DNA from: Saccharomonospora viridis DSM 43017
GTDB lineage: Bacteria; Actinomycetota; Actinomycetes; Mycobacteriales; Pseudonocardiaceae
Assembly: GCF_000023865.1 (NCBI RefSeq)
Contig: NC_013159.1
Coordinates: 2,072,001-2,136,000 of the forward strand
Reading direction: 5' to 3'
Length of the DNA: 64,000 nucleotides
The notes below the pieces were generated by a model, which was not told the origin of the DNA, made no database searches, and was given only the letters and a program-made list of their open reading frames with translations. The position numbers and the translations under genes were made by a program. Of this stretch, positions 1 through 64,000 are shown piece after piece. Within the stretch, counting starts at the first letter, position 1; each line of letters starts with the position of its first letter.

Positions 1-414
1 GTGGTCCGCGAAACCCTTCGGCTCTATTCACCTGTGGTGATGTCCGCCCGCAAGGTCGCCACGGGTTTCGACTTCGCCGGCCGGAAGGTCAAAGCCGGTG
101 ACATGTTGCTGTACAGCCCGTATGTCACCCATCGGCTGCCCGAGTTGTGGCCCGATCCGCTGCGGTTCCGTCCGCAGCGCTGGATACCGACCGAACCGGA
201 GTACCGGAAACCCGCCCCGCACGAGTACCTCCCGTTTTCTGCGGGACCACACCGTTGCATCGGTGCGACGTTCGCTCTCACCGAGTTGACCGTGATGTTG
301 GCCCGCCTCCTGGCTCGCACGTCGTTGCTGTTGCCCGAGCAACGGATCCGACCGACCAGTTTCGCCGCGATGCGGCCCGCTCGTGGTCTGCTCGTCGACG
401 TGCTCCAGCGGTAG
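1..414 (+). CDS. Cytochrome P450, C-terminal part (5' end outside window)
   Basis: This is the carboxy-terminal third of a cytochrome P450, a heme monooxygenase that uses electrons from a redox partner. The ExxR motif (ETLR) of the K-helix is at the very start of the visible part. The heme-ligand loop FSAGPHRCIG follows, with the axial Cys at visible residue 86. The stretch between them (PELWPDPLRFRPQRW) is the usual meander region. The reading frame is open to base 1 and about 300 residues of a normal P450 are missing, so the GTG at base 1 is not the true start. Substrate cannot be deduced. No partner ferredoxin or reductase gene is seen nearby. Confidence 0.93.
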   Translation: MVRETLRLYSPVVMSARKVATGFDFAGRKVKAGDMLLYSPYVTHRLPELWPDPLRFRPQRWIPTEPEYRKPAPHEYLPFSAGPHRCIGATFALTELTVMLARLLARTSLLLPEQRIRPTSFAAMRPARGLLVDVLQR

Positions 415-815
415 GGCTGCCGCGGACCTCGTCCAAGTCGAACCTTGTGGTGCGTCGGAAGTTCGACCAGTCCCGGACGAGGCGGTGGCACGGCGGCCAG
501 TCGAAGGAGTCGGCGCATCCGATACGGGGGCCTCCGTCACCTGGCCGGGTTCGCGCTGACCCGCTCGGCCGTGATGCCGGTGGCGCAGTCCATGCCACGT
601 GTTCGACAGTCGTGCGACGGTGTTGTGGCCCGCGCTGGGACGACACAGCGCGTCGGTGTTACGGCGGGGTCGCCCCCTTGCACGGCGGGGTGGACTTCTC
701 AGTCTTCTCAGCGTGTTTTCAGCGTGTTTTCCGCTGACGGGAGGTGGCCGGTACCCGGTGTCGTGTCGTGCTGCGCGACACTGGGCCGGTGACCGAGCAG
801 CACAAGGACACCGCG
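415..815. other. Non-coding gap with a short tandem repeat
   Basis: About 400 bases separate the P450 from the next gene. The open frames here look like shadows and lack recognisable motifs. The only structure I see is two adjacent copies of CAGCGTGTTTT at 709-719 and 720-730. No convincing terminator with a T-run follows the P450 gene. Confidence 0.5.
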
Positions 816-1877
816 ATGGTTTCGAACGGCGACACGACGGGCGTGTGCGCGTTGGACGGATGTGACAATCCGCTTCCCCCGCCCGCCGTGGACTCCAGCG
901 GACGACGCAAGGGCGGACGGCCGTCGTCGTACTGCTGTAAGGCTCACGCCGATGCTGCCTCCCGACAGCGGCGTGCCGCGCGAACGGCCGCCGTGGTCGA
1001 TCCTCTGGTGGAGGTACGTCGCGCAGCCGAGGCGTTCGAGGCGACGTCCGCTCCTTTGCTGACGGCGTTGCACGACATGGCGCAGCGGCTCAGCGCCGCG
1101 GAGGAGCAGGCGATCGCGCAGGTACGCCAGTCCGAGGAGCAGGCCGCCGCCGCCCACGCCGAGGCCGAGCGGGCGCAGCGACGTGCTGAGCAGGCGGAAC
1201 GTGACCGCGACCGGGCGCTCGCCCAGGCTCGCGAGGACCGGTCCTTGCGCGAACAGGCGGAACAAGCCGCCCAACACGTCCGGGCCGAAGCCGAGGCCGT
1301 GAAGAACCAGGCCTGGGCCGCGGTCGCCGAACACGAACGCGCACGGGGAGCGGCGGAATCAGCGGCGGCCGCTGCCACGCAGGCCGGTGAGGAGATGGCC
1401 GCTGAACTCCACCGTCACCGCCAGGACCTGGCCGCGGTGCAGGCCGAGCGCGACGAACTGGCCCGGCAGCTGACGGACACACGGACCGAACTGCACAACC
1501 TCACCGCAGACCACGCACGGCTCGGCGAACGACTCGATGCCACCACCACCGAGCTCGACAGGACGCGCGAGGAGTTGACGACCACCCGAGCCGACCTCGC
1601 CGCGGTGCGTCGGGAGAACACCGACCTGCGAGCGACTCTCGAGAAACTTCGCGAGGAGCTCGCCACCGAACGCGCGGCGCGCACTGTGGCTGAGACCAAA
1701 GCCACAGCGGCGGAAGCCGCGGTGGCCGACAAGGACACCAGGCTGGCGGATCTCGCCGAGCAGCTACGACAGGCCCATGCGCGAGTCGACGTGCTTCTCG
1801 CCACACGGGACACCGGGTCCCACCGGGCTGAGGGCGGCGATCGTGACGGTCGGGTCACCGACTCCGCAGCGCCGTGA
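816..1877 (+). CDS. Zinc-knuckle plus long coiled-coil protein, function unknown
   Basis: This encodes a protein of about 353 residues that I do not recognise as a named family. The N-terminus carries a Cys-rich knuckle: C11-x4-C16, then YCCKAH around residues 39-44, directly followed by a basic stretch (RQRRAAR). The rest, from about residue 70 to 340, is almost uninterrupted heptad-like Ala/Glu/Arg/Gln sequence, a long coiled coil. The ATG at 816 is preferred because AAGGA lies 7 bases upstream; an in-frame GTG at 789 is the alternative. The architecture matches the smaller protein at 30985-31431. A DNA-binding or scaffold role is plausible from the knuckle and basic patch but is only inference. 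Confidence 0.8.
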   Translation: MVSNGDTTGVCALDGCDNPLPPPAVDSSGRRKGGRPSSYCCKAHADAASRQRRAARTAAVVDPLVEVRRAAEAFEATSAPLLTALHDMAQRLSAAEEQAIAQVRQSEEQAAAAHAEAERAQRRAEQAERDRDRALAQAREDRSLREQAEQAAQHVRAEAEAVKNQAWAAVAEHERARGAAESAAAAATQAGEEMAAELHRHRQDLAAVQAERDELARQLTDTRTELHNLTADHARLGERLDATTTELDRTREELTTTRADLAAVRRENTDLRATLEKLREELATERAARTVAETKATAAEAAVADKDTRLADLAEQLRQAHARVDVLLATRDTGSHRAEGGDRDGRVTDSAAP

Positions 1878-2033
1878 GGACGTCGGATATCCCCGCTCTG
1901 CCTTTCCTTGCCCTGCCTGAACAGCGATAACGGCTGACCGGGGGCGCAAGACCACGCCTGTGCCGGGTGCGTGTCGACCGGTCCGGACAGTGACTCCATT
2001 GAGGACAGACGACCGTGCAGTGGCGGGAAACAC

Positions 2034-2053
2034 AATTGCATAATTTTGCAATT
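2034..2053. promoter_or_regulatory. Palindromic operator upstream of arsR-sulP
   Basis: A perfect inverted repeat AATTGCA-N6-TGCAATT lies in an AT-rich island just upstream of the ArsR-type gene. Its size and symmetry (7-bp arms, 6-bp spacer) fit ArsR/SmtB operators. Autoregulation of the arsR-sulP operon is inferred. Confidence 0.6.
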
Positions 2054-2110
2054 CGATACATGCTGTACTGGTCACTGTCTTGCAGGGTGGGAAGGTGGGT
2101 GGGCAGGACC

Positions 2111-2446
2111 GTGCCGGTCCCGCTGTATCAGGTGAAGGCGGAATTCTTCCGCATGCTCGGCCATCCGGTGCGCATCCGGGTGCTCGAATTGCTCCAAGGA
2201 GGACCCAAGTCGGTGCGCGAGCTTCGGGCCGCGATCGACGTGGAGGCACCGAGTTTGTCGCAGCAGTTGGCGGTGCTGCGTCGTTACGGCATCGTCACCG
2301 CCACGCGCGACGGGTCGACGGTCGTCTACGCGTTGGCCGGGGGAGACGTGGCCGAGCTGATGCGGGCGGCGCGGCGCATTCTCACCGAGATGCTGGCCGG
2401 GCAGAACGAACTGCTCGACGAGTTGCGTGCGGAGAGCGCTGAATGA
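2111..2446 (+). CDS. ArsR/SmtB-family winged-helix regulator
   Basis: Small regulator of about 111 residues with the ArsR winged-helix core: FRMLGHPVRIRVLELL, then the recognition helix region SLSQQLAVLRRYGIV and the wing ATRDGSTVVYAL. No Cys cluster is visible, so it is probably not a classical arsenite or cadmium sensor. The start is uncertain. The GTG at 2111 leaves a conventional N-terminus; GTG at 2099 and ATG at 2060 are in frame and would add residues without homology. Its stop overlaps the start of the SulP gene (ATGA), so the two are translationally coupled. A palindrome at 2034-2053 is the likely binding site. Similar ArsR genes are often paired with SulP transporters in actinobacteria. 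Confidence 0.88.
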   Translation: MPVPLYQVKAEFFRMLGHPVRIRVLELLQGGPKSVRELRAAIDVEAPSLSQQLAVLRRYGIVTATRDGSTVVYALAGGDVAELMRAARRILTEMLAGQNELLDELRAESAE

Positions 2447-4173
2447 GAGGGATCCGGGCAGCCGCGTGGCGGTTGCGTTCGTTGTTGCCCGGTCGCGCCG
2501 ATCTCGCCGCGGTACGGCGGCATCCCCGTCGTGACCTGCTGGCCGGGCTCACCGTGGCCATCGTGGCGTTGCCGTTGGCGTTGGGTTTCGGGGTGTCCTC
2601 CGGGCTCGGCGCGGAAGCCGGGCTGGCGACCGCGGTGGTCGCCGGGGCGTTGGCCGCCGTGTTCGGTGGCTCCAATGTGCAGGTTTCCGGTCCCACCGGG
2701 GCGATGACCGTCGTGCTCGTCCCGATCGCCGCCGCGCACGGCGCCGCGGGGGTGTTGGCGGTCGGGTTGATCGCGGGGATCCTGCTCGTGGGTCTCGCGT
2801 TCGCGCGGGCAGGTCGCTACATGCGTTACATCCCGGCGTCGGTGGTGGAGGGCTTCTCCCTCGGCATCGCCTGTGTCATCGGTTTGCAGCAGGTCCCCAA
2901 CGCGCTCGGAGTGGACGAGGTCGACGGCGAGCACGTGCTGACGCTGACGTGGCATGCCCTCCAGGAATTCGTTCGCAGTCCGGAGTGGACATCGCTTGCC
3001 GTGGCCCTCGGTGTGGCGGCGGTGATGCTCATCGGGGCGCGGTGGCGGCCGGGAGTGCCGTTCTCGATCCTCGCGGTCATCGCGGCGACCCTGGTGGTCG
3101 AGGTGGCGCGGTTGGATTCTGTGATCCCGATCGGTGAGCTGCCCGCGGGGCTGCCCGCGCCGTCGCTGGATTTCCTCGATCTCTCGGCGCTTCCCGCGCT
3201 GCTGCCGTCGGCGTTGGCCGTCGCGGCGCTGGCCGCGCTCGAGTCGCTGCTGTCGGCGTCGGTGGCGGACGGGATGACCGTGGGGCAAAAACACGACCCC
3301 GACCGGGAGCTGTTCGGCCAGGGGCTGGCCAACATCGCGGCTCCGTTGTTCGGTGGTGTGCCCGCGACGGGGGCGATCGCCCGCACCGCTGTGAACGTGC
3401 GTTCCGGCGCCAGTTCCCGGCTCGCATCGTTCACGCACGCCGCCATCCTCGCCGTCATCATCTACGCCGCCGCGCCGCTGGTGTCCGCGATCCCGCTGGC
3501 CGCGCTCGCCGGTGTGCTGTTGGCCACCGCGGTCAGGATGGTGGAGGTCGGCAGCATCAAGGCCATGGTGCGGGCGACCCGCTCCGACGCGGTCGTCCTC
3601 ATCGTCACCGCGGTGGCGACCGTGGTGTTCGACCTGGTCTACGCGGTGTTGCTGGGCATGCTGATCGCGGGTGCGCTCGCCTTGCGCTCCATCGCGCGGC
3701 AGGCGCGACTGGATCAGGTCGACATCGCCGGTGACCTGCCCGGCGCCACCAGCGACGAGGAATACGCGCTGTTGGCCGAGCACATCGTCGCCTATCGCAT
3801 CGACGGGCCGCTGTTCTTCGCCGCGGCGCACCGGTTCTTGTTGGAACTGCCCGACGTGACGAACATGTCGGCGTTGATCCTGCGGATGTCGCGGGTCACC
3901 ACCATCGACGCGAGCGGCGCGCTGATGCTCAAGGACACCATCGACAAGCTCGAGCATCGGGGCATCACCGTCTACGTCTCCGGGATCAGGCACGGCCACC
4001 ACAGGCCGTTGGAAGCGCTCGGCGTCATCACCCGGCTCCGCGCGGAGGGACGAGTGTTCGCCACGACCCCGGAGGCCATCGCCGCCGCTCGGAATCAGTT
4101 GCGCAGTGACGGCACTCTTGCCACGCCACCGCAGGATCTGTCCACCGACTCGCCGCGGCGAGAACCTGCGTAA
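2443..4173 (+). CDS. SulP-family anion transporter with STAS domain
   Basis: A 576-residue membrane protein of the SulP (SLC26-like) family. The hydrophobic core, roughly residues 25-420, contains typical SulP stretches such as LTVAIVALPLALGFG near the N-terminus and a GxxPATGAIARTAVN segment near residue 305. A C-terminal cytoplasmic STAS domain (about residues 440-550) follows, with the signature LRMSRVTTIDASGALML. SulP proteins carry sulfate, bicarbonate or other anions; the substrate here is not fixed by sequence. The ATG overlaps the ArsR stop by four bases, so expression is probably controlled by that regulator. No carbonic anhydrase or sulfate-assimilation gene adjoins it. Confidence 0.93.
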   Translation: MRGIRAAAWRLRSLLPGRADLAAVRRHPRRDLLAGLTVAIVALPLALGFGVSSGLGAEAGLATAVVAGALAAVFGGSNVQVSGPTGAMTVVLVPIAAAHGAAGVLAVGLIAGILLVGLAFARAGRYMRYIPASVVEGFSLGIACVIGLQQVPNALGVDEVDGEHVLTLTWHALQEFVRSPEWTSLAVALGVAAVMLIGARWRPGVPFSILAVIAATLVVEVARLDSVIPIGELPAGLPAPSLDFLDLSALPALLPSALAVAALAALESLLSASVADGMTVGQKHDPDRELFGQGLANIAAPLFGGVPATGAIARTAVNVRSGASSRLASFTHAAILAVIIYAAAPLVSAIPLAALAGVLLATAVRMVEVGSIKAMVRATRSDAVVLIVTAVATVVFDLVYAVLLGMLIAGALALRSIARQARLDQVDIAGDLPGATSDEEYALLAEHIVAYRIDGPLFFAAAHRFLLELPDVTNMSALILRMSRVTTIDASGALMLKDTIDKLEHRGITVYVSGIRHGHHRPLEALGVITRLRAEGRVFATTPEAIAAARNQLRSDGTLATPPQDLSTDSPRREPA

Positions 4174-4222
4174 TGGTGACATAACGGTCGGTGAGGTGAT
4201 CTGTCGCTATTACCCCGGATCG

Positions 4223-4237
4223 GGTGATGTCATCACC
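4223..4237. repeat. Perfect palindrome between sulP and the protease gene
   Basis: GGTGATG-T-CATCACC is a 7-bp-arm inverted repeat in the 219-base gap upstream of the secreted protease. It has no T-run, so an operator is as likely as a weak terminator. Confidence 0.35.
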
Positions 4238-4392
4238 GGTGCGGGCTAATGGGCACCGACTTTCGTTGTGAGCCGAATGCCGATTCACGACGTTGGTCGC
4301 GGGCCGCTCGGCGGCTGTATGTCGTCTCTGACGTGGTGATACTTCGACAGTCGTTGCTCGGAGGACGTGAACACGTCACAAGGAGATGGCCC

Positions 4393-5538
4393 ATGCTACC
4401 GAAGAAGCACAGACTCGTGGCTCGGATGACCGCGACCGCGATGCTGGCTGCGGGAACGGCCGCGGCGGTCGCCCTGCCCGCGACCGCGGAAACGGTGACA
4501 CCGCAGACGGAAGTCACGGCCGAGGCGGACCCGATGCTGCAGGCCATGCAGCGCGACCTGGGACTGACGGCCCAGGAGGCGCAACAGCGGCTGGAGCAGG
4601 AGTCTGTGGCGCGCACGCTGGACGAGACCCTGCGCGCCAAGTTGCAGGACAACTTCGGAGGCTCGTACTACGACGCCGACACCGGGACCCTGGTGGTGGG
4701 TGTGACCGAGGCGTCCGCGTTGGACGACGTGCGGGCCGCCGGCGCCAAGGCCAAGCTCGTCGACGCCAGCATCGACGAACTCAACACGGCGGTGGACCGG
4801 CTCGACCGCAAGGAAAGCAGCGCCCCCGAATCGGTCACCGGCTGGTACGTCGACGTCAAGAACAACTCGGTGGTCGTCACCACCGCGCCCGGCACGGCCG
4901 CGCAGGCCGAGAAATTCGTGGCGGCGTCCGGGGTCGACGGTGACAACGTCGAGATCGTGGAGTCCACCGAACAGCCCCGCACCTTCATGGACGTCATCGG
5001 CGGCAACGCCTACTACATGGGTAATGGCGGTCGTTGCTCGGTCGGATTCACCGTGCAGGGCGGCTTCGTGACCGCCGGCCACTGCGGCACCACCGGCACC
5101 TCCACGTCGTCGCCCAGCGGCACCTTCGCCGGCTCGTCGTTCCCGGGCAACGACTACGCCTTCGTCCGCACCGGTTCCGGTGACACGCTGCGCCCGTGGG
5201 TCAACATGTACAACGGCTCCGCTCGCGTCGTCTCCGGCTCCAGCGTGGCCCCGGTCGGCTCGTCGATCTGCCGCTCGGGTTCCACCACCGGCTGGCACTG
5301 CGGCCAGGTCCAGGCCTTCAACCAGACCGTGCGTTACGCGGAGGGCACCGTCACCGGTCTGACCCGCACCAACGTCTGCGCCGAGCCGGGTGACTCGGGT
5401 GGCTCGTTCATCTCGGGCAACCAGGCTCAGGGCATGACCTCCGGTGGCTCCGGTAACTGCACCTTCGGTGGCACCACGTACTTCCAGCCGGTCAACGAAG
5501 TACTGAGCGCCTACAACCTGAGGCTGATCACCGGCTGA
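4393..5538 (+). CDS. Secreted S1 serine protease precursor (streptogrisin/alpha-lytic type)
   Basis: A 381-residue prepro-protease exported by the Sec or Tat route. The ATG at 4393 has AAGGAG eight bases upstream and opens a standard signal peptide (KKHR, hydrophobic stretch, cleavage near ALPATA-E). Residues about 40-190 form the alpha-lytic-type pro-region that folds the enzyme. The mature chymotrypsin-like domain starts near VIGGNAYY. The catalytic triad is visible as His230 (TAGHCG), Asp254 (GNDYAF) and Ser335 (GDSGGS). Six Cys residues fit the three disulfides of streptogrisins. The enzyme is expected to act outside the cell on proteins. It is monocistronic, with a strong terminator 28 bases after the stop codon. 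Confidence 0.96.
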   Translation: MLPKKHRLVARMTATAMLAAGTAAAVALPATAETVTPQTEVTAEADPMLQAMQRDLGLTAQEAQQRLEQESVARTLDETLRAKLQDNFGGSYYDADTGTLVVGVTEASALDDVRAAGAKAKLVDASIDELNTAVDRLDRKESSAPESVTGWYVDVKNNSVVVTTAPGTAAQAEKFVAASGVDGDNVEIVESTEQPRTFMDVIGGNAYYMGNGGRCSVGFTVQGGFVTAGHCGTTGTSTSSPSGTFAGSSFPGNDYAFVRTGSGDTLRPWVNMYNGSARVVSGSSVAPVGSSICRSGSTTGWHCGQVQAFNQTVRYAEGTVTGLTRTNVCAEPGDSGGSFISGNQAQGMTSGGSGNCTFGGTTYFQPVNEVLSAYNLRLITG

Positions 5539-5565
5539 CACAAGCCGCAGCATCGGGTGTTCCCG

Positions 5566-5597
5566 GCGGGGGCCGCGTTGACGCGGCCCCCGCTTTC
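5566..5597 (+). terminator. Rho-independent terminator of the protease gene
   Basis: A 12-bp perfect stem (GCGGGGGCCGCG / CGCGGCCCCCGC) with a TTGA loop, followed by TTTCGT, just after the protease stop codon. Confidence 0.85.
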
Positions 5598-5950
5598 GTC
5601 GTGTCCGACCCCGAAGGGACGACCGTTTCCGTGTCCGGTGTGGCCCGCGCTGGTCACAAGGAAGGGGCCGTCCTCGCGCAAGGTGTGATCAGCCCTTGAC
5701 CAGGCACGGCTGTGGTGGGTCGACAGCAGCGCAGACAGGGGGAGGGCGCTCGCATCGCCTCACAGCCGTACCGAGCAGGAACCGCAGAACATCGCAGGAA
5801 GTGACGGCCCGCCGGGCATCTTCCGACGTCATGGGTGAGCGCGCGACATCGACGTGCGTGGGAGCAGATCCCTCGCCATGCCGGGTTCGTCAAGGCACCC
5901 CTTTCAAGGGAAGGGGAGACATGCCCGCATGTTCGAAGCCGCCCTCGGGC
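5598..5950. other. Gene-free spacer between convergent genes
   Basis: About 350 bases between the protease terminator and the 3' end of the minus-strand lipoprotein gene. I find no coding frame with family motifs. A small hairpin CCCCTT-N7-AAGGGG at 5898-5916 could end the minus-strand operon, although no T-run follows on that strand. Confidence 0.4.
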
Positions 5951-6505
5951 TCACCCGGCGGTGTCCGCCGGCGGGGTGTCCTCCGGTGGTGTGCCGTTCG
6001 GCCAGATACACGGCGAGGACGCGCCCAGCGACAGGTCTCCTTCGACACTCTGCTTGACCGACATGCGGAACGCGTCGTCGTTGTTCTCCACCGACACGAA
6101 CCGGTCGTGCGCGTCGCGTTTGTCGGTGAGCACACGGAAGTTGTTCGCCGTCCAATACTCGTAGAGGGCGTCGACGAACTCCGCGTTGCGGTCCTTCGGC
6201 AGATCGTCGAGCCAGTACGACCGGCTGACCTCGTAGCGGCCTTGTGGACCGTTGTCGGTGGGGTCGAGGCATTCTGTGGACCCGGACCGCAGTGGGGTCA
6301 GCGTCGGTTGCTCCGGCAGCGCGGCCACGGCCCGTCGGATGTGGTCCTCGGCGCGCTGCGTGGCCTCGTCCTCGGTCATCGTGCGCATGTGTCCTCCGTT
6401 TTCCGCTGATGTCGGACCCGCGCCGTCGGCCGCCGTGTCGCCTCCGTCACCGCCGCAGGCGGTGACGAACAGGACACAGGCGAGCACGACCGTTTTTCGG
6501 ATCAC
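5951..6505 (-). CDS. Lipoprotein of the type VII secretion-like operon, candidate immunity protein
   Basis: A 184-residue lipoprotein of unrecognised family. The GTG start at 6505 is supported by AGGAAGGGA six bases upstream. The N-terminus MIRKTVVLACVLFVTAC is a lipoprotein signal peptide with the lipobox Cys at residue 17, followed by a Gly/Asp-rich linker. The remainder looks like a small soluble extracytoplasmic domain with two Cys (ECLDP and PCIWP) that may pair, and it ends in a Pro/Thr/Asp-rich tail. It is last in a three-gene operon after an EspC-like protein and a WXG-hydrolase, starting 35 bases after the hydrolase stop. By analogy with lipase-immunity lipoproteins of firmicute type VII systems, it could protect the producer's envelope. 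That is inference. Confidence 0.85.
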   Translation of the reverse strand: MIRKTVVLACVLFVTACGGDGGDTAADGAGPTSAENGGHMRTMTEDEATQRAEDHIRRAVAALPEQPTLTPLRSGSTECLDPTDNGPQGRYEVSRSYWLDDLPKDRNAEFVDALYEYWTANNFRVLTDKRDAHDRFVSVENNDDAFRMSVKQSVEGDLSLGASSPCIWPNGTPPEDTPPADTAG

Positions 6506-6540
6506 GTGCCGTCCCTTCCTGTCGCGCGGCCGTCGCCGGG

Positions 6541-8142
6541 TCAGTCGGGTTTCCCGCCGACGACGATGGTGGCCATGTTGCGCAACGAGGCCGAATCCTG
6601 GTTCCAGTACTCCGAATGTGCCGCCGTGGAGTATCCCCCGGTGTACCACTCGCCTTCGGTGCCGGGGTCCGAGGTGAACACTTCCGCGCCGAAGTCCTCG
6701 CCGATGGGCTGACGGCCGTGGATGAGCGGTGGTGTTCCGCGGATGATGTCGTTCTCCGCGGTACTGGCGTAGACGGTGGCGTCCTCGGGCAGGTTGAGTT
6801 CGGAGACGTGGTCCACGCCCACGCCGGGGCTGCCGATGAACACCGCGTTGTCCACGTTCAACTGCCCACCCTGGGCGGAGTGCCCGATCACGGTGGAGCC
6901 GTAGCTGTGTCCGATGACGGTGTTGTTCGATCCGCCACCCTCGTGGGTGGCGCGCAGGCCGTCTTGGAAGTTCCGCAGGTCCTCGGCCGCGTTCTCGGCG
7001 TAGTGCGCGTTGGTGGCTTGGCCGAGGTCTTGTGGCGCGTCGTAGCCGACCCAGGTGATCGCCGCGGTGTCGCTGTGGCGGGACTGCCGTCGCGCTTCGT
7101 CGAGGATCGCTTGGCTTCGGTCGAGTTCCCCACCGATGCCCGACAGGTTGGACCCGGTGCCCGGAATGGAGGTGACCACGTTGTCCGCGGTGTCGGGGTT
7201 GCCGAGGGCGACGATGCCCCGCCCGTTGCCTTCGGTGGAGAAGTCCAGCAGATAGGCCTGGGACGCTCCGGTGTCGGGGTCGGCGGACAGCCGTTCGTTG
7301 ATGGCGTTCATGCCGCGCAACGTGTCGTTGATCCTGTTCAGTTCGCGGTTTTGGTCCTCGGTGCGGGCGTCGCCGAGTTCCTCGAGTGCGTCGCGTCGGG
7401 TGGTCAGTTCGGAGTACTCCTCGGCGAAGCGGATCCGGTTGGCCCGGTCCCGGACCTCGGCGGGGATGCCGTCCATCCCACCGATCACCTCGCCGTGGGT
7501 GTAGATGGCCGATTCCTGCTCCATCGGCGTGAGACTGTCCCACCACTGTTTGACGTCCTTCGGTGAGGCGTTCTCGCCGGGGATGTCGGAGGGGTAGACG
7601 ACGTTGCCTTCGCCGACGGCCTCCAGTTCCAGCCCCGCCGCCGACGGCAGGGCCTGGTTCAGAGCTTGGGTGGCCACCTGGTCGGCCTCGTTGACGGCTT
7701 CCAGCGCGGCCTGCACCGTGTCGGTGAGTTCCTGGGCTCTTTGGCGGTCGCGTTCCTTCTCCTCGTCGGTGCGCAGATCCCCGGGGCCCCCGTTGCTCGC
7801 GCGGACCTCGCCGGTCTCGGCGTTGAGCGAGAGTGGGTAGCTCACGCTCTCCACGACGCCGTCGACGGTCTGCTGGGCCTCGATGATCGCATCGGACAGG
7901 TCCCGCAGGGCGGGTGGGACCTTCTCGAGGTACTCGGCGGCCGTGTCGTAGCCGGAACGGACGTCGTCGATGTGCGCGCGGGCGGCGTCGGCGGCCTCGC
8001 CCTGCCAGCCGTCGAGTCCGCCGGCGGCGGTTTTGAGGTCACCGGCGGTGGCGGTGAGTTGGCCGGCCAGCCGTGCCCATTCGGCGGCCATGTCGTCGAA
8101 CACATCGGGGTCGGCTTCACGTAGCTCGCGGAAGGACACCAT
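6541..8142 (-). CDS. WXG100-like/DUF1023 alpha/beta-hydrolase, likely type VII secretion substrate
   Basis: A 533-residue two-domain protein. Residues 1-100 are a helical WXG100-like module, with the W-x-G turn visible at DGWQGEA (W46) between two helices. Residues about 260-530 form an alpha/beta-hydrolase of the DUF1023 type. The nucleophile elbow is GHSYGS in a TVIGHSYGSTVIGHS context. An Asp (SPGVGVDHV or ENDI region) and a late His (TAAHSEYW) could complete the triad. DUF1023 hydrolases are common beside ESX-type genes in actinobacteria. Secretion with the upstream EspC-like partner is inferred, and lipase or esterase activity is likely but the substrate is unknown. It begins 6 bases after the upstream stop codon. 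Confidence 0.9.
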   Translation of the reverse strand: MVSFRELREADPDVFDDMAAEWARLAGQLTATAGDLKTAAGGLDGWQGEAADAARAHIDDVRSGYDTAAEYLEKVPPALRDLSDAIIEAQQTVDGVVESVSYPLSLNAETGEVRASNGGPGDLRTDEEKERDRQRAQELTDTVQAALEAVNEADQVATQALNQALPSAAGLELEAVGEGNVVYPSDIPGENASPKDVKQWWDSLTPMEQESAIYTHGEVIGGMDGIPAEVRDRANRIRFAEEYSELTTRRDALEELGDARTEDQNRELNRINDTLRGMNAINERLSADPDTGASQAYLLDFSTEGNGRGIVALGNPDTADNVVTSIPGTGSNLSGIGGELDRSQAILDEARRQSRHSDTAAITWVGYDAPQDLGQATNAHYAENAAEDLRNFQDGLRATHEGGGSNNTVIGHSYGSTVIGHSAQGGQLNVDNAVFIGSPGVGVDHVSELNLPEDATVYASTAENDIIRGTPPLIHGRQPIGEDFGAEVFTSDPGTEGEWYTGGYSTAAHSEYWNQDSASLRNMATIVVGGKPD

Positions 8143-8148
8143 CGCCGA

Positions 8149-8457
8149 TCACTCCCCCGAGCTCAACGGGGGAAGTGTTTCGAGCACGGCCTGTTCCATT
8201 TCGCGGTAGCCGTCCGAGCTGTCCTCCAGCAACCCGCCGGCCACGGCCGTGCGTTTGCACAGATCGTCGACGTAGTACTCCCACAGCTCGGCCAGTGAGG
8301 CGGCCTTGCTGGCGGTGGTGAAACCACTGTTGGCGCCCTCGTGCACGGCGATCGCGCCGATGAATCGCGCCTTGGCTTCGCGGGCCTCGTCTGCGATCTC
8401 GACCAGCTGCTCACCGGTTGAGACCAGGCTGTCGGGATCGACGCCGTAGCCGTTCAT
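8149..8457 (-). CDS. EspC/WXG100-like small secretion-associated protein
   Basis: A helical protein of about 102 residues resembling EspC/type VII secretion-target families. It starts GYGVDPDSL, has predicted helix-turn-helix hairpin character, and carries YxxxD/E export-type signals (YYVDD near the middle and YREME near the end). The ATG at 8457 is chosen because the upstream ATG at 8481 lies only about 14 bases from a CATAAT -10 element (8495-8500) and lacks a ribosome site; starting at 8481 would add eight residues. It is first in the operon with the WXG-DUF1023 hydrolase and probably forms its secretion partner. No EccC-type ATPase or other core ESX component lies in this window. Confidence 0.82.
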   Translation of the reverse strand: MNGYGVDPDSLVSTGEQLVEIADEAREAKARFIGAIAVHEGANSGFTTASKAASLAELWEYYVDDLCKRTAVAGGLLEDSSDGYREMEQAVLETLPPLSSGE

Positions 8458-8494
8458 GCCAAACCCCAGCTTCGTGATCATGTACTGGTCGCCG

Positions 8495-8500
8495 ATTATG
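8495..8500 (-). promoter_or_regulatory. Putative -10 box of the type VII-like operon
   Basis: Read on the minus strand the sequence is CATAAT, one mismatch from TATAAT, 38 bases upstream of the preferred start at 8457. No good -35 is seen at the normal spacing. Confidence 0.4.
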
Positions 8501-8608
8501 ACGCTTCACCCGCACCCGGGGTTCCGTTGTCGAAGGAAAGTCGCTTCAAACGGACCGAGGCGCAGCTCGGGGCTGGAGCGGTGTTCGTGTGGCGAGGGAC
8601 CGACCGCC

Positions 8609-8638
8609 GCGTGGGGGCGGCGGAAACCGCCCCCACGC
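8609..8638 (-). terminator. Terminator after the MerR-PP2C gene
   Basis: A 12-bp perfect stem (GCGTGGGGGCGG / CCGCCCCCACGC) with a 6-base loop, 14 bases beyond the stop codon of the minus-strand MerR-PP2C gene. Confidence 0.75.
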
Positions 8639-8651
8639 GCTTTGAGGTGCC

Positions 8652-9737
8652 CTAGTGGTCGGAGGCGTGTACGTCGACGACGATGCAGGCCAGGTTGTCC
8701 GGCGCCCCGGCGGCGTGTGCCGCGGCGGAGATCCGGTCGACCGCCTCCTGCGGGGCGGTGGCGGTGGTCAGCAGTTCCTGCAGGTCGTCCACGACGGCGT
8801 ACACGCCGTCCGTGCACAGCAGATACCGGTCACCCGGCATGGCTTGTCGCAGGTGTAGGTCGGGTTCGGTGGTTTTCAGGCCACACAGTGCACGCACCAG
8901 GGTGGTGCGTTCGGGGTGGGTTTGGGCCTCCTCGGGGGTGAGGCGCCCTTCGTCCACCAACGACTGCACGTAGGTGTGGTCGTGGGTCAACGATTCCAGT
9001 TCACCCTCGCGCACGAGATAGGCGCGGGAATCGCCGACGTGGGCGAGGGCGAAATCGGCGCCGGACCACAGCAGTGCGGTCAGTGTCGTTCCGGCATCCG
9101 GTGCGCCAGCGACGCGGTTGACGCTCGCGCGGGCGTCGTGGAAGCCGGCCAGCAGGGTGGTGGTGAGTTTTTCGGGTGGTACCACGGTGTCGGCGGAGCG
9201 CAACGCCGCCACCGCGGTGGCCGAGGCGGCACCCTCGCCGTTGCCGGTGTTTCCGTGTTCTGCGCCTGGGCCGAAACCGTCGGCGACGGCGAACAGTGCG
9301 CCGCCGGCATAGAGGGCGTCCTGATTGGTGTTCCGGACAAGACCCCGGTCGAGGACGCAGGCGTGGTTCAGGCGCACAGGTGTGTGGTGGGCGGACATGG
9401 TGGGGTCCTTTCCTGACAGTCGGTCGACGAGGAAGGAGACGGTCTCCCGGCGAGCGGCGATGTCGGCTTCGACCTGGTGCCAGTACGTGCTGATCTCCTG
9501 CGCGGCCGCGGCCCGCGGGAGATCGCAGACGACCCGGATACGGGACAACGGCATGCCGATTCCCCGCAGCCACGCGATGAGCCGCGCCCGATCCAGTTGC
9601 GACCGTTCGTAGTAGCGGTAGCCGGTGCAGGCGTCGACCCGCGCGGGGGTCAGCAGTCCCAATTCGTCGTACAACCGCAACGCTTTGGGGGTGAGCCCAC
9701 AAGCCTGGGCGAATGCGCCGATGCTCAGTGCTGCCAT
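8652..9737 (-). CDS. MerR-type DNA-binding domain fused to PP2C protein phosphatase
   Basis: A 361-residue fusion. Residues 1-75 are a MerR winged helix (SIGAFAQACGLTPKALRLYDELGLL, then CTGYRYYERSQLDRARLI). A dimerisation helix follows to about residue 110. The rest is a PP2C/PPM phosphatase whose metal-binding motifs are present: RNTNQDAL, VADGFGPG, HVGDSRAYLV, LLCTDGVY and APDNLA. The Mn/Mg-coordinating aspartates therefore look intact and catalysis is likely. The start at 9737 is preferred over 9767 because GGGAGGA sits just upstream. The protein would couple transcription control to dephosphorylation of Ser/Thr proteins, perhaps itself. It lies downstream of an MFS exporter on the same strand, 179 bases away. 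Confidence 0.92.
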   Translation of the reverse strand: MAALSIGAFAQACGLTPKALRLYDELGLLTPARVDACTGYRYYERSQLDRARLIAWLRGIGMPLSRIRVVCDLPRAAAAQEISTYWHQVEADIAARRETVSFLVDRLSGKDPTMSAHHTPVRLNHACVLDRGLVRNTNQDALYAGGALFAVADGFGPGAEHGNTGNGEGAASATAVAALRSADTVVPPEKLTTTLLAGFHDARASVNRVAGAPDAGTTLTALLWSGADFALAHVGDSRAYLVREGELESLTHDHTYVQSLVDEGRLTPEEAQTHPERTTLVRALCGLKTTEPDLHLRQAMPGDRYLLCTDGVYAVVDDLQELLTTATAPQEAVDRISAAAHAAGAPDNLACIVVDVHASDH

Positions 9738-9916
9738 CTCGTCCTCCCGGAAAACCGGGTCGATCACCCGGTGAGCGCCAGTGTGAGAGCTTCCCCGAGG
9801 GGAAGGTCAACAAGAGGCGACGGAACGGATGTGCAGGGCCACGGTGGACGCCGAGAGCGCGTCCGGCTCGGACCTGTTCGCCTGTGGATTCGGTTGTGGT
9901 GTGCTCGACGGTGTCG

Positions 9917-11605
9917 TCAGAGGTTGCGCCTGGCCGGTGCGCGGGTGCCGGCCGTGCGGCGGATCTGGAACCGTCGGCTGCGGGTTCTCGGCCGGCGGCT
10001 GGGGCGGGGGGACCGGCGGGGTGGAGTGGACCGCGGGTTCCTCACACGCGTGGGCGTGTGGGAGTTGGCCGGTGTCGGCGGGGTCGGTGTCGGTTTGTCG
10101 GCGAGGTCGAAGGTGTCGCGTAGCGGGGCTTCCTTGATGAACAGCACGCTGACGGCGGTGATGACCGCGAGGGCGGCACTGATGAGGAACAGTGTTCCGG
10201 TCGCGTCGCCGTAGGCGGCGCGGACGATGTCGGCGACCGGGGCGGGAAGAGCGTCGAAGTCGAGGCTTCCCGCGCTGACGTGGGCGTCCGCGTGGAGGCC
10301 GCGTGCGGCCAGGGAGGCGGCGGTGATGTCGGAGACCTGGGCGGACAGCACGGCGCCGAGTGCGGACACTCCGATGGCGCCGCCGAGGGTGCGGAAGAAG
10401 GTGACGGCCGCGGTGGCCACACCGACATAGCGCATGCCCACGGTGTTCTGCGCGACGAGCACGAGGTTCTGCATGACCGAGCCCACGCCGATGCCCAGCA
10501 GGGTGAGGAACACGCTCATCCACACGAGGTTGGTGGCGTGGTCGACGCTGGCCAGCAGGAACAGGCCGGCGAGCAGGGGCAGTGAGCCGCCGAGCAGGAA
10601 CGGTTTGGTGCGGCCGATGCGTGAGACGATGCGTCCGGTGATGGTGGAGGCGCAGACCATGCCGATCACCATCGGCAGGGTCAGTAGCCCGGCGATGCTG
10701 GGGGAGAAGCCGCGGGAGATCTGGAAGTACTGCACCAGGAACACGGTGCCGACGAACATGGTGGTGCCGACGGCGAGTGAGGCCACGACGGCGAGGGTGA
10801 AGGTGCGGTTGTGGAACAGGTGTAGTGGGATGACGGGTTCGCGTACCTTGCTTTCCACGTACACCGCGAGGGCGATCAGGACCGCGCTCCCGCCGAGGAG
10901 CGCGGCGGTGTGCCACGACAACCAGGCGAAGCTCTTTCCGGCCAGGGTGATCCAGACCAGCAGGAGCGCCACTCCGCCGACGATGAAGGTCGCGCCGAAC
11001 CAGTCGATGGAGACGTCGTATTTGACGACGGGCAGTTTCAGTATCCGCCCCAGCACGATGAACGCGATGACGGTGATGGGGACGCACACCCAGAACGTCC
11101 AGCGCCAGCCCAGGGGGGAGTCGACCAGCAGGCCGCCGACCAGGGGTCCGGAGGCGGTGGAGATGGCGAAGATCGCGCCGATGTAGCCGCCGTAGCGGCC
11201 GCGTTCGCGGGGCACGACCAGTGCGGCGATGACGGCTTGGACGAGTGACTGGAGGCCTCCCAGGCCGATGCCCTGCACGGCACGGAACGCGATGAGTTGG
11301 GGCATGGTCTGGGAGAATCCGCCGAGGACGCAGCCCACCGTGAAGATCGCGATCGCGACCTGGTACAGCATCTTCTTGCTGAACAGGTCGGAGAGCTTGC
11401 CCCAGATCGGTGTGGTGACGGTGGAGGTCAGCAGCATCGCCGTCACCACCCACGTGTAGTGGCTTTGTGTGCCGTTCAACTCGGCGAGGATCGTGGGCAG
11501 GGTGCTGGTGACGATCGTGGAGGACAGGGTGGCCACCAGCAGGGTGGCCAACAGTCCCGTGAAGACTTTGAGCACCTGTTGGTGGGGCATCGATTGAGCA
11601 GTCAT
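9917..11605 (-). CDS. DHA2/EmrB-type MFS multidrug exporter
   Basis: A 562-residue proton-driven exporter with the 14-helix DHA2 layout. It shows the motif TLPTILAELNG in helix 1, motif A-like WGKLSDLFSKK, and motif C-like GPLVGGLLVDSPLGWRW. The ATG at 11605 (MTAQSM) is preferred; an upstream GTG/ATG at 11662 would add 19 unlike residues. After helix 14 the last ~60 residues are an Arg/Pro/Ser-rich tail that looks unnatural. The neighbouring frame over the same bases encodes a smoother Pro-rich tail, so a frameshift near 10080 is possible. A perfect AAGTTG/CAACTT repeat lies upstream. The drug or metabolite exported is unknown. Confidence 0.9.
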   Translation of the reverse strand: MTAQSMPHQQVLKVFTGLLATLLVATLSSTIVTSTLPTILAELNGTQSHYTWVVTAMLLTSTVTTPIWGKLSDLFSKKMLYQVAIAIFTVGCVLGGFSQTMPQLIAFRAVQGIGLGGLQSLVQAVIAALVVPRERGRYGGYIGAIFAISTASGPLVGGLLVDSPLGWRWTFWVCVPITVIAFIVLGRILKLPVVKYDVSIDWFGATFIVGGVALLLVWITLAGKSFAWLSWHTAALLGGSAVLIALAVYVESKVREPVIPLHLFHNRTFTLAVVASLAVGTTMFVGTVFLVQYFQISRGFSPSIAGLLTLPMVIGMVCASTITGRIVSRIGRTKPFLLGGSLPLLAGLFLLASVDHATNLVWMSVFLTLLGIGVGSVMQNLVLVAQNTVGMRYVGVATAAVTFFRTLGGAIGVSALGAVLSAQVSDITAASLAARGLHADAHVSAGSLDFDALPAPVADIVRAAYGDATGTLFLISAALAVITAVSVLFIKEAPLRDTFDLADKPTPTPPTPANSHTPTRVRNPRSTPPRRSPRPSRRPRTRSRRFQIRRTAGTRAPARRNL

Positions 11606-11697
11606 GGCGGGTCCGACGGGGTGGGGGGCGCGGACGTGGTGATCTCCTTCCGGCGTGCGCACGGAGAAGGAGAAGTACTTAACTAAGCTAACGAAAG

Positions 11698-11723
11698 AAG
11701 TTGTTTAGCGCAACTATCAACTT
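11698..11723. promoter_or_regulatory. Inverted repeat upstream of the DHA2 exporter
   Basis: AAGTTG at 11698-11703 pairs with CAACTT at 11718-11723, and within it AGTTG-N7-CAACT (11699-11715) forms a nested palindrome. It sits in an AT-rich island between the exporter and the divergent N-acetyltransferase, as expected for a TetR/MarR-type operator. No regulator gene is adjacent. Confidence 0.5.
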
Positions 11724-11773
11724 TGTGGTGGGTGACTTGACCTCCACCGCGCCCGAGATGTGAGGCTGGGTTC

Positions 11774-12634
11774 ATGCCGACCACCCGCACCCCGGCCTCG
11801 CCTCCGCCTCACGACTGGGGCGTGGCCACCGTCGACGTGGACGCCTACCTCGACCGGGTCGGCGTCCCCGCAATGCGCCCCTCACCGGAAGCGCTGGCCA
11901 CCCTGCACGAAGCGCACGTGCGCACCATTCCGTTCGAGAACGTCGACATACAGCTCGGCCACACCCCGAGCCTGCAGCTGTCCGACATCACCGACAAACT
12001 CGTCCGTCGACGACGCGGGGGCTACTGCTTCGAACACGGCCTGCTGTTCGCGGCCTGCTTGGAACGACTCGGTTACCAGGTCACCCGTGGCATGGCCCGG
12101 GTGCGACCCGACAGTCCACACGGGTCGAGGACCCATCTCGTCCTGTTCGTCGACGTGGCCGGGACACGGTTTCTGGCCGACCCCGGATTCGGTTCCGGTC
12201 TGCTGATGCCCCTGCCGTTGGAAGACGGCGCCACCACCGAACACGGTGGCTGGCCGTACCGGCTCCGGCGCGACGGTCGACTGTGGCGGCTGGAGAAACC
12301 CGACGAGCACGGGGAGTGGGTGGCGGCGCATGCCTTCGACGAGACCCCACAGCGGCCGATCGACTACGTGGTCGCCAACCACTTCACCGCCACCCACTCG
12401 CATTCCCCGTTCACCCAGCGGCTCATCGTGCAACGGCTCGACCGCGGCAGCTGCCGCAAACTCTTCGGCAACAGACTGCTCGTGGAACACGCCACGCGCC
12501 CCTCCGGCCAGCCGCGCGCGGTGGCCGCCGACGAGCTCGACGAGGTCCTCCGCTGGTTGGACATCGTCCTGGACGAGGACGAGCTCACCCGGTTGCGGCA
12601 GGTCTACGCGGGCACCGAACCTCCGGGCGCCTAG
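11774..12634 (+). CDS. nat: Arylamine N-acetyltransferase
   Basis: A 286-residue cytosolic enzyme of the NAT family, which transfers acetyl from acetyl-CoA to arylamines or hydrazines. The catalytic triad is visible: Cys85 in RRGGYCFEHG, His121 in RTHLVLF and Asp136 in LADPGFG. The N-terminal PFENVDI motif is also present. Length agrees with actinobacterial NATs. It is transcribed divergently from the DHA2 exporter, and its stop codon overlaps that of the convergent MFS gene in a shared CTAG. In mycobacteria NAT works in a cholesterol-catabolism cluster, but no such genes are here. Rifamycin-type amide synthases share this fold, but nothing nearby suggests antibiotic synthesis. Confidence 0.95.
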   Translation: MPTTRTPASPPPHDWGVATVDVDAYLDRVGVPAMRPSPEALATLHEAHVRTIPFENVDIQLGHTPSLQLSDITDKLVRRRRGGYCFEHGLLFAACLERLGYQVTRGMARVRPDSPHGSRTHLVLFVDVAGTRFLADPGFGSGLLMPLPLEDGATTEHGGWPYRLRRDGRLWRLEKPDEHGEWVAAHAFDETPQRPIDYVVANHFTATHSHSPFTQRLIVQRLDRGSCRKLFGNRLLVEHATRPSGQPRAVAADELDEVLRWLDIVLDEDELTRLRQVYAGTEPPGA

Positions 12635-14226
12635 AACCTCTTTTGCGGATCGGGCCGGTGCGGCTGGTGAGCGGACACGGCGGCCTCCGCCGCAGCCGTA
12701 CCGATCCCAGCGTCGTCCGAGGAATCGTCGAGCGCGAATCCGGGCCGTGCCACGCCCGGATGCCGGTGGCAGAGGTGCCTGCGTTGCCACACGGTGTTCG
12801 ATGACGACACCGTGGACACCGAGGACACCGTGGACGCCGAGGACACCGTGGACGCCGAGGACACCGAGGACGCCGAGGACACCGAGGACACCGTGGGCGT
12901 GGACCGGTCGTTTCGGTCGACCGCTCCCTTTTGTTCGGGTCCTGGATGGGGTCGGCTCGTCGTCGTGGGCAGGCTCCAGCGTGGCACAAAAGACCGACCG
13001 GTGAACACGACGGCGAGGCCGACGAGGGGAGTGAGGACGGTCGCGACGAGAGCCAGCCAGGACACGGCGGTGTCCAGCGGATGCCACAGGGTCATCAACC
13101 CCACGACGACCGAGGGACCGCCGGAGCCGACGTAGAACGCGAGATAGAGCGCGGAGGTGATCGCCCCTCGCCGGTCCTCGGGTGCGATGGCCTCGACGGC
13201 GGCGGCAGCCCCGCTGTAGGCCAGCCCGTGTCCCACACCGGCCGCCGCGGCCGCGACCATGGTGATCGACAGCGACCCACCACCGGTCACGGCCAGGGCG
13301 AGGAGACTGAGCAGCAGAGCGCTGAGACCGACCAGCTGCGCCGGCCCCGCCCCGCACCGTGCCACGAAGGGCTGCGCCGCCATGGAGCAGACCAGCACAG
13401 CGCCGACCACGCCACCGATGACCGCCAGATTGTTGATTCCGGCTGTCCGGTTCAGCACCGCCGGGATGACCGCCAAGAACAGGCCGGCCACGGCCCAAGC
13501 GAGGAAACCGGTCGCCGCGGCGGTGGTGAACCGCAGCCGCATACCAGTGGGGATGCGTGGTCGCGTGGGCCTCCACCGACGCGCCCGTTGCGGGGGTGCG
13601 GGCAGGGCGGACACACGGTGCCAGCCGATCGCCAGCAACCCCAAATGCACCAGGTACGGCAACACCTGCGGCTGCGGGGCGTACTGCGCCACCACCCCCG
13701 CGGCGATCGGACCGACCGCGGTGCCGGCCACGAACGCCATACTGGCCACCACCGACGCCCGTCCCCGGTTCGCGGACGGAGTGTGGTCCGTGATCACCAT
13801 GGTGGCCGCCCCCGTGACCGCGCCCAGCGCCAGTCCTTGGGCGGCCCGGCCGACCAGCAACCACCCCACCCCGTCGGCCAGCACGAAACACGTCGAGGCG
13901 AACGCGGCCACCGCCACGCCGACCCGCAGCACCGTGCGTGGGCCGAGCGCATCCGCCGCCGGCCCGAACAACAGCAGGGCAGGGGCGCTGACCAGCGCGA
14001 ACATCGCGTAGATCAGTGTCAACATCAGGTCGCTGAAGCCGAAGGCGACCTGATACTGCGGATACAGCGGGCTGGGCAGATACGCCCCCGCCGTAAGCAC
14101 CACCAACAGGTACACCGCTGTGCGTCCCGCGTGAACACCACGGTCGGCCCGGCGAGAAAGCCGGCCGGGAAACGCACTGACACCACCGTTGCCGGAAAGT
14201 TCTTCGGACAACCTCGCCAGCATCAC
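12631..14226 (-). CDS. MFS transporter with repeat-containing C-terminal tail
   Basis: A 531-residue (GTG start at 14226; ATG at 14223 also possible) twelve-helix MFS transporter. Helices run from about residue 35 to 420, with the motif-A-like FGPAADALGPRTVL after helix 2 and APEDRRGAITS in the central region. The C-terminal ~110 residues are hydrophilic and contain ten copies of a three-residue unit [S/T][V/A]S encoded by a 9-bp DNA repeat (12806-12895). The gene converges on the nat gene and shares the bases CTAG with its stop codon. It is divergent from a LysR regulator that probably controls it. Substrate is unknown; the family includes sugar- and drug-export proteins. Confidence 0.9.
   Translation of the reverse strand: MMLARLSEELSGNGGVSAFPGRLSRRADRGVHAGRTAVYLLVVLTAGAYLPSPLYPQYQVAFGFSDLMLTLIYAMFALVSAPALLLFGPAADALGPRTVLRVGVAVAAFASTCFVLADGVGWLLVGRAAQGLALGAVTGAATMVITDHTPSANRGRASVVASMAFVAGTAVGPIAAGVVAQYAPQPQVLPYLVHLGLLAIGWHRVSALPAPPQRARRWRPTRPRIPTGMRLRFTTAAATGFLAWAVAGLFLAVIPAVLNRTAGINNLAVIGGVVGAVLVCSMAAQPFVARCGAGPAQLVGLSALLLSLLALAVTGGGSLSITMVAAAAAGVGHGLAYSGAAAAVEAIAPEDRRGAITSALYLAFYVGSGGPSVVVGLMTLWHPLDTAVSWLALVATVLTPLVGLAVVFTGRSFVPRWSLPTTTSRPHPGPEQKGAVDRNDRSTPTVSSVSSASSVSSASTVSSASTVSSVSTVSSSNTVWQRRHLCHRHPGVARPGFALDDSSDDAGIGTAAAEAAVSAHQPHRPDPQKRF
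12806..12895. repeat. 9-bp tandem repeat, ten units
   Basis: Ten contiguous copies of GAC(A/G)CCG(T/A)G. The repeat lies inside the 3' coding part of the MFS gene and keeps its frame, giving [S/T][V/A]S triplets on the minus strand. A unit length divisible by three allows copy-number change without a frameshift. Confidence 0.9.
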
Positions 14227-14248
14227 ATCCGTAGTGTGCGGCCAGGAC

Positions 14249-14263
14249 TGCTGAAGATCAGCA
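14249..14263. promoter_or_regulatory. Candidate LysR-binding palindrome
   Basis: TGCTGA-AGA-TCAGCA is a perfect inverted repeat in the 71-base gap between the divergent MFS and LysR genes. It fits the T-N11-A type of LysR box. Confidence 0.6.
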
Positions 14264-14297
14264 AACGTTGGTACACGAAACCGTGCAAAATCATGAC

Positions 14298-15233
14298 ATG
14301 ATCGACCCGAGGTTGCGGGTGCTGCAGATGGTGGCCCACCACGGCACGGTGACCGCCGCCGCGGAGGCGCTGCACTACACCCCGTCCGCGGTCTCGCACC
14401 AGTTGCGGCAGTTGGCCGCCGATCTCGGAGTCGAGCTGGTCACCCAGGCCGGCCGGGGCATCCGGCTGACCCCCGCGGCGGAGACCCTGCTCCGCCACAC
14501 GGAGGTACTGCAGGCCCAGGCCGAACGGGCGCGCGCCGAGTTGGCCGCCGCCAGCGACAGTCCCGGCGGGTCCTTCACCCTGTGCGGTTTCTCCACGGCC
14601 GCCACCCATCTGCTGCCCCCGGCCGCGGCGGCCCTGCGGGACCACTACCCGAACCTGGCCGTGCGGGTCATCGAAGCCGAACCCGCCCGTTGTTTCGACC
14701 TGTTGTTGGCCGGTGACGCCGACCTGGCGCTCGTGGTCGCCACCGCCTCCACCCCGCCGACGTCGGACCCACGGTTCGACCAGCGCCCCTTGGTGGAAGA
14801 CCCGCTCGACCTCGTCGTGCCCGAAGGCCATCCGCTGACCACCCGCCGCAAGGTCACACTCGGCGACGCCGTCGACGAACCCTGGATCGTGGGGCGGCCC
14901 GGAAGCACCTACCACCATCTGGTGCTCACCGCCTGCATGGCGGCCGGGTTCACACCCAACATCGCCCACTACGCCGACGAATGGGAAACCGGCACCGCCC
15001 TGGTCGCCCACGGCTTCGGTGTCATCCTCGTGCCGCGACTCGCCCGACTGCATCGACACTGGCCCATCGCCCGCATCCCCTTGCACGGTGAGCCCGCCCC
15101 GGCCCGGCGGATCCTCGCCGCCACCCGCCTCGGCAGCCGCGAACACCCCGTGGTCAAGACCGCCCTGGACACCATCACCGCTACCGACGCCGCCCTGCAC
15201 CCCCTCCACCGGGCCGAGGAACGGTCGGACTGA
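14298..15233 (+). CDS. LysR-family transcriptional regulator
   Basis: A 311-residue regulator. The N-terminal winged helix-turn-helix is clear: LRVLQMVAHHGTVTAAAEALHYTPSAVSHQLRQLAADLG, cited here as residues about 5-45 with the recognition helix at SAVSHQLRQL. The C-terminal two-lobed periplasmic-binding-like effector domain runs from about residue 90 to 295. The ATG at 14298 starts a canonical LysR N-terminus; 14268 would add ten residues. It is divergent from an MFS exporter with a T-N11-A palindrome between them, so it most likely controls that exporter in response to an unknown small molecule. The Tn3 transposon begins 53 bases after its stop codon. Confidence 0.93.
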   Translation: MIDPRLRVLQMVAHHGTVTAAAEALHYTPSAVSHQLRQLAADLGVELVTQAGRGIRLTPAAETLLRHTEVLQAQAERARAELAAASDSPGGSFTLCGFSTAATHLLPPAAAALRDHYPNLAVRVIEAEPARCFDLLLAGDADLALVVATASTPPTSDPRFDQRPLVEDPLDLVVPEGHPLTTRRKVTLGDAVDEPWIVGRPGSTYHHLVLTACMAAGFTPNIAHYADEWETGTALVAHGFGVILVPRLARLHRHWPIARIPLHGEPAPARRILAATRLGSREHPVVKTALDTITATDAALHPLHRAEERSD

Positions 15234-15281
15234 GCGTTGCCCCTGCGCGATCCGGGCCCTCGGGACCTCGTGTTTCGGGAC

Positions 15282-15286
15282 GTGTC
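15282..15286. repeat. Left target-site duplication of the transposon
   Basis: GTGTC immediately before the left inverted repeat matches GTGTC at 22788-22792 after the right inverted repeat. Five bases is the standard Tn3-family duplication. Confidence 0.92.
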
Positions 15287-15324
15287 GGGGCGTGAGGAAC
15301 ATCGGAACGGAAACTGGCGCTAAG
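15287..15324 (+). repeat. Left 38-bp terminal inverted repeat (IRL)
   Basis: It begins GGGGCGTGAGGAAC and ends ACTGGCGCTAAG. It is identical to the right repeat except for two bases at positions 5-6 (CG here, TT in IRR). Length and ends match Tn3-family repeats. Confidence 0.93.
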
Positions 15325-15427
15325 CCTCCAATGCCCCGATCCGCTCGTTGACGGCCTTGATCGTTTTGCTGAAGCTTCGCTGCGGTTCCGCCGCAGTGGG
15401 TGGATGTAGATCTGAAAGGCCAGTGAG

Positions 15428-18400
15428 TTGCCAGTTGAGTTCCTGCCCGATGAGCAGGCTGCGGCCTACGGCCGGTTGCCCGAGGTGTTGTCGCGGGCAG
15501 AGTTGGAGCGGTTCTTTTTCCTCGACGACGTCGACCGGGGCCTGGTGGAGGCCAAGCGGCGCGATTACAACAAGCTCGGGTTCGCGCTCCAGCTCGTGAC
15601 GGTGCGCAACGTCGGGGCGTTCCTCGATGACCCGCTGGACGTGCCGGTCGAGCTGGTCGACTATCTCGCCGAGCAGCTCGGAATCGTGGACTCGTCGTGC
15701 GTGAAGTCCTACGGCGAGCGGGAGAAGACCCGCTTCGAGCACGTCTGGGAGCTGCGCCAGGCCGGTGGCTGGCACGAGTTTTCGGTGGTGGAGAACGAGC
15801 TCGGCGAGTGGATCGAGGCCCGCGCCTGGACCACCGGAGACGGGCCGAAGGCGCTGTTCGACGTCGCGGTCTCATGGCTGCGAGAGCGCAAGGTGCTGCT
15901 GCCAGGCGTGACCCGGCTGGTCCGGCTGGTCGCCGCCCGGCGAGAGGCGGCGAACCGGCGGTTGTGGGAGACGCTGTGTGATCTGCTTGACGACGAGCAG
16001 CGCGCCGCGCTGGATGGGTTGTTGGAGGTGCCGGAGGGGCACCGGAATTCGCGGTTGGACACGCTGCGGCGGCCGCCGGTGCGGGTGTCGGGTCCGGCGA
16101 TGGTCGATGCCCTTCAGCGCGCGTCGGAGATCCTCGGGTTGGGGTTCGTCGAGGTGGACACTGAGGTGGTGCCGCCGCGCCGGTTGGCGGAGTTGTCGCG
16201 GTATGGGGTGCAGGGCAAGGCCAGTTTGCTGCGTCGTCACGGTGATTCCCGGCGGGCGGCGACGCTGTTGGCCACGGTGGTCTACCTGCAAACTCGGGCA
16301 GTCGATGACGCCCTGGATCTGCTGGATGTGCTGATCGCCTCGAAGCTGCTGGCGCGGGCGGAGCGGGAATCGGCCAAGGAGAAGCTGCGCACCCTGCCCA
16401 AGCTGGGCAAGGCGTCGGCGAAGCTTGCGGCCGCGCTGGGGGTGTTGCTGGAGGTGACCGGCGCGCACGATGGCCTGGCCGAGCAGGCCGCCGACGACGG
16501 CGACACCATCGAGCCGGTCAGTTTGGCGCAGGTGTGGGCCGAGATCGAGGCCGTGGTGCCCCGCGCCGAGCTGGCCGAGGCTCTGGTCGCGGTGGTGGAG
16601 CTCGCGGGGCCGCTGGACTCGGATGCGGATGAGGCGTGGCGGGCGGAGTTGGTGAAGCGGTTCGTCACGGTGCGGCCGTTCCTGCCGTTGTTGTGTGAGG
16701 TGATCCGCTTCGGCGCCGCGCCCGAAGGGCGTCAGGTGCTGGCGGCGTTGCGGGATCTGCCTCGGTTGTGGGGCGGCGGCCGCAACAAGGTCGCCCGCTC
16801 CGAGATCGACGAGCAGCTGCTGATCGGCTCGTGGCGCAGGTTGGTGCTGCACGCCCCGGAGCTGGAGCCAGGGACGATCGATTGGCGGGCTTACACCTTC
16901 TGTGTGCTGGAGCAGTTCCACCGCTGTTTGCGGCGTCGGGACATCTTCGCGGTCAACTCCAGTAAGTGGGGCGACCCGCGCGCCAAGCTCCTCGCCGGCA
17001 GTGCGTGGACCACCGCGAAGCCGGTGGTGCTGTCCAGTCTCGGACTGCCACCCGACCCGAACGAGCACCTCGACGAGTGCGCCGAGCTGTTGGACGCCAC
17101 CTTCCGCGAAGTCACAGCGGGACTGCCGGAGAACACCGCGGTGCGCTTCGACGAGGACGGCCGCCTGCACCTCTCAGCGCTGCCAGCGGAGGCGGAGCCG
17201 CCGAGCCTGGCCAACCTGCGGGCGCTGACCAACCGGATGCTGCCCCGCGTCGACCTTCCGGAGGTGTTGCTGGAGGTCTTCTCCTGGACCGGCGCCGACC
17301 AGGCGTTCACCTCGATCACCGGCGGCGAAGCCCGCCTGGCCGACCTGCACATCACCATCGCCGCGCTACTGGTGTCCGAGTCCTGCAACATCGGCTGGAC
17401 TCCAGTGATCAAGCACAGCGTGCCGGCGTTGACGCGGGATCGTCTGGCGCACGTGGACGCGACCTACCTGCGGATGGACACCCTCAAAGCCGCCAACACC
17501 TTCCTGATCGAGCACCAGGCCCGCATCGGCCTTGCTCAGGTGTGGGGCGGCGGGCACGTGGCCAGTGTCGACGGGATGCGGTTCGTCGTGCCGGTGCAGA
17601 CCATCAATGCCCGCCACAACCCGCACTACTGGGGCCAGAAACGGGGCGCGACCTGGCTGAACATGGTCAACGATCAGGCCGCCGGGCTCGCCGGGAAGGT
17701 CGTGGCGGGCACCCCACGCGACTCCCTGCACGTGCTGGACGTGCTGTATGACCGCGACGGCGGGCAGAAACCGCAGATGATCGTCACTGACACCGCCTCC
17801 TACTCCGACATCGTCTTCGGGCTGCTCACTCTCGCCGGGTACACCTACGCCCCGCAGTTGGCCGACCTGCCCGATCAGAAGCTGTGGCGCATCGACACCC
17901 GCGCCGACTACGGGCCCTTCACCACAGCGGCTCGCGGCCGCATTGATCTCGACCGGATCCGGCGGCACTGGGAGGACATCCTGCGCGTGGTCGCCTCGAT
18001 CCACACCGGTGCCGTCCGCGCTCACGACGTGATCCGGATGCTGTCCCGCGACGGCCACCCCACCCCGTTGGGTGAGGCGATCGCGCACTACGGCCGGATC
18101 CACAAGACGCTGCACGTGCTGCGGATGGTCGACGACACCGGCTACCGCCGCGACATCAAAGCCCAGGCCAACCTCCAGGAAGGCCGCCACGCCTTGGCCC
18201 GGCGGATCTTCCACGGCCAGCGCGGCGAACTACGCCAGCGCTACTACGAAGGCATGGAAGACCAACTCGGCGCCCTGGGCCTCGTCCTCAACGCGATCGT
18301 GCTGTTCACCACCCGCTACCTGGATGCCGCCATCACCGAACTCCGTGCCGGCGGCTACGAAGTCCACGACGAAGACGCGGCCCGGCTCTCGCCGTTCGTA

Positions 18401-18514
18401 CGCCACCACATCAACATGCTCGGCCGGTATTCGTTCCTGCTCCCCGCCGATCTGGCCCAGGGCCTGCGGCCGCTGCGTGATCCGTCCGAGCCCGACGAGG
18501 ACAACGAACGGTGA
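15428..18514 (+). CDS. tnpA: Tn3-family transposase TnpA
   Basis: A 1028-residue transposase, close to the family norm of about 1000. The start is TTG at 15428 with AAAGG eight bases upstream. The N-terminal part (EFLPDEQAAAYGRLP, AELERFFFLDD) is the DUF4158-type DNA-binding region that reads the inverted repeats. The C-terminal DDE catalytic domain shows Asp715 (ASVDGMRF), Asp788 (VTDTASYSD) and Glu918 (NLQEGRHALARR). The enzyme catalyses replicative transposition into a cointegrate, which the recombinase at 21605-22579 should resolve. The frame is intact, so the element may still be active. Its 3' end converges on the methyltransferase gene with an 18-base gap. Confidence 0.96.
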   Translation: MPVEFLPDEQAAAYGRLPEVLSRAELERFFFLDDVDRGLVEAKRRDYNKLGFALQLVTVRNVGAFLDDPLDVPVELVDYLAEQLGIVDSSCVKSYGEREKTRFEHVWELRQAGGWHEFSVVENELGEWIEARAWTTGDGPKALFDVAVSWLRERKVLLPGVTRLVRLVAARREAANRRLWETLCDLLDDEQRAALDGLLEVPEGHRNSRLDTLRRPPVRVSGPAMVDALQRASEILGLGFVEVDTEVVPPRRLAELSRYGVQGKASLLRRHGDSRRAATLLATVVYLQTRAVDDALDLLDVLIASKLLARAERESAKEKLRTLPKLGKASAKLAAALGVLLEVTGAHDGLAEQAADDGDTIEPVSLAQVWAEIEAVVPRAELAEALVAVVELAGPLDSDADEAWRAELVKRFVTVRPFLPLLCEVIRFGAAPEGRQVLAALRDLPRLWGGGRNKVARSEIDEQLLIGSWRRLVLHAPELEPGTIDWRAYTFCVLEQFHRCLRRRDIFAVNSSKWGDPRAKLLAGSAWTTAKPVVLSSLGLPPDPNEHLDECAELLDATFREVTAGLPENTAVRFDEDGRLHLSALPAEAEPPSLANLRALTNRMLPRVDLPEVLLEVFSWTGADQAFTSITGGEARLADLHITIAALLVSESCNIGWTPVIKHSVPALTRDRLAHVDATYLRMDTLKAANTFLIEHQARIGLAQVWGGGHVASVDGMRFVVPVQTINARHNPHYWGQKRGATWLNMVNDQAAGLAGKVVAGTPRDSLHVLDVLYDRDGGQKPQMIVTDTASYSDIVFGLLTLAGYTYAPQLADLPDQKLWRIDTRADYGPFTTAARGRIDLDRIRRHWEDILRVVASIHTGAVRAHDVIRMLSRDGHPTPLGEAIAHYGRIHKTLHVLRMVDDTGYRRDIKAQANLQEGRHALARRIFHGQRGELRQRYYEGMEDQLGALGLVLNAIVLFTTRYLDAAITELRAGGYEVHDEDAARLSPFVRHHINMLGRYSFLLPADLAQGLRPLRDPSEPDEDNER

Positions 18515-18532
18515 CACCCCGCTCGGGGTGGC

Positions 18533-19153
18533 TTAGGGCCGGTAGGTGGCCACCCCGAGCACGTACCGGCCGCGGCGGCGGGTCAGGTACTGCTGGTCGA
18601 CGACGAGATGGTGGCGTGCCAGCTCGGAGAGGAATTCCTCGGCGGTGAAGCGGTTCTCGGCCGGGTGGTCGAACAGCAGCCGGTAGGTAGAGGTGGCCAG
18701 GGCCAGGGCGGTGACTTCGTCGAAGTAGAACCGCCCGCCCGGGGTGAGGACGCGGGCGATCTCGGCCAGGGCGTCGGGCCAATGGGGGATGTGGTGGATG
18801 ATCGCGAAGTCGAACACCGCGTCGTAGCGGGAGAGGGGCTCGCCCAGCGTGGTGTGCAGGTCGGTGGCGCTGCCCTGGGCGAGGCGGACCCGCTGGCCGT
18901 AGCGGCGGGTCAGGCGCCGCCGGGCCCGGGTGATCATCGCGGGGTCCAGGTCGATCGCGTCGACGTGGCCGGCGCCGAAACGGTCCAGGATCAGCTGGGT
19001 GCCGTAGCCCGGCCCGCAGCCCAGCTCCAGCACCCGCGCCCCGGGTGGCAGCGGCCCGCCGAGCCGGCGCATCCACGGCACCTCGTAGTAGCGCTGCAAC
19101 CACCGCCGGGGCGGGGAGTTGACCAGCGCGGTCTCGACCCGGTTCATCAACAT
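18533..19153 (-). CDS. Class I SAM-dependent methyltransferase (transposon cargo)
   Basis: A 206-residue methyltransferase. Motif I is VLELGCGPGYG, followed by an acidic loop AIDLDPAM, motif IV-like FDFAIIHHIPHW and the post-motif ARVLTPGGRFYF. The ATG at 19153 is preferred (AGGTG upstream); 19180 would add nine residues and collide with the divergent promoter. It lacks the Cys set of the arsenite methyltransferase ArsM, so arsenic methylation is unlikely. It is divergent from the CmtR-like gene with only 44 bases between the start codons, so both are probably controlled from one operator. Its substrate and its role in metal resistance are unknown. Confidence 0.9.
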   Translation of the reverse strand: MLMNRVETALVNSPPRRWLQRYYEVPWMRRLGGPLPPGARVLELGCGPGYGTQLILDRFGAGHVDAIDLDPAMITRARRRLTRRYGQRVRLAQGSATDLHTTLGEPLSRYDAVFDFAIIHHIPHWPDALAEIARVLTPGGRFYFDEVTALALATSTYRLLFDHPAENRFTAEEFLSELARHHLVVDQQYLTRRRGRYVLGVATYRP

Positions 19154-19185
19154 CACAACACCTCGATTGCATCGTCCCATATTGC

Positions 19186-19191
19186 TATTAT
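19186..19191 (+). promoter_or_regulatory. Putative -10 box giving a leaderless cmtR-like transcript
   Basis: TATTAT ends seven bases before the ATG at 19198, so transcription would start at or beside the start codon. No ribosome-binding site precedes that ATG. The surrounding 44-base AT-rich gap must also carry the regulator's operator. Confidence 0.5.
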
Positions 19192-19197
19192 CGGGTT

Positions 19198-19596
19198 ATG
19201 ACGATGAATAGCATGGAGGGGTGCCTGGCGTCGAGCCCGCCGGGCGCGAACCTGGATCCGGCTGTGGCGTTGTTTCACAGCCTGTCGGACGCCACGCGGT
19301 TGGCGATCGTGCAGCGCCTGGCCGGCGGGGAGGCCCGGGTCGCCGATCTGATCGCCGAGCTGGGGCTGGCGCAGTCGACGGTGTCGGCGCACGTGGCGTG
19401 CCTGCGGGACTGCGGGCTGGTCGTGGGGCGCCCGCAGGGGCGGCAGGTGTTCTACAGCCTGGCCCGCCCGGAGCTGATGGACCTGCTGGCCTCGGCTGAG
19501 ACGCTGCTGGCCGCGACCGGCAACGCGGTGGCGCTGTGCCCGACCTACGGCACCGACACCACCGGTGATACCGAGAACGGGGAGGTCGTGCGGTGA
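19198..19596 (+). CDS. CmtR-like ArsR-family cadmium/lead sensor
   Basis: A 132-residue ArsR winged-helix repressor. The core is FHSLSDATRLAIVQRL, the recognition helix QSTVSAHVACLRDCGLV and the wing GRPQGRQVFYSL. Its Cys pattern is that of mycobacterial CmtR: a CxxxC pair in the recognition helix (ACLRDC) and a distal Cys in the C-terminal tail (ALCPTYG). In CmtR these three Cys bind Cd(II) or Pb(II) and release DNA. The last codons overlap the GTG of the metal ATPase (GTGA), so sensor and pump are co-translated. The start at 19198 appears leaderless. Cadmium/lead sensing is inferred from the conserved Cys positions. Confidence 0.92.
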   Translation: MTMNSMEGCLASSPPGANLDPAVALFHSLSDATRLAIVQRLAGGEARVADLIAELGLAQSTVSAHVACLRDCGLVVGRPQGRQVFYSLARPELMDLLASAETLLAATGNAVALCPTYGTDTTGDTENGEVVR

Positions 19597-21563
19597 GCGA
19601 CGCCTGCGGCTGCGGCAGCGACGAGCCCCGCACCGGCGAGGAAGAAGAGCGCGAGCCGGAACGGCTCTGGCAGGTCAGCGAACTGCGCTTCGCCGCGATC
19701 GCCGGGGTGCTGCTGCTGGCCGGATACGCGGTGGAGTGGGCCGGGGCGGGCTCCACACTGGCGCTGGCCCTGAAGGCGCTGGCCTTGGTCGCCGGGGCCT
19801 ACACCTTCGTGCCCTCCACGCTGAAGCGACTGGCCCAGGGCAAGATCGGGGTCGGCACCCTGATGACCATCGCCGCGGTCGGCGCGGTGATCCTGGGTGA
19901 GGTCGGCGAGGCCGCGATGCTGGCCTTCCTCTACTCCATCAGCGAGGGCCTGGAGGAATACTCCCTGGCCCGCACCCGCCGCGGGCTGCGGGCGCTGCTG
20001 TCCCTGGTCCCCGAGGAAACCACGGTGCTGCGCAACGGCAGCGAGACCGTGGTGGCCCCGTCCGAGTTGCGGGTCGGGGACCGGATGCTGGTCAAGCCCG
20101 GGGAGCGCATCGCCACCGACGGCGTGATCCGCACCGGCCGCACCGCGCTGGACGTCTCCGCGATCACCGGCGAGTCCGTGCCGGTCGAAGCGGGCCCCGG
20201 CAGTGAGGTGTTCGCCGGGTCGATCAACGGCACCGGGGTGCTGGAGGTCGAGGTCACCACGACCTCCGAGGACAACTCACTAGCGCGGATCGTGCGGATC
20301 GTGGAGGCCGAGCAGTCCCGCAAGGGCGCCAGCCAGCGCCTGGCCGACCGCATCGCCAAACCCCTGGTGCCCGGCGTCATGATCGCCGCCGCGCTCATCG
20401 CCGGAATCGGCAGCCTCCTCGGCGACCCGACCACCTGGATCGAACGCGCCCTGGTCGTGCTCGTGGCCGCCTCACCCTGCGCGCTGGCGATCTCCATCCC
20501 CGTCACCGTCGTCGCCGCCATCGGTGCCGCGAGCAAGCACGGTGTGCTGGTCAAGGGCGGCGCCGCGCTGGAGGCCCTCGGCCGCGTGCGGGGGGTGGCG
20601 CTGGACAAGACCGGCACCCTGACCCGCAACCAGCCCGCCGTGGTCGACGTCGCCACCACCGACGGGACCCCGCGCGAGCGGGTGCTCGAGCTGGCCGCGG
20701 CGTTGGAGGCCCGCAGCGAACACCCCCTGGCCCGCGCGATCCTCGCCGCCGTCGACGGCGAGACGATCACCCCCGCGGCCGACGTGGAGGCGGTCACCGG
20801 CGCCGGGCTGACCGGCCAGCTCGACGGCCGCCCGGTGCGGCTGGGCCGCCCCGGCTGGCTGGAAGCCGGGCCGCTGGCCGCCGAGGTGCAGCGCATGCAG
20901 CAGGCCGGGTCCACCGCCGTGCTCGTCGAGGACGACGGCCGCGTGATCGGCGCGATCGCCGTGCGCGACGAACTGCGCCCCGAAGCCGCCGAGGTCATCA
21001 CCCGGCTGTGCTCCGGCGGCTACCACGTCGCCATGCTCACCGGCGACAACCACGCCACCGCCACCGCCCTGGCCGCCGAAGCCGGTATCGACACCGTGCA
21101 CGCCGAACTCCGCCCGGAGGACAAGGCCCGCATCATCAGCGAACTGGGCGACCGGCGATCGATGGCGATGGTCGGTGACGGTGTCAACGACGCCCCCGCC
21201 CTGGCCACCGCCGACCTGGGCATCGCCATGGGCGCCATGGGCACCGACGTCGCGATCGAAACCGCCGACGTCGCCCTCATGGGCGAAGACCTGCGGCACC
21301 TGCCCCACACCCTCGACCACGCCCGCCGCGCCCGACGGATCATGCTGCAAAACGTCGGACTCTCCCTCGGGTTGATCATCGCTTTGATGCCGCTGGCGCT
21401 GTTCGGCGTCCTCGGCCTGGCCGCGGTGGTGCTGGTGCACGAGGTGGCCGAGGTCGTGGTCATCGCCAACGGGGTGCGCGCCGGCCGCGCCAAGCCGCTG
21501 CCCACACTGCCCGGCGGCAAGCCTGTGGCGGAGCGGCCCGCGACAGTGGGGGCCTCGGCGTAA
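19593..21563 (+). CDS. P1B-type heavy-metal efflux ATPase (CtpG-like)
   Basis: A 656-residue metal-pumping P-type ATPase in the cytoplasmic membrane. Core motifs are present: TGES (actuator), SPCA in the metal-site helix, DKTGTLT with the phosphorylated Asp, an HP pair (SEHPLA), and GDGVNDAP. The metal-site motif is SPC rather than the CPC of copper or classical zinc/cadmium pumps, and the last helix holds HEVAEVVVIANG. This resembles mycobacterial CtpG/CtpD-type pumps. The N-terminus lacks a full metal-binding domain but has a short CGC motif (residues 5-7). The GTG start overlaps the stop of the CmtR-like gene. Export of Cd(II)/Pb(II), or Co/Zn, is inferred from the partner sensor. Confidence 0.93.
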   Translation: MSDACGCGSDEPRTGEEEEREPERLWQVSELRFAAIAGVLLLAGYAVEWAGAGSTLALALKALALVAGAYTFVPSTLKRLAQGKIGVGTLMTIAAVGAVILGEVGEAAMLAFLYSISEGLEEYSLARTRRGLRALLSLVPEETTVLRNGSETVVAPSELRVGDRMLVKPGERIATDGVIRTGRTALDVSAITGESVPVEAGPGSEVFAGSINGTGVLEVEVTTTSEDNSLARIVRIVEAEQSRKGASQRLADRIAKPLVPGVMIAAALIAGIGSLLGDPTTWIERALVVLVAASPCALAISIPVTVVAAIGAASKHGVLVKGGAALEALGRVRGVALDKTGTLTRNQPAVVDVATTDGTPRERVLELAAALEARSEHPLARAILAAVDGETITPAADVEAVTGAGLTGQLDGRPVRLGRPGWLEAGPLAAEVQRMQQAGSTAVLVEDDGRVIGAIAVRDELRPEAAEVITRLCSGGYHVAMLTGDNHATATALAAEAGIDTVHAELRPEDKARIISELGDRRSMAMVGDGVNDAPALATADLGIAMGAMGTDVAIETADVALMGEDLRHLPHTLDHARRARRIMLQNVGLSLGLIIALMPLALFGVLGLAAVVLVHEVAEVVVIANGVRAGRAKPLPTLPGGKPVAERPATVGASA

Positions 21564-21578
21564 CCCGCAGCGAAACCC

Positions 21579-21613
21579 CGACGGTAGGGGCGGCCCGGCG
21601 GCCCCTACCGTCG
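21579..21613. terminator. Bidirectional hairpin between the ATPase and recombinase genes
   Basis: A 13-bp perfect stem (CGACGGTAGGGGC / GCCCCTACCGTCG) with a 9-base loop lies where the plus-strand ATPase and minus-strand recombinase converge. It contains the recombinase stop codon. Confidence 0.75.
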
Positions 21614-22579
21614 GCTGTCGCCGGGCGCCAACAGGCTGGTGATCTCGGCGAGCGCCTGGTCGGAGGGTTTGAAGTACCGGCGCAGGTTCTCCGGCTTCCT
21701 ATGCCGGGACTTCGCCATCAGCAGCAACAGGCTCGCTCCGGCCTCGCCGAGGTGCGTCAACGCGGAGTGGCGGAGCTCGTGCAGGTCCCAGCCCGTTCCT
21801 GGTCCCTGGAGTGCGGTGTGGGCATCCAGCAGAGCACGGGCCTGCCCGTAGGACAGCCGGGCCAGCCCGCTGTCCGGACACACATCACGGGGGCTGAGGA
21901 CCTTGCACGGGCCGGGGTGGCGGTGAGTGACAAACACCGGGCCCCGGCTGCGGCCCTTGAGCAGGCGCGGCAACAACCGGGCGGTGCCGGCATCCCAGTA
22001 GACGGTCTCTAACATGAAATCCGCGCGCCCCTGGCCCCGCCGACGGGCCCGGGCCGCACCCTTGGCCTTGACCGGGCAGCGGCGCCCGGCCAGGTCGAGA
22101 TCCTCGATGTTGATGCCGAGGATCTCCTCGGCGCGCGCGGCGCTCTCGTAGAGCATCCGGTACAGCGTCTTCTCCCGCAGGCCCACCTCCCGGTGTGCGA
22201 TCAGCCGGTCGATCGCCAGGCGAGACCGGACTGGGGTTTGCGAGTCCGGCACCGTCATCCGCTTGGTCCACCCCGGAACGCTCGGAGCATCGTGGCCACG
22301 TTCCCGGCACCAAGCCAACCACGACAACACCGCGGCGCGGCGGGCGTTCCACGTGTTGACCGCCGCGCCGCCCCACAGCAGTTCCAGCGCCTCACCGACC
22401 TCGTCATCGGCCACCGCCGCCAGCGGCCGGCGCTCGCCCAACCGGTCGGCGGTCTTGCCCACCCCGGCCCCGTAGGCACGGAACGTGTTCGGGTTGCCCA
22501 GCGAGTCGAGGAACAGCTCGGCCGCCCGACCGATGGTCAGCGCCGAGGGGTTCGTCGGCAGCGCGACGACGGTGGACAC
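21605..22579 (-). CDS. tnpI: Tyrosine recombinase, TnpI-like cointegrate resolvase
   Basis: A 324-residue tyrosine recombinase. The GTG at 22579 is preferred because AAGGGAG lies eight bases upstream; a GTG at 22618 would read through a half-site repeat. An N-terminal SAM-like core-binding domain ([16 protein letters not shown]) is followed by the catalytic domain. The first Arg is in [10 protein letters not shown], the H-x-x-R box is [10 protein letters not shown], a later His/Arg stretch is [12 protein letters not shown], and the nucleophile Tyr is in RRYFKPS. It sits at the right end of the transposon next to a palindromic core site and an extra half-site, the arrangement expected of a TnpI/IRS resolution module. 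Resolution of cointegrates is the inferred job. Confidence 0.9.
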
Positions 22580-22592
22580 CCGCGTTCTCCCT

Positions 22593-22604
22593 TGCCGCAG
22601 ATAA
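22593..22604 (+). repeat. Accessory half-site of the resolution region
   Basis: TGCCGCAGATAA repeats exactly the left arm of the core palindrome at 22658-22690, in the same orientation and 53 bases away. It lies just upstream of the recombinase start codon, as accessory direct repeats do in TnpI systems. Confidence 0.7.
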
Positions 22605-22657
22605 CAGGGCCGCCTCACGCGCCGCCGCGGGGATGTTCCCGCAGGACATGATCAGCG

Positions 22658-22690
22658 ATGCCGCAGATAATAGGCCGTTATCTGCGGCAT
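22658..22690. other. Recombination core site (IRS-like) of the transposon
   Basis: A perfect inverted repeat with 13-bp arms (ATGCCGCAGATAA / TTATCTGCGGCAT) around a 7-bp spacer TAGGCCG. Arm and spacer lengths suit a tyrosine-recombinase crossover site. Binding by the recombinase encoded at 21605-22579 is inferred from position and symmetry. Confidence 0.75.
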
Positions 22691-22749
22691 GAGTTCACGA
22701 ACCTGCCGAAGCCGGCGTCGCGTTGATCAGCGACCAGGGACGACGAGGG

Positions 22750-22787
22750 CTTAGCGCCAGTTTCCGTTCCGATGTTCCTCAAACCCC
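22750..22787 (-). repeat. Right 38-bp terminal inverted repeat (IRR)
   Basis: The reverse complement begins GGGGTTTGAGGAAC and ends ACTGGCGCTAAG, matching 36 of 38 bases of the left repeat. Confidence 0.93.
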
Positions 22788-22792
22788 GTGTC
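22788..22792. repeat. Right target-site duplication of the transposon
   Basis: GTGTC, identical to 15282-15286. Confidence 0.92.
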
Positions 22793-22991
22793 AGGGGGTG
22801 GACTGGCGTTGGCGCAGGAAGGCCACATCGCCATCTTCGATGGCCGGGGTCAACCGGACCGGCATGTCCTGCGGGCAGGTGTCGGCGACGATCCGGTACT
22901 GCACCGCCTCAGGCGGACGCAAGGCATCGACCACCGTGCCGGCGGTGGACGCGGTGGACACGGCCCACACCCGACCGCGTGCCTCGACCAC
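22791..22991 (-). CDS. Small hypothetical protein next to the transposon insertion
   Basis: An open frame of about 66 residues from a GTG at 22991, ending in a TGA that overlaps the target-site duplication; because the duplication restores the same bases, the stop is unaffected by the insertion. The segment DALRPPEAVQYRIVADTCP and the ending AFLRQRQSTP have the codon bias of real genes here. Upstream in-frame sequence to 23144 overlaps the amidohydrolase and looks non-coding. No ribosome site is clear and I do not recognise a family. It could be a true small gene or the 3' remnant of a longer one. Confidence 0.4.
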   Translation of the reverse strand: MVEARGRVWAVSTASTAGTVVDALRPPEAVQYRIVADTCPQDMPVRLTPAIEDGDVAFLRQRQSTP

Positions 22992-23071
22992 GCCTGAGGA
23001 CGTTTTCGCAGCCCGGTGCAACAGCCGGGTTCCAAAGCGCCACGAGCCGCGAAACCGACCCGGCCTGGGCG

Positions 23072-26000
23072 CTAACGGCCAGGCCGGTCGTAGGCGCTGC
23101 AAGAGTGGGCGTGGTCGGCGGCGACCACCTCGGGGGCATGCCACCAGTAGCGGGCCCCGACCTTAGGGTCGGCCCACTCCGACACCACCGTGGCCGGGGC
23201 GGGAGCGGCCTCCTCGCCGGTGGCCGCGGCGGCCGTGGTGGCACCGTGGCCCCCGGTGTAGGGCCCCAACAGCTCGGCCAAGGTGTACAGGTGCCCGCCG
23301 ACCATGGTCGCCTCCACATTCATGGCCGCGTCGATGTCACGCAGCGGATTGCCCCGCACCAGGACCAAATCAGCGACCTTGCCCGGCTCCAGCGTGCCCA
23401 CATCCTCGGCGACCCCGAGATTCTCCGCGGCGTTCACGGTGGCGGTGCGCAGCGCATCGTACGGACTCCAGCCGTAGCCGACGAGTTCCCGCAGGTTGGC
23501 GTGCAACCCGGCCCCCACATACGCCAACGGCGCGTCGGTGCCCGCGACCACGCGACCACCCGCCTCGGCGACGGCCCGCAGAGCCCGCACCTCGCGACAA
23601 TCGGCGCTGTCACAGTCCGGATCGGCCGGTGCGGTGGTGTTGTCACGGGTGTCGGCGAGCAGTTTCTCGCGTGTCCACGACGGATACAGCGCCAGCCGCG
23701 GATCGGCGCTGATCTCCTCGGCCCCCAGGAACTCGGTGGTGAACAGTGTGGCCGTCACCGAACGCCCGCCTTGCCCGTAGAGGGCGACGACATCACCGTA
23801 GGAAGTGGCGGTGGCCGTGAGCGTGCGCGCGTAGCCGAGACGCTGGGTGGCGGCCAGGTGGGTGGTGCCGTCCTGGCCGAGGTGCGCACCGGGGGACAGG
23901 TAGTGCGACGCCGAGAGCACCCCCAGCTCGTGGGCCGCCTCGATCACCGTCCGCATGCGGTCGGCGGGCAACCGCACATAGGTTTTGATCATGTCGTAGT
24001 CGAGGGCCTCCGCCCGCGACAACTCCCGCTCCACCTGCTCATCACCGGTGGTGGGGCGCATGAAGTTGTAGTAGACGCGTGAGCCGTCGATCGGCTCCCC
24101 GGTGGCGTAGAAGCGGGGACCGACACGGGCACCGGAGTCGAGCGACTCGCGATCCTCCATCGCCCGATACACCTGATCACCCACCGACAGCGTGGAGGTG
24201 ATGCCGTAGGCGAGGCTGATCCGCCCCTGCCGATCACCGTAGAAACGGGACTCGTACTCCTGGTGGACATGGGAGTCCACCAGGCCGGGCATCACGGTGA
24301 ACTCGGATGCGTCGACGAACCGGCCACGGTGGTGGGTGCCCGCGCGGTGCGGGGTCACCGACTCGATGCGGTTGTCCCGCACGACGATGTCGACGTCGTG
24401 ACGCAGCCGTCGACTCTCACCGTCCCAGAACGCCCCGGCGTGGATGACGGTGCGACCCCGCGCGACATCGGGCCGATAAGACAAAGGCACGTCGACGTCA
24501 CGGGCCTTGCCGGTGGTGACGTCGGCCAGCCGCAGGGTTCCGTTCGACAGATACAGCAACCGGCGGCCATCCCCACTCCACGACGGCGCGTCGGCGACCT
24601 CACCGTTGAGTTCCCGGGCCGGACCGCGGGGAGTGCCGTCAGCGGCCACCGGCATGATCCGCAACGTGGAGTCGACCACGAACGCCACCTGCCGCCCGTC
24701 CGGCGACCACACCGGGCCGTCGTCGCCGCGCGTGGAGATCGAGGCGTGTTCCCCTCCAGGGGCGTGATAGGTCTGCTTCCCGGTGACGACATCGACGGTG
24801 AGGATCTGGCTGGTGCCTTCCCGGAACCGCGCCGAATACGGTTTGACCGCCACGAACGCCAACGTCTTGCCATCAGCCGACCAACTCGGGCGTCCGGGCC
24901 CGAACAGCGGCGGCACCAGCTGCCGCACCCGCCCGGTGCGCAGGTCGAGCACATAGGTGGCCCCATCCTGATCCTGGAAGGCCAGTTTCCTCCCGTCGGG
25001 GGAGAACGCAGGGGACACCTCAGCGCCGTCGAGCGCGGTCACCCGACGCTCCCGCCCGGTACGCAGATCCCGCACATACAGATCGGGCGTGCCGGCACGG
25101 TCGGCGGCGTAGGCCAGATACCGACCGTCAGGGGAGAACACCGGGTTGCTCTCAGCGAACCGATCGTGGGTGAGCCTGCGCGGTGTCCCGTCCAACGGCA
25201 TGAGCCACAGGTCGTTCAACGCGACGAACGCCACCTGCCGCGCGTCCGGCGACAACACCGGGGTGAGGATGCCGCGCACACGGTGGCGCGAACGATCGTC
25301 GAAATCATGCTCCTTGCGCCGATAGTCGACACGCGGCAACTCGAACGTCGCCTCGAACGGCACGTCGCGAGTGGTCCCCTCGGCGAGATCACGGATACGG
25401 AGCGCGCCGTCAGCGGTGTAGAGCAACCGGTGGTCGTCGAGCCACTCGGCAGCGAAGAGGAACACGTCCTCCCCCTCGGTGACGACACGCCCGTCGACGA
25501 CGAGATCGGCGCGGGTGTCCTCATGGCGCACGTAAGCCAGCCGCCCGCCATCCGGCGACCAGGAAGGAGCGTGCAGGGCCACCTCATCGCCGGGGGAGGG
25601 AACGAGGGTGCGGGTGGTGCCGTCAGCGGCCACCGCGGCGATCCCCTCGTCGGCGACGTAAACCAGGCTCCGCCCGTCGGGATGCCAGGCGGGGGTGTGC
25701 TCCTGCCCGGGATCGTCGGTGCGGCGGATGAGCTCACCGGTGGCCACATCGACGGTCCAGATGTCGTAGGAACCACCGCGATCGGACGAGAACGCGATCG
25801 TGGTGCCGTCAAAAGACCAACGGGGTTCCCGGTCGTCGAACCCACCGCGGGTGAGCTGCACCGGCTCGCTGCCATCGGGCTCAGCGATCCAGATGTGGAA
25901 ACGACCGTCGGCATAACCCTGATAGGCGATGCGACCGTCCGGGCCCACGTCGGGCATCGCGGCTTCGTCCTCCACCGAGGTCAGCCGCTCGGCCTCCCCA

Positions 26001-26251
26001 CCACCGGCAGGGACCCGGAAAAGCACCCCCTGCAGATCCACGACCACACTGCCGTCCGGCGCAGCGGACGCGGTGAGATTGGTGCCCTCGGTGACGGTCA
26101 CCGACACCCACTCCGACTCGGCCGCCGCCACCGACCGCGGCACCACCACCGCCCCGGCCGCCAACACCCCCACGACACCGACAGCGGTCAACCCGGTGAA
26201 AACCCTGGTACCCACGCGACGTGACACGATCCTGCGGCTGCACACGGCCAT
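23072..26251 (-). CDS. Secreted TolB-like beta-propeller/amidohydrolase
   Basis: A 1059-residue exported protein. The N-terminus has a signal peptide (twin-Arg-like RRIVSRRVGTR, hydrophobic stretch, cleavage near SVAAA-E). Residues about 50-640 carry many PD40/TolB-type propeller blades, recognisable by repeats such as SPDGRYLAYAA, SPDGRKLAFQ and SADGKTLAFV. The C-terminal third is a metal-dependent amidohydrolase with the H-x-H motif (VDSHVHQEY), later His residues (SASHYL) and the Asp of AGTDAPLAY. The ATG at 26251 has GGAAGG upstream. This architecture is known in secreted amidohydrolases of the imidazolonepropionase-like group; a role on peptides or cyclic amides outside the cell is inferred. 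Confidence 0.93.
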   Translation of the reverse strand: MAVCSRRIVSRRVGTRVFTGLTAVGVVGVLAAGAVVVPRSVAAAESEWVSVTVTEGTNLTASAAPDGSVVVDLQGVLFRVPAGGGEAERLTSVEDEAAMPDVGPDGRIAYQGYADGRFHIWIAEPDGSEPVQLTRGGFDDREPRWSFDGTTIAFSSDRGGSYDIWTVDVATGELIRRTDDPGQEHTPAWHPDGRSLVYVADEGIAAVAADGTTRTLVPSPGDEVALHAPSWSPDGGRLAYVRHEDTRADLVVDGRVVTEGEDVFLFAAEWLDDHRLLYTADGALRIRDLAEGTTRDVPFEATFELPRVDYRRKEHDFDDRSRHRVRGILTPVLSPDARQVAFVALNDLWLMPLDGTPRRLTHDRFAESNPVFSPDGRYLAYAADRAGTPDLYVRDLRTGRERRVTALDGAEVSPAFSPDGRKLAFQDQDGATYVLDLRTGRVRQLVPPLFGPGRPSWSADGKTLAFVAVKPYSARFREGTSQILTVDVVTGKQTYHAPGGEHASISTRGDDGPVWSPDGRQVAFVVDSTLRIMPVAADGTPRGPARELNGEVADAPSWSGDGRRLLYLSNGTLRLADVTTGKARDVDVPLSYRPDVARGRTVIHAGAFWDGESRRLRHDVDIVVRDNRIESVTPHRAGTHHRGRFVDASEFTVMPGLVDSHVHQEYESRFYGDRQGRISLAYGITSTLSVGDQVYRAMEDRESLDSGARVGPRFYATGEPIDGSRVYYNFMRPTTGDEQVERELSRAEALDYDMIKTYVRLPADRMRTVIEAAHELGVLSASHYLSPGAHLGQDGTTHLAATQRLGYARTLTATATSYGDVVALYGQGGRSVTATLFTTEFLGAEEISADPRLALYPSWTREKLLADTRDNTTAPADPDCDSADCREVRALRAVAEAGGRVVAGTDAPLAYVGAGLHANLRELVGYGWSPYDALRTATVNAAENLGVAEDVGTLEPGKVADLVLVRGNPLRDIDAAMNVEATMVGGHLYTLAELLGPYTGGHGATTAAAATGEEAAPAPATVVSEWADPKVGARYWWHAPEVVAADHAHSCSAYDRPGR

Positions 26252-26515
26252 CAGTCACCTTCCCCGGCGAGATCCGAGAAAGACCACTGTGGTACAAACC
26301 ACCACCCCAGCGGTATCGGTGAAACGTGGGACACCCACCCCCGGCCGATCACGCGCCGTCAGAAAACCCTCCCAAAACAGGGCTTCCACCGTCCGAACCC
26401 CAACCCGGACAGCAAGCAGCCCATGATCATCCAAGTCACACCACGTGCTATGCAGCGGATGCCTCAACCACGAGACCAACCCTCGCCGGACCACCCAAGA
26501 AAGGAGCCACCGGCA
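26252..26515. promoter_or_regulatory. Divergent intergenic region, amidohydrolase/nitrilase
   Basis: 264 bases between divergent start codons must hold both promoters. I see no strong palindrome or consensus promoter. The nitrilase ribosome site AAAGGAG is at its right edge. Confidence 0.4.
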
Positions 26516-27511
26516 ATGACCACAACCCGCGTCGCATCCGTCCAAGCCGAACCCGCCTGGCTCGACCTACCGGCCACAACCGACAAAACCATCGACCTGA
26601 TCCGCCAAGCCGCCCACAACGACGCCCGACTCATCGCCTTCCCCGAACTATGGCTACCGGGCTACCCCATCTTCCTGATGAGCACCACCGTCTCCGAGGA
26701 ACTGCCCTACGTCCTGCGCTACCGCGCGGCCGCCCTCGCCGTGGACTCCCCCGAGATGATGCGACTGCGCCTGGCCGCCCGAGAAAACGACATCATCGTC
26801 GCCCTCGGATTCGCCGAACGAGCCGAAAGCTCGCTCTACATGTCGCAATGCGTCATCGACGAAACCGGAGCCATCGTCCTCCACCGCCGCAAACTCAAAC
26901 CCACCCACGTCGAACGCACCCTGTTCGGCCAAGGCGACGGCAGCGACCTCCAAGTGACCCCCACCTCGATCGGCCGCATCGGCGCACTCAACTGCGCGGA
27001 AAACATGCAACCCCTGACGAAATTCGCCCTCATCGCCGAGGACGAACAAATCCGCGTCTCCTCATGGCCACCGCTGGACTACTACGGCGGCCCCTTCCTC
27101 AGCGGCGAGAACATCACCGCACTCAACCAAGCCAACGCCATGGAAGCCAGCGAATTCGTCCTGATGTCGACCCAAGTCGTCTCCGAGCACGCCAGCCGCG
27201 TCTTCAGCTCCGAACCAGGCACCTCAGCCCCACCCTTCACAGGCGGCGGCTACGCCCGCATCTTCGGACCGGACAGCACCCTGCTCAGCGACGTCCTACC
27301 CCCCGAACAAGAAGGCATCGTCTACGCCGACATCGACCTGACCGCCATCGAAATCGCCAACCACTACTTCGACCCGGTCGGCCACTACTCCCGACCCGAC
27401 ATCTTCGAAGTGACCATCGACCGCCGCCCCAAACCCGCCGTCCACCAGATCACCTCAGAAACCCACCGCTCCTACCCACCCCTCGCCCCGGAGGACACCC
27501 ACCACGACTAA
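26516..27511 (+). CDS. Nitrilase-family C-N hydrolase
   Basis: A 331-residue enzyme of nitrilase branch 1. The catalytic triad is visible: Glu44 in AFPELWLPGYP, the Lys in the RRKLKPTHVER stretch (residues 125-134) and Cys160 in GALNCAENMQP. The KLKPT-HVER-FGQGDG sequence is typical of true nitrilases that turn nitriles into acids plus ammonia, or HCN into formamide in the case of cyanide hydratases. The ATG at 26516 has AAAGGAG upstream. The gene converges on an fmdB-fmdA formamidase operon, so a nitrile or cyanide to formamide to formate route is possible but unproven. Codons end in C far more than in neighbouring plus-strand genes. Confidence 0.92.
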   Translation: MTTTRVASVQAEPAWLDLPATTDKTIDLIRQAAHNDARLIAFPELWLPGYPIFLMSTTVSEELPYVLRYRAAALAVDSPEMMRLRLAARENDIIVALGFAERAESSLYMSQCVIDETGAIVLHRRKLKPTHVERTLFGQGDGSDLQVTPTSIGRIGALNCAENMQPLTKFALIAEDEQIRVSSWPPLDYYGGPFLSGENITALNQANAMEASEFVLMSTQVVSEHASRVFSSEPGTSAPPFTGGGYARIFGPDSTLLSDVLPPEQEGIVYADIDLTAIEIANHYFDPVGHYSRPDIFEVTIDRRPKPAVHQITSETHRSYPPLAPEDTHHD

Positions 27512-27520
27512 CCCACACCA

Positions 27521-27583
27521 CAGGGCGAGGTGACCCGCACACCACCGCACCACACGGCACCCACACCGGGACACCTCGCCCTG
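27521..27583. terminator. Long-stem hairpin between convergent nitrilase and fmdA genes
   Basis: A perfect 12-bp stem (CAGGGCGAGGTG / CACCTCGCCCTG) encloses a 39-base loop. Its position between two converging stop codons suggests a bidirectional terminator. Confidence 0.5.
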
Positions 27584-27601
27584 AGGTCCTCACCACCGAA
27601 C

Positions 27602-28846
27602 TCAGCGACTGCTCACCGCACACTGACCCCGATCCACCCGCTTCGGCGGACCCGCCGACGGCCTCGGATCGAAATCGAACACCTCGGTCGGGATGTACAC
27701 CGTCGCACACGAGTTCGGAATATCCACCACACCCGAGAACCGACCCTCGATCGGCGCCGCACCCAAGAACAGATACGCCTGCTCCGGCGTGTACCCGAAC
27801 TTGGTCAAATAGTTGATCGCATTCAAACACGCCCGCTGGTACGCCAAGTGCGAATCCAGATACCGCTGCTCACCGGACTCCGTCACCGACAACCCCGCGA
27901 ACGCCAGATACTCCGAATACCGCGGCTCCACCCGACCCGGGATGAACACCGGCGTCTCCACGCCGTAAGCCTCCATCCCACCCTTGATCACATCGACATG
28001 CAGATCGATGTAGCCGCCCATCTCGATAGCACCACAGAAGGTGATCTCCCCATCACCCTGACTGAAGTGCAGATCACCCACCGACAACTTCGCACCCGGC
28101 ACGAACACCGGATAAAACACCCGCGAACCCCGCGACAGGTTCTTGATGTCCTGGTTCCCACCGTTCTCCCGCGGGGGAGCGGTACGCGCCGCCTCCTGCG
28201 CCGCCCGCTCGAACTCCGCACCCGACAACGAACCCAACACCGCATTCTCCGCGGTCGGCGGCAACGCCAACGGCGGAACCCGCGACGGATTCGTCGCGAT
28301 CAGATCGCCCTCCCGCTTGTTCCACCGCGCCAACAACTCCGCCGACGGAGCCGTCCCCATCAACCCCGGGTGCGCGATCCCCACGAACGACACCCCCGGA
28401 ATATGCCGGGACGTCGCCGTTTGACCACGGAAATCCCACACCGCCTTGTACGCACCCGGGAAATGATCGGTCAAGAACCCGCCGCCGTTCTCCCGAGCGA
28501 AAATCCCCGTATACCCCCAGCCCTGACCAGCCACCGGCCCCTTCTCCTGCGGCACCGGCCCCAAATCCACGATGTCCACCATGAGCAGATCGCCCGGCTC
28601 AGCGCCCTCCACCGCGATCGGCCCCGACAACTTGTGCACCTGAGTGAAATCGCAATCCCGGACGTCATCGGCCGAATCGTCGTTACGGATCGCGCCGTCG
28701 AACCACTCCCGGCACTCCAACCGGAACTCCTCACCCGGACGCACCGTCGCCACCGGCGGCACATCCGGATGCCACCGGTTATGCCCTAACACCTCCTGCT
28801 CGGCGAACAACCGGGACTGATCGACACGGAATTTGACCTCAGGCAT
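27602..28846 (-). CDS. fmdA: Formamidase/acetamidase
   Basis: A 414-residue cytosolic amidase of the FmdA_AmdA family, which hydrolyses formamide (or acetamide) to the acid and ammonia. Family stretches are clear: HNRWHPDVPPV near the start, DVRDCDFTQVHKLSGP, a GVSFVGIAHPGLMG segment, GGNQDIKNLSRGS, and GDLHFSQGDGEITFCGAIEM. Length agrees with known formamidases. The ATG at 28846 (MPEVKF) has GAGGAG seven bases upstream; 28876 would overlap fmdB. It follows fmdB by 26 bases in one operon. Together with the convergent nitrilase it could release nitrogen from small amides and nitriles. Confidence 0.95.
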   Translation of the reverse strand: MPEVKFRVDQSRLFAEQEVLGHNRWHPDVPPVATVRPGEEFRLECREWFDGAIRNDDSADDVRDCDFTQVHKLSGPIAVEGAEPGDLLMVDIVDLGPVPQEKGPVAGQGWGYTGIFARENGGGFLTDHFPGAYKAVWDFRGQTATSRHIPGVSFVGIAHPGLMGTAPSAELLARWNKREGDLIATNPSRVPPLALPPTAENAVLGSLSGAEFERAAQEAARTAPPRENGGNQDIKNLSRGSRVFYPVFVPGAKLSVGDLHFSQGDGEITFCGAIEMGGYIDLHVDVIKGGMEAYGVETPVFIPGRVEPRYSEYLAFAGLSVTESGEQRYLDSHLAYQRACLNAINYLTKFGYTPEQAYLFLGAAPIEGRFSGVVDIPNSCATVYIPTEVFDFDPRPSAGPPKRVDRGQCAVSSR

Positions 28847-28872
28847 GGGAACGCTCCTCGAGACAGGACAAC

Positions 28873-29151
28873 TCACGGCCGGGGCAGACGCGCATGCCGA
28901 GGATCACGACTCACCCGAGGCGGCCGCGCCGGCGGAGGCGCCGACACCACCTCAGGCTCATCCGCACTACGCTCGGCGTACTCATACGCCCGCCTGACAG
29001 CGACATCACCACGCCGCACCTGCGGAGCAGTGAACCGACGAACCGCCGACGTCCCACACCACGGACAAGCCCACGCACCCGTCGCCTCACCCATCGGCAT
29101 CCGCACATCGAAGTCGCCGCACTGCCGACACCGGTAGGAGTAGGTCACCAT
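28873..29151 (-). CDS. fmdB: FmdB-type zinc-ribbon protein
   Basis: A 92-residue protein. The first 50 residues are the FmdB zinc ribbon: CRQCGDFDVRMPM with the first CxxC, then CPWCGTSAVRRF with the second. The rest is a Pro/Arg-rich tail without predicted fold. FmdB was described as a putative regulator of formamidase expression, and here it lies directly upstream of fmdA in the same operon, which supports a functional link. The target and mechanism are not shown by the sequence. Confidence 0.9.
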   Translation of the reverse strand: MVTYSYRCRQCGDFDVRMPMGEATGAWACPWCGTSAVRRFTAPQVRRGDVAVRRAYEYAERSADEPEVVSAPPPARPPRVSRDPRHARLPRP

Positions 29152-29347
29152 GCTGCCCGTCCTGACTCGTGACGTCGTGGTCCCCGGAGGGCTTCCCGGG
29201 CGCTATCCCGATAAACGATCCGGCCCCACGCTTGCCCCCGTTCGGCGGACACCCGACCACGACACCACGTCCCACCTCACACGGCAGGACTCCACCCGGC
29301 CCGGCCCACGGCAGCGAACGCCGCGGCCACCACACGAGATCACCGCA

Positions 29348-30424
29348 TCACGGCCGCGCCAAAGGAGACTCCGCGATCGCCTCCACCGCCGCGCTCATCG
29401 AGTCGTCCATGTACACCGACGTCGTCGACAGACTCGCATGCCCAGCGATCTGCGCCACCGTCGCGATGTCCACACCCGCCCGCGCCAACACCGTCAGCGC
29501 CGTATGCCGCAGCGAATGCGGAGTAGCGCGCCGCCCCAAGAACTCCTTCGCGTACCGCTGCACCATGCGCTGCACATCGCGGGGCGACAACCGCCAACCA
29601 CGAACGGACACGAACAACGCCCCAGCGGCGTCGTCGATCCTGCGACGCTCCACCATGTCGTGCGGCCGCTGCGGCGTCGGGGGAGCGGGACGCTCCTCGG
29701 CCAGGTACCGCTCGATCACCTCGACCGTGGGTTTCGACAACGGCAGATCGCGATCCTTACGCCCCTTACCGCGCACATGCAGCACCGGCGTGCCGGTTTC
29801 CTCGTGCACGCGGATATCGCTGCGATTCGCCCCACACAGTTCCGACACACGAGGTCCTGACTCGACCAGCAGACGCAGGATCGCCTCGTCCCGCAAACTC
29901 AACCGCTGATCGGCCCGCAACTGTCCGGACGACCGCACCGCGGGCGCCTCGCGCAGGGTCAGCGCCTCGTCGAGCCGAAGACCGACCCGCGTGCCACCCA
30001 CCCGCGTGGGAACCCGGGGAGGGGTGACCTTCACGGTGGGGTCCACCTGCACATACCCTTTGTCGACCGCCCACCGGAACAAGCCGCGCACGGCCGTGAA
30101 CCAGCGAGCGAGCGAGTACGGACCCCGACCCGGGGGAGTGGAGCCGTCCTCGGCGATCTTCACCCCGACGCGGTACCGGCGGTCCGGTGATTTGGCCAAT
30201 GTGGTCAGCGCGATCTCCAGGTCGTCGGCCTCGATCGAGTCCAGGTCGGTGTCCGGGCCCAGGAGAGTGGTGAATTCGAGGAGGTCGCGGCGATAGGAGG
30301 TGAGCGTGGCGGCGCTCAGCTGTGAGCGCATCACACGTCGTTCGAGGATCTCCAGGTATTCGAGTGTCGCGTCCCGTACCGTGATGTCGGAGAGGTTTGC
30401 CGGCTTCGCCACGGCAAAGATCAT
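29348..30424 (-). CDS. XerC/D-like tyrosine recombinase/integrase
   Basis: A complete site-specific recombinase of about 358 residues. The N-terminal SAM-like domain (TLEYLEILERRV...SYRRDLLEF) precedes the catalytic domain. Catalytic residues are visible: Arg in ESGPRVSELCG, Lys in RGKGRKDRDLPLS, H-x-x-R in PHSLRHTAL, His in GHASLST and Tyr in TSVYMDDS. Starts at 30451, 30424 (ATG) or 30412 (GTG) are all in frame; none has a clear ribosome site. A GTCGTG/CACGAC palindrome overlaps the start region. No phage or element genes or attachment repeats adjoin it, so it may be a stand-alone chromosomal recombinase or a relic of an element. Confidence 0.9.
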   Translation of the reverse strand: MIFAVAKPANLSDITVRDATLEYLEILERRVMRSQLSAATLTSYRRDLLEFTTLLGPDTDLDSIEADDLEIALTTLAKSPDRRYRVGVKIAEDGSTPPGRGPYSLARWFTAVRGLFRWAVDKGYVQVDPTVKVTPPRVPTRVGGTRVGLRLDEALTLREAPAVRSSGQLRADQRLSLRDEAILRLLVESGPRVSELCGANRSDIRVHEETGTPVLHVRGKGRKDRDLPLSKPTVEVIERYLAEERPAPPTPQRPHDMVERRRIDDAAGALFVSVRGWRLSPRDVQRMVQRYAKEFLGRRATPHSLRHTALTVLARAGVDIATVAQIAGHASLSTTSVYMDDSMSAAVEAIAESPLARP

Positions 30425-30431
30425 ATCCAAG

Positions 30432-30455
30432 TCGTGGAATGCACAATACACGACA
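30432..30455. promoter_or_regulatory. GTCGTG/CACGAC palindrome at the integrase promoter
   Basis: GTCGTG-N12-CACGAC brackets an AT-rich spacer, with a TATGAT -10-like box just inside (30421-30426, minus strand). It could be an autoregulatory site or a recombination site of the adjacent integrase. Confidence 0.4.
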
Positions 30456-30984
30456 TGGATTCATGTTTTGCGTCCCCGGGTCCCGCTGGGTGAGTCGCCC
30501 CGGTCGCTATCCCGTCGAATCCGACCCCGTTCGCCGCATCACCCATCTCCGGACGCCGTTGGTGGTCGATGTCGCCACGAGGCCACCGCGAGCTTGAGGT
30601 CAACAAGTCCCGGGTGATTCCTGCCGGGGCGCGGAAGAGGGAAGCGTGAAAGACCGGCACCGGCCTCCGGGTGATCGCGACCATGTCGTCGGTGGCGTAC
30701 CACCGGTGCGTCGTGACACGCGCATGATCGCTACGGCTGAATGAGTGACTCTTCCCGTGCGAATGCCGCACCGCCCGTCGTTCTCGGCGACGCTCCCAGT
30801 CACGCGGCAGGGTCCTGAAAGGGGAGTCCTGGGAGGGGATGGGTCCACGCGTGGTCGAAGCCACCTGGGGAGGGCCACACAACCTTTACTTTACATAATG
30901 TACATTATCGGCGTTTATTCGTGGCGTGCCGAGCAGGGCGGATACCCACCGTCGGCGTTCGCGACGGGTTCGTGATGTCTTCGT
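30456..30984. other. Gene-free region with a perfect palindrome
   Basis: About 530 bases without a believable gene. The minus-strand frame 30421-30882 has no motif and atypical composition. The notable feature is ATAATGTACATTAT at 30895-30908, a perfect 14-bp palindrome in an AT-rich patch that stands out in this GC-rich genome. Confidence 0.5.
30895..30908. promoter_or_regulatory. AT-rich perfect palindrome, orphan operator candidate
   Basis: ATAATG-TA-CATTAT reads the same on both strands. It lies 77 bases beyond the stop codon of the zinc-knuckle gene, with no obvious gene start downstream in either direction. Confidence 0.4.
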
Positions 30985-31431
30985 TCACCGCAGGCGCTCC
31001 AGTTCGTGTGCCGTGCGTGCGAGTTCGTCGGCCAGCATGCGCAGCTCCTGCGCGTCGGCTCCTTCCCGGGCCGCCGTGGCCACGTCCTCGGCCGCGCATC
31101 GCAGCTGGAACAGTCGATCCTGCAGCGCCGCGATCTCGCTTCGTGACAGCACGACCGCGTCGGTCGGCAGTCCGCCCCGCTCCACGGCTGTGCGGCGTTC
31201 GTAGGCGCGTTGGCGGCAGGACTGTCCGCAGTAGCGGCGGCGGCGTCCGACGGTGCTGAGCTGTTCGATCGGTCGCCCACACCACCCGCAATGCTGGGGC
31301 TTTCTACCCCGCCGGTTCCTGCTCCGGTTTTCGTCACGTGACGTTTTCGGGTCGGTGTGTTCGGATGTGTGGTGTTGGGCCGGTGAGGCCACCGAAGTCG
31401 TTGCAGTCGTGGAGGTCATCGACCGCGACAC
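30985..31431 (-). CDS. Small zinc-knuckle/coiled-coil protein
   Basis: A 148-residue protein (GTG at 31431, or ATG at 31419). A Thr/Ser/Arg-rich N-terminus leads to a zinc knuckle: CGWCGRP, then RRYCGQSCRQRAYERR, giving two C-x(2-3)-C pairs. A predicted coiled coil covers about residues 90-148 (AALQDRLFQLRCAAEDV and following). The same order of knuckle, basic patch and coiled coil is seen in the protein at 816-1877. Short proteins of this type recur in actinobacteria without known function. A nucleic-acid-binding role is plausible from the basic residues but unproven. Confidence 0.82.
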   Translation of the reverse strand: MSRSMTSTTATTSVASPAQHHTSEHTDPKTSRDENRSRNRRGRKPQHCGWCGRPIEQLSTVGRRRRYCGQSCRQRAYERRTAVERGGLPTDAVVLSRSEIAALQDRLFQLRCAAEDVATAAREGADAQELRMLADELARTAHELERLR

Positions 31432-31488
31432 TAGTCATTCATCACGTCCCCATGTCAGGGCCACGCCGGGCGGGCACACTTAAAACCC

Positions 31489-32271
31489 ATGACAGCCGCG
31501 CACCCGTATCTTGTGGATTCCCCGCCACGCGCCTTCGCTCACCGCGGGTGGCATGTGGGTGATTTGTCCGGCATGGAGAATTCGTTGTCCGCGTTCCGGC
31601 GTGCGGTGCTCGAAGGCTACCGCTACGTCGAGACCGACGTCCATGCGACGGCTGATGGCACCGTGGTCGTTCACCACGATCGGACGTTGGATCGAACCAC
31701 CGACGGTACCGGTCCGATCGCGACGCAACTGTGGAGCACGGTGCGGCGGGCGAAGATCGGTGGCCGGGAGCCTGTGTCCCGACTGGAGGACGTGCTCGAG
31801 GAGTTGCCCGAGACGTTCTTCAACATCGACATCAAATCCGATGCGGCCGTGGAACCGTTCGTGCGGACCGTCCGCCGGTTGAATGCCTTCGACCGGGTGG
31901 CCGCGGCGGCGTTCTCGGAGGCGCGGCTGGTGCGGTTGCGTAAACTCGCCGGCCCACGGTTGTTGACGTCGTTGGGGCCGCGTTCGGCGTTGTTGTTGCG
32001 GGCCGATGGTTGGTTGCCGTTTCTGCGGTTGGGGTCGTTCAGTCGTGGTCGTATGGCGCAGGTGCCGTTGCGGCACGGTCCGGTGACCGTGGTGGACAAG
32101 GCGTTCATCGCGGCGGCTCACCGGTTGGGTATCGAAGTGCACACGTGGACGATCAACGACCAGGAGCGGATGCGGCAGCTGTTGGATCTGGGGGTGCACG
32201 GCATCGTCACCGACCGTCCGGATCTGCTGCGGGAGGTGTTGATCGAACGCGGCAGTTGGCCGTCGAGGTGA
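31489..32271 (+). CDS. Glycerophosphodiester phosphodiesterase
   Basis: A 260-residue TIM-barrel enzyme of the GDPD family, which hydrolyses glycerophosphodiesters to glycerol-3-phosphate and an alcohol. Visible motifs are AHRGW (first catalytic His), YVETDVHATADG (metal-binding Glu/Asp), VVVHHDRTLDRTT (second His) and NIDIKSD. The C-terminal VHTWTIND and DGIVTDRP-like GVHGIVTDRPDLL segments are also typical. No signal peptide is present, so it is cytosolic. The ATG at 31489 lacks a ribosome site (upstream ACTTAAAACCC) and may be translated from a short leader. Confidence 0.94.
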   Translation: MTAAHPYLVDSPPRAFAHRGWHVGDLSGMENSLSAFRRAVLEGYRYVETDVHATADGTVVVHHDRTLDRTTDGTGPIATQLWSTVRRAKIGGREPVSRLEDVLEELPETFFNIDIKSDAAVEPFVRTVRRLNAFDRVAAAAFSEARLVRLRKLAGPRLLTSLGPRSALLLRADGWLPFLRLGSFSRGRMAQVPLRHGPVTVVDKAFIAAAHRLGIEVHTWTINDQERMRQLLDLGVHGIVTDRPDLLREVLIERGSWPSR

Positions 32272-32307
32272 CGGCCACTCCCCTCCCCCGGCGGCCAGGG
32301 TGGTCAC

Positions 32308-32544
32308 TCAGGTCAGGCGGAGTGTTGTGTTCGTGTCGACGAGGTTGCCCCGGACGAGTCCGGGCACGTGAGAGGTCATGGGTCGTGGCGTCGTTGCGGT
32401 CGCCGTCATCCAAGACGCAGAGCTCACAGGAACCATTTTCGGCTCGGGATCTCTCAGGAAATACCAAAGAACTCCGACGAGGATTGTCGTAGCGGCGATC
32501 ACCGCCAGCACTGTCAGGATGATGGCTGTGGCCCTATTCGACAT
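32308..32544 (-). CDS. Small single-pass membrane protein, hypothetical
   Basis: A 78-residue protein with one clear transmembrane segment (IILTVLAVIAATTILVGVLW, residues 6-25) right after the N-terminus, then a Thr/Ser/Pro-containing extracytoplasmic or cytoplasmic tail. The ATG at 32544 is the best start; AGAGGA lies 16 bases upstream, rather far. The longer frame to 32634 adds unlike sequence. It converges on the glycerophosphodiesterase gene. No family is recognised. Confidence 0.55.
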   Translation of the reverse strand: MSNRATAIILTVLAVIAATTILVGVLWYFLRDPEPKMVPVSSASWMTATATTPRPMTSHVPGLVRGNLVDTNTTLRLT

Positions 32545-33140
32545 GGCTTCGACATGGCGTTCCTCTGGGGCTCGGTCGGTCAGACCTCGAAGTTCGGCCC
32601 GGTTTCGTGGGCATCCCCACCCGAGGGCAACCATCAGCGCTGGTGCTGAGCTCTGCGATGCTCTGTGCTTGATCCCTGGAGGGGAGAGAGCACCCTTCTT
32701 CCGGCCGGGTCCGTTTCGTCAAGGGCCCATCCGCCTCGTCGGGGATGTCGACGAAGTCCCGGGATCCGGTTCTCGTGGCGGATGGGTCCACGAGCTCCCC
32801 TTCGCTGTCCTTGTCGGTGGGAGATCGCGGTTTCGGACATCGAATGGTTTTCGGGTTTCGTTTGTGTGGGGGCTTGGTTCCCACTGTGGCGTGGTTTTCG
32901 TTTTCGGCGCGGGAGGAATGTCGACAGGTCGCGGGTGGGTTGGGTGCGGCTGTCGTCTTTTTCTTCAGAGCTCGCCGGGGTTTCGGGCATTCGGGGAGTG
33001 TGGGTTTGTGTGGGCTGCCTGCTGCTGTGGCTTGCCGTAGCGTCTAGGCGACGGTGTGGTGTGGGCGCTCGTGTGGTGTGCCGTTTCCTTGCCTGCGCTG
33101 TGGGCGTTCACCGCGATGTTCCGGTCGCGAGGAGGAACTG
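32545..33140. other. Gene-poor region upstream of the YeeE gene
   Basis: About 600 bases where several overlapping frames are open in both strands but none has a recognisable domain or ribosome site. Base composition is richer in T and G on the plus strand than in neighbouring genes. It presumably contains the promoter of the yeeE-tusA pair and of the small membrane protein. Confidence 0.45.
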
Positions 33141-34388
33141 GTGGGCGGGCTGTATCGGAGGGTGTTCGGTCGCTTCTGGAATCCCTATGCCGCCGTGGTG
33201 GCGGCCGGGGTGCTCAGTGCCTGCTATTTCGCGGTCACCGCTACTCAGTGGGCGGTGACCGGGGAGTTCACCCGGTTCGGTGGTCACCTGTTGGGGGTTG
33301 CGGGTGTCGACGTCTCCGAGTGGGAGTACTTCCGGATGATCGGATTGACGGGCACGCCGCTGGAGCGGACCAGTGGGTGGGTCGTCATCGGGATGTTGGC
33401 CGGGGCTTTGTTGGCCGCGTTGCTCGGCAATGATGTCAAACTCCGGGTGCCACAGCGGAAGCGGCGGTTGTTGCAGGGGCTGGTCGGTGGTGCGATCGCC
33501 GGTTTCGGGGCGCGTATGGCGTTGGGGTGTAATCTTGCGGCCTTTTTCACCGGGATACCGCAGTTTTCGTTCCACGCGTGGTTGTTCATGGTGTCCATGG
33601 GGGTGGGCACCGTCGTCGGGGTCAGGGTGATCCGGTTGCGGTTCTGGCGCGGCAGGCCGGAGTTGTCCGCGTTGCAGCGGTTGACGCTTTCGTCGCAGGA
33701 GGTGTCGACTCGTTCGGCCGCGCCGTCTCGGCCTGTTCAGCCGTTCGTGGGGATCGGCGTGGGCGTTGTCGTGGCCGGTGTCGCGGTGGTGCTGGCGGTG
33801 CGGGGGGAAGGGCTTCTTGCGGCGGCCGCGGTGTTCGGGGTGGGGTTCGGTGTGCTCATCCAGCGTGGACAGATCTGTTTCACGTCGGCTTTCCGGGACC
33901 TGTGGGTCAGTGGTCGGGCGACGATGAGCAAAGCCCTGGCCGTGGGGTTGTTGGCGGCCACGGTGTTGACGTTCGTCGTCATCCAGGCGGGCATGCCCGC
34001 GGTGATCGAGCCGGCGTCTTTGGGCACTGTGATCGGTGGGATGTTGTTCGGTTTCGGCATCGTGCTGGCGGGCGGATGTGAGACCGGGATGATGTATCGG
34101 GCGATGGAGGGCCAGGTCCATTTCGTCGTCGTGTTCGTCGGCAACATCGTCGGGGCGACGGTGTTGGCGTACGGCTGGGACCACTGGGGGATTTTCTCGG
34201 CGGTGACCCGGGGATGGCCCGAGGTTGATCTGGTGGCCGCGTGGGGGGCCGGTGGGGCTTTGGTGGCCACTGTCGGTTTGTTGGTGGCGTGGTTCGTGTT
34301 CTCCCATTGGTGGGAACGGCGTTTCCGTTATCCGGCGGACTCGAAGTCCCGAAAGGGACGGCGTTCGGTTCCCACGGCGGTGTCCTAG
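33141..34388 (+). CDS. YeeE/YedE-family thiosulfate (sulfur-compound) transporter
   Basis: A 415-residue membrane protein of the YeeE/YedE (TsuA-like) family, which imports thiosulfate or related sulfur species. The GTG at 33141 has GAGGAGG five bases upstream. The fold has two pseudo-symmetric halves; conserved Cys residues of the relay path are visible at ALGCNLAAFF, RGQICFTSAF and AGGCETGMM. The C-terminus is basic and cytosolic. The next gene, 20 bases on, encodes a TusA-type sulfurtransferase, the usual partner that accepts the imported sulfur. Assignment to thiosulfate rather than another sulfur compound is by family. Confidence 0.92.
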   Translation: MGGLYRRVFGRFWNPYAAVVAAGVLSACYFAVTATQWAVTGEFTRFGGHLLGVAGVDVSEWEYFRMIGLTGTPLERTSGWVVIGMLAGALLAALLGNDVKLRVPQRKRRLLQGLVGGAIAGFGARMALGCNLAAFFTGIPQFSFHAWLFMVSMGVGTVVGVRVIRLRFWRGRPELSALQRLTLSSQEVSTRSAAPSRPVQPFVGIGVGVVVAGVAVVLAVRGEGLLAAAAVFGVGFGVLIQRGQICFTSAFRDLWVSGRATMSKALAVGLLAATVLTFVVIQAGMPAVIEPASLGTVIGGMLFGFGIVLAGGCETGMMYRAMEGQVHFVVVFVGNIVGATVLAYGWDHWGIFSAVTRGWPEVDLVAAWGAGGALVATVGLLVAWFVFSHWWERRFRYPADSKSRKGRRSVPTAVS

Positions 34389-34408
34389 GAGCGGGAAGGG
34401 TGGAAGGT

Positions 34409-34675
34409 ATGGCGGAGGCAGCACGCGAGCGGGTGTCGCAGAGCGTTGAGGCCGACTATCGGTTGGACATTCGTGGTGAGGTCTGTCCTTATCCGGTGAT
34501 CTATTCGTTGGAGGCGTTGGCGTCGATGGAGGCGGGACAGGTGTTGGAGGTGGTGGCGGACTGTCCCCAGTCGTTCCGCAATGTTCCGGAGGAAGCGGTC
34601 AAGCACGGGTATCAATTGGTTCGCGAGCCGGAACGAAACGGCACGGATTTGCGTTTTCTGCTGCGCGTTCCGTGA
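34409..34675 (+). CDS. TusA-family sulfur carrier protein
   Basis: An 88-residue cytosolic sulfur-carrier of the TusA/SirA family. The signature CPxP motif with the sulfur-bearing Cys26 is in IRGEVCPYPVI. A second conserved part, VLEVVADCPQSFRNVPEEA, follows. The ATG at 34409 has GGGAAGGG eight bases upstream. It directly follows the YeeE transporter and should accept sulfur from imported thiosulfate (TsuA-TsuB pairing). A longer upstream frame within the yeeE gene is not used. Confidence 0.93.
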   Translation: MAEAARERVSQSVEADYRLDIRGEVCPYPVIYSLEALASMEAGQVLEVVADCPQSFRNVPEEAVKHGYQLVREPERNGTDLRFLLRVP

Positions 34676-34766
34676 TAGCCGGTGCTGTTCCCAGCCGGCC
34701 GCGGATGGTGTTGTTCGGCCGGTGAACCGAGGTGCTGGTGTGGGCCCGGTTGTGGAGGCCCCTCTC

Positions 34767-34781
34767 CCCCGCTTTGCGGGG
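34767..34781. terminator. Hairpin between convergent tusA-like and nitroreductase-like genes
   Basis: CCCCGC-TTT-GCGGGG, a compact perfect stem one base before the minus-strand stop codon, likely terminating both converging units. Confidence 0.55.
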
Positions 34782-36098
34782 CTACGGGTGGTGGGGGGGT
34801 TCTTCTCGTCGGTGCCACGTGTCCATGTGGGTGGCGTGTGTGTGCAGGTAGGCGCCGGGGGTGAAGAAGCGGTCGTAGAAGTCGAGGTCCAGGTGGTGGG
34901 CTTGGACGTAGTTGAGGATGAACACCGTCGGCACCGTGGCGGGGAATTTCCTGAAGGTGTCGAGGATGTATTGGGCCTGTAGGGAGACGCAGGCTTTGAA
35001 CGTCTCGTCGTGGACCTGGGCGCTGCTCCGGAAACCGGGGGTGTCGGTCCAGGCGCCGGGGGTGTCGGGGTGGAACGGCCCGCCCGGCCCGAACTTGCGG
35101 TGGGCGAAGGCGTCGACCGCGTCCGCCATGGTCCGGTAGTGCGGTGGGCAGTAGGCTTCGAAGACCCCTTCCCGTCCGGTGGGGTTGGGGGTGGCCCAGT
35201 GTTCGTCGGTGTCGTAGCGGAAGCCGAGGCCGGGCACGTCGGGGTTGTCGGAGGCGCCGAGTATGGAGAAGCGGTCGATCCCGTCGAACATCCACCCGCC
35301 CAGTCCCATTGCCTGCAACAGCAGTACACCCGCGTAGCAGGAGGTGGCCAGTTCCGCGGTGGCCTCGGTCAGGGCGTATTGTTCGCTGAAGGTGAGGGGG
35401 AACGGTTCTTCGACGTCGACCAGTCCGCGGAACTGGTCCAGGCCGGGTAGTGCGCGGTTGTGGATGTCGTCGTAGATCGCGTAGCCGTTTTGGGTGAGAA
35501 AGCACAGGACGGCGAGCAGGTGTTGGGCGATGTCGGCCACCGGGATGACCAGCAGTGACCCGGGGACGTTGACACACCAGGTGTTGTGCCCTTCGAGGTA
35601 GGGCTCTTCTGCGGGCAGGAAGAGTCGTTCGGTGGACAGGCGGCGGAGTCGTTGCCGGTGGCGTTCGACCATCAGTTGCGGGGTGATCTGTTCGGTGGCC
35701 GGGTCGACGAGTGCGCCGGCGTCACGGGTCGGGAAGAAGTAGACCCCCGAGTCGTCGGTGAAGAACAGTTCGGCGGTGTGGAATCCGGCGGCGGAGGGGA
35801 AGGTGCGCCCGGCGGCCCCGCCGGCGTAGTTGGCCACGTGTGGTGCGTAGTGGGCGTTGCGGGTGATCGAGTAGTGCCAGCCCGTGGTTCCGCCCATCGC
35901 GCTGAGCACGAGCATCCGTTCGAGTTCTGTGAGTGGAACGGGTTCGTGTCGGGAGCGGTATGCGAGGGGGCCGTCGGGGATTTCGTCCCCCAAGGCGAAG
36001 CGTCGTGACCGGCGGCCGAAGATCGCCTCCGTCAGGGGGAAGGTGGCCAGTTCCTGGAGTGCCCCGAATTCGGCGGGTGTCGGTCGTGAGTCCGCCAC
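34782..36098 (-). CDS. Nitroreductase-fold-like protein, function unknown
   Basis: A 438-residue protein. The N-terminal region EAIFGRRSRRFALGDEIPDG followed by VPLTELERMLVLSAMGGTTGW resembles the first part of nitroreductase-fold flavoproteins, where a basic RRS-R pocket binds FMN phosphate. Further on it has unusual features: an Asp/Cys-rich middle (GHNTWCVNVPGSL, TSCYAGVLLLQAMGLGGW) and a His-rich end (VQAHHLDLDFYDRFF, HTHATHMDTWHRR). No transmembrane segment or signal peptide. I cannot name a substrate. The gene is 137 bases from the next upstream minus-strand gene. Nitroreductase kinship is a weak inference. Confidence 0.75.
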   Translation of the reverse strand: MADSRPTPAEFGALQELATFPLTEAIFGRRSRRFALGDEIPDGPLAYRSRHEPVPLTELERMLVLSAMGGTTGWHYSITRNAHYAPHVANYAGGAAGRTFPSAAGFHTAELFFTDDSGVYFFPTRDAGALVDPATEQITPQLMVERHRQRLRRLSTERLFLPAEEPYLEGHNTWCVNVPGSLLVIPVADIAQHLLAVLCFLTQNGYAIYDDIHNRALPGLDQFRGLVDVEEPFPLTFSEQYALTEATAELATSCYAGVLLLQAMGLGGWMFDGIDRFSILGASDNPDVPGLGFRYDTDEHWATPNPTGREGVFEAYCPPHYRTMADAVDAFAHRKFGPGGPFHPDTPGAWTDTPGFRSSAQVHDETFKACVSLQAQYILDTFRKFPATVPTVFILNYVQAHHLDLDFYDRFFTPGAYLHTHATHMDTWHRREEPPHHP

Positions 36099-36235
36099 GC
36101 CTTGCCACCTCCTGGGAAAAAAGACTCGGGCCTCGCCCGGGGTCGGCGGTCACGGTCTGGGTGCCGGGGCCGAGCGGGGTGGACCAGGGCAGGCTCGGCC
36201 ACTTGGCGCGGGTTTGAGTGGTTGGTGCGGGGTGT

Positions 36236-36673
36236 TCAGCGTGACAGTTCCTCGCGGCGTCGGGCTTCGGCGTCACGCATACGTGCTTCCGCTTCCTTCA
36301 ATTCCGGGGTGAGGCTGTCGCCGAAGTCCTCGTCGGTGAGCACCCGGCGGATCTCGATCTGGCCGCCGGGACCGAGCGGGGCGCGGCAGGCCCACTCCAC
36401 GGCTTCCTCTCGGGAGGAGACCTCCACAAGCCAGTAGCCGGCCACGAGGTCCTTGGCTTTGGTGAAAGGACCGTCGACGACGATGGGGGTGTTGTGTTCG
36501 TCGAAGAGGACGCGGGCGCCCTCGGACGTGGGGGCGAGTCCGTTGCCGTCGATCATCACCCCCGCCTTGACGAGCCGTTCGTTGAAGGCGGTCATGTCGG
36601 CCAGTTCCTGCTCGGTGGGCAGGGCACCGGCCTCGGTTTCCTCGTCCGACTTGACGAACATCAGGTAACGCAT
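36236..36673 (-). CDS. YCII/DGPF-domain protein
   Basis: A 145-residue cytosolic protein of the YCII-related (DGPF) superfamily. The family signature VVDGPFTKAKDLVAGYWL is central; YLMFVKSDEETE at the N-terminus is also typical. Members often sit beside ECF sigma factors or serve as small dehydratase-like enzymes; no sigma factor is next to it here. The ATG at 36673 has GGAAAGG eight bases upstream and is preferred over 36712. The C-terminus is a charged helix (EAEARMRDAEARRREE). Confidence 0.92.
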   Translation of the reverse strand: MRYLMFVKSDEETEAGALPTEQELADMTAFNERLVKAGVMIDGNGLAPTSEGARVLFDEHNTPIVVDGPFTKAKDLVAGYWLVEVSSREEAVEWACRAPLGPGGQIEIRRVLTDEDFGDSLTPELKEAEARMRDAEARRREELSR

Positions 36674-36818
36674 GGTGGTGACCTTTCCGATGTGACGGGG
36701 GCGTGTGTTCACTCCTTCGTGTTCCCGCTGGGGGTACCCACGTTTCGGTGTTTTTGCGGCTGTTGTGGTGGTCGAAGCGTGCCGAGGGCCACACCGGGTC
36801 CGCCGTTAGAGTGCGGAC

Positions 36819-37586
36819 ATGTTTTCCCGCTTCGTTGCTTTGGGTGATTCCTTCACCGAAGGGGTCGGTGATGACGACCCTGATGCCCCCAACGGGGTCC
36901 GCGGTTGGGCTGATCGGGTCGCTGAGCAGCTTGCCCACCACCACGACGGGTTCGCCTACGCGAACCTGGCCATCAGGGGACGTCTGTTACAGCAGGTGTT
37001 GGACGAGCAGCTCGCCCCGGCGTTGGAGATGAAGCCCGACCTGGTGACGATGTATGCGGGTGGGAACGATCTGATGCGGCCGAAGGTCGATATCGACGCG
37101 CTGTGCGACGACTACGAGGCCGCGGTGGACCAGTTGGCGGCCACGGGGGCCACCGTGGTGCTGTTCACCGGGGCCGACGGTGTGGAGGATCCGATTTTCC
37201 GGCGGATGCGCGGCCGCACCGCCGTGTACAACGAGCATGTGCGGTTGATCGCGGCCCGCCACGGTGCGCTGGTGGTGGACATGTGGGCGATGCGCGCGCT
37301 GCGGGATCGACGAGTGTGGTCGGCTGACCGGATTCATCTCAACACCGCCGGACACGTGCTCATCGCCGCGGCGGTGTTGGACACGCTCGGCGCCAAACAC
37401 GACATCACGCCCACGCCGTTGGGCAAGGCGGTGGTGCGAAGCCGTCAGCAGCGGCTGCTGGAGAACTTACGGTGGGCGCGGGAACACGCGCTGCCCTGGT
37501 TGGGGCGGAGGTTACGGGGCACCTCATCCGGCGACGGGCTGGCCCCGAAACGCCCGACTCTGACCCCGATCACATCCCGCAGGTGA
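36819..37586 (+). CDS. SGNH/GDSL hydrolase
   Basis: A 255-residue esterase/lipase-fold hydrolase. Block I GDS is at VALGDSFTEGVGDD with the nucleophile Ser, block II Gly in NLAIRGR, block III GND in YAGGNDLM, and block V DxxH in SADRIHLNTAGH. All four SGNH blocks are intact. No signal peptide is present, so it should be cytosolic. The C-terminal ~60 residues are Arg-rich. The ATG at 36819 lacks a ribosome site, and a TAGAGT box is close upstream, so the message may be leaderless. The natural ester substrate is unknown. Confidence 0.94.
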   Translation: MFSRFVALGDSFTEGVGDDDPDAPNGVRGWADRVAEQLAHHHDGFAYANLAIRGRLLQQVLDEQLAPALEMKPDLVTMYAGGNDLMRPKVDIDALCDDYEAAVDQLAATGATVVLFTGADGVEDPIFRRMRGRTAVYNEHVRLIAARHGALVVDMWAMRALRDRRVWSADRIHLNTAGHVLIAAAVLDTLGAKHDITPTPLGKAVVRSRQQRLLENLRWAREHALPWLGRRLRGTSSGDGLAPKRPTLTPITSRR

Positions 37587-37630
37587 CCTGGGGGTGCGGC
37601 ACAACACGAGTGCGCACCCCCACGTCCGCG

Positions 37631-39049
37631 TCACTGCCGGCCGAAAGGCGGGCCTTGTGGGGGCATGGGCCCACCCTGGGGCGGCTGTCCACCCTGGGGC
37701 GGCTGTCCACCCTGGGGCGGATAGTTACCCGGCTGGGGGCCGCCGAACGGGACACCGCCACCCTGCTGCTGTGGCGGGTTCGGTGGCGTAGCGGGCGGCT
37801 GCGGCTGGGCCGGGGGCACCGCCGGCGGTGTCGGAGGCTGCGGCGAGGGTTCCGATGTGCTCGCCGTCGGCGGTTCAGCAGGCTGGGATCCCGATCCCTT
37901 CAACACCGACGCGGCGGGCGGAGTGGGACCACCGGGGCTGGTCAGTGGGCTGGGCACTTCCTGCCGGGCCACGGCCTCGGCTTCCCGCACCGCTTCGGCG
38001 ACCTTGGGGTCGGTGCTCGTGTCGAACCATCCTGCGACCTCCTCGTCGTCCATCGAGGGTGAGGGGGTCTCCTCGGCGGGCGGTTCGTAGCGGAAGACAC
38101 CGTCGTCGCCCTTGGTGCCGAACTGGCGGGCGAACCCTTCGAGGGCCTTGCCGAAGTCGCTGGGCACCAGCCACACCTTGTTGGCGTCGCCCTGCGCCAT
38201 CTGCGGCAACGTCTGCAAGTACTGGTAGGCCAACGCCTCCGGGGTCGGCTTGCTCGCCTTGATCGCGGCGAACACCTTCTCGATGGCCTTGGCTTGACCC
38301 TGCGCCTGCAGGTAGCGGGCGGCGCGTTCACCCTGTGCGCGCAGAATGCGGGACTGCCGTTCGGCCTCCGCGGCCAGGATGGCCGCTTGCTTGGCGCCCT
38401 CGGCGGCGAGGATCTGGCTTTGCTTCTGCCCCTCGGCGGTCTTGATGGCCGACTCGCGCTCACCTTCGGCGGTGAGGATCATGGCGCGCTTCTCCCGGTC
38501 GGCGCGCATCTGCTTTTCCATCGAGTCCTGGATGGAAGGCGGCGGATCGATCGCCTTCAACTCCACCCGGGCCACGCGGATACCCCACCGGCCGGTGGCC
38601 TCGTCGAGCACACCCCGCAGCTGGCTGTTGATCTGGTCACGGGAGGTGAGTGCATCCTCCAGCGACATGCCGCCGACCAGGTTACGCAGCGTGGTGGTGG
38701 TCAGTTGTTCGACACCGACGATGTAGTTCGAGATCTCGTACACCGCCGCGCGTGAATCGGTGACCTGGAAGTACACGACCGTGTCGATGGACACGGTCAG
38801 GTTGTCCTGTGTGATGACCGGCTGCGGCGGGAAGGACACCACTTGCTCGCGCAAGTCGACCCTGGCCCGCACTTTGTCCAGAAACGGCACCAGGAAGTTC
38901 AGTCCCGGTCCGGCGACCGTGCGGAACCGGCCGAGCCGTTCGATGACCGCCGATTGCGCTTGTGGCACCACCATCAGTGACTTCGAGAGCGTGATGATCA
39001 CAAAGAGCGCAATGACGGCGACAATGATCCATGCTGTCGCGTCTTCCAA
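37631..39049 (-). CDS. SPFH/band 7 membrane protein with Pro/Gln-rich tail
   Basis: A 472-residue stomatin/QmcA-like protein. It starts with TTG (AAGGAG six bases upstream). An N-terminal membrane anchor (WIIVAVIALFVIITL) is followed by the SPFH domain, about residues 25-200 (ERLGRFRTVAGPGLNFLVPF; NLVGGMSLEDALTSRDQIN). A long Ala/Glu/Gln coiled coil follows (about 200-290, with AEGERESAIKTAEGQ). The final ~150 residues are disordered, Pro/Gln/Gly-rich, and contain three near-identical PPQGGQ units encoded by a short DNA repeat. It follows an NfeD gene by 48 bases; SPFH-NfeD pairs organise membrane microdomains and protein quality control. Confidence 0.94.
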   Translation of the reverse strand: MEDATAWIIVAVIALFVIITLSKSLMVVPQAQSAVIERLGRFRTVAGPGLNFLVPFLDKVRARVDLREQVVSFPPQPVITQDNLTVSIDTVVYFQVTDSRAAVYEISNYIVGVEQLTTTTLRNLVGGMSLEDALTSRDQINSQLRGVLDEATGRWGIRVARVELKAIDPPPSIQDSMEKQMRADREKRAMILTAEGERESAIKTAEGQKQSQILAAEGAKQAAILAAEAERQSRILRAQGERAARYLQAQGQAKAIEKVFAAIKASKPTPEALAYQYLQTLPQMAQGDANKVWLVPSDFGKALEGFARQFGTKGDDGVFRYEPPAEETPSPSMDDEEVAGWFDTSTDPKVAEAVREAEAVARQEVPSPLTSPGGPTPPAASVLKGSGSQPAEPPTASTSEPSPQPPTPPAVPPAQPQPPATPPNPPQQQGGGVPFGGPQPGNYPPQGGQPPQGGQPPQGGPMPPQGPPFGRQ

Positions 39050-39097
39050 GACCTACTCCTTACTGCCGTTCGGTTGTGACCAACGCGGCGTGCGGTG

Positions 39098-39529
39098 TCA
39101 CGGTGTTGCCGACACGACGGCGGTCGCGCCGGAGATCTCCACGACGGTGACCGTCGTGTCCGGTTCGATCACCTCCCCTTCGGCGATGCTGCGCGCCGAC
39201 CAGATCTCGCCGGCGAGTTTGACCTGACCGCCCGTGCTGGTCACGGTGGAGACCGTCACCGCTTGGGTTCCCAGCAGCGCCTCGGTGTTCATGCGCACGT
39301 TCGGCCCGGTGAGGAAGTGTCGTTTCAACGCGGGCCGGGCCAGCACGATCAGCGCCGTCGAGGCGACAGCGAACACGATGACGTGGATGATCGGGTTGTC
39401 GCTGATGAGCGTGGAACCGGCTCCGGCCAACGCTCCGAGGCCGAGCATGACAAGGACGAAGTCGCCCGAAAGTACCTCGGCCGCGATGAGAGCGACTCCG
39501 ACGATGAGCCAGATGATGGCCGGTGTCAT
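39098..39529 (-). CDS. NfeD-like membrane protein
   Basis: A 143-residue protein of the short NfeD type. Two or three transmembrane helices cover residues 5-62 (IIWLIVGVALIAAEVL, FVLVMLGLGALAGAG, VIVFAVASTALIVLA). The C-terminal OB-fold-like domain runs from about residue 75 (GTQAVTVSTV...GEIWSARS...GEVIEPDTTVTVVEI). It lacks the serine protease part of long NfeD. It is upstream of the SPFH gene in one operon, its usual partner. Confidence 0.93.
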   Translation of the reverse strand: MTPAIIWLIVGVALIAAEVLSGDFVLVMLGLGALAGAGSTLISDNPIIHVIVFAVASTALIVLARPALKRHFLTGPNVRMNTEALLGTQAVTVSTVTSTGGQVKLAGEIWSARSIAEGEVIEPDTTVTVVEISGATAVVSATP

Positions 39530-39553
39530 GGTCTTATGCTCCCAAATCCCTGC

Positions 39554-40429
39554 TCATCCCATCGGGTAACCCCCATGCCGTGACGGAGCCGTGACCTGTT
39601 CGTCGGGGTGTTGCGCGGGTTCGGGTTCGGGTTCGGTGACGAAATCGATCAACCGCTCCACGGCCCCCAACAAGGGGGCCTCCACGTCACGGAAGCTTGT
39701 CACCGCCGCCAGGACACGCCGCCAACCGTCGTGCGGTTCACCCCAGCCCAACGCCGCGCACACCCCGTGTTTCCACTCCACGTCCCGGGGCACGTCCGGC
39801 CAGGCGCTGATGCCGACACTGGTGGGTTTCACCGCGGCCCAGATGTCGACGTAAGGGTGGCCGGTGACCAGCACGTGGTCGTGGGACAAACGTTCGACCA
39901 GCCTCGATTCCTTACTGCCCGGCACCAGATGGTCCACGAGGATGCCCAGCCGGCGTCCCGGACCGGGGGCGAACGCGGCGATTCGGTCGGCCAAGGCGTC
40001 CACACCGTCGATCGGTTCCACGACCACACCCTCGACGCGCAGGTCGTGGCCCCATACGCGCTCCACGAGCTCGGCGTCCTGGATCCCTTCCACCCAGATA
40101 CGCGAGCCGCGCGCGGTGCGGGCCCGCAGCCCGGCCACGCGCACCGACCCGGACGCCGATCGGGATGGTGTCACCGGTGCCCGCCGCCGGGGTGGCACGA
40201 GGGTGACCGGGGTGCCGTCCACCAGGAACGCGGCCGGGTTCAGCGGGAACACCCGATGACGTCCGTGGCGGTCCTCCAGCACCACACCGCCGTGCTCGCA
40301 CCCGACGACCGCGCCGCAGAACCCACTGACCGCATCTTCCACCACGAGTCCCGGTTCGGCGGGTATCCGCTGCGCCGCCGGTGCGCGGCGTGGGGTCGCC
40401 AGCACGTCGTGATACGAATGGGAGCGCAC
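39554..40429 (-). CDS. DUF3097 protein
   Basis: About 291 residues matching the actinobacterial DUF3097 family. Recognisable stretches are EPGLVVEDAVSGFCGAVV, VWVEGIQDAELVERVWG-type IWVEGIQDAELVERVWG, and LGILVDHLVPGSKESRLV, which together resemble a Toprim-like nucleotide-binding fold. The start is uncertain: GTG at 40429 (VRSHSYHDVL) fits the family N-terminus, whereas the open frame continues to 41239 only as antisense of the next gene. No ribosome site is clear. Biochemical function is unknown; the family is widely conserved with actinobacterial housekeeping genes. Confidence 0.85.
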   Translation of the reverse strand: MRSHSYHDVLATPRRAPAAQRIPAEPGLVVEDAVSGFCGAVVGCEHGGVVLEDRHGRHRVFPLNPAAFLVDGTPVTLVPPRRRAPVTPSRSASGSVRVAGLRARTARGSRIWVEGIQDAELVERVWGHDLRVEGVVVEPIDGVDALADRIAAFAPGPGRRLGILVDHLVPGSKESRLVERLSHDHVLVTGHPYVDIWAAVKPTSVGISAWPDVPRDVEWKHGVCAALGWGEPHDGWRRVLAAVTSFRDVEAPLLGAVERLIDFVTEPEPEPAQHPDEQVTAPSRHGGYPMG

Positions 40430-40542
40430 AGCAGCGACCGTAGCGGCCGGGTCAGGACCGGGCGGGACGCCACGCCGGACACGGCGAAGCCGGTGCAAGA
40501 GCGACACCGGTGCGCTAAAGGCTCCGCACGCCGACGTCGGGA

Positions 40543-41346
40543 TCAGAACAGTGGCCAGGGTAGGACGGGCCAGCCTTCCTCGGGAGTGGGGAACGTCCCG
40601 GTGGCCAGCAGAGCGTCCGTACGCTCCGCCAGGGCCCGGATCTCGGCGGCGGTGAGGTGCGGACCGAGGGCCGCGGCGAGCTCGCGGTCCAACTCGGCGC
40701 GCAGGGTGCGCAGCTTGTCCGTCACCTCCTCCGGGAGGGGTTCGCCGGCCCACCCCCACAACACGGTGCGCAGTTTGGGATCGGTGTGGAGGCACACGCC
40801 GTGGTCGACGCCGTAGACGCGGCCGTCGGCGCCGGAGAGCACGTGTCCGCCTTTGCGGTCGGTGTTGTTGACCACGACGTCCAAGGCGGCCAACTCCCGC
40901 ACACCCGCGTGGTCGGCGTGGGCTAAGACGACGGGTCCGCCGTCGCGGCCGTGGGCGTGCAGCACCACGCGCCACCCGTCGGGCACGTCGGTGGGCGCGC
41001 ACACGGCCACCAACTCCTCGTCGGTGGTGTCGATCCACAGTTGCACCATGCCTTCGCCGAACGGTCCGTCCCGTGACACCGTCGGGGGAACGTTGCCGAG
41101 TCCGGCCGCGTCGGCGATGAGGTAGGTGGCGACCTCCCGCCCGGCGAGGGTGCCGTCGGGGAAGTCCCACAGGGGCCGCTCCCCCGCCACCGGTTTGTAC
41201 ACCGCGTCCGTGGTGACGCCGTCGAGCTCGACGGTGCACAGCAACGTCAGGTTGGAGGCGTCCACGAGCCTGCCCTGCACGTCGAGTTTTCCGTGCGAGA
41301 GCACGTCGAACACGGCGGGATCACCCGCTTGCACGTGATCGGTCAA
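40543..41346 (-). CDS. SCO1664-like kinase-fold protein
   Basis: A 267-residue protein of the SCO1664 family (PI3/4-kinase-like fold). Visible elements are the ATP-lysine-like strand DAVYKPVAGERPLWDFP, the catalytic-loop-like LDVVVNNTDRKGGHVL with D-x-x-x-x-N arrangement, and the metal-loop-like YGVDHGVCLH. Length fits the family. It starts 8 bases after the DUF3090 stop codon in one operon, an association conserved in many actinobacteria beside mycothiol genes. Substrate is unknown. Confidence 0.92.
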   Translation of the reverse strand: MTDHVQAGDPAVFDVLSHGKLDVQGRLVDASNLTLLCTVELDGVTTDAVYKPVAGERPLWDFPDGTLAGREVATYLIADAAGLGNVPPTVSRDGPFGEGMVQLWIDTTDEELVAVCAPTDVPDGWRVVLHAHGRDGGPVVLAHADHAGVRELAALDVVVNNTDRKGGHVLSGADGRVYGVDHGVCLHTDPKLRTVLWGWAGEPLPEEVTDKLRTLRAELDRELAAALGPHLTAAEIRALAERTDALLATGTFPTPEEGWPVLPWPLF

Positions 41347-41354
41347 CGCGTTGT

Positions 41355-41933
41355 TCAGTCCTCACCGGCGAGTTCGGTGTTGCGCCGGTATCCGTTCTGG
41401 CGGGGGCAGATGTGGCCGGAGGGGTCGAGTGGTTCACCGCACAGCGGGCAGGGTTTGCGTCCGGCGTTGACCACGCGGTCGGCGCGGGCGGCGAACGCGC
41501 GGGCGGCGGCCGGGGTGAGGAACACCCGCACGGCGTCCGGGCCTTCCTCGGTGTCGTCGAGGACGACGGCTTCGTCGATCTCGGTGTCGGTGATGGCCAG
41601 CAGTTCGATGACCACCGTTTTGCTTTCGGCGTCCCAGCCGAGTCCCATCGTGCCGACCCGGAACTCCTCCTCCAACGGCACGTCCAAGGGGTCGGTGTCG
41701 ATGAGTTCTTCGGGGACGTCGTCGGGCACGGTGGCACCGAACCGGTTGGCGACCTCCTCCAACAGCGACGCCAACCGCTCGGCCAGGACCGCGACTTGCT
41801 GCTTTTCCAAAACCACGCTGACGGTGCGCGTGTTCTCCCGTGCCTGCAGGTAGAACGTGCGATCACCGGGCTGCCCGACGGTACCCGCGACGAAGCGGTC
41901 GGGTTGGCGGAAAACGTGAATGACACGAGCCAT
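41355..41933 (-). CDS. DUF3090 protein with zinc ribbon
   Basis: A 192-residue protein of the actinobacterial DUF3090 family. The N-terminus MARVIHVFRQPDRFVAGTVG and the middle LEKQQVAVLAERL are characteristic. The C-terminus carries a zinc ribbon, CPLCGEPLDPSGHICP. The ATG at 41933 is preferred to 41984 because it begins the conserved N-terminus. It is first in an operon with the SCO1664-like gene and divergent from the S9 peptidase. Function is unknown; in mycobacteria the homologue lies next to a histidine phosphatase and uppP, which are 20 kb away in this window. Confidence 0.92.
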   Translation of the reverse strand: MARVIHVFRQPDRFVAGTVGQPGDRTFYLQARENTRTVSVVLEKQQVAVLAERLASLLEEVANRFGATVPDDVPEELIDTDPLDVPLEEEFRVGTMGLGWDAESKTVVIELLAITDTEIDEAVVLDDTEEGPDAVRVFLTPAAARAFAARADRVVNAGRKPCPLCGEPLDPSGHICPRQNGYRRNTELAGED

Positions 41934-42016
41934 GGCAGCTACGACCCTATGCCAACTCCCATGATCGGGCTCGTTCGGGGGCACCGGAAACGTTCATGAT
42001 CTTCTAGGCTGGCGCA

Positions 42017-43942
42017 ATGCCCTCGATCACCCCGTATGGCACCTGGAAGTCCCCCATCAGTGCTCGCGATGTCGCTGCCGCCGATGTCACTCCCCAATGG
42101 GTCGATGTGGTCGACGGCGCGGTGTGGTGGGCCGAGTCCCGGCCCGAGGAGAACGGTCGCGTGGCCGTGGTGCGCTGGGTCGACGGTGTCATCGACGAAG
42201 TGCTGCCCGCGCCGTGGAGCGCCCGCAACCGGGTCCACGAGTACGGGGGCCGCCCTTGGCTCGTCGTCGGAGACACGCTGGTGTTCACGCACTGGGATGA
42301 CCAGCGGCTGTACGCCCTCGACATGCGTGACGGCGGTGTCGCTCCCCTGACCCCGGAACCGGCGCAGCCGCAGGGGGTGCGGTTTTCCGATCTGCGTCCC
42401 GGGCTGGCCGGGCAGGTGTGGGCGGTGCGGGAGACCGTCACCGGCCCCGGTCGCGCCGACGTGGCCCGGGATCTGGTGGCGGTGCCGTTGGACGGTGGGC
42501 CGGTACGAACATTGGCGGCCACCCACCACTTTGTGACCACGCCGCAGTTGGCGCCCGACGGTCGACACGCCGCCTGGCTGGGGTGGGACCACCCCGACAT
42601 GCCGTGGGATGCGACGTCGTTGTGCGTGGCCGAGGTGGCGACGGACGGCACGTTCGGCCCGCACCGGGTCCTCATCAACGGCGAGGTGTCGGTGTGCCAA
42701 CTCGACTGGGACGGCCCGGACGCGTTGATCGTGCTCGCCGATCCCACCGGGTGGTGGGTGCCCCATCGGGTCACGCTCGACGGTGTGCTCAATCCGCTGA
42801 CCTCGGTGGAGGTCGAGATGGGTGGACCGCTGTGGAAGTTGGGGTCGCGGTGGACCGTTCCGTTGGGGGGCGGCAAGCACGCGGTGCTGACCTCGCACGG
42901 GCTGGGGGTGGTCGAGGAGGCGAGCGGCACGTTGACCCCGGTCGCCGAGGAGCTCACGGCGTGGACACCGACCTTGGCGCGGCACGGCGACGGTGTGGTG
43001 GGTGTCGCGGCCGGCCCGCGGCGGGGTGCCGGTGTGGTGCGGGTGGATCTGCGTACTGGCACGGTCACCGAACTCACCGACCCGACACCGCGGCCACCGG
43101 TGGAGTATCTGCCCGTCCCGCAGGCACGGTCGTTCACCGCTGAGGACGGCAGCATCATCCCGGCCTATGTGTATCCGCCGACCAGTCCGGACCACGTGGG
43201 GCCGGAGGAGGAGAAACCCCCGTATCTGGTGCATGTCCACGGCGGTCCGACGGGACGTCACTACCCGGTGCTGGATATGGACTTCGCGTTTTTCACCAGC
43301 CGGGGGATCGGGGTCGTGGCCGTCGACTACGGCGGTTCCACCGGCTACGGCCGACGCTATCGGGAGCGGCTGCGCGGCCAATGGGGCGTGGTCGACGTCG
43401 CCGATTGCGCCACGGTCGCGCAGGCGTTGGTGGACGAAGGGGTCGCCGACCCGCAGCGGTTGGCGATCCGCGGTGGCAGTGCGGGTGGGTTCACCGCCGC
43501 CGCGTCGATCACGTCGGTGCGTCTTTATCGGGCCGCCACGGCCAAGTACCCGATCCTGGATTTGCGGTCGTGGACCAGTGATGGTGGGGAAACCCACGAC
43601 TTCGAGTCCCACTACGTCCAGGGTTTGGTGGGGCCGCTGCCCGATGTCGACGGCCGCTACACCGCGCGTTCCCCGGTGCACAATCTCGAGTCGTTGGCCG
43701 GTCCGGTGCTGTTGTTGCAGGGGTTGGAGGACGAGATCTGCCCGCCGGAGCAGGCGGAACGGTTCGTCGCCGCTTTGCATGGCAGCGGTGTGCCGCATGC
43801 GCTGGTCACCTTCGCCGGTGAGCAGCACGGGTTCCGCCAAGCGGGCACGATCGTCACGGCGTTGGAGACCGAACTCGCCTTCTACGGGCGGGTGTTCGGT
43901 TTCGCCACGCCCGATGTGCCGCCGGTGCGGTTGCAGTACTGA
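42017..43942 (+). CDS. S9-family prolyl oligopeptidase-like peptidase
   Basis: A 641-residue cytosolic serine peptidase. Residues about 1-370 form a beta-propeller with repeated Asp-Gly blade turns (APDGRHAAWLGW, LARHGDGVVGV). The C-terminal alpha/beta-hydrolase domain begins near residue 390. The oxyanion/glycine motif is VHVHGGPTG, the nucleophile elbow GGSAGGF, the catalytic Asp in QGLEDEICPP, and the His in GEQHGFR. It acts on short peptides that the propeller admits. The ATG at 42017 is 83 bases from the divergent DUF3090 start. The LD-carboxypeptidase gene starts 9 bases after its stop codon, so they form an operon. Confidence 0.95.
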   Translation: MPSITPYGTWKSPISARDVAAADVTPQWVDVVDGAVWWAESRPEENGRVAVVRWVDGVIDEVLPAPWSARNRVHEYGGRPWLVVGDTLVFTHWDDQRLYALDMRDGGVAPLTPEPAQPQGVRFSDLRPGLAGQVWAVRETVTGPGRADVARDLVAVPLDGGPVRTLAATHHFVTTPQLAPDGRHAAWLGWDHPDMPWDATSLCVAEVATDGTFGPHRVLINGEVSVCQLDWDGPDALIVLADPTGWWVPHRVTLDGVLNPLTSVEVEMGGPLWKLGSRWTVPLGGGKHAVLTSHGLGVVEEASGTLTPVAEELTAWTPTLARHGDGVVGVAAGPRRGAGVVRVDLRTGTVTELTDPTPRPPVEYLPVPQARSFTAEDGSIIPAYVYPPTSPDHVGPEEEKPPYLVHVHGGPTGRHYPVLDMDFAFFTSRGIGVVAVDYGGSTGYGRRYRERLRGQWGVVDVADCATVAQALVDEGVADPQRLAIRGGSAGGFTAAASITSVRLYRAATAKYPILDLRSWTSDGGETHDFESHYVQGLVGPLPDVDGRYTARSPVHNLESLAGPVLLLQGLEDEICPPEQAERFVAALHGSGVPHALVTFAGEQHGFRQAGTIVTALETELAFYGRVFGFATPDVPPVRLQY

Positions 43943-43951
43943 GGGGGTTCC

Positions 43952-44872
43952 ATGCGGCGAACCTGGCCTCGACCGTTGCGTGCCGGTGACACGGTGGCGC
44001 TGGTGGCCTGTTCCGGCCCGGTGGATCCGGAGGCGTTGGACACCGGGGTGGCGGCGTTGGAGTCCTGGGGACTGCGGGTGCGGTTGGGCAGCACCATGCG
44101 TGCTCACCACCCGCGGTTGCCCTACCTGGCCGCGACCGATGCCGACCGTGCCCGCGACTTCCAAGACGCCTGGCTTGACCCGGACGTGGCGGCGGTGCTG
44201 GCCGCCCGCGGCGGTTACGGCGCCCACCGCATGGTGGATTTGGTGGACTGGTCGGCGCTGCGCCGTGCCGAGCCGGTGTTGTTCGCCGGGTCCAGTGACG
44301 TCACCGCGTTGCACGAGGCCGTGGCCACGCACCTGCGGGTGCCGACGGTGTTGGCGGCCATGCCCGCCACCCACCTGTTCGACCCGGTGGCCGCGGAACG
44401 ACTGCGCGCGGCGTTGTTCAGCCCGAACGAACTGCGACGGCTGACCAGCCCGAAGGCGGAGACGTTGCGCCAAGGGCGGGCCCGCGGTCACCTCGTCGGT
44501 GGCAACCTCAGCGTTCTTGCCGCCGGGATCGGCACCCGGGAGTCCGTTCCGGCGCGGGGCGGGATCGTGGTGTTGGAGGACATCGACGAGGAGCCCTATC
44601 GACTCGACCGCATGCTCACGCAGTTGCTGCGGTCGGGCTGGTTCGACGGGGTGGCGGGATTGGCGCTGGGTTCGTGGACCGGGTGCGGTCCCGACCAGGT
44701 GGTGCGGGAAGTGCTGTGCGACCGGCTCGGCCCGCTCGGTGTGCCCATGGCGTGGCGGTTGGATGTCGGGCATCACCCGGGTTCGCTGGCGGTGCCGTTG
44801 GGGGTGCACGCCGACTTCGACGCCGACACCGGCACCCTTATGCCCTGTTGGCCGCCTTGTGCCGGCCCGTGA
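43952..44872 (+). CDS. LD-carboxypeptidase (S66 family)
   Basis: A 306-residue cytosolic peptidase of the LdcA/MccF family, which cleaves between L- and D-configured residues of murein peptides. The catalytic Ser115 is in FAGSSDVTAL, a conserved Arg/Gly stretch is AARGGYGAHR, the Glu is in VVLEDIDEEPY, and the His in DVGHHPGSLAVPLG. Length matches LdcA. It lies in an operon behind the S9 peptidase, 9 bases away. In Bacillus the LdcA-like ykfA is part of the dpp locus; here a dpp transporter and DppA are about 5 kb downstream, which supports a role in cell-wall peptide recycling. Confidence 0.94.
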   Translation: MRRTWPRPLRAGDTVALVACSGPVDPEALDTGVAALESWGLRVRLGSTMRAHHPRLPYLAATDADRARDFQDAWLDPDVAAVLAARGGYGAHRMVDLVDWSALRRAEPVLFAGSSDVTALHEAVATHLRVPTVLAAMPATHLFDPVAAERLRAALFSPNELRRLTSPKAETLRQGRARGHLVGGNLSVLAAGIGTRESVPARGGIVVLEDIDEEPYRLDRMLTQLLRSGWFDGVAGLALGSWTGCGPDQVVREVLCDRLGPLGVPMAWRLDVGHHPGSLAVPLGVHADFDADTGTLMPCWPPCAGP

Positions 44873-45059
44873 CCACGGGGAAACCGGACGAACCGGCGCT
44901 GTCGGGCGTGTTGGTGCCCGATTTCGGTGAGTCCGTCGGTGACGGGCGATACCGCAGATCCTTGTGGATCAGCGTCGCGTATCCTCGCCCCGCGAGCACA
45001 CCGGCCGACAGCGGAAGGGGAAAACACGCACCGGCATCGCCCCGGCCGACGTCAGCACT

Positions 45060-45695
45060 ATGGATATCGATCTTCCGCCGAGGCCGCAGCGGGCGTCTCG
45101 CGCCGTGTCAGTGTTCGTCTCCGCCGTACTGCGCAACCCGGGGGCGGTCGGCGCTGTCGCGCCGAGTTCCGCCGAGTTGGGAGCGGTGTTGGCGTCGGTG
45201 GTCCCGACCTCGGGGACACCGACGGTGGTCGAGCTCGGCGCGGGAACCGGGGCGGTCACCACGCAGGTGGCGCAGCGACTCCCCGCTCGGGGACAGCACC
45301 TCGCCGTGGAAATCGACCCGGTGCTCGCCGCGCACCTGCGCCACACCCACCCCGGGGTGACCGTGATCGACGGTGATGCCGCCGAGCTGTCCGCGCTGTT
45401 GACCGCCGAGGGCGTGCGGCGGGTGGACGCGGTGGTGAGCGGACTGCCGTGGTCGTTGTTCGATGAGGCGGGCCAGCGCCGGATTCTCACCCAGGTGGCT
45501 CAGGCGCTGACCCCGCACGGGGCGTTCAGCACGTTCGCCTACCGCCATGCGGCCTTGTTGTCCGGGGCCGTGCGGTTCCGCGCGTTGCTGCACGAGGTGT
45601 TCGACGAGGTGGTGGTGAGCCGCACCGTGTGGCGGAACCTTCCACCCGCCCACGTCTACGTCTGTCGCCGCCCCCGCGACCTTGGGGCGGCCTAG
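45060..45695 (+). CDS. Class I methyltransferase (PmtA/phospholipid N-methyltransferase-like)
   Basis: A 211-residue SAM-dependent methyltransferase. N-terminal VSAVLRNPGAVGAVAPSSAEL is the signature of PmtA-like phospholipid N-methyltransferases, which methylate phosphatidylethanolamine. Motif I is VVELGAGTGAVT, motif II AVEIDPVLAAHL, motif III VIDGDAAEL and motif IV VVSGLPWSLF. The ATG at 45060 is chosen because upstream in-frame sequence (to 44964) has no similarity; ribosome-site evidence is poor. rRNA dimethylase-like activity is an alternative, as the motif IV region is similar. Confidence 0.85.
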   Translation: MDIDLPPRPQRASRAVSVFVSAVLRNPGAVGAVAPSSAELGAVLASVVPTSGTPTVVELGAGTGAVTTQVAQRLPARGQHLAVEIDPVLAAHLRHTHPGVTVIDGDAAELSALLTAEGVRRVDAVVSGLPWSLFDEAGQRRILTQVAQALTPHGAFSTFAYRHAALLSGAVRFRALLHEVFDEVVVSRTVWRNLPPAHVYVCRRPRDLGAA

Positions 45696-45705
45696 GCTTG
45701 CGTTT

Positions 45706-46164
45706 ATGCGCATGCAAGCCTCGGTGGCGCGGCGGTTGTTCGCGACGGCGCGGGTGGCGCGGCTGGCCACCGCCGACGCCGAGGGCGTTCCCCACCTGGT
45801 GCCGGTGACGTTCGCGATGGACGGCGAGGACGTGGTGTCCGCCGTCGACGCCAAACCGAAGACCACCGCGGCGTTGCGGCGCCTGCGCAACATCACCGCC
45901 AATCCCCGCGTGTCCGTTTTGGTGGACCACTACGAGGAGGACTGGTCACGTCTGTGGTGGGTGCGCGCGGACGGGCATGCCACCGTCGCACACACCGACG
46001 AGCGGGCCATCGCCGCGTTGACGGCGAAATATCCGCCTTATCTGCGTACCCCACCGGCCGGGCCGGTGGTGCGGATACGGATCACGACGTGGCGCGGCTG
46101 GTCGGCGTCGTCGGATGTTCCGACTCCCGACCGGTTTGCGGGGTGTCCTCCGTATCAGAGGTGA
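45706..46164 (+). CDS. F420-dependent/PPOX-class oxidoreductase-like protein
   Basis: A 152-residue split-barrel flavin/deazaflavin-binding protein of the Rv0121 type (TIGR03668). Diagnostic parts are ARVARLATADAEGVPHLVPVTFA, the phosphate-binding KPKTTAALRRLRNI and SVLVDHYEEDWSRLWWVRADG. The family binds F420 or FMN and reduces small molecules. The ATG at 45706 is followed by a second ATG at 45712. Its last 83 bases overlap the 3' end of the convergent mannosyltransferase gene. Confidence 0.92.
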   Translation: MRMQASVARRLFATARVARLATADAEGVPHLVPVTFAMDGEDVVSAVDAKPKTTAALRRLRNITANPRVSVLVDHYEEDWSRLWWVRADGHATVAHTDERAIAALTAKYPPYLRTPPAGPVVRIRITTWRGWSASSDVPTPDRFAGCPPYQR

Positions 46165-47722
46165 ACTGGTCGCCGCGGCGGCGCCACGCCGCGACCAGCC
46201 CCAGCGGGTCGGGTTTCCACAGCGACGCCGCGCCGTAGAGGCTGGCGGCGATCACGCCGATGATGAACCACCAGTCGTAGAGGCTCTGCTCACCCGTCGG
46301 GTAGTACACCAACACCAAGAACACCGACACGGCCACCATCGCCGCGAGGTGGATCCGACGCCACGCGAACGCGGAGGCGACCACGAAGCCCCAGGTGAGG
46401 TACCACGGCAGGGTCGGTGGTGCGAACAACGCCACCGCCAGCAAGGTGATGGCCATGCGCAGGATGGCCTCGCGCCCACCGTGGCGGGCCTTCCACCACT
46501 GCCACACCATCACCCCGAGCAGCGCCATCCAGGCCAGGCCCCGCGCCACGGTGACAAACGGTGACACCGGCACGTCGACCACGAAGTTCACCAGGGTGTG
46601 CGCCACTTCCCCGAGACCGGTGGGGAAGTTCAACCAGTTGGCGATGATCTGGGGCGCCTGCAGCCCGGTGACCCAACCGAGGTTGAACGAGCCCAAAGAC
46701 ACCCACGTGCCCGCCGTGAACACCACACCGAAGATCGCCAGCGACGGTGTGACCGCCTTGACGAACCGGCGGAACAAGCTCTCCTCGCCCGGCAGGTGGT
46801 TGGCCCACACCCACACCAAAAACGGCAACGCGATCGCGGCGGTGGGTTTGATGAGCATGCCGATCGTGACGAGCGCGATGGCCAACGCGTGTTTGTGTTC
46901 CAGCGCGGCCCACACGCCGATGGTCAAAAACGCCAGCATCAACAGGTCGTTGTGCGGGCCGCCGACCAGGTGGATCACCGTCATCGGGCTGGCCACGGCC
47001 AGCCACATGGTCACCGGCAACCGTCCCCCCAGGTGCCGCACCAGCCTCGGCAGGGCCCAGAGCATGCCGGCCAACCCCAGCAGCAGCACCAGTCGGGTCA
47101 GGATCACCCCGGCGATCATGTTGTTGCCGGTGATGCCCACGACGTTCTTGGCCACCAGCAAGAACAGCGGACCGTACGGCGCGGGGGTGGTCTGCCACAG
47201 CGGGTGCACGTTCTGCACCACGTCCGGGAGCACATCCAGCGCGGCGGGCCCGTAGTCGTAGGGGTTGAGCCCGTGCAGCAGCTGCGCCCCTTGCCCGAGG
47301 TAGGAGAACACGTCCCGGGTGAACAGTGGGGGCGCGATCAGCAACGGGGCCATCCACGCGAACGCGGCGACCAGGATGGGTTTGGTGCCGATCCGACCGG
47401 CCAGCACGTACCGGCCCAATCTCACCCACGCCCAGACGACCAGTGCGAAGCCGACGTAGAGCACGGCGGTGGACAGGACGTGCCCGTGGCCGTACCGCAT
47501 CCACGACAACGGTCCCGTGCCGATGATCGGATCACGCACGAGGGTGCCGGCCGCGCCGGGGGCGGCGAGCAGCATCACGATGCTGCCGACGACCCCCATC
47601 GCGATGGTGCGGTACGGAAAGCGGGACGACTCACGGGCACGGGCGGCTGCCCGTGCTGCTTCTGCTGCGGACTCCTCCATGGGCGCCTCGGCGCTCGCCA
47701 CGGAATCGGTGGTGGTGGCCAT
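46082..47722 (-). CDS. MptB-like polyprenol-phosphomannose alpha-1,6-mannosyltransferase
   Basis: A 546-residue GT-C integral membrane glycosyltransferase. After a short cytosolic N-terminus there are about thirteen transmembrane segments. The first extracytoplasmic loop holds the acidic catalytic motif in FTRDVFSYLGQGAQLLHGLNPYDYGP, cited here only as residues near 150-175 with the key FTRDVFSY. Later GGPHNDLLML is also typical of MptA/MptB. These enzymes extend the mannan core of lipomannan. The ATG at 47722 lies 14 bases after the stop of the dpp ATPase gene, so it is co-transcribed with it, although the roles differ. Its 3' end overlaps the convergent PPOX gene by 83 bases. Confidence 0.92.
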   Translation of the reverse strand: MATTTDSVASAEAPMEESAAEAARAAARARESSRFPYRTIAMGVVGSIVMLLAAPGAAGTLVRDPIIGTGPLSWMRYGHGHVLSTAVLYVGFALVVWAWVRLGRYVLAGRIGTKPILVAAFAWMAPLLIAPPLFTRDVFSYLGQGAQLLHGLNPYDYGPAALDVLPDVVQNVHPLWQTTPAPYGPLFLLVAKNVVGITGNNMIAGVILTRLVLLLGLAGMLWALPRLVRHLGGRLPVTMWLAVASPMTVIHLVGGPHNDLLMLAFLTIGVWAALEHKHALAIALVTIGMLIKPTAAIALPFLVWVWANHLPGEESLFRRFVKAVTPSLAIFGVVFTAGTWVSLGSFNLGWVTGLQAPQIIANWLNFPTGLGEVAHTLVNFVVDVPVSPFVTVARGLAWMALLGVMVWQWWKARHGGREAILRMAITLLAVALFAPPTLPWYLTWGFVVASAFAWRRIHLAAMVAVSVFLVLVYYPTGEQSLYDWWFIIGVIAASLYGAASLWKPDPLGLVAAWRRRGDQFTSDTEDTPQTGRESEHPTTPTSRATS

Positions 47723-47736
47723 ACTGGTTTCTGAGG

Positions 47737-49404
47737 TTACACACTGCGACGAAAAGCGCTCGCCGAAGGGGCCGGGAGTGCCGCAAGCAGCGCCTTCGTG
47801 TAGTCGTGCCGGGGGCTTTGCAGCACCTGCTCCACCGGCCCGGATTCCACGATCCGCCCTTGTCGCATCACCGCCACCCGATCGGCGATGGCCCACGCCA
47901 ACCCCAGATCGTGGGTGATCACCAACGCCGCCAGGCCGAGCTCCCGCCGCAGCCGCAACAACAGCGCCAGGATCTCGTTACGCACCGTGGCGTCCAACGA
48001 CGCCACCGGTTCGTCGGCGATGAGCGCACTCGGCTCACACGCCAACGCCCCGGCGATGACCACCCGTTGCCGTTGCCCACCGGACAGCTCGTGCGGCAAT
48101 CGGGACAAAAACCGCTCCGCGGGACGTAGTTCCGCCGCCTCCAACGCCGAGATCACGATGTCCCGTTCGTCCCCGGGCAGGCGATGGATCCGTGGCCCCT
48201 CCGCCACCGCCTCGTACACCGTGTGTCGCGGGTTGAGCGCACTGGTGGGGTCCTGCAGCACCAGTTGCACCCGCCGCCGGTAGGCCCGCAGCCCCGCCGT
48301 CGAGGTCGGCAGGAGGGCACCGTCGAACAGCACCGACCCCGATGTGGGCCGCTGGAGGCCGAGCATGGTGCGCGCCAGCGTCGTCTTCCCCGAGCCCGAC
48401 TGTCCGACCAAGGCGACGATCTCCCCGCGGCGGACCCCCAGATCCACCCCGTCGACCGCCCGCACCATCCCCCGCGACCGGTCACGGAACGTCACCACCA
48501 GGTCCCGGACGGCCAGCAGTTCCCTGTCCACCTCACCTGTTGGCGGGTCATCCGAGAGCCCGGCCGCCGGGGTGCTCTCCTCGCCGGTGACCATCCGCGC
48601 CTGCGGATCCCCGACCTGGTGAATCGCGTCGGCCAGCGCGCGGGTGTGCTCGTGTCGGGGTTGTCCGAACACCTCGGCCGAGGTGCCCTCCTCCACGATC
48701 CTGCCCCGATACATGACCGCGATCCGCGCGCACGTCTGCGCCAACACGGCCAGATCGTGGCTGATCATGATCAGTCCGATGCCGCGTTCGGTGACCAACC
48801 GGCTCACCAGTTGCAGCACCTGATCCTGCACCACCACGTCCAACGCCGTGGTCGGCTCATCGGCGACGATCAGCTTCGGCTCGCACGCCAACGCCATCGC
48901 GATCATCACCCGCTGTTTCTGCCCGCCGGACAGCTCGTGCGGGTACGCGTTGGCCCGTTCCGGGGGAAGGTCGACCTGTCGCAGCAGCTCCGCCACCCGG
49001 TCCTTCGTCGACCCGTTGGTGGTGGTGTGCAGTCGCAGTGGCTCGGCGATCTGCTCCCCGATCGTGCGCACCGGGTTCAACGCGTGCATGGCGCCCTGGA
49101 ACACGATCGACGCCGAGGACCAGCGCACCGCCCGCAGCCGCCCCCACCGCATGGTGTTGACGTCCTCACCGTCGAGCAGCACCTGCCCGGTCACCGTCGC
49201 CGTTTTCGGTAACAACCGCAGCACACTCATCGCCACGGTCGACTTGCCCGACCCGGACTCGCCTGCGATACCCAACGTCTCCCCGGCGTGCAAGGTCAGG
49301 TTCACATCGCGTACCGCGGCGAACTCCCCGTCACTGGTGCGGTAGGTGACCCCGAGGTCGTTCATCTGCAGCAAAGGTGTCGCCGGCGTCATCGGCTGCG
49401 TCAC
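47737..49404 (-). CDS. Dipeptide/oligopeptide ABC transporter, fused double ATPase (DppD-DppF)
   Basis: A 555-residue protein with two complete ABC ATPase domains in tandem. Domain 1: Walker A GESGSGKST, signature LSGGQKQR, Walker B LIVADEPTTALD. Domain 2: Walker A GQSGSGKTT, signature LSGGQRQR, Walker B ALIADEPVASLD. The first domain has a DppD-like NP-end; the second is DppF-like with VLQDPTSALNPR. In other bacteria these are two genes. The GTG at 49404 overlaps the stop of the DppC-like gene (GTGA), so translation is coupled. It energises peptide import with the two permeases and the binding protein upstream. Confidence 0.95.
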   Translation of the reverse strand: MTQPMTPATPLLQMNDLGVTYRTSDGEFAAVRDVNLTLHAGETLGIAGESGSGKSTVAMSVLRLLPKTATVTGQVLLDGEDVNTMRWGRLRAVRWSSASIVFQGAMHALNPVRTIGEQIAEPLRLHTTTNGSTKDRVAELLRQVDLPPERANAYPHELSGGQKQRVMIAMALACEPKLIVADEPTTALDVVVQDQVLQLVSRLVTERGIGLIMISHDLAVLAQTCARIAVMYRGRIVEEGTSAEVFGQPRHEHTRALADAIHQVGDPQARMVTGEESTPAAGLSDDPPTGEVDRELLAVRDLVVTFRDRSRGMVRAVDGVDLGVRRGEIVALVGQSGSGKTTLARTMLGLQRPTSGSVLFDGALLPTSTAGLRAYRRRVQLVLQDPTSALNPRHTVYEAVAEGPRIHRLPGDERDIVISALEAAELRPAERFLSRLPHELSGGQRQRVVIAGALACEPSALIADEPVASLDATVRNEILALLLRLRRELGLAALVITHDLGLAWAIADRVAVMRQGRIVESGPVEQVLQSPRHDYTKALLAALPAPSASAFRRSV

Positions 49405-50282
49405 CGTCCTTTCAACCTCGGGTTCAACACCGTCTCCAACGCGCGGCCCACCAACGTGAACGACAACACCACCACCACGATCGCCAATCCGGGTGGCAAC
49501 AGATACCACCAGGCCCCCGCGCTGACCGACCCCGAGGACAACGCCGTCTGCAGCATCGACCCCCACGACACCGCGGTGGGATCACCCAACCCGAGGAACG
49601 ACAACGTCGACTCCGCGATGATCGAGTTGCCCACCACCAGCGTCGTGTTCGCCAACACCAGCGGAAGCACCGACGGCAACACGTGCCGCCCCAGGATGTG
49701 GGCATGCCCCCCACCCAACGCCCGGGCCCGCTCCACGAACGGTCTGCTCTCGATCGTCAACGTCTGCGCCCGCACCAGCCGCGCCGTCGCAGGCCACGAC
49801 GTCACCCCCACCGCGAGCACGATCGTCGCCACGCCGTGCGGCAACACCGTCGACAACGCGATGGCCAACACCAGCGACGGCAACACCAAGAAGAAATCGG
49901 TGAACCGCAGCAGCACACTGGCCACCCAGCCACCGAAGTGGCCGGCGGCCAAGCCCACCAACGTGCCGATCACCACCGACAACACGGTCGCCGCGAAACC
50001 CACCAGCAGCGACACCCGCGCGCCCCACAACGTCAACAACAACACCGACCGCCCATCGACGTCGGTGCCCAAAAGGAACTCCGCACTCGGTGGTTGCAAG
50101 GGCGTGCCCGGCGCGGTGACGACGTCCAGATCCGCCGGGTCGGTGAACAACGGTGCCGTCACCGCCAGCAACACCACCGCCGCGAGCACACCCAAGCCGA
50201 CCAGCCCGCCACGCTGGCTTCGGAACTCACGCCACACCGACGCGGCCGCCGCCCGCCGCCGCTGCCACACAGGAGAGGTCAT
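49401..50282 (-). CDS. Peptide ABC transporter permease (DppC-like)
   Basis: A 293-residue inner-membrane permease of the OppC/DppC type with about six helices. N-terminal FRSQRGGLVGLGVLAAVVLL leads to the first helix; the family EAA loop is RARALGGGHAHILGRHVLP, where the ATPase docks. The N-terminal LGTDVDGRSVLLLTLWGARVSL is also characteristic. It overlaps the DppB-like gene by four bases upstream and the ATPase gene by three downstream. Confidence 0.94.
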   Translation of the reverse strand: MTSPVWQRRRAAAASVWREFRSQRGGLVGLGVLAAVVLLAVTAPLFTDPADLDVVTAPGTPLQPPSAEFLLGTDVDGRSVLLLTLWGARVSLLVGFAATVLSVVIGTLVGLAAGHFGGWVASVLLRFTDFFLVLPSLVLAIALSTVLPHGVATIVLAVGVTSWPATARLVRAQTLTIESRPFVERARALGGGHAHILGRHVLPSVLPLVLANTTLVVGNSIIAESTLSFLGLGDPTAVSWGSMLQTALSSGSVSAGAWWYLLPPGLAIVVVVLSFTLVGRALETVLNPRLKGR

Positions 50283-51325
50283 GACTCACGCACCCTCGGG
50301 TCCAACACCCGGTACAACAGCTCGGCCAGCAGGTTCATCACCAACACCGAGGACGCCAACACCACGAACACGCCCTGCAGCAGCGGCAGATCCGGCCCCC
50401 GCAACGCCTCATACGTCAACAACCCCAGCCCCGGCCACGAGAACACCGTCTCCACCGTGACCGTGCCCGACACCACCATGCCGAACTGCAAAAACACCAA
50501 CGTCACCGTCGGCAGCAACGCGTTCGGCACCGCGTGTCGACGCCGCACCAGGTCGTCCCGCAGTCCCTTCGCCCGCGCCGTCGTCAGATAGTCCGCGCCC
50601 ATCTCCTCCAACAGCGACGACCGCATCACCAGCATGTACTGCGCGTAGATCACCGCCAGCAACGTCACACACGGCAACACCAGGTGATGCGCCACGTCCA
50701 ACACCTGCGCCACAGGGTTCTCGGGGATCACCGGCGACCGCATCCCCCGGCTCGGGAACAACCCCTGGGTCGCGATCAGCAGCAGCAAGCCGAGCCAGAA
50801 CTGCGGCATCGACCACAACGTCAACGCCACCCCGGTGCTGACCCGGTCGAACGCGCTGCCGTGACGCCACGCCGCACGCACCCCCAACCACAGGCCCAGC
50901 GCCACCGCCAACAGCGTCGCCGTGCCCACCAGCAGCAGCGTCGGCCACAACCGTTCCCCGATCATGTCCGCCACCGGCCGGTTGTACATGTAGGACGTGC
51001 CCAGATCCCCTCGCAGCAGCCCGAGTACGTAGTCGATGAACTGCTCGTGCATGGGCTTGTCGACCCCGAGCCGTTCCCGCAGCTCCGCCAGCTGCTCCGG
51101 GCTCGTGGGCCGGTCCCGCGTCATCGTGGCCACCGGGTCACCCGGGATCATCCGGAACAACAAGAACCCGAGCACGACCACCAGCGAGAAACTCGCCAGC
51201 GCCCCACCCAGCTTCGACGCGAGGAACCGAACCGTGGAACCACCGGCACCGCGCCGGTCCGGGCCCTCCTGCAAAGAGCCCGGACCGGATGCGGCGTCGG
51301 TCGACGGCACCGTCACGACCGACAT
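50279..51325 (-). CDS. Peptide ABC transporter permease (DppB-like)
   Basis: A 348-residue permease of the OppB/DppB type. FLLFRMIPGDPVATM in the first helix and the loop ELRERLGVDKP are family signatures; the EAA loop is TARAKGLRDDLVRRRHAVPNAL. The ATG at 51325 overlaps the stop of the binding-protein gene by one base (TGATG), which settles the start over the longer frame to 51418. It is a partner of the DppC-like permease. Confidence 0.94.
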   Translation of the reverse strand: MSVVTVPSTDAASGPGSLQEGPDRRGAGGSTVRFLASKLGGALASFSLVVVLGFLLFRMIPGDPVATMTRDRPTSPEQLAELRERLGVDKPMHEQFIDYVLGLLRGDLGTSYMYNRPVADMIGERLWPTLLLVGTATLLAVALGLWLGVRAAWRHGSAFDRVSTGVALTLWSMPQFWLGLLLLIATQGLFPSRGMRSPVIPENPVAQVLDVAHHLVLPCVTLLAVIYAQYMLVMRSSLLEEMGADYLTTARAKGLRDDLVRRRHAVPNALLPTVTLVFLQFGMVVSGTVTVETVFSWPGLGLLTYEALRGPDLPLLQGVFVVLASSVLVMNLLAELLYRVLDPRVRES

Positions 51326-53151
51326 CACTCCCTGTCGTCGGCGGTCGCGCGGCGACGCACCACGACCGTGCCACCAACGGCCAACAACGCCAACGCGCCC
51401 GCGCCCAACGCCAACCACACCCCGGTCGGCAGGCCCGAGTCACTTTCGGCCGCGCCCTCCACCGGCCGAGCGCCGTAGAAACCCCAGTAACCGGTCTGCT
51501 CCATGATCTGGCCCTCGCCCTCCGGCTGCTGCACGAAGCCGGTGAACCGATCCGACCGGTAGGCCTCCAACACGTTGTCGTAGCCCAACACCAGGCTCGG
51601 CACCATCTCGTAGTAGCGGGCCTGCGCCTGCAACACCAGCTTCGCCCGCTTCTTCGGGTCCATCTCCGCGATCTGCTGGGCGTACAGCTTGTCGTAGGTC
51701 TCGTCGCAGAAGAACGCGTTGCTACTGCTGCTACCCGAGGCCGCGGGAAGCGCCGCGCACGTCTGCTTGCTCAGGATGTAGTCCGGGTCCGGGTTCGTGC
51801 CCCACCCCGAGAACGCCAGATCGTAATGCCCCGAGGAGGTGGTCTCGTCCACCTCGTTGTCCGACACCAGGTTCTTCGTCACCTCGATGCCGATGTCCCG
51901 CAACCACGACACGATGTAGTCGCTGGCCCGCTGCGCATAGTCCTCACTGGCCCGACCGGTCAGCCGGAACTCCAGCCGCCTGCCTTCCGAGTCCACCCGG
52001 ACCCCGTCCGGGCCCCGCCGGTACCCCGCCTCGTCCAACAGCGCGTTCGCCGCGTCCGGATCGAACGAGTACCGCACGTCCTCGTCCGGCACGTAGTGGT
52101 AGTCCTCATAGATCGGAGGCACCAACCCGCCCGGCAACTCGCCGTAACCACCGAGGACCTTGTCCACCAACACCTCCGGGTCGATCGCCATCGCGATCGC
52201 CCGCCGCACCTGCACGTCCTGCAAAGCCGGGTGACCATCACCGATCGCGTCACCGTCGGCGTTACGCGCACCCGGGTTCATCAACAGCTCCCGGTACCGC
52301 CGCCCCGACGCCTGGTTCGTCTCGATGTTCGGCTCGTTCTTCAGACTGTCGAACTGCGCCCGCGTGAGCCGGTTGACGAAGTCCACCTCGCCGTTGCGCA
52401 ACGCGTTCACCGCCGCGTCGGCGTTTTCGAACTTGATGAAGTGCAACTCGTCGTACGCCGGAGCGCCACGCCAGTAGTCCTTGTTCGCCGTCATCCGCAC
52501 CAGCTCGTTCGGGCGGTACTCGGCGATCAGGAACGGACCGCTACCGACCCCCACCACCTCGATACTGTCGGTGACCGGGTCGTGCATGTCCTCGATCTTC
52601 GACCACACGTGCTCCGGAACGATCGGCACATCCAACGCCGTCATGCTCGCCTGCGGCTCTTCGGTCTCGATCACCAACGTCCGGTCGTCGGGTGCTGACA
52701 CCTTCTTGAAGTTGACGACGTAACTGCCGTTGGCCTCCGCCGCCTTCGGATCCGACATGATCTTGTTGAAAGTGAACGCGGCGTCGTGCGCCGTCACCGG
52801 CTCACCATCCGACCAGGTCATCCCCTCCCGGATCGTGAACGTCCACGTGAGTTTGTCCTCCGAGGACTCCCACGACTCCGCCACACCCCCGGTCGGCGTC
52901 GCATCCTCAGCCGACGGCAGCGTCAAAAACTCCCACGCAAACCGTCCGATCATCGCGCTCGATGCGAAACTGGCCGTGAACGGGTTCAGATGGTCGATCT
53001 CCTGCACCAACGCCACCCGCAACACCTGCGGAGACTGCGCCCGCGCCGCCGGCGCGGCCTGCACCGACGCCGCCAACGGCACGACCACCAACAACGCCGC
53101 AACCAGCGCAGCCAACGTCGCCCCACGACGCCGGAAGCGAGTCCAAGCCAC
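51325..53151 (-). CDS. Peptide-binding protein (SBP family 5) with C-terminal membrane anchor
   Basis: A 608-residue solute-binding protein. The GTG at 53151 has GAGGTGG upstream. A signal peptide (FRRRGATLAALVAALLVVVP, cleavage near AAPAARA) precedes the family 5 domain with LTWTFTIREGMTWSDGEPVTAHD and AFTFNKIMSDP. Instead of a lipobox, the protein ends with LPTG, a hydrophobic helix (VWLALGAGALALLAVGG) and RRRATADDRE, so it is anchored at its C-terminus. LPTG resembles but is one residue short of a sortase LPxTG motif. It heads the dpp operon and should deliver peptides to the permeases. Confidence 0.94.
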   Translation of the reverse strand: MAWTRFRRRGATLAALVAALLVVVPLAASVQAAPAARAQSPQVLRVALVQEIDHLNPFTASFASSAMIGRFAWEFLTLPSAEDATPTGGVAESWESSEDKLTWTFTIREGMTWSDGEPVTAHDAAFTFNKIMSDPKAAEANGSYVVNFKKVSAPDDRTLVIETEEPQASMTALDVPIVPEHVWSKIEDMHDPVTDSIEVVGVGSGPFLIAEYRPNELVRMTANKDYWRGAPAYDELHFIKFENADAAVNALRNGEVDFVNRLTRAQFDSLKNEPNIETNQASGRRYRELLMNPGARNADGDAIGDGHPALQDVQVRRAIAMAIDPEVLVDKVLGGYGELPGGLVPPIYEDYHYVPDEDVRYSFDPDAANALLDEAGYRRGPDGVRVDSEGRRLEFRLTGRASEDYAQRASDYIVSWLRDIGIEVTKNLVSDNEVDETTSSGHYDLAFSGWGTNPDPDYILSKQTCAALPAASGSSSSNAFFCDETYDKLYAQQIAEMDPKKRAKLVLQAQARYYEMVPSLVLGYDNVLEAYRSDRFTGFVQQPEGEGQIMEQTGYWGFYGARPVEGAAESDSGLPTGVWLALGAGALALLAVGGTVVVRRRATADDRE

Positions 53152-53192
53152 TGTCCACCTCACTGTGGTTTGAGAGGAAGCCGGAGCGGAAA

Positions 53193-53221
53193 AGTAATCA
53201 CCCCACACATCACGATGTCAA
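53193..53221 (-). promoter_or_regulatory. Promoter of the dpp transporter operon
   Basis: On the minus strand a consensus -35 TTGACA (53221-53216) is followed after 17 bases by ATTACT (53198-53193) as a weak -10. The binding-protein GTG lies 42 bases further on. Confidence 0.55.
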
Positions 53222-53233
53222 CGATTTGCACCT

Positions 53234-53250
53234 ACAGGTGCACAACCTGT
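53234..53250. promoter_or_regulatory. Palindrome between divergent dppA-like and dpp transporter genes
   Basis: ACAGGT-N5-ACCTGT, a perfect inverted repeat located upstream of the -35 box of the transporter and 25 bases before the aminopeptidase start, suited to control both units. Confidence 0.45.
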
Positions 53251-53274
53251 GACATTCCCGCTAAGTTGACGGGC

Positions 53275-54102
53275 GTGAGGATCATGATCTCCGCCGACAT
53301 GGAAGGCGCCACCGGCGTCACCTGGACCGACGACGTCGTCCCCGGAACCGAACAATGGCAACGCTTCCGCCGACTGTTCACCGGCGACGTCAACGCCGTC
53401 ATCACCGGCCTCTACGAAGGCGGCGCCACCGACGTGTTGGTCAACGAAGCACACTCCTCCCAACGCAACCTGCTGTTGGAAGACCTCGACCCCCGCGCCC
53501 GCATGCTCACCGGCAGACACAAACCACTGTCGATGATGGAGGGCATCGACACCGGCGTCGACGGCGTCGTCTTCCTCGGCTACCACGCCGCGGCAGGCTG
53601 CGACGGCGTGCTTTCCCACACCTACCTGCCCAACCAGATCACCGGGGTCTGGCTCGACGGCGTCCTCGCCAGCGAAGGCCGACTCAACGCCGCACTCGCC
53701 GCCGAATACGGCGTACCCGTCCTTTTGATCAGCGGCGACGACAAAACCTGCGACGACGCCCGCGACTACGCCCCCCAGGCCGCCACCGTCGCCGTCAAAG
53801 AGTGCATCAGCCGCTACGCCGCCATCTGCCTACCACCCTCCCGCACCACAGCCGACCTCGCCGACGCGGCCCAACGCGCCATGCAACACGCCGGACGAGG
53901 CACCCCCACCACCCAAGCCCACCACATCGACGTCGAGTTCGACGCCAGCCACCTCGCCCAGGCGGCCGCCGTCATCCCCACCGTCGAACAAACCGGCGTC
54001 CGCACCGTCAGCTTCGACGCCCCCACCATGACCGAGGCGATGAAAACGTTCAAAATCGTCACCGCCATCGCCGACAGCGCCGTCCAAGGCAAATACGGCT
54101 AA
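53275..54102 (+). CDS. DppA-like D-aminopeptidase (M55)
   Basis: A 275-residue zinc aminopeptidase of family M55. The N-terminus RIMISADMEGATGV holds the Asp-x-Glu zinc ligands; NEAHSSQRNLL and FLGYHAAAG give further ligands or active-site residues. The GTG at 53275 is chosen because it starts the conserved strand directly. In Bacillus subtilis DppA frees D-Ala from D-Ala-containing peptides and lies in the dpp transport operon; here it is divergent from that transporter, sharing its control region. The M20 peptidase gene follows 54 bases downstream. Confidence 0.94.
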   Translation: MRIMISADMEGATGVTWTDDVVPGTEQWQRFRRLFTGDVNAVITGLYEGGATDVLVNEAHSSQRNLLLEDLDPRARMLTGRHKPLSMMEGIDTGVDGVVFLGYHAAAGCDGVLSHTYLPNQITGVWLDGVLASEGRLNAALAAEYGVPVLLISGDDKTCDDARDYAPQAATVAVKECISRYAAICLPPSRTTADLADAAQRAMQHAGRGTPTTQAHHIDVEFDASHLAQAAAVIPTVEQTGVRTVSFDAPTMTEAMKTFKIVTAIADSAVQGKYG

Positions 54103-54156
54103 CCCCCACCAACCCGTCCAACCCCAGCAACACCCACCAAGGCGGTGTAATCCACA

Positions 54157-55461
54157 GTGACTGTCGACGTCGTGGACCTTTGCGCCCAACTCATCCGCTT
54201 CGACACCACCAACCACGGCGGCGGCGACGCCCGCGGAGAACGCGAAGCCGCCGAATTCTGCGCCACCATCCTCGCCGACGCCGACCTCGAACCCACCATC
54301 CTCGAATCCGCACCCCGCCGCGCCAACGTCGTCACCCGCATCCCCGGCGACGACCCCACCCTCGCCCCCCTCCTCATCCAAGGACACCTCGACGTCGTCC
54401 CCGCCGACGCGACCGAATGGAGCGTCCCCCCGTTCTCCGGCACCGTCTCCGACGGCTACCTGTGGGGCCGCGGCGCCGTGGACATGAAAGACTTCTGCGC
54501 CACCGTCCTCGCCGCCGTCCACACCCTCACCACCACCGGACGCCGACCCCGCCGCGACATCGTCCTCGCCTTCGTCGCCGACGAAGAAGACCGAGGCGAA
54601 TACGGCGCAGAATGGCTCGTCACCCACCACCCCCACCTCTTCGCCGACTGCGCCGCCGCCATCAGCGAATCCGGCGGCTACACCTACCACGTCCGCGCCG
54701 CCGACGGCCGCCCCGTCCGCCTCTACCCCATCGGCACCGCCGAACGCGGCACCGCCCACCTCAAACTCACCGCCCGAGGCCGCGCCGGACACGGCTCCCG
54801 CCGCAACGACGCCAACGCCGTCACCCGCCTCATCACCGCACTACACGCCCTGGCCACCCACGACTGGCCCGTCGTCCTCACCCCCACCGTCGAAGCATTC
54901 CTCGAACGCACCGGCCAAGCACTCGGCGTCACCGTCGACCTCCACGACATCGACACCACCCTCGACCGACTCGGCGACGCCGCCCCACTGGCCGAATCAG
55001 TCGTCCGCAACAGCGTCACCCCCACCGTCCTGTCCGCCGGATACAAGGTCAACGTCATCCCCGGCCTCGCCGAAGCCCACGTCGACGGCCGCGTACTACC
55101 CGGAACCGAAGCAGCCCTACTGTCCCAAGTAGACGAACTCATCGGCCCCCACGTCGAATACGAATTCCTCTCCCGCAGCAAACCCGTCCAAGCCCCCGTG
55201 GACTCACCCTGGTTCGACGCGCTGAGCAACGCACTCCGCTCACAAGACCCCGACGCCGTCGTCGTGCCCTACTGCCTCGGCGGCGGAACCGACGCCAAAG
55301 CCTTCAGCGAACTCGGCATCGACTGCTACGGCTTCGCCCCACTGTGGCTCCCCGAAGGGTTCAACTACCGCGCCATGGCCCACGGCATCGACGAACGCGT
55401 CCCCGTCGAAGGCCTCCGCTTCGGCACCCGCGTACTAGAACACCTGCTCCTGCACGCCTGA
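54157..55461 (+). CDS. M20-family metallopeptidase
   Basis: A 434-residue zinc peptidase/deacylase of the M20 (ArgE/DapE/CPG2) family. The GTG start at 54157 is followed by the core LIQGHLDVVPAD (first His and Asp), WGRGAVDMKDF (bridging Asp), ADEEDRGEYG (catalytic Glu pair) and a late CLGGGTDAKAF. A dimerisation insert lies about residues 200-320. It probably hydrolyses dipeptides or N-acylated amino acids in the cytosol. It is downstream of the DppA-like gene, so both likely process imported peptides. The codons end in C almost without exception. Confidence 0.94.
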   Translation: MTVDVVDLCAQLIRFDTTNHGGGDARGEREAAEFCATILADADLEPTILESAPRRANVVTRIPGDDPTLAPLLIQGHLDVVPADATEWSVPPFSGTVSDGYLWGRGAVDMKDFCATVLAAVHTLTTTGRRPRRDIVLAFVADEEDRGEYGAEWLVTHHPHLFADCAAAISESGGYTYHVRAADGRPVRLYPIGTAERGTAHLKLTARGRAGHGSRRNDANAVTRLITALHALATHDWPVVLTPTVEAFLERTGQALGVTVDLHDIDTTLDRLGDAAPLAESVVRNSVTPTVLSAGYKVNVIPGLAEAHVDGRVLPGTEAALLSQVDELIGPHVEYEFLSRSKPVQAPVDSPWFDALSNALRSQDPDAVVVPYCLGGGTDAKAFSELGIDCYGFAPLWLPEGFNYRAMAHGIDERVPVEGLRFGTRVLEHLLLHA

Positions 55462-55477
55462 CCCACACCAACCCACC

Positions 55478-56014
55478 TCAGCGGCCGGACACGGCCTGCC
55501 AAGACACCGGCCCCACATCACCACGCCGACCGGGCCTGGCCGCAGCATGCCGCTGCCCAGGCCCCAAACCGGACCGAGCCGCCAACACATCGGCCACAAC
55601 ACCCGTAGTAAAGGCGTAGACCGCCTTGTGCAACAGATCCACGACCAGCTCCCGACGAGGCCACGTGGAAGGCGGAGCACCAACCCCCGTGGCGTTCTCC
55701 AGGATCTGATCATTCGTCACCCGGACCACCGCGAACTTCGCCGACGACCACACACCACGCAACCCCACATGCGCCATGATCGAGCGCAGCACCCCCAACG
55801 CCACACCCTGACCGAAGTGCATCGCCCAATTCGACCACAACAACGACCGCGGCCCCGGACACTCACCCAACCCGAGCAGCCGCCGCAACACCCGCCCCGG
55901 AACATACGAATCCGGCCGGGCAGTCCACCGCTGCTCGGCCTTCTCACTCAGCGTCATCACCGCCATCCCAGCGGCACCGGACACCACACCCTGCCACAGC
56001 GCGCGTTTCATCAT
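55478..56014 (-). CDS. Hypothetical membrane-associated protein
   Basis: A protein of about 178 residues (ATG at 56014 or 56011) that I do not assign to a named family. A hydrophobic N-terminus (WQGVVSGAAGMAVMTL) is followed by the segment ARPDSYVPGRVLRRLLGL, then WSNWAMHFGQGVALGVLRSIMAHVGL and a third hydrophobic part near LHKAVYAFTTGVVADVL. Three or four weak membrane segments suggest an inner-membrane protein. It converges on the M20 gene with 16 bases between stop codons and is divergent from malate dehydrogenase. Confidence 0.7.
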   Translation of the reverse strand: MMKRALWQGVVSGAAGMAVMTLSEKAEQRWTARPDSYVPGRVLRRLLGLGECPGPRSLLWSNWAMHFGQGVALGVLRSIMAHVGLRGVWSSAKFAVVRVTNDQILENATGVGAPPSTWPRRELVVDLLHKAVYAFTTGVVADVLAARSGLGPGQRHAAARPGRRGDVGPVSWQAVSGR

Positions 56015-56171
56015 GCCGCTGCGAATACCCACCCCCGGCCACACCGGCCCCACCCACGCTACACACAGCACGAACAGGTGATCATGCCAACACCGCTCAA
56101 TCGTTTCAGGTGAGGCGACGCACCCAACCGACCACCACCACGGCCGATAACATCCCCGATACAAGCACTGA

Positions 56172-57185
<1,014 letters not shown>

Positions 57186-57200
57186 AAGACACACCGTGAT

Positions 57201-57263
57201 GCCAGGGGCGAGGACACCGCGAACATCCGCGACACCGGACTCGGCACCGTCCTCGTCCCTGGC
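57201..57263. terminator. Long hairpin between mdh and convergent lipoprotein gene
   Basis: A 15-bp stem (GCCAGGGGCGAGGAC / GTCCTCGTCCCTGGC, one G-T pair) with a 33-base loop, placed between two converging stop codons. Confidence 0.55.
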
Positions 57264-57272
57264 CCACGACAA

Positions 57273-57923
57273 TCACTTCGTCCAGACCACCGGATCACTG
57301 ACATAACCGTCCCCCGACGCGTACTCGGCGCCGACCACCTCGACATCCTCACGCGCTGCCTGCAACCGGCACGTCTCGTATGTGGCGCCGACCTCGGCGA
57401 AATCCTCATCCGGATAGACGGTCTCACACTTGCCACCGGCGTCACCGGTGATGATGACCCCCGTGTGCCGGCCTTCACCCGTGACCGCTCCGAGCATCAC
57501 GTTGGCATAGGACAGATCCGCACCGTCCAGGTTCTCGACCGTGTACCTGATGAAGTACGGCACCATTCCCTCGGCCTGATCCCCGTACTCCGCCAGATCT
57601 GCCTTCTCGCCCCGCTCGATCTCGGTCACGGTGATCGCGAGCGTGGCGGTTGTGTCCCCGGACTTGAACGACACCGTCGCGGTCTCCCCGACCGTGAGCT
57701 CGGTCCCCGGAGGAGTGAGCCCGTCCGACCCCCCACTCTCCGCCGGATCCGACTCGGCCGTCCCGGAGGCGTCAGCCGGAGACGGAGACTCCGCTGCCGA
57801 AGACGTCGAAGCAGGTGGCTCACTCGACTGAGCGGACGAAGTCCCGTCCTCACCACCACATGCGGACAACCCCGCGACCATGGCGGACACCACGGCGACA
57901 GAGACGACACGTCGCTTTCGCAT
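57273..57923 (-). CDS. Lipoprotein, paralogue of the next gene (DUF4352-like)
   Basis: A 216-residue lipoprotein. The ATG at 57923 has AAAGGTG upstream. Signal peptide with lipobox LSAC (Cys 22) is followed by a Ser/Ala/Pro-rich linker of about 45 residues. The C-terminal domain (TPPGTELTVGETATV, ITVTEIERGEKADLAEYG, VPYFIRYTVENLDGADLS) has the beta-sandwich look of DUF4352/telokin-like domains. Two late Cys (GKCETVYP, ETCRLQ) may pair. It ends DPVVWTK. Its paralogue lies 164 bases upstream on the same strand. Function is unknown; it is probably anchored on the outer face of the membrane. Confidence 0.88.
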   Translation of the reverse strand: MRKRRVVSVAVVSAMVAGLSACGGEDGTSSAQSSEPPASTSSAAESPSPADASGTAESDPAESGGSDGLTPPGTELTVGETATVSFKSGDTTATLAITVTEIERGEKADLAEYGDQAEGMVPYFIRYTVENLDGADLSYANVMLGAVTGEGRHTGVIITGDAGGKCETVYPDEDFAEVGATYETCRLQAAREDVEVVGAEYASGDGYVSDPVVWTK

Positions 57924-58087
57924 CTCGCACCTTTCTCCCTTTTCGGACACCGTTGTCCTCCGTTGGGGAGACAGGCACGCGCGAACGTTCCCCACCAAAC
58001 AGGAATGTGCCCGACGTCACTTCGGACACCGAGGTGGGACAGTGGGTGGAAAACCGAAACACCGGCCCTCCACCCAACCGGCGGTGA

Positions 58088-58738
58088 TCACTCAGTCCAC
58101 ACGACTGGATCGTCGGCGTACTCATCCCGGTCGTACGCGGCACCCGTCACTTCCAGCCCCGGCCGCGACGCCTGCAACGAACACGACTCGTAAGACGCCC
58201 CCACGGTCTTGAAATCATCGCCCGCGGACGTGTTCTCACACTTGCCCTCGACGTCACCGGTGACCAAAACCCCGGTGTGCCTACCGTCGGAGGCCACCGC
58301 GCTCAAGGTCACCAGGCTGAAGGACAGGTCCGAACCGTCCACGTTCTCGACCTTGAACCGGATGAAGTACGGAACAAGCCCCTTGGCGTCCTCACCGAAG
58401 TCCGCAAGATCGGCCTCTTCACCCTTTTCGATCCCGGTCACGGTGATGGCGATCGTTCCTTCCGAACCACCGGAGGTGTGCGGAACCGTGGCCGTCTCGC
58501 CGATCTTCAGCTCGGTGCCCGGCGGAGTGATCTCCTGCGACGCCGCACCGGTGTCCCCACCGGGCGTGGCGCTCGTCTCGGCCGCCCCGGCGGACGTACT
58601 ACTGGTCGGCGCAGGCGCAGTCGTCGACTCGCTCGCTGCCCCAGCGACAGGCTTGCCCTCCTCACTGTCACCGCATGCCGACAGCCCCACCGCGACCGTC
58701 GCCAGCGCGGCAGCAAAAGCGACGCCACGCTTACGCAT
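58088..58738 (-). CDS. Lipoprotein, tandem paralogue (DUF4352-like)
   Basis: A 216-residue lipoprotein with exactly the same length and plan as its downstream neighbour: lipobox LSAC, low-complexity linker, then TPPGTELKIGETATV, ITVTGIEKGEEADLADFG, VPYFIRFKVENVDGSDLS and the ending DPVVWTE. The linkers differ strongly while the domains agree, as expected for an old tandem duplication. The start has GGAGGAG upstream. A TTACA-N9-TGTAA repeat lies just upstream of the gene. Confidence 0.88.
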   Translation of the reverse strand: MRKRGVAFAAALATVAVGLSACGDSEEGKPVAGAASESTTAPAPTSSTSAGAAETSATPGGDTGAASQEITPPGTELKIGETATVPHTSGGSEGTIAITVTGIEKGEEADLADFGEDAKGLVPYFIRFKVENVDGSDLSFSLVTLSAVASDGRHTGVLVTGDVEGKCENTSAGDDFKTVGASYESCSLQASRPGLEVTGAAYDRDEYADDPVVWTE

Positions 58739-58771
58739 GAATCACCACTCCTCCAACCGGACTAGAAACGA

Positions 58772-58790
58772 TTACACCGATTGGATGTAA
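58772..58790. promoter_or_regulatory. Inverted repeat upstream of the lipoprotein gene
   Basis: TTACA-N9-TGTAA overlaps a TGTAAT box on the minus strand that could be the -10 of the lipoprotein promoter. Confidence 0.4.
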
Positions 58791-59067
58791 CAGGAGACCC
58801 TCAAGTTCCCAACGCAATGTACGTCACACCCCCGCCGACACCCCCGCCACCAGCTGGAATCACCACCGGCACCATCCTTGCTGCGGCCCGAATCACAGGA
58901 AGTCGTACAGACCTTTCAACACAGCAGACCGCTCCTTCCGATGCGGTTTTGGTGATCGAGGATTTCAGTGAGAGTGAGTCGAGTGGCTCGACCAAGCCCC
59001 GTTGTATAGGTCGTTATACACCTGGCTTCCGCCCCGCGAATGAAAGGCGACCACTTCGGACACGCCC
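58791..59067. other. Intergenic region with a TGTATA palindrome
   Basis: Together with the preceding bases, about 330 bases separate the lipoprotein and the YwaF-like gene. No frame shows a domain. TGTATA-N6-TATACA at 59003-59020 is a perfect AT-rich inverted repeat, 48 bases upstream of the YwaF-like start, and is a good operator candidate. Confidence 0.5.
59003..59020. promoter_or_regulatory. TGTATA-N6-TATACA operator candidate
   Basis: Perfect 6-bp arms with a 6-base spacer GGTCGT in the leader or promoter region of the YwaF-like membrane protein gene. The regulator is not in the neighbourhood. Confidence 0.5.
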
Positions 59068-59772
59068 ATGCACGTCACCGCGACACAACGGTTCACCGCC
59101 TACGGCCCTTCCCACTGGGCCGTATTGGCCGTGTTCCTGTTCGGCGCGGCCCTCCTCGTCGTCGTGGGACGTCGGCACCGCCGCACCCCCGCAGCCCGCC
59201 ACGTAAGCCGCGGCTTCGCCGCCGCCCTGCTCGCACTCCAGCTCGGCGCGCTCACCTACACCCTGCTGTCCACCGAATGGACACTCGCCGACAGCGTGCC
59301 CCTACACCTGTCCGACCTCGCTCCCTTCGCCGCCGCATACGCGCTGTGGAGCCACGCCCGCTGGGCCTATGCCCTCACCTACTACTGGTGCCTGTCACTG
59401 TCCACACAGGCGCTCATCTCCCCCGTCTTCGTCGGCCCGGACTTCCCCCACCACGAGTTCCTGGCGTTTTGGGCACTGCACCTGCTGGTCATCTGGGCCG
59501 CCGTGTACCTCACCTGGGGCCTTGGACTGCATCCCACCTGGCGCGACTACCGCATCGCCGTAGCGATCACCGCCGCCTGGGCCGCCGCGACAATGCTGTT
59601 CAACAGCCTCACCGGCACCAACTACGGCTACCTCAACCGCAAGCCCGACACCGGCTCCATCCTCGACCCACTGGGCCCCTGGCCGTGGTACCTGCTGTTG
59701 GAAGCCGCGCTCATCCTCACGGCCTGGGCATTGTTGACCTGGCCGTGGACGCGACGTTCCCGTACGTCGTGA
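59068..59772 (+). CDS. YwaF-like (TIGR02206) integral membrane protein
   Basis: A 234-residue protein with six or seven transmembrane helices. The parts FTAYGPSHWAVLAVF, VPLHLSDLAPFAAAYALW, the WAL-L-HLLVIWAAVYL helix and the loop SLTGTNYGYLNRKPDTGSIL are the signatures of the TIGR02206/YwaF family. Function in the family is not established. It is preceded by an AT-rich palindrome and converges on the M3 peptidase gene with a shared hairpin. Confidence 0.9.
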   Translation: MHVTATQRFTAYGPSHWAVLAVFLFGAALLVVVGRRHRRTPAARHVSRGFAAALLALQLGALTYTLLSTEWTLADSVPLHLSDLAPFAAAYALWSHARWAYALTYYWCLSLSTQALISPVFVGPDFPHHEFLAFWALHLLVIWAAVYLTWGLGLHPTWRDYRIAVAITAAWAAATMLFNSLTGTNYGYLNRKPDTGSILDPLGPWPWYLLLEAALILTAWALLTWPWTRRSRTS

Positions 59773-59812
59773 GCGGCGACCGCCCAGACAGAGGGTTCAG
59801 TGCCGCTCACGA
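59767..59812. terminator. Bidirectional hairpin after the YwaF-like gene
   Basis: Perfect 11-bp arms (TCGTGAGCGGC / GCCGCTCACGA) around a 24-base loop, including the YwaF-like stop codon, between two converging genes. Confidence 0.6.
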
Positions 59813-59838
59813 CGCTTCGTCCCGCTCGGAACGCCTGA

Positions 59839-61890
59839 TCAGGCCCCCGTCAGACCACGCCGCTCCAAAAGCGGCTCGATCTTCGGCTCCCGGCCCCGGA
59901 AGTTCACGAACGCCTCCATCGGGTCCATACTCCCGCCCTTCGCCAACAACTCGCGGCGGAAGCGGTCACCGTTGGCCCGGGTCAGCCCACCGTTCTCCCG
60001 GAACCACTCCACCGTGTCGGCATCGAGCACCTCACTCCAGATGTAGGAGTAGTAGCCGGCCGAATAGCCGTTGGTGAACACGTGCGCGAAGTACGTGCTG
60101 CGATACCGCGGCGGCACCGCGTCCACGGCCACACCCGCCTTCCGCAGCGCCTCGGCCTCGAACTCGGCCACATCGTCCACCGCCGTCTCGGCGTCCACCG
60201 TGTGCCACGCCAAATCCAGCAGCGACGCCGCCAAGTACTCCGTCGTGGCGAAGCCCTCACCGTAGGATCGGGACTCCTTCAGCCGCTCCACCAGCCGCTG
60301 TGGCAACGGTTCCCCCGTGCGGTGATGCTTGGCGTAGTTGGCCAGCACCTCCGGCCACAACACCCACATCTCGTTGACCTGCGAGGGGAACTCCACGAAA
60401 TCCCGCGGCACGTTCGTCCCCGCGCACGTCGGGTACCGCGTGTCCGAGAACAAACCGTGCAGGGCGTGCCCGAATTCGTGGAACAGGGTCACCACCTCGT
60501 CGTAGGTCAACAGCGTCGGCTCACCCTGCGGCGGCTTGGTGATGTTGAGGTTGTTCACCACCACCGGGCGCTTGCCCAACAACCCCGACGGTTCACAGTA
60601 GAAGTTCATCCACGCGCCGCCCCGCTTGGACTCACGTGCGTAGTAGTCCCCCAGGAACAGGCCCAACGGACTGCCGTCGGCGTCGAACACCTCGAACACC
60701 CGCACGTCCGGGTGATAGGTGGGCAAGTCGTGCCGCTCCTGGAAAGTGATCCCGTACAGCTGGGTGGCCGCGTAGAACACGCCGTCCCGCAGCACCGTGT
60801 CCAGCTCGAAGTACGGCCGCAGCTCCGCGTCGTCGACCTCGAACCGACGCTTGCGCACCCGCTCGGCGTAGAACGCCCAGTCCCACGGTTCCAGCGGGTG
60901 GTCCTCACCCGACCTTGTGATCTCCTCGACCAGCTCCTGGGCCTCGGCCTTCGCGTTGGCCACCGCGGCCGGTGCCAACCGGTGCAGCATGTCCAACGCC
61001 GCGTCGGCGGTCTTGGCCGTCTGGTCCTCGATCACGTAGGCCGCGTGGTGCGGATACCCCAACAGCGCGGCGCGCTCGGCTCGCAGCCGCACGATCCGGG
61101 TCAGGACCTCGGTGTTGTCGTTGTCGTTACCCCGGTTGCCCCGTGCGATCGAGGCCCGGAACACCCGTTCCCGCAGCTGCCTGTTCTCCAGTGAGGCCAG
61201 CAGTGGCTGGGCCGTCGGCAGCGACAACGTCAGCAGGTACCCGCTTTCGTGACCCCGCTCCCTGGCCGCCTCGGCCGCTGCCGCGATCTCCGCATCGGAC
61301 AGTCCGGCCAACTGTTCCCGATCCGACACCCACACCGCCAGCTCGTTGGTGTCGGCCAGCAGGTTGTTCGAAAACCGTGTGGACAGCGACGACAGCTCGG
61401 CGTTCAGTTCCCGCAACCGTTGCCGGTCGGCCTCGGGAAGCGCGGCACCGGCGCGCACGAAATCGAGGTGGTAGCGACGCAGCAACCACGCCGACTCCGC
61501 GTCCAGGCCCAACGAATCCCGGTTTTCGTAGAGCTTCTCGATCCGGGCGAACAACACCGGGTTCAGGTGGATGGCATCGAAGTGTTCGGCCAGTTTCGGC
61601 GCGATCTCCGCGTGCACAGCCCGCAACGTGTCGTTGGTGTGTGACGCGGCGAGGTTGAAAAACACCGACGACACCCGGTTCAACAGCTGTCCCGAACGTT
61701 CCAACGCCACGATCGTGTTGTCGAACGTCGGCGGCTCCGGATTGGCGGCGATGGCCTCCGCCTCGGCCGCGTGCTCGGCCATGCCGGCCTCGAACGCGGG
61801 CAGGAAGTGCTCGTCGGAGATCCGGTCGAACGGTGGCAGCTCGTAGGGCAGCTCACTCGGTGTCAACAGCGGGTTGTCCGCGTTCGTCAC
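59839..61890 (-). CDS. M3-family zinc metallopeptidase (oligopeptidase A/Dcp-like)
   Basis: A 683-residue cytosolic oligopeptidase. The zinc motif HEFGH is in VTLFHEFGHALHGLF, with the downstream third-ligand Glu region in FVEFPSQVNEMWV. The N-terminal helical dome begins LPYELPPFDRISDEHFLPAFE, the standard start of Dcp/OpdA proteins. It degrades short peptides released by proteases. The GTG start at 61890 overlaps the stop of the histidine phosphatase gene (GTGA). Confidence 0.96.
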   Translation of the reverse strand: MTNADNPLLTPSELPYELPPFDRISDEHFLPAFEAGMAEHAAEAEAIAANPEPPTFDNTIVALERSGQLLNRVSSVFFNLAASHTNDTLRAVHAEIAPKLAEHFDAIHLNPVLFARIEKLYENRDSLGLDAESAWLLRRYHLDFVRAGAALPEADRQRLRELNAELSSLSTRFSNNLLADTNELAVWVSDREQLAGLSDAEIAAAAEAARERGHESGYLLTLSLPTAQPLLASLENRQLRERVFRASIARGNRGNDNDNTEVLTRIVRLRAERAALLGYPHHAAYVIEDQTAKTADAALDMLHRLAPAAVANAKAEAQELVEEITRSGEDHPLEPWDWAFYAERVRKRRFEVDDAELRPYFELDTVLRDGVFYAATQLYGITFQERHDLPTYHPDVRVFEVFDADGSPLGLFLGDYYARESKRGGAWMNFYCEPSGLLGKRPVVVNNLNITKPPQGEPTLLTYDEVVTLFHEFGHALHGLFSDTRYPTCAGTNVPRDFVEFPSQVNEMWVLWPEVLANYAKHHRTGEPLPQRLVERLKESRSYGEGFATTEYLAASLLDLAWHTVDAETAVDDVAEFEAEALRKAGVAVDAVPPRYRSTYFAHVFTNGYSAGYYSYIWSEVLDADTVEWFRENGGLTRANGDRFRRELLAKGGSMDPMEAFVNFRGREPKIEPLLERRGLTGA

Positions 61891-62600
61891 GGTCGATCCT
61901 TTCGTCCCGTCGTTCCTCCGACGTCGGCATCGGAGGACAACGTGCCCCGCCGACGTCGTTTCGGTTTCGGCGGCACGATCCCGGCCAGATCACCGCCGTT
62001 GTCGTTGACCCGCAGCACGAACGGCCGCGTCTCCGTGTAGCGGACGACGGACACCGAGCCCGGGTCGATGACGATGCGCTGGAAGGCGTCGAGGTGTTGC
62101 CCGAGCGCGTCGGCCAACACCGCTTTGATCACGTCTCCGTGGGTGCACGCCACCCAGACCGCGTGCTCACCGTGCTCGCCGGTGATGCGGGCGTCATGAT
62201 CCCGTACCGCGGACACCGCCCTGGCCTGCATGGCCGCCAGTCCTTCGCCGCCGGGGAACACCGCTGCCGACGGGTGCAACTGCACCACCTTCCACAGCGG
62301 TTCCTTGGCCAGCGATTTCAGTTCGCGGCCGGTCCATTCGCCGTAGTCGACCTCGGACAACCGGGAATCGGTGATCCGGCTCAGCCCTCGGTCGGCCAGC
62401 AGCGGCGCCACCGTCTGCCTGCATCGCAGCAACGGTGACGACACCACGGCCGCCACGGGGACGCCGGCCAAGCGCTGCACCAACGCCTCGGCCTGCGCGC
62501 GGCCGGTCTCGTCGAGACCGACCTTCGGTGCCCGGCCCGCCAGCACGCCTGAACTGTTGGCGCTCGACCGGCCGTGCCGCAGCAGGATCACAGTACCCAC
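61887..62600 (-). CDS. Histidine phosphatase family protein
   Basis: A 237-residue protein of the histidine phosphatase (phosphoglycerate mutase-like) superfamily. The catalytic RHG is in ILLRHGRSSAN; a conserved Arg is in SSPLLRCRQT, the acid in LSEVDYGEWTGREL, and the second His in VACTHGDVIKAVL. It matches the actinobacterial TIGR03848 group, whose members lie next to DUF3090 genes in mycobacteria. It is preceded by uppP and overlaps the M3 gene by four bases. Its substrate is not known. Confidence 0.93.
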   Translation of the reverse strand: MGTVILLRHGRSSANSSGVLAGRAPKVGLDETGRAQAEALVQRLAGVPVAAVVSSPLLRCRQTVAPLLADRGLSRITDSRLSEVDYGEWTGRELKSLAKEPLWKVVQLHPSAAVFPGGEGLAAMQARAVSAVRDHDARITGEHGEHAVWVACTHGDVIKAVLADALGQHLDAFQRIVIDPGSVSVVRYTETRPFVLRVNDNGGDLAGIVPPKPKRRRRGTLSSDADVGGTTGRKDRP

Positions 62601-62609
62601 GAGGCCACC

Positions 62610-63470
62610 CTACGGGTTCGCCGACGTCTCCCCCACGGTGGCGGGCCCCGCGTCCGGGTCGAGCACACCGGTGAACACCAGCGCCAGCACCACAAGTCCC
62701 AGGGCGACGCGGTAGATCACGAACGGCAGGAAGCTGTTGTTCTTGATGTAGGACATCAGCCACGCGATCACCGCGTAGCCCACACCGAAGGACACGATGG
62801 TGGCCAGCAGGGTCGGTCCCACACCCGGTGCGTCGCCTTCCCCGATGTCGGTCAGCTTGTACACCCCTGAGGCGAGCACGGCGGGCACCGCGAGCAGGAA
62901 GGCGTACTCCGCGGCGTCAGCGCGCTTGTAGCCGAGCAACAACCCACCCGTGATGGTGCCACCCGAACGGGAGACGCCGGGGATGAGTGCCAGTGCTTGC
63001 GCGAATCCGTAGCCCAGCCCGTGCGGCACGGTCAATTGGTCCAGTTCCCGCCGTTTGCTCCCCACCCGGTCGGCGACCAACAGCAACAGGCCGAACACGA
63101 TGAGTGTGGTGGCGGTCAGGCGCAGGTCCCGGAACACGCTTTCGATGCGTTCCTCGAACAGCAGGCCGAGCACGCCGATGGGGAGGGAACCGACGATGAT
63201 CAGCCAGCCCATGCGGGCGTCGGGATCGGACCGGTATTCGCGCTTGGTCAGGGACAGGAACCAGTGACGCAGGATCCGACCGATCTTCCGACTGAAGTAC
63301 AGCAGCACCGCGAGTTCGGTACCGATCTGGGTCACGGCGGTGAACGCGGCGCCGGGGTCGTCCCACCCCGCGAACGCCGCCGTCAGTCGGATGTGCGCGC
63401 TCGATGAGATCGGGAGGAACTCGGTCAGCCCCTGCACCAACCCGAGAACGAGTGCTTCGAACCAGCCCAT
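62610..63470 (-). CDS. uppP: Undecaprenyl-diphosphatase
   Basis: A 286-residue membrane phosphatase (UppP/BacA) that recycles the cell-wall lipid carrier by converting undecaprenyl diphosphate to the monophosphate. The conserved loops are visible: [19 protein letters not shown] near residue 10 and [20 protein letters not shown] near residue 165, which contain the catalytic Glu, Ser and Arg. About eight helices. The start overlaps the stop of the upstream LLM gene (TGATG), and the histidine phosphatase gene begins 9 bases downstream. Confidence 0.97.
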
Positions 63471-64000
63471 CAGGCCGCTCCCGACCTTTCCAGTGCCTCC
63501 ACCGCCGTGCGCAGCACGTCGGTGCCCTTCGCCGGCTCGACGAACGGGGCCAGACTCAACGTGGTCACCCCCGCCTCGGCGAACGCGGCCATCCGCTCGG
63601 CGATCCGCTCCATCGGGCCGAGCAGTGACGTCGCGTCGAGGAATTCCAGGGGTACCGCCGCCATCGCCCCCACGTAGTCTTTGGCGAGGTAGCGTTCCTG
63701 CACTTCCGCGGCGGCGTCGGCGAAGCCCATGCGCACCGCCAGTTGGTTGTAGAAGTTCTTCTCCCGGCTGCCCATACCGCCCAGGTACAGCGCCGCGTAG
63801 GCGCGCACGGAGTCAGCGCACACGGTCCAGTCGTCCCCGGGCACGAACGGCACGGTCGGAGCGATGTCGAACCCGGCCAGATCCCGACCGGCCCTGGCCG
63901 CCCCCGCCTGCACATGTTCCAGCTGGGTGCTCGCGTACTCGGGGGAGAAGAACACCGGCAGCCACCCGTCGGCGATCTCCCCGGTGAGTTCCAGGTTCTT
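63470..64000 (-). CDS. LLM-class F420-dependent oxidoreductase, C-terminal part
   Basis: The last 176 residues of a luciferase-like monooxygenase-family enzyme; the 5' end lies beyond the window. The visible start, [20 protein letters not shown], is the typical [11 protein letters not shown] motif of F420-dependent LLM proteins. The following [19 protein letters not shown] and the late [19 protein letters not shown] strand-helix are the end of the TIM barrel. It heads the operon with uppP through a one-base overlap. Likely a hydride-transferring reductase using cofactor F420; substrate unknown. Confidence 0.93.

Follow-up and report, generated by a model that had tools for sequence, protein, structure and literature searches.

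An intact Tn3-family transposon in Saccharomonospora viridis and the probable exchange of end-recognition modules among its relatives

The genome of S. viridis DSM 43017 contains, between two copies of the pentamer GTGTC, a transposase gene, passenger genes and a tyrosine recombinase gene, which raises the question of whether this locus represents a complete and recently acquired transposon, and how its transposase, ends and recombinase belong together. The locus was analyzed within a window of 64,000 nucleotides (positions 2,072,001 to 2,136,000 of NC_013159.1), to which all coordinates below refer.

An intact 7,501-bp Tn3-family transposon occupies positions 15287–22787. Terminal inverted repeats of this family are about 38 bp long, start with GGGG and end with TAAG, and both ends of the element have this form: (i) a left repeat (IRL; 15287–15324, + strand) and (ii) a right repeat (IRR; 22750–22787, − strand), each of 38 bp and with an interior of type A (see below). 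The two repeats differ at positions 5 and 6, and the inverted match between both ends spans 41 nt at 95 % identity. Searching the 4.31-Mb genome with 32 bases of the repeat (≤3 mismatches) gave two hits, both at the ends of the element, while the backward control yielded no occurrence. The 5-bp target duplication of the Tn3 family is represented by GTGTC on either side (15282–15286 and 22788–22792); a perfect 5-bp duplication was found for 11 of 13 two-ended elements (including that of the window), the exceptions being L182 and L184. The original prediction of a complete Tn3-family element, with 38-bp repeats identical at 36 of 38 positions, GTGTC on both flanks and full-length transposase, cargo and recombinase enclosed, is thus borne out, apart from its coordinates (15282..22792), which take in both GTGTC copies in addition to the element proper.

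The tnpA gene (15428–18514, + strand; TTG start) encodes a DDE transposase of 1,028 aa, composed of DUF4158 followed by DDE_Tnp_Tn3 and scoring 859.7 bits against the NCBIfam model transpos_Tn3 (cut-off 500). Its reading frame contains no internal stop, and the residues D715, D788 and E918 are all intact, as expected for a large TnpA of the Tn3 family; disabling mutations at these three residues, named beforehand as speaking against the prediction, are absent. TnpA of Tn4430 (PDB 7qd8) is a homologue (E 8e-106), with D679 and E881 aligning with D715 and E918, respectively (hand count in the alignment). Within its own genome, the window TnpA is the sole match at E 0.001. Codons 1–150 (15428–15877, + strand) represent the putative end-recognition module, i.e., DBD1 by alignment to Tn4430 (PMC9579193), and vary in step with the terminal-repeat type.

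The passenger genes encode (i) a class I SAM-dependent methyltransferase (18533–19180, − strand; domain matches), (ii) a metal sensor of the ArsR/SmtB family (19198–19596, + strand; domain and structure matches) with Rv1994c (CmtR, 2jsc) as best match among solved structures, and (iii) a heavy-metal P1B-type ATPase with SPC motif (19593–21563, + strand), the best solved-structure match of which is 7qbz (cadmium translocating P-type ATPase). The match of the sensor to the NCBIfam CmtR model reaches 64.5 bits, which is below the curated cut-off of 150. From these family assignments, sensor and ATPase are probable heavy-metal-resistance genes, and the passengers would form a metal-responsive efflux system (CmtR-like repressor and P1B ATPase), plus the methyltransferase. 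Despite their likeness to CmtR-type cadmium/lead sensors and P1B metal ATPases, the two differ from these in being transposon-borne beside a methyltransferase. A role of the latter as defence protein was dismissed, since the PADLOC match (mad2) spans only 153 residues of the general methyltransferase domain, and so was one as arsenite methyltransferase, the matches being far under the curated cut-offs.

The organization of the element is that of Tn4556 from Streptomyces fradiae, with which it was compared by description (PMC6403206): a TTG-start tnpA on the left, passengers including a methyltransferase in the middle, and on the right a PF00589 resolvase of 324 aa, encoded by the complementary strand, with a palindrome next to the right repeat. 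Its ends are 38 bp long, its duplications comprise 5 bp, and its transposition has been measured. Likewise, the window element carries tnpA at one end, a convergent PF00589 recombinase at the other and passengers between them. Tn4556 differs in harbouring an isoprenyl diphosphate transferase among its passengers, in place of the metal regulator and ATPase found here, and in residing in a host of another family. Relatives from Streptomyces, with TnpA proteins about 67–70 % identical to that of the window, share the same layout. The recombinase-at-far-end layout is therefore already known from Tn4556 rather than new, and the present analysis adds the description of the resolution site. Taken together, there is little doubt that the locus represents an intact Tn4556-type transposon of the Tn3 family, including the mechanism proposed below and its recent entry.

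In this mechanism, TnpA would bind both 38-bp ends and join them to the target, yielding the 5-bp duplication that is indeed seen, and replication would then give rise to a cointegrate, as in other members of the Tn3 family. By analogy to Tn4556 and Tn4430, and in view of the conserved site, the recombinase would bind three half-sites next to the right repeat, and recombination of two cores would separate donor and target. The repeats would be read by TnpA via DBD1, as suggested by the structure of Tn4430 TnpA, for which DBD1 was described as a key determinant of specificity, with strong covariation reported for no more than two residue-base pairs (PMC9579193).

Across the clade, DBD1 follows the repeat interior rather than the remainder of TnpA. 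Residues 1–150 of TnpA and the repeat interiors form two matched types (A and B), each present on two transposase bodies (P and S), so that type and body make up a natural two-by-two set with the window element in one of its corners. Bodies were labelled by identity to the window TnpA (P, above 74 %; otherwise S) and types were assigned from the repeat letters; the comparison dropped the near-copies L122 and L123 from Thermocrispum, identical proteins, TnpA proteins of less than 67 % identity and those without a 930-aa open frame (e.g., L115, interrupted by another element). Types A and B are separated by 19 positions, all of which are located within residues 2–129, and the type requires one change on the tree of residues 1–150 versus seven on that of residues 201 to the end. 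The occurrence of matched types on two bodies, together with these tree changes, suggests that end-recognition modules have been exchanged in nature.

At third codon positions, P-B and S-B share 70 % (codons 1–75) and 67 % (codons 76–150) as compared to 58–64 % later, whereas P-A and P-B share 57 % and 59 %, respectively, as compared to 64–75 % later. The same trend holds for the untranslated sequence separating the left repeat from tnpA (P-B versus S-B 62 %, P-A versus P-B 44 %). At the opposite end, the sequence adjoining the right repeat tracks the transposase body and not the repeat type (recombinase rows, with wrong frames in some, were left out of this comparison, and the row for the repeat interior lacks a value for mixed pairs). 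This finding disfavours recombination at the resolution site as a route of right-end exchange, an idea that was dropped. Tn4556-type transposons probably evolve by repeated exchange of end-recognition modules, in which a single block, made up of the left repeat, TnpA residues ~1–150 (DBD1) and the sequence separating them, passes from one body to another, while the right repeat becomes adapted to it inside its own 38 bp.

Convergence of residues 1–150 under selection by the repeats, i.e., an A/B pattern without DNA exchange, would agree with the need for selection to maintain the match between DBD1 and repeat, and also with the silent sites of the S body, where identity between types drops in codons 76–150 (58 %) and not in codons 1–75 (71 %; 72–73 % elsewhere); moreover, only two P-B proteins are present in the sample. 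However, the opposite shifts at third codon positions within codons 1–150 and the concordant behaviour of the untranslated stretch render convergence improbable. If module exchange holds true, DBD1 alone should decide which ends such a transposase moves, and a means of keeping both ends alike would be implied. Ends and recognition domain would then be inherited apart from catalysis, which bears on the classification of elements by TnpA trees. The clade offers ready-made natural chimeras for studying end recognition by Tn3 transposases.

The tyrosine recombinase (21605–22579, − strand; probable GTG start at 22579; 324 aa) is the putative resolvase, its counterpart in Tn4556 being named TnpR. 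Between its gene and the right repeat lies the core of the resolution site, the palindrome CCGCAGATAA-7-TTATCTGCGG (22661–22687), which comprises two half-sites and is located 101–127 bp from the right end, as compared to 99–129 bp for the palindrome of Tn4556 (6497–6527 of 6625; PMC6403206). An accessory third half-site, TTATCTGCGG (22595–22604, − strand), follows 66 bp further on, directly upstream of the recombinase start. In the window, the core sequence is unique at ≤3 mismatches (0 expected). In 20 of 20 segments (window's included), the second core half-site lies at an offset of 116–118 from the outer end and is followed after 66 bp by the third half-site, a count that took only segments with a core and left out those coreless at the threshold or identical in the first 200 bases. 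Relatives of the recombinase are encoded downstream of tnpA in all 16 loci (window included) that have a TnpA of ≥67 % identity and offer 3 kb of room or more, loci with less room having been dropped; they are partial in L117 and L180 and split in two pieces in L116. Of these loci, 13 yielded a recognisable right repeat, the exceptions being L117, L179 and L180. No core was seen in L117, and in L115 one core half-site fell under the threshold.

Plasmid records annotate the recombinase as a site-specific integrase, and in the DNA examined of three IMG/VR contigs a relative accompanied by a site of this kind occurs with no TnpA match, both of which would fit a passenger integrase of a nested integrative element. 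Yet the constant position downstream of tnpA, inside the recognised right end wherever there is one, the near-fixed distance of the site from the transposon end and the presence of such a protein at the equivalent place in Tn4556 (PMC6403206) make such an origin very unlikely and argue for the transposon's own resolvase.

The combination of a single tyrosine recombinase with a core inverted repeat and an accessory direct site is shared with the TnpI-irs systems of Tn4430 and Tn5401 from Bacillus; the recombinases are likened here by site layout, as described in PMC7157771. According to the same source, Tn4430 possesses two accessory sites (one seen here), and tnpI is colinear with tnpA in both transposons, whereas the two genes are convergent from opposite ends in the window element. 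The Tn4651/TnXax1 group likewise employs a tyrosine recombinase (TnpS), but with a divergent helper (TnpT) and the site between them, while no second resolution gene is among the genes assigned here. The three TnpI transposons among the 190 listed in PMC7157771 do not make a firm figure, because PMC8138268 counts TnpR of Tn4401 among the tyrosine recombinases.

The same element is present in Thermocrispum agreste and T. municipale, 99.8 % identical, at unrelated sites and with its own 5-bp duplication in each case. Pairwise comparison of the three copies revealed 8, 14 and 18 differing columns (8 and 14 between the window and the Thermocrispum copies). Other matched DNA is only 67–77 % identical in six of six stretches (18-kb part of the window searched). 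These relations point to recent transfer between genera and, as judged from the sequences, show the element, common to Thermocrispum, to have entered S. viridis recently, in line with the undecayed, recently inserted state originally predicted. The element represents a clear case of recent inter-genus spread of a probable metal-resistance transposon in actinomycetes, and from its relatives the window copy may be mobile. An intact-looking but inactive relic, long inherited at its present site, might be read from the single copy in the genome and from an activity predicted by sequence only, but is scarcely credible, given that two other species carry nearly the same sequence at unrelated sites, each copy flanked by a duplication of its own, and that the genes are open and the ends and catalytic residues intact.

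A search with the joined flanks in 12 Saccharomonospora genomes (one per species, own included) retrieved no sequence spanning the junction. Across the 11 congeners, all matches end short of the junction or start beyond it: those to the left flank reach base 413 of 487 at most, and those to the right flank begin at base 772 or later, small chance-like matches aside. In one congener, the two flanks are both present but lie on separate contigs. In phage records neither the element (by DNA) nor the recombinase was found, TnpA was not confirmed in any viral contig, and none of 156 matching plasmid records covers 80 % of the element. In the T. agreste copy, the ATPase gene has lost 1 bp close to its end.

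The Tn3-family transposon at 15287–22787 (7,501 bp) is delimited by 38-bp terminal repeats (36/38 identical) and has GTGTC on either side. It encodes a 1,028-aa transposase (tnpA, 15428–18514, TTG start), a methyltransferase on the strand opposite to tnpA, a CmtR-like ArsR regulator whose gene overlaps that of a heavy-metal P-type ATPase, and a tyrosine recombinase (324 aa from a GTG at 22579, also opposite to tnpA). The original prediction of such an element, with its repeats, flanking GTGTC, tnpA, cargo and recombinase, was confirmed at base level; the finding is real and the first reading of the element right. TnpA was checked for disabling mutations at D715, D788 and E918, and all three residues are in place. 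D715 and E918 align, by hand count, with residues 679 and 881 of Tn4430 TnpA, which are catalytic in that enzyme. The genome harbours one TnpA and one repeat pair only, and the insertion site lies between two unbroken convergent genes: one for a LysR regulator, which ends at 15233, and one for an amidohydrolase, which ends at 23072.

The element belongs to an already known kind of transposon, i.e., it is of the Tn4556 type, as judged from the published description of Tn4556 from Streptomyces fradiae, with which it shares the same plan (PMC6403206). According to this account, the re-sequenced Tn4556 has a tnpA with TTG start, a methyltransferase plus one other passenger, a resolvase of 324 aa (PF00589) on the complementary strand, a palindrome at 6497–6527 of 6625 (99–129 bp from the right end) and 5-bp duplications; its transposition in S. 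avermitilis was measured at 3.5 to 5.4e-4, or 1.8 to 3.1e-3 with matched ends. In the consulted portion of a survey of 190 transposons, only Tn5401, TnBth4 and Tn4430 appear as TnpI carriers and Tn4556 is unmentioned (PMC7157771); elsewhere TnpR of Tn4401 is counted among the tyrosine recombinases (PMC8138268). Several literature searches yielded no Tn3 element from actinobacteria that has a tyrosine recombinase, and a further one led to Tn4556.

A pattern scan covering 84,980 genomes, with each species represented by one, yielded TnpA relatives at 35 loci, two of them 99–100 % identical, in Thermocrispum agreste DSM 44070 and T. municipale DSM 44069. Alignment of the Thermocrispum DNA with the window covers the element and extends no more than 15 bases past it; both copies carry a 5-bp duplication of their own. 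The closest pair of copies is found across genera, since window and T. municipale differ at 8 columns, window and T. agreste at 14, and the two Thermocrispum copies at 18. When 18 kb of the window were compared with the two Thermocrispum genomes, six other matching stretches were 67–77 % identical, and the predicted recent insertion is borne out by this set of observations. A search of 11 congeners turned up no empty site. Within the host family, TnpA is present at E 1e-150 or better in 25 of 386 genomes (own included). Two loci represent older kin with ~90 % identical cargo: L113 with the entire cargo and intact ends, L118 with the regulator, the ATPase and a piece of the methyltransferase.

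Repeat interiors were compared among 27 TnpA-encoding loci (67 % or more TnpA identity to the window, readable left repeat, near-copies left out). They fall into type A (17/27, including the window) and type B (10/27), which differ at 9 positions within repeat 18–30 (window versus type B locus L116, by eye). The transposase bodies, divided by identity to the window's TnpA, are P (above 74 %; n = 7, each from the window's family) and S (n = 20; 12 plasmid loci of Streptomyces/Streptomycetaceae and 8 from a single genus). Every combination is represented: PA 5, PB 2 (only the proteins of L116 and L125), SA 12 and SB 8. In residues 1–150, the end-recognition part (DBD1, named by alignment to Tn4430 TnpA), identity is 64 % for PA–PB and 81 % for PB–SB; in residues 161–1020 it is 89 and 70 %, respectively. 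SA–SB likewise gives 64 % versus 89 %. Repeat-interior distance correlates with that of residues 1–150 (r 0.80; partial 0.85 after controlling for the rest, permutation p 0.0001), but not with that of the rest of TnpA (r 0.11; partial -0.48).

On a tree of residues 1–150 the type label changes once (support 100/99). On a quick tree of residues 201 to the end it changes 7 times, with starred branches requiring at least 4; shuffled labels average 8.2 changes and 130/500 shuffles are as good, thus type is nearly random on the body. By stretch, there are 1 (1–75), 1 (76–150), 2 (151–200) and 5 (151–300) changes, and 7, 9, 7, 7 and 7 in five stretches from residue 301 on. The 19 columns in which A and B residues are disjoint all fall within residues 2–129, 7 of them at 99–110, just after R98 of the window, the counterpart of Tn4430 R97 (hand count in the alignment). 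In the Tn4430 structure, as described, R97 pairs with base G32, and DBD1 is called a key determinant, with base contacts at positions 21–36 (PMC9579193).

On balance, sequence comparison points to DNA exchange rather than convergence behind the A/B pattern. Convergence, which is less favoured, would agree with the first 75 codons of the S body, where silent sites show no drop; otherwise, however, silent sites and the untranslated left stretch follow the same pattern as residues 1–150. Exchange of whole transposon ends has been published for another Tn3 case, Tn5501.12, the left end of which is proposed to have been gained via recombination at the res site (PMC7157771). A matched exchange of DBD1 and repeats, the part worth follow-up, did not turn up in literature listings that included few subscription journals. 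A hybrid transposon is reportedly the topic of one listed study (PMC11332342).

Left and right repeats of one element differ by 0–2 mismatches in 13/13 two-ended elements, rare variants included, while the sequence adjoining the right repeat on its inner side tracks the body (PA–PB 69 and 85 %, PB–SB 61 and 61 %). From this comparison, the right repeat seems to have been converted inside its 38 bp, and the two ends would somehow be kept alike. As to the route, guesses are that one end of an element converts the other, or that recombination takes place with the end of a different element.

Upstream of the recombinase, a palindrome (core, 22661–22687) has no second occurrence in the window when up to 3 mismatches are allowed (0 expected), and a third half-site copy lies at 22595–22604; the half-site has three exact copies versus 0.02 expected. 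Across 20 distinct segments (that of the window among them), the second core half-site begins at offset 116–118, counted from the repeat's outer end, and the third half-site lies 66 bp beyond it (20/20; scanned at 110–130 and 175–200 bp, only core-bearing segments retained). The relative L115 is absent here with one core half-site under threshold, and no core was seen in L117. In 16/16 loci that combine 67 % or more TnpA identity with 3 kb or more of room, tnpA is followed by a recombinase relative (incomplete in L117 and L180, two pieces in L116), and the right repeat was recognised in 13 of these. None was found in L188 (TnpA 61 %) and L189 (TnpA 52 %); L010 (TnpA 56 %) has one at 35 % identity. 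At E 1e-60 the recombinase occurs in 15/390 genomes of the host family and 5/394 of the class, own included.

Recombinase relatives (71–73 % identical) are also encoded on three IMG/VR contigs (L197–L199, each 6001–6972), preceded by a core with a third half-site at the 66-bp distance; second and third half-sites were found by scan in L198 and L199, and by eye with more mismatches in L197. The available contig DNA contains neither a TnpA match nor a Tn3 repeat. L197 has tail and lysin genes and L199 a gene of the DNA-polymerase-exonuclease type, which suggests phages using the recombinase module by itself.

On Streptomyces plasmids, passengers between tnpA and recombinase differ in most elements, therefore the tnpA–recombinase pair represents a frame for cargo; L086, L186 and L191 have a regulator and MFS transporter in common. 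Annotated passengers in L084, L086, L088, L179–L187 and L191 comprise FabV, MurJ, MFS transporters, a SpoIIE-type phosphatase and LysR/TetR regulators. The type B relative L115 (G016, 3465–15538) has its two ends plus a GAGGC duplication (by eye); its tnpA is interrupted and shortened, and inside lies another Tn3-type TnpA match (23 % identical). Outside the element, at 12806–12893, some ten 9-bp units in tandem (GACACCGAG with variants) encode the Ser/Thr/Val-rich tail of a 531-aa minus-strand frame that is membrane-transporter-like by eye.
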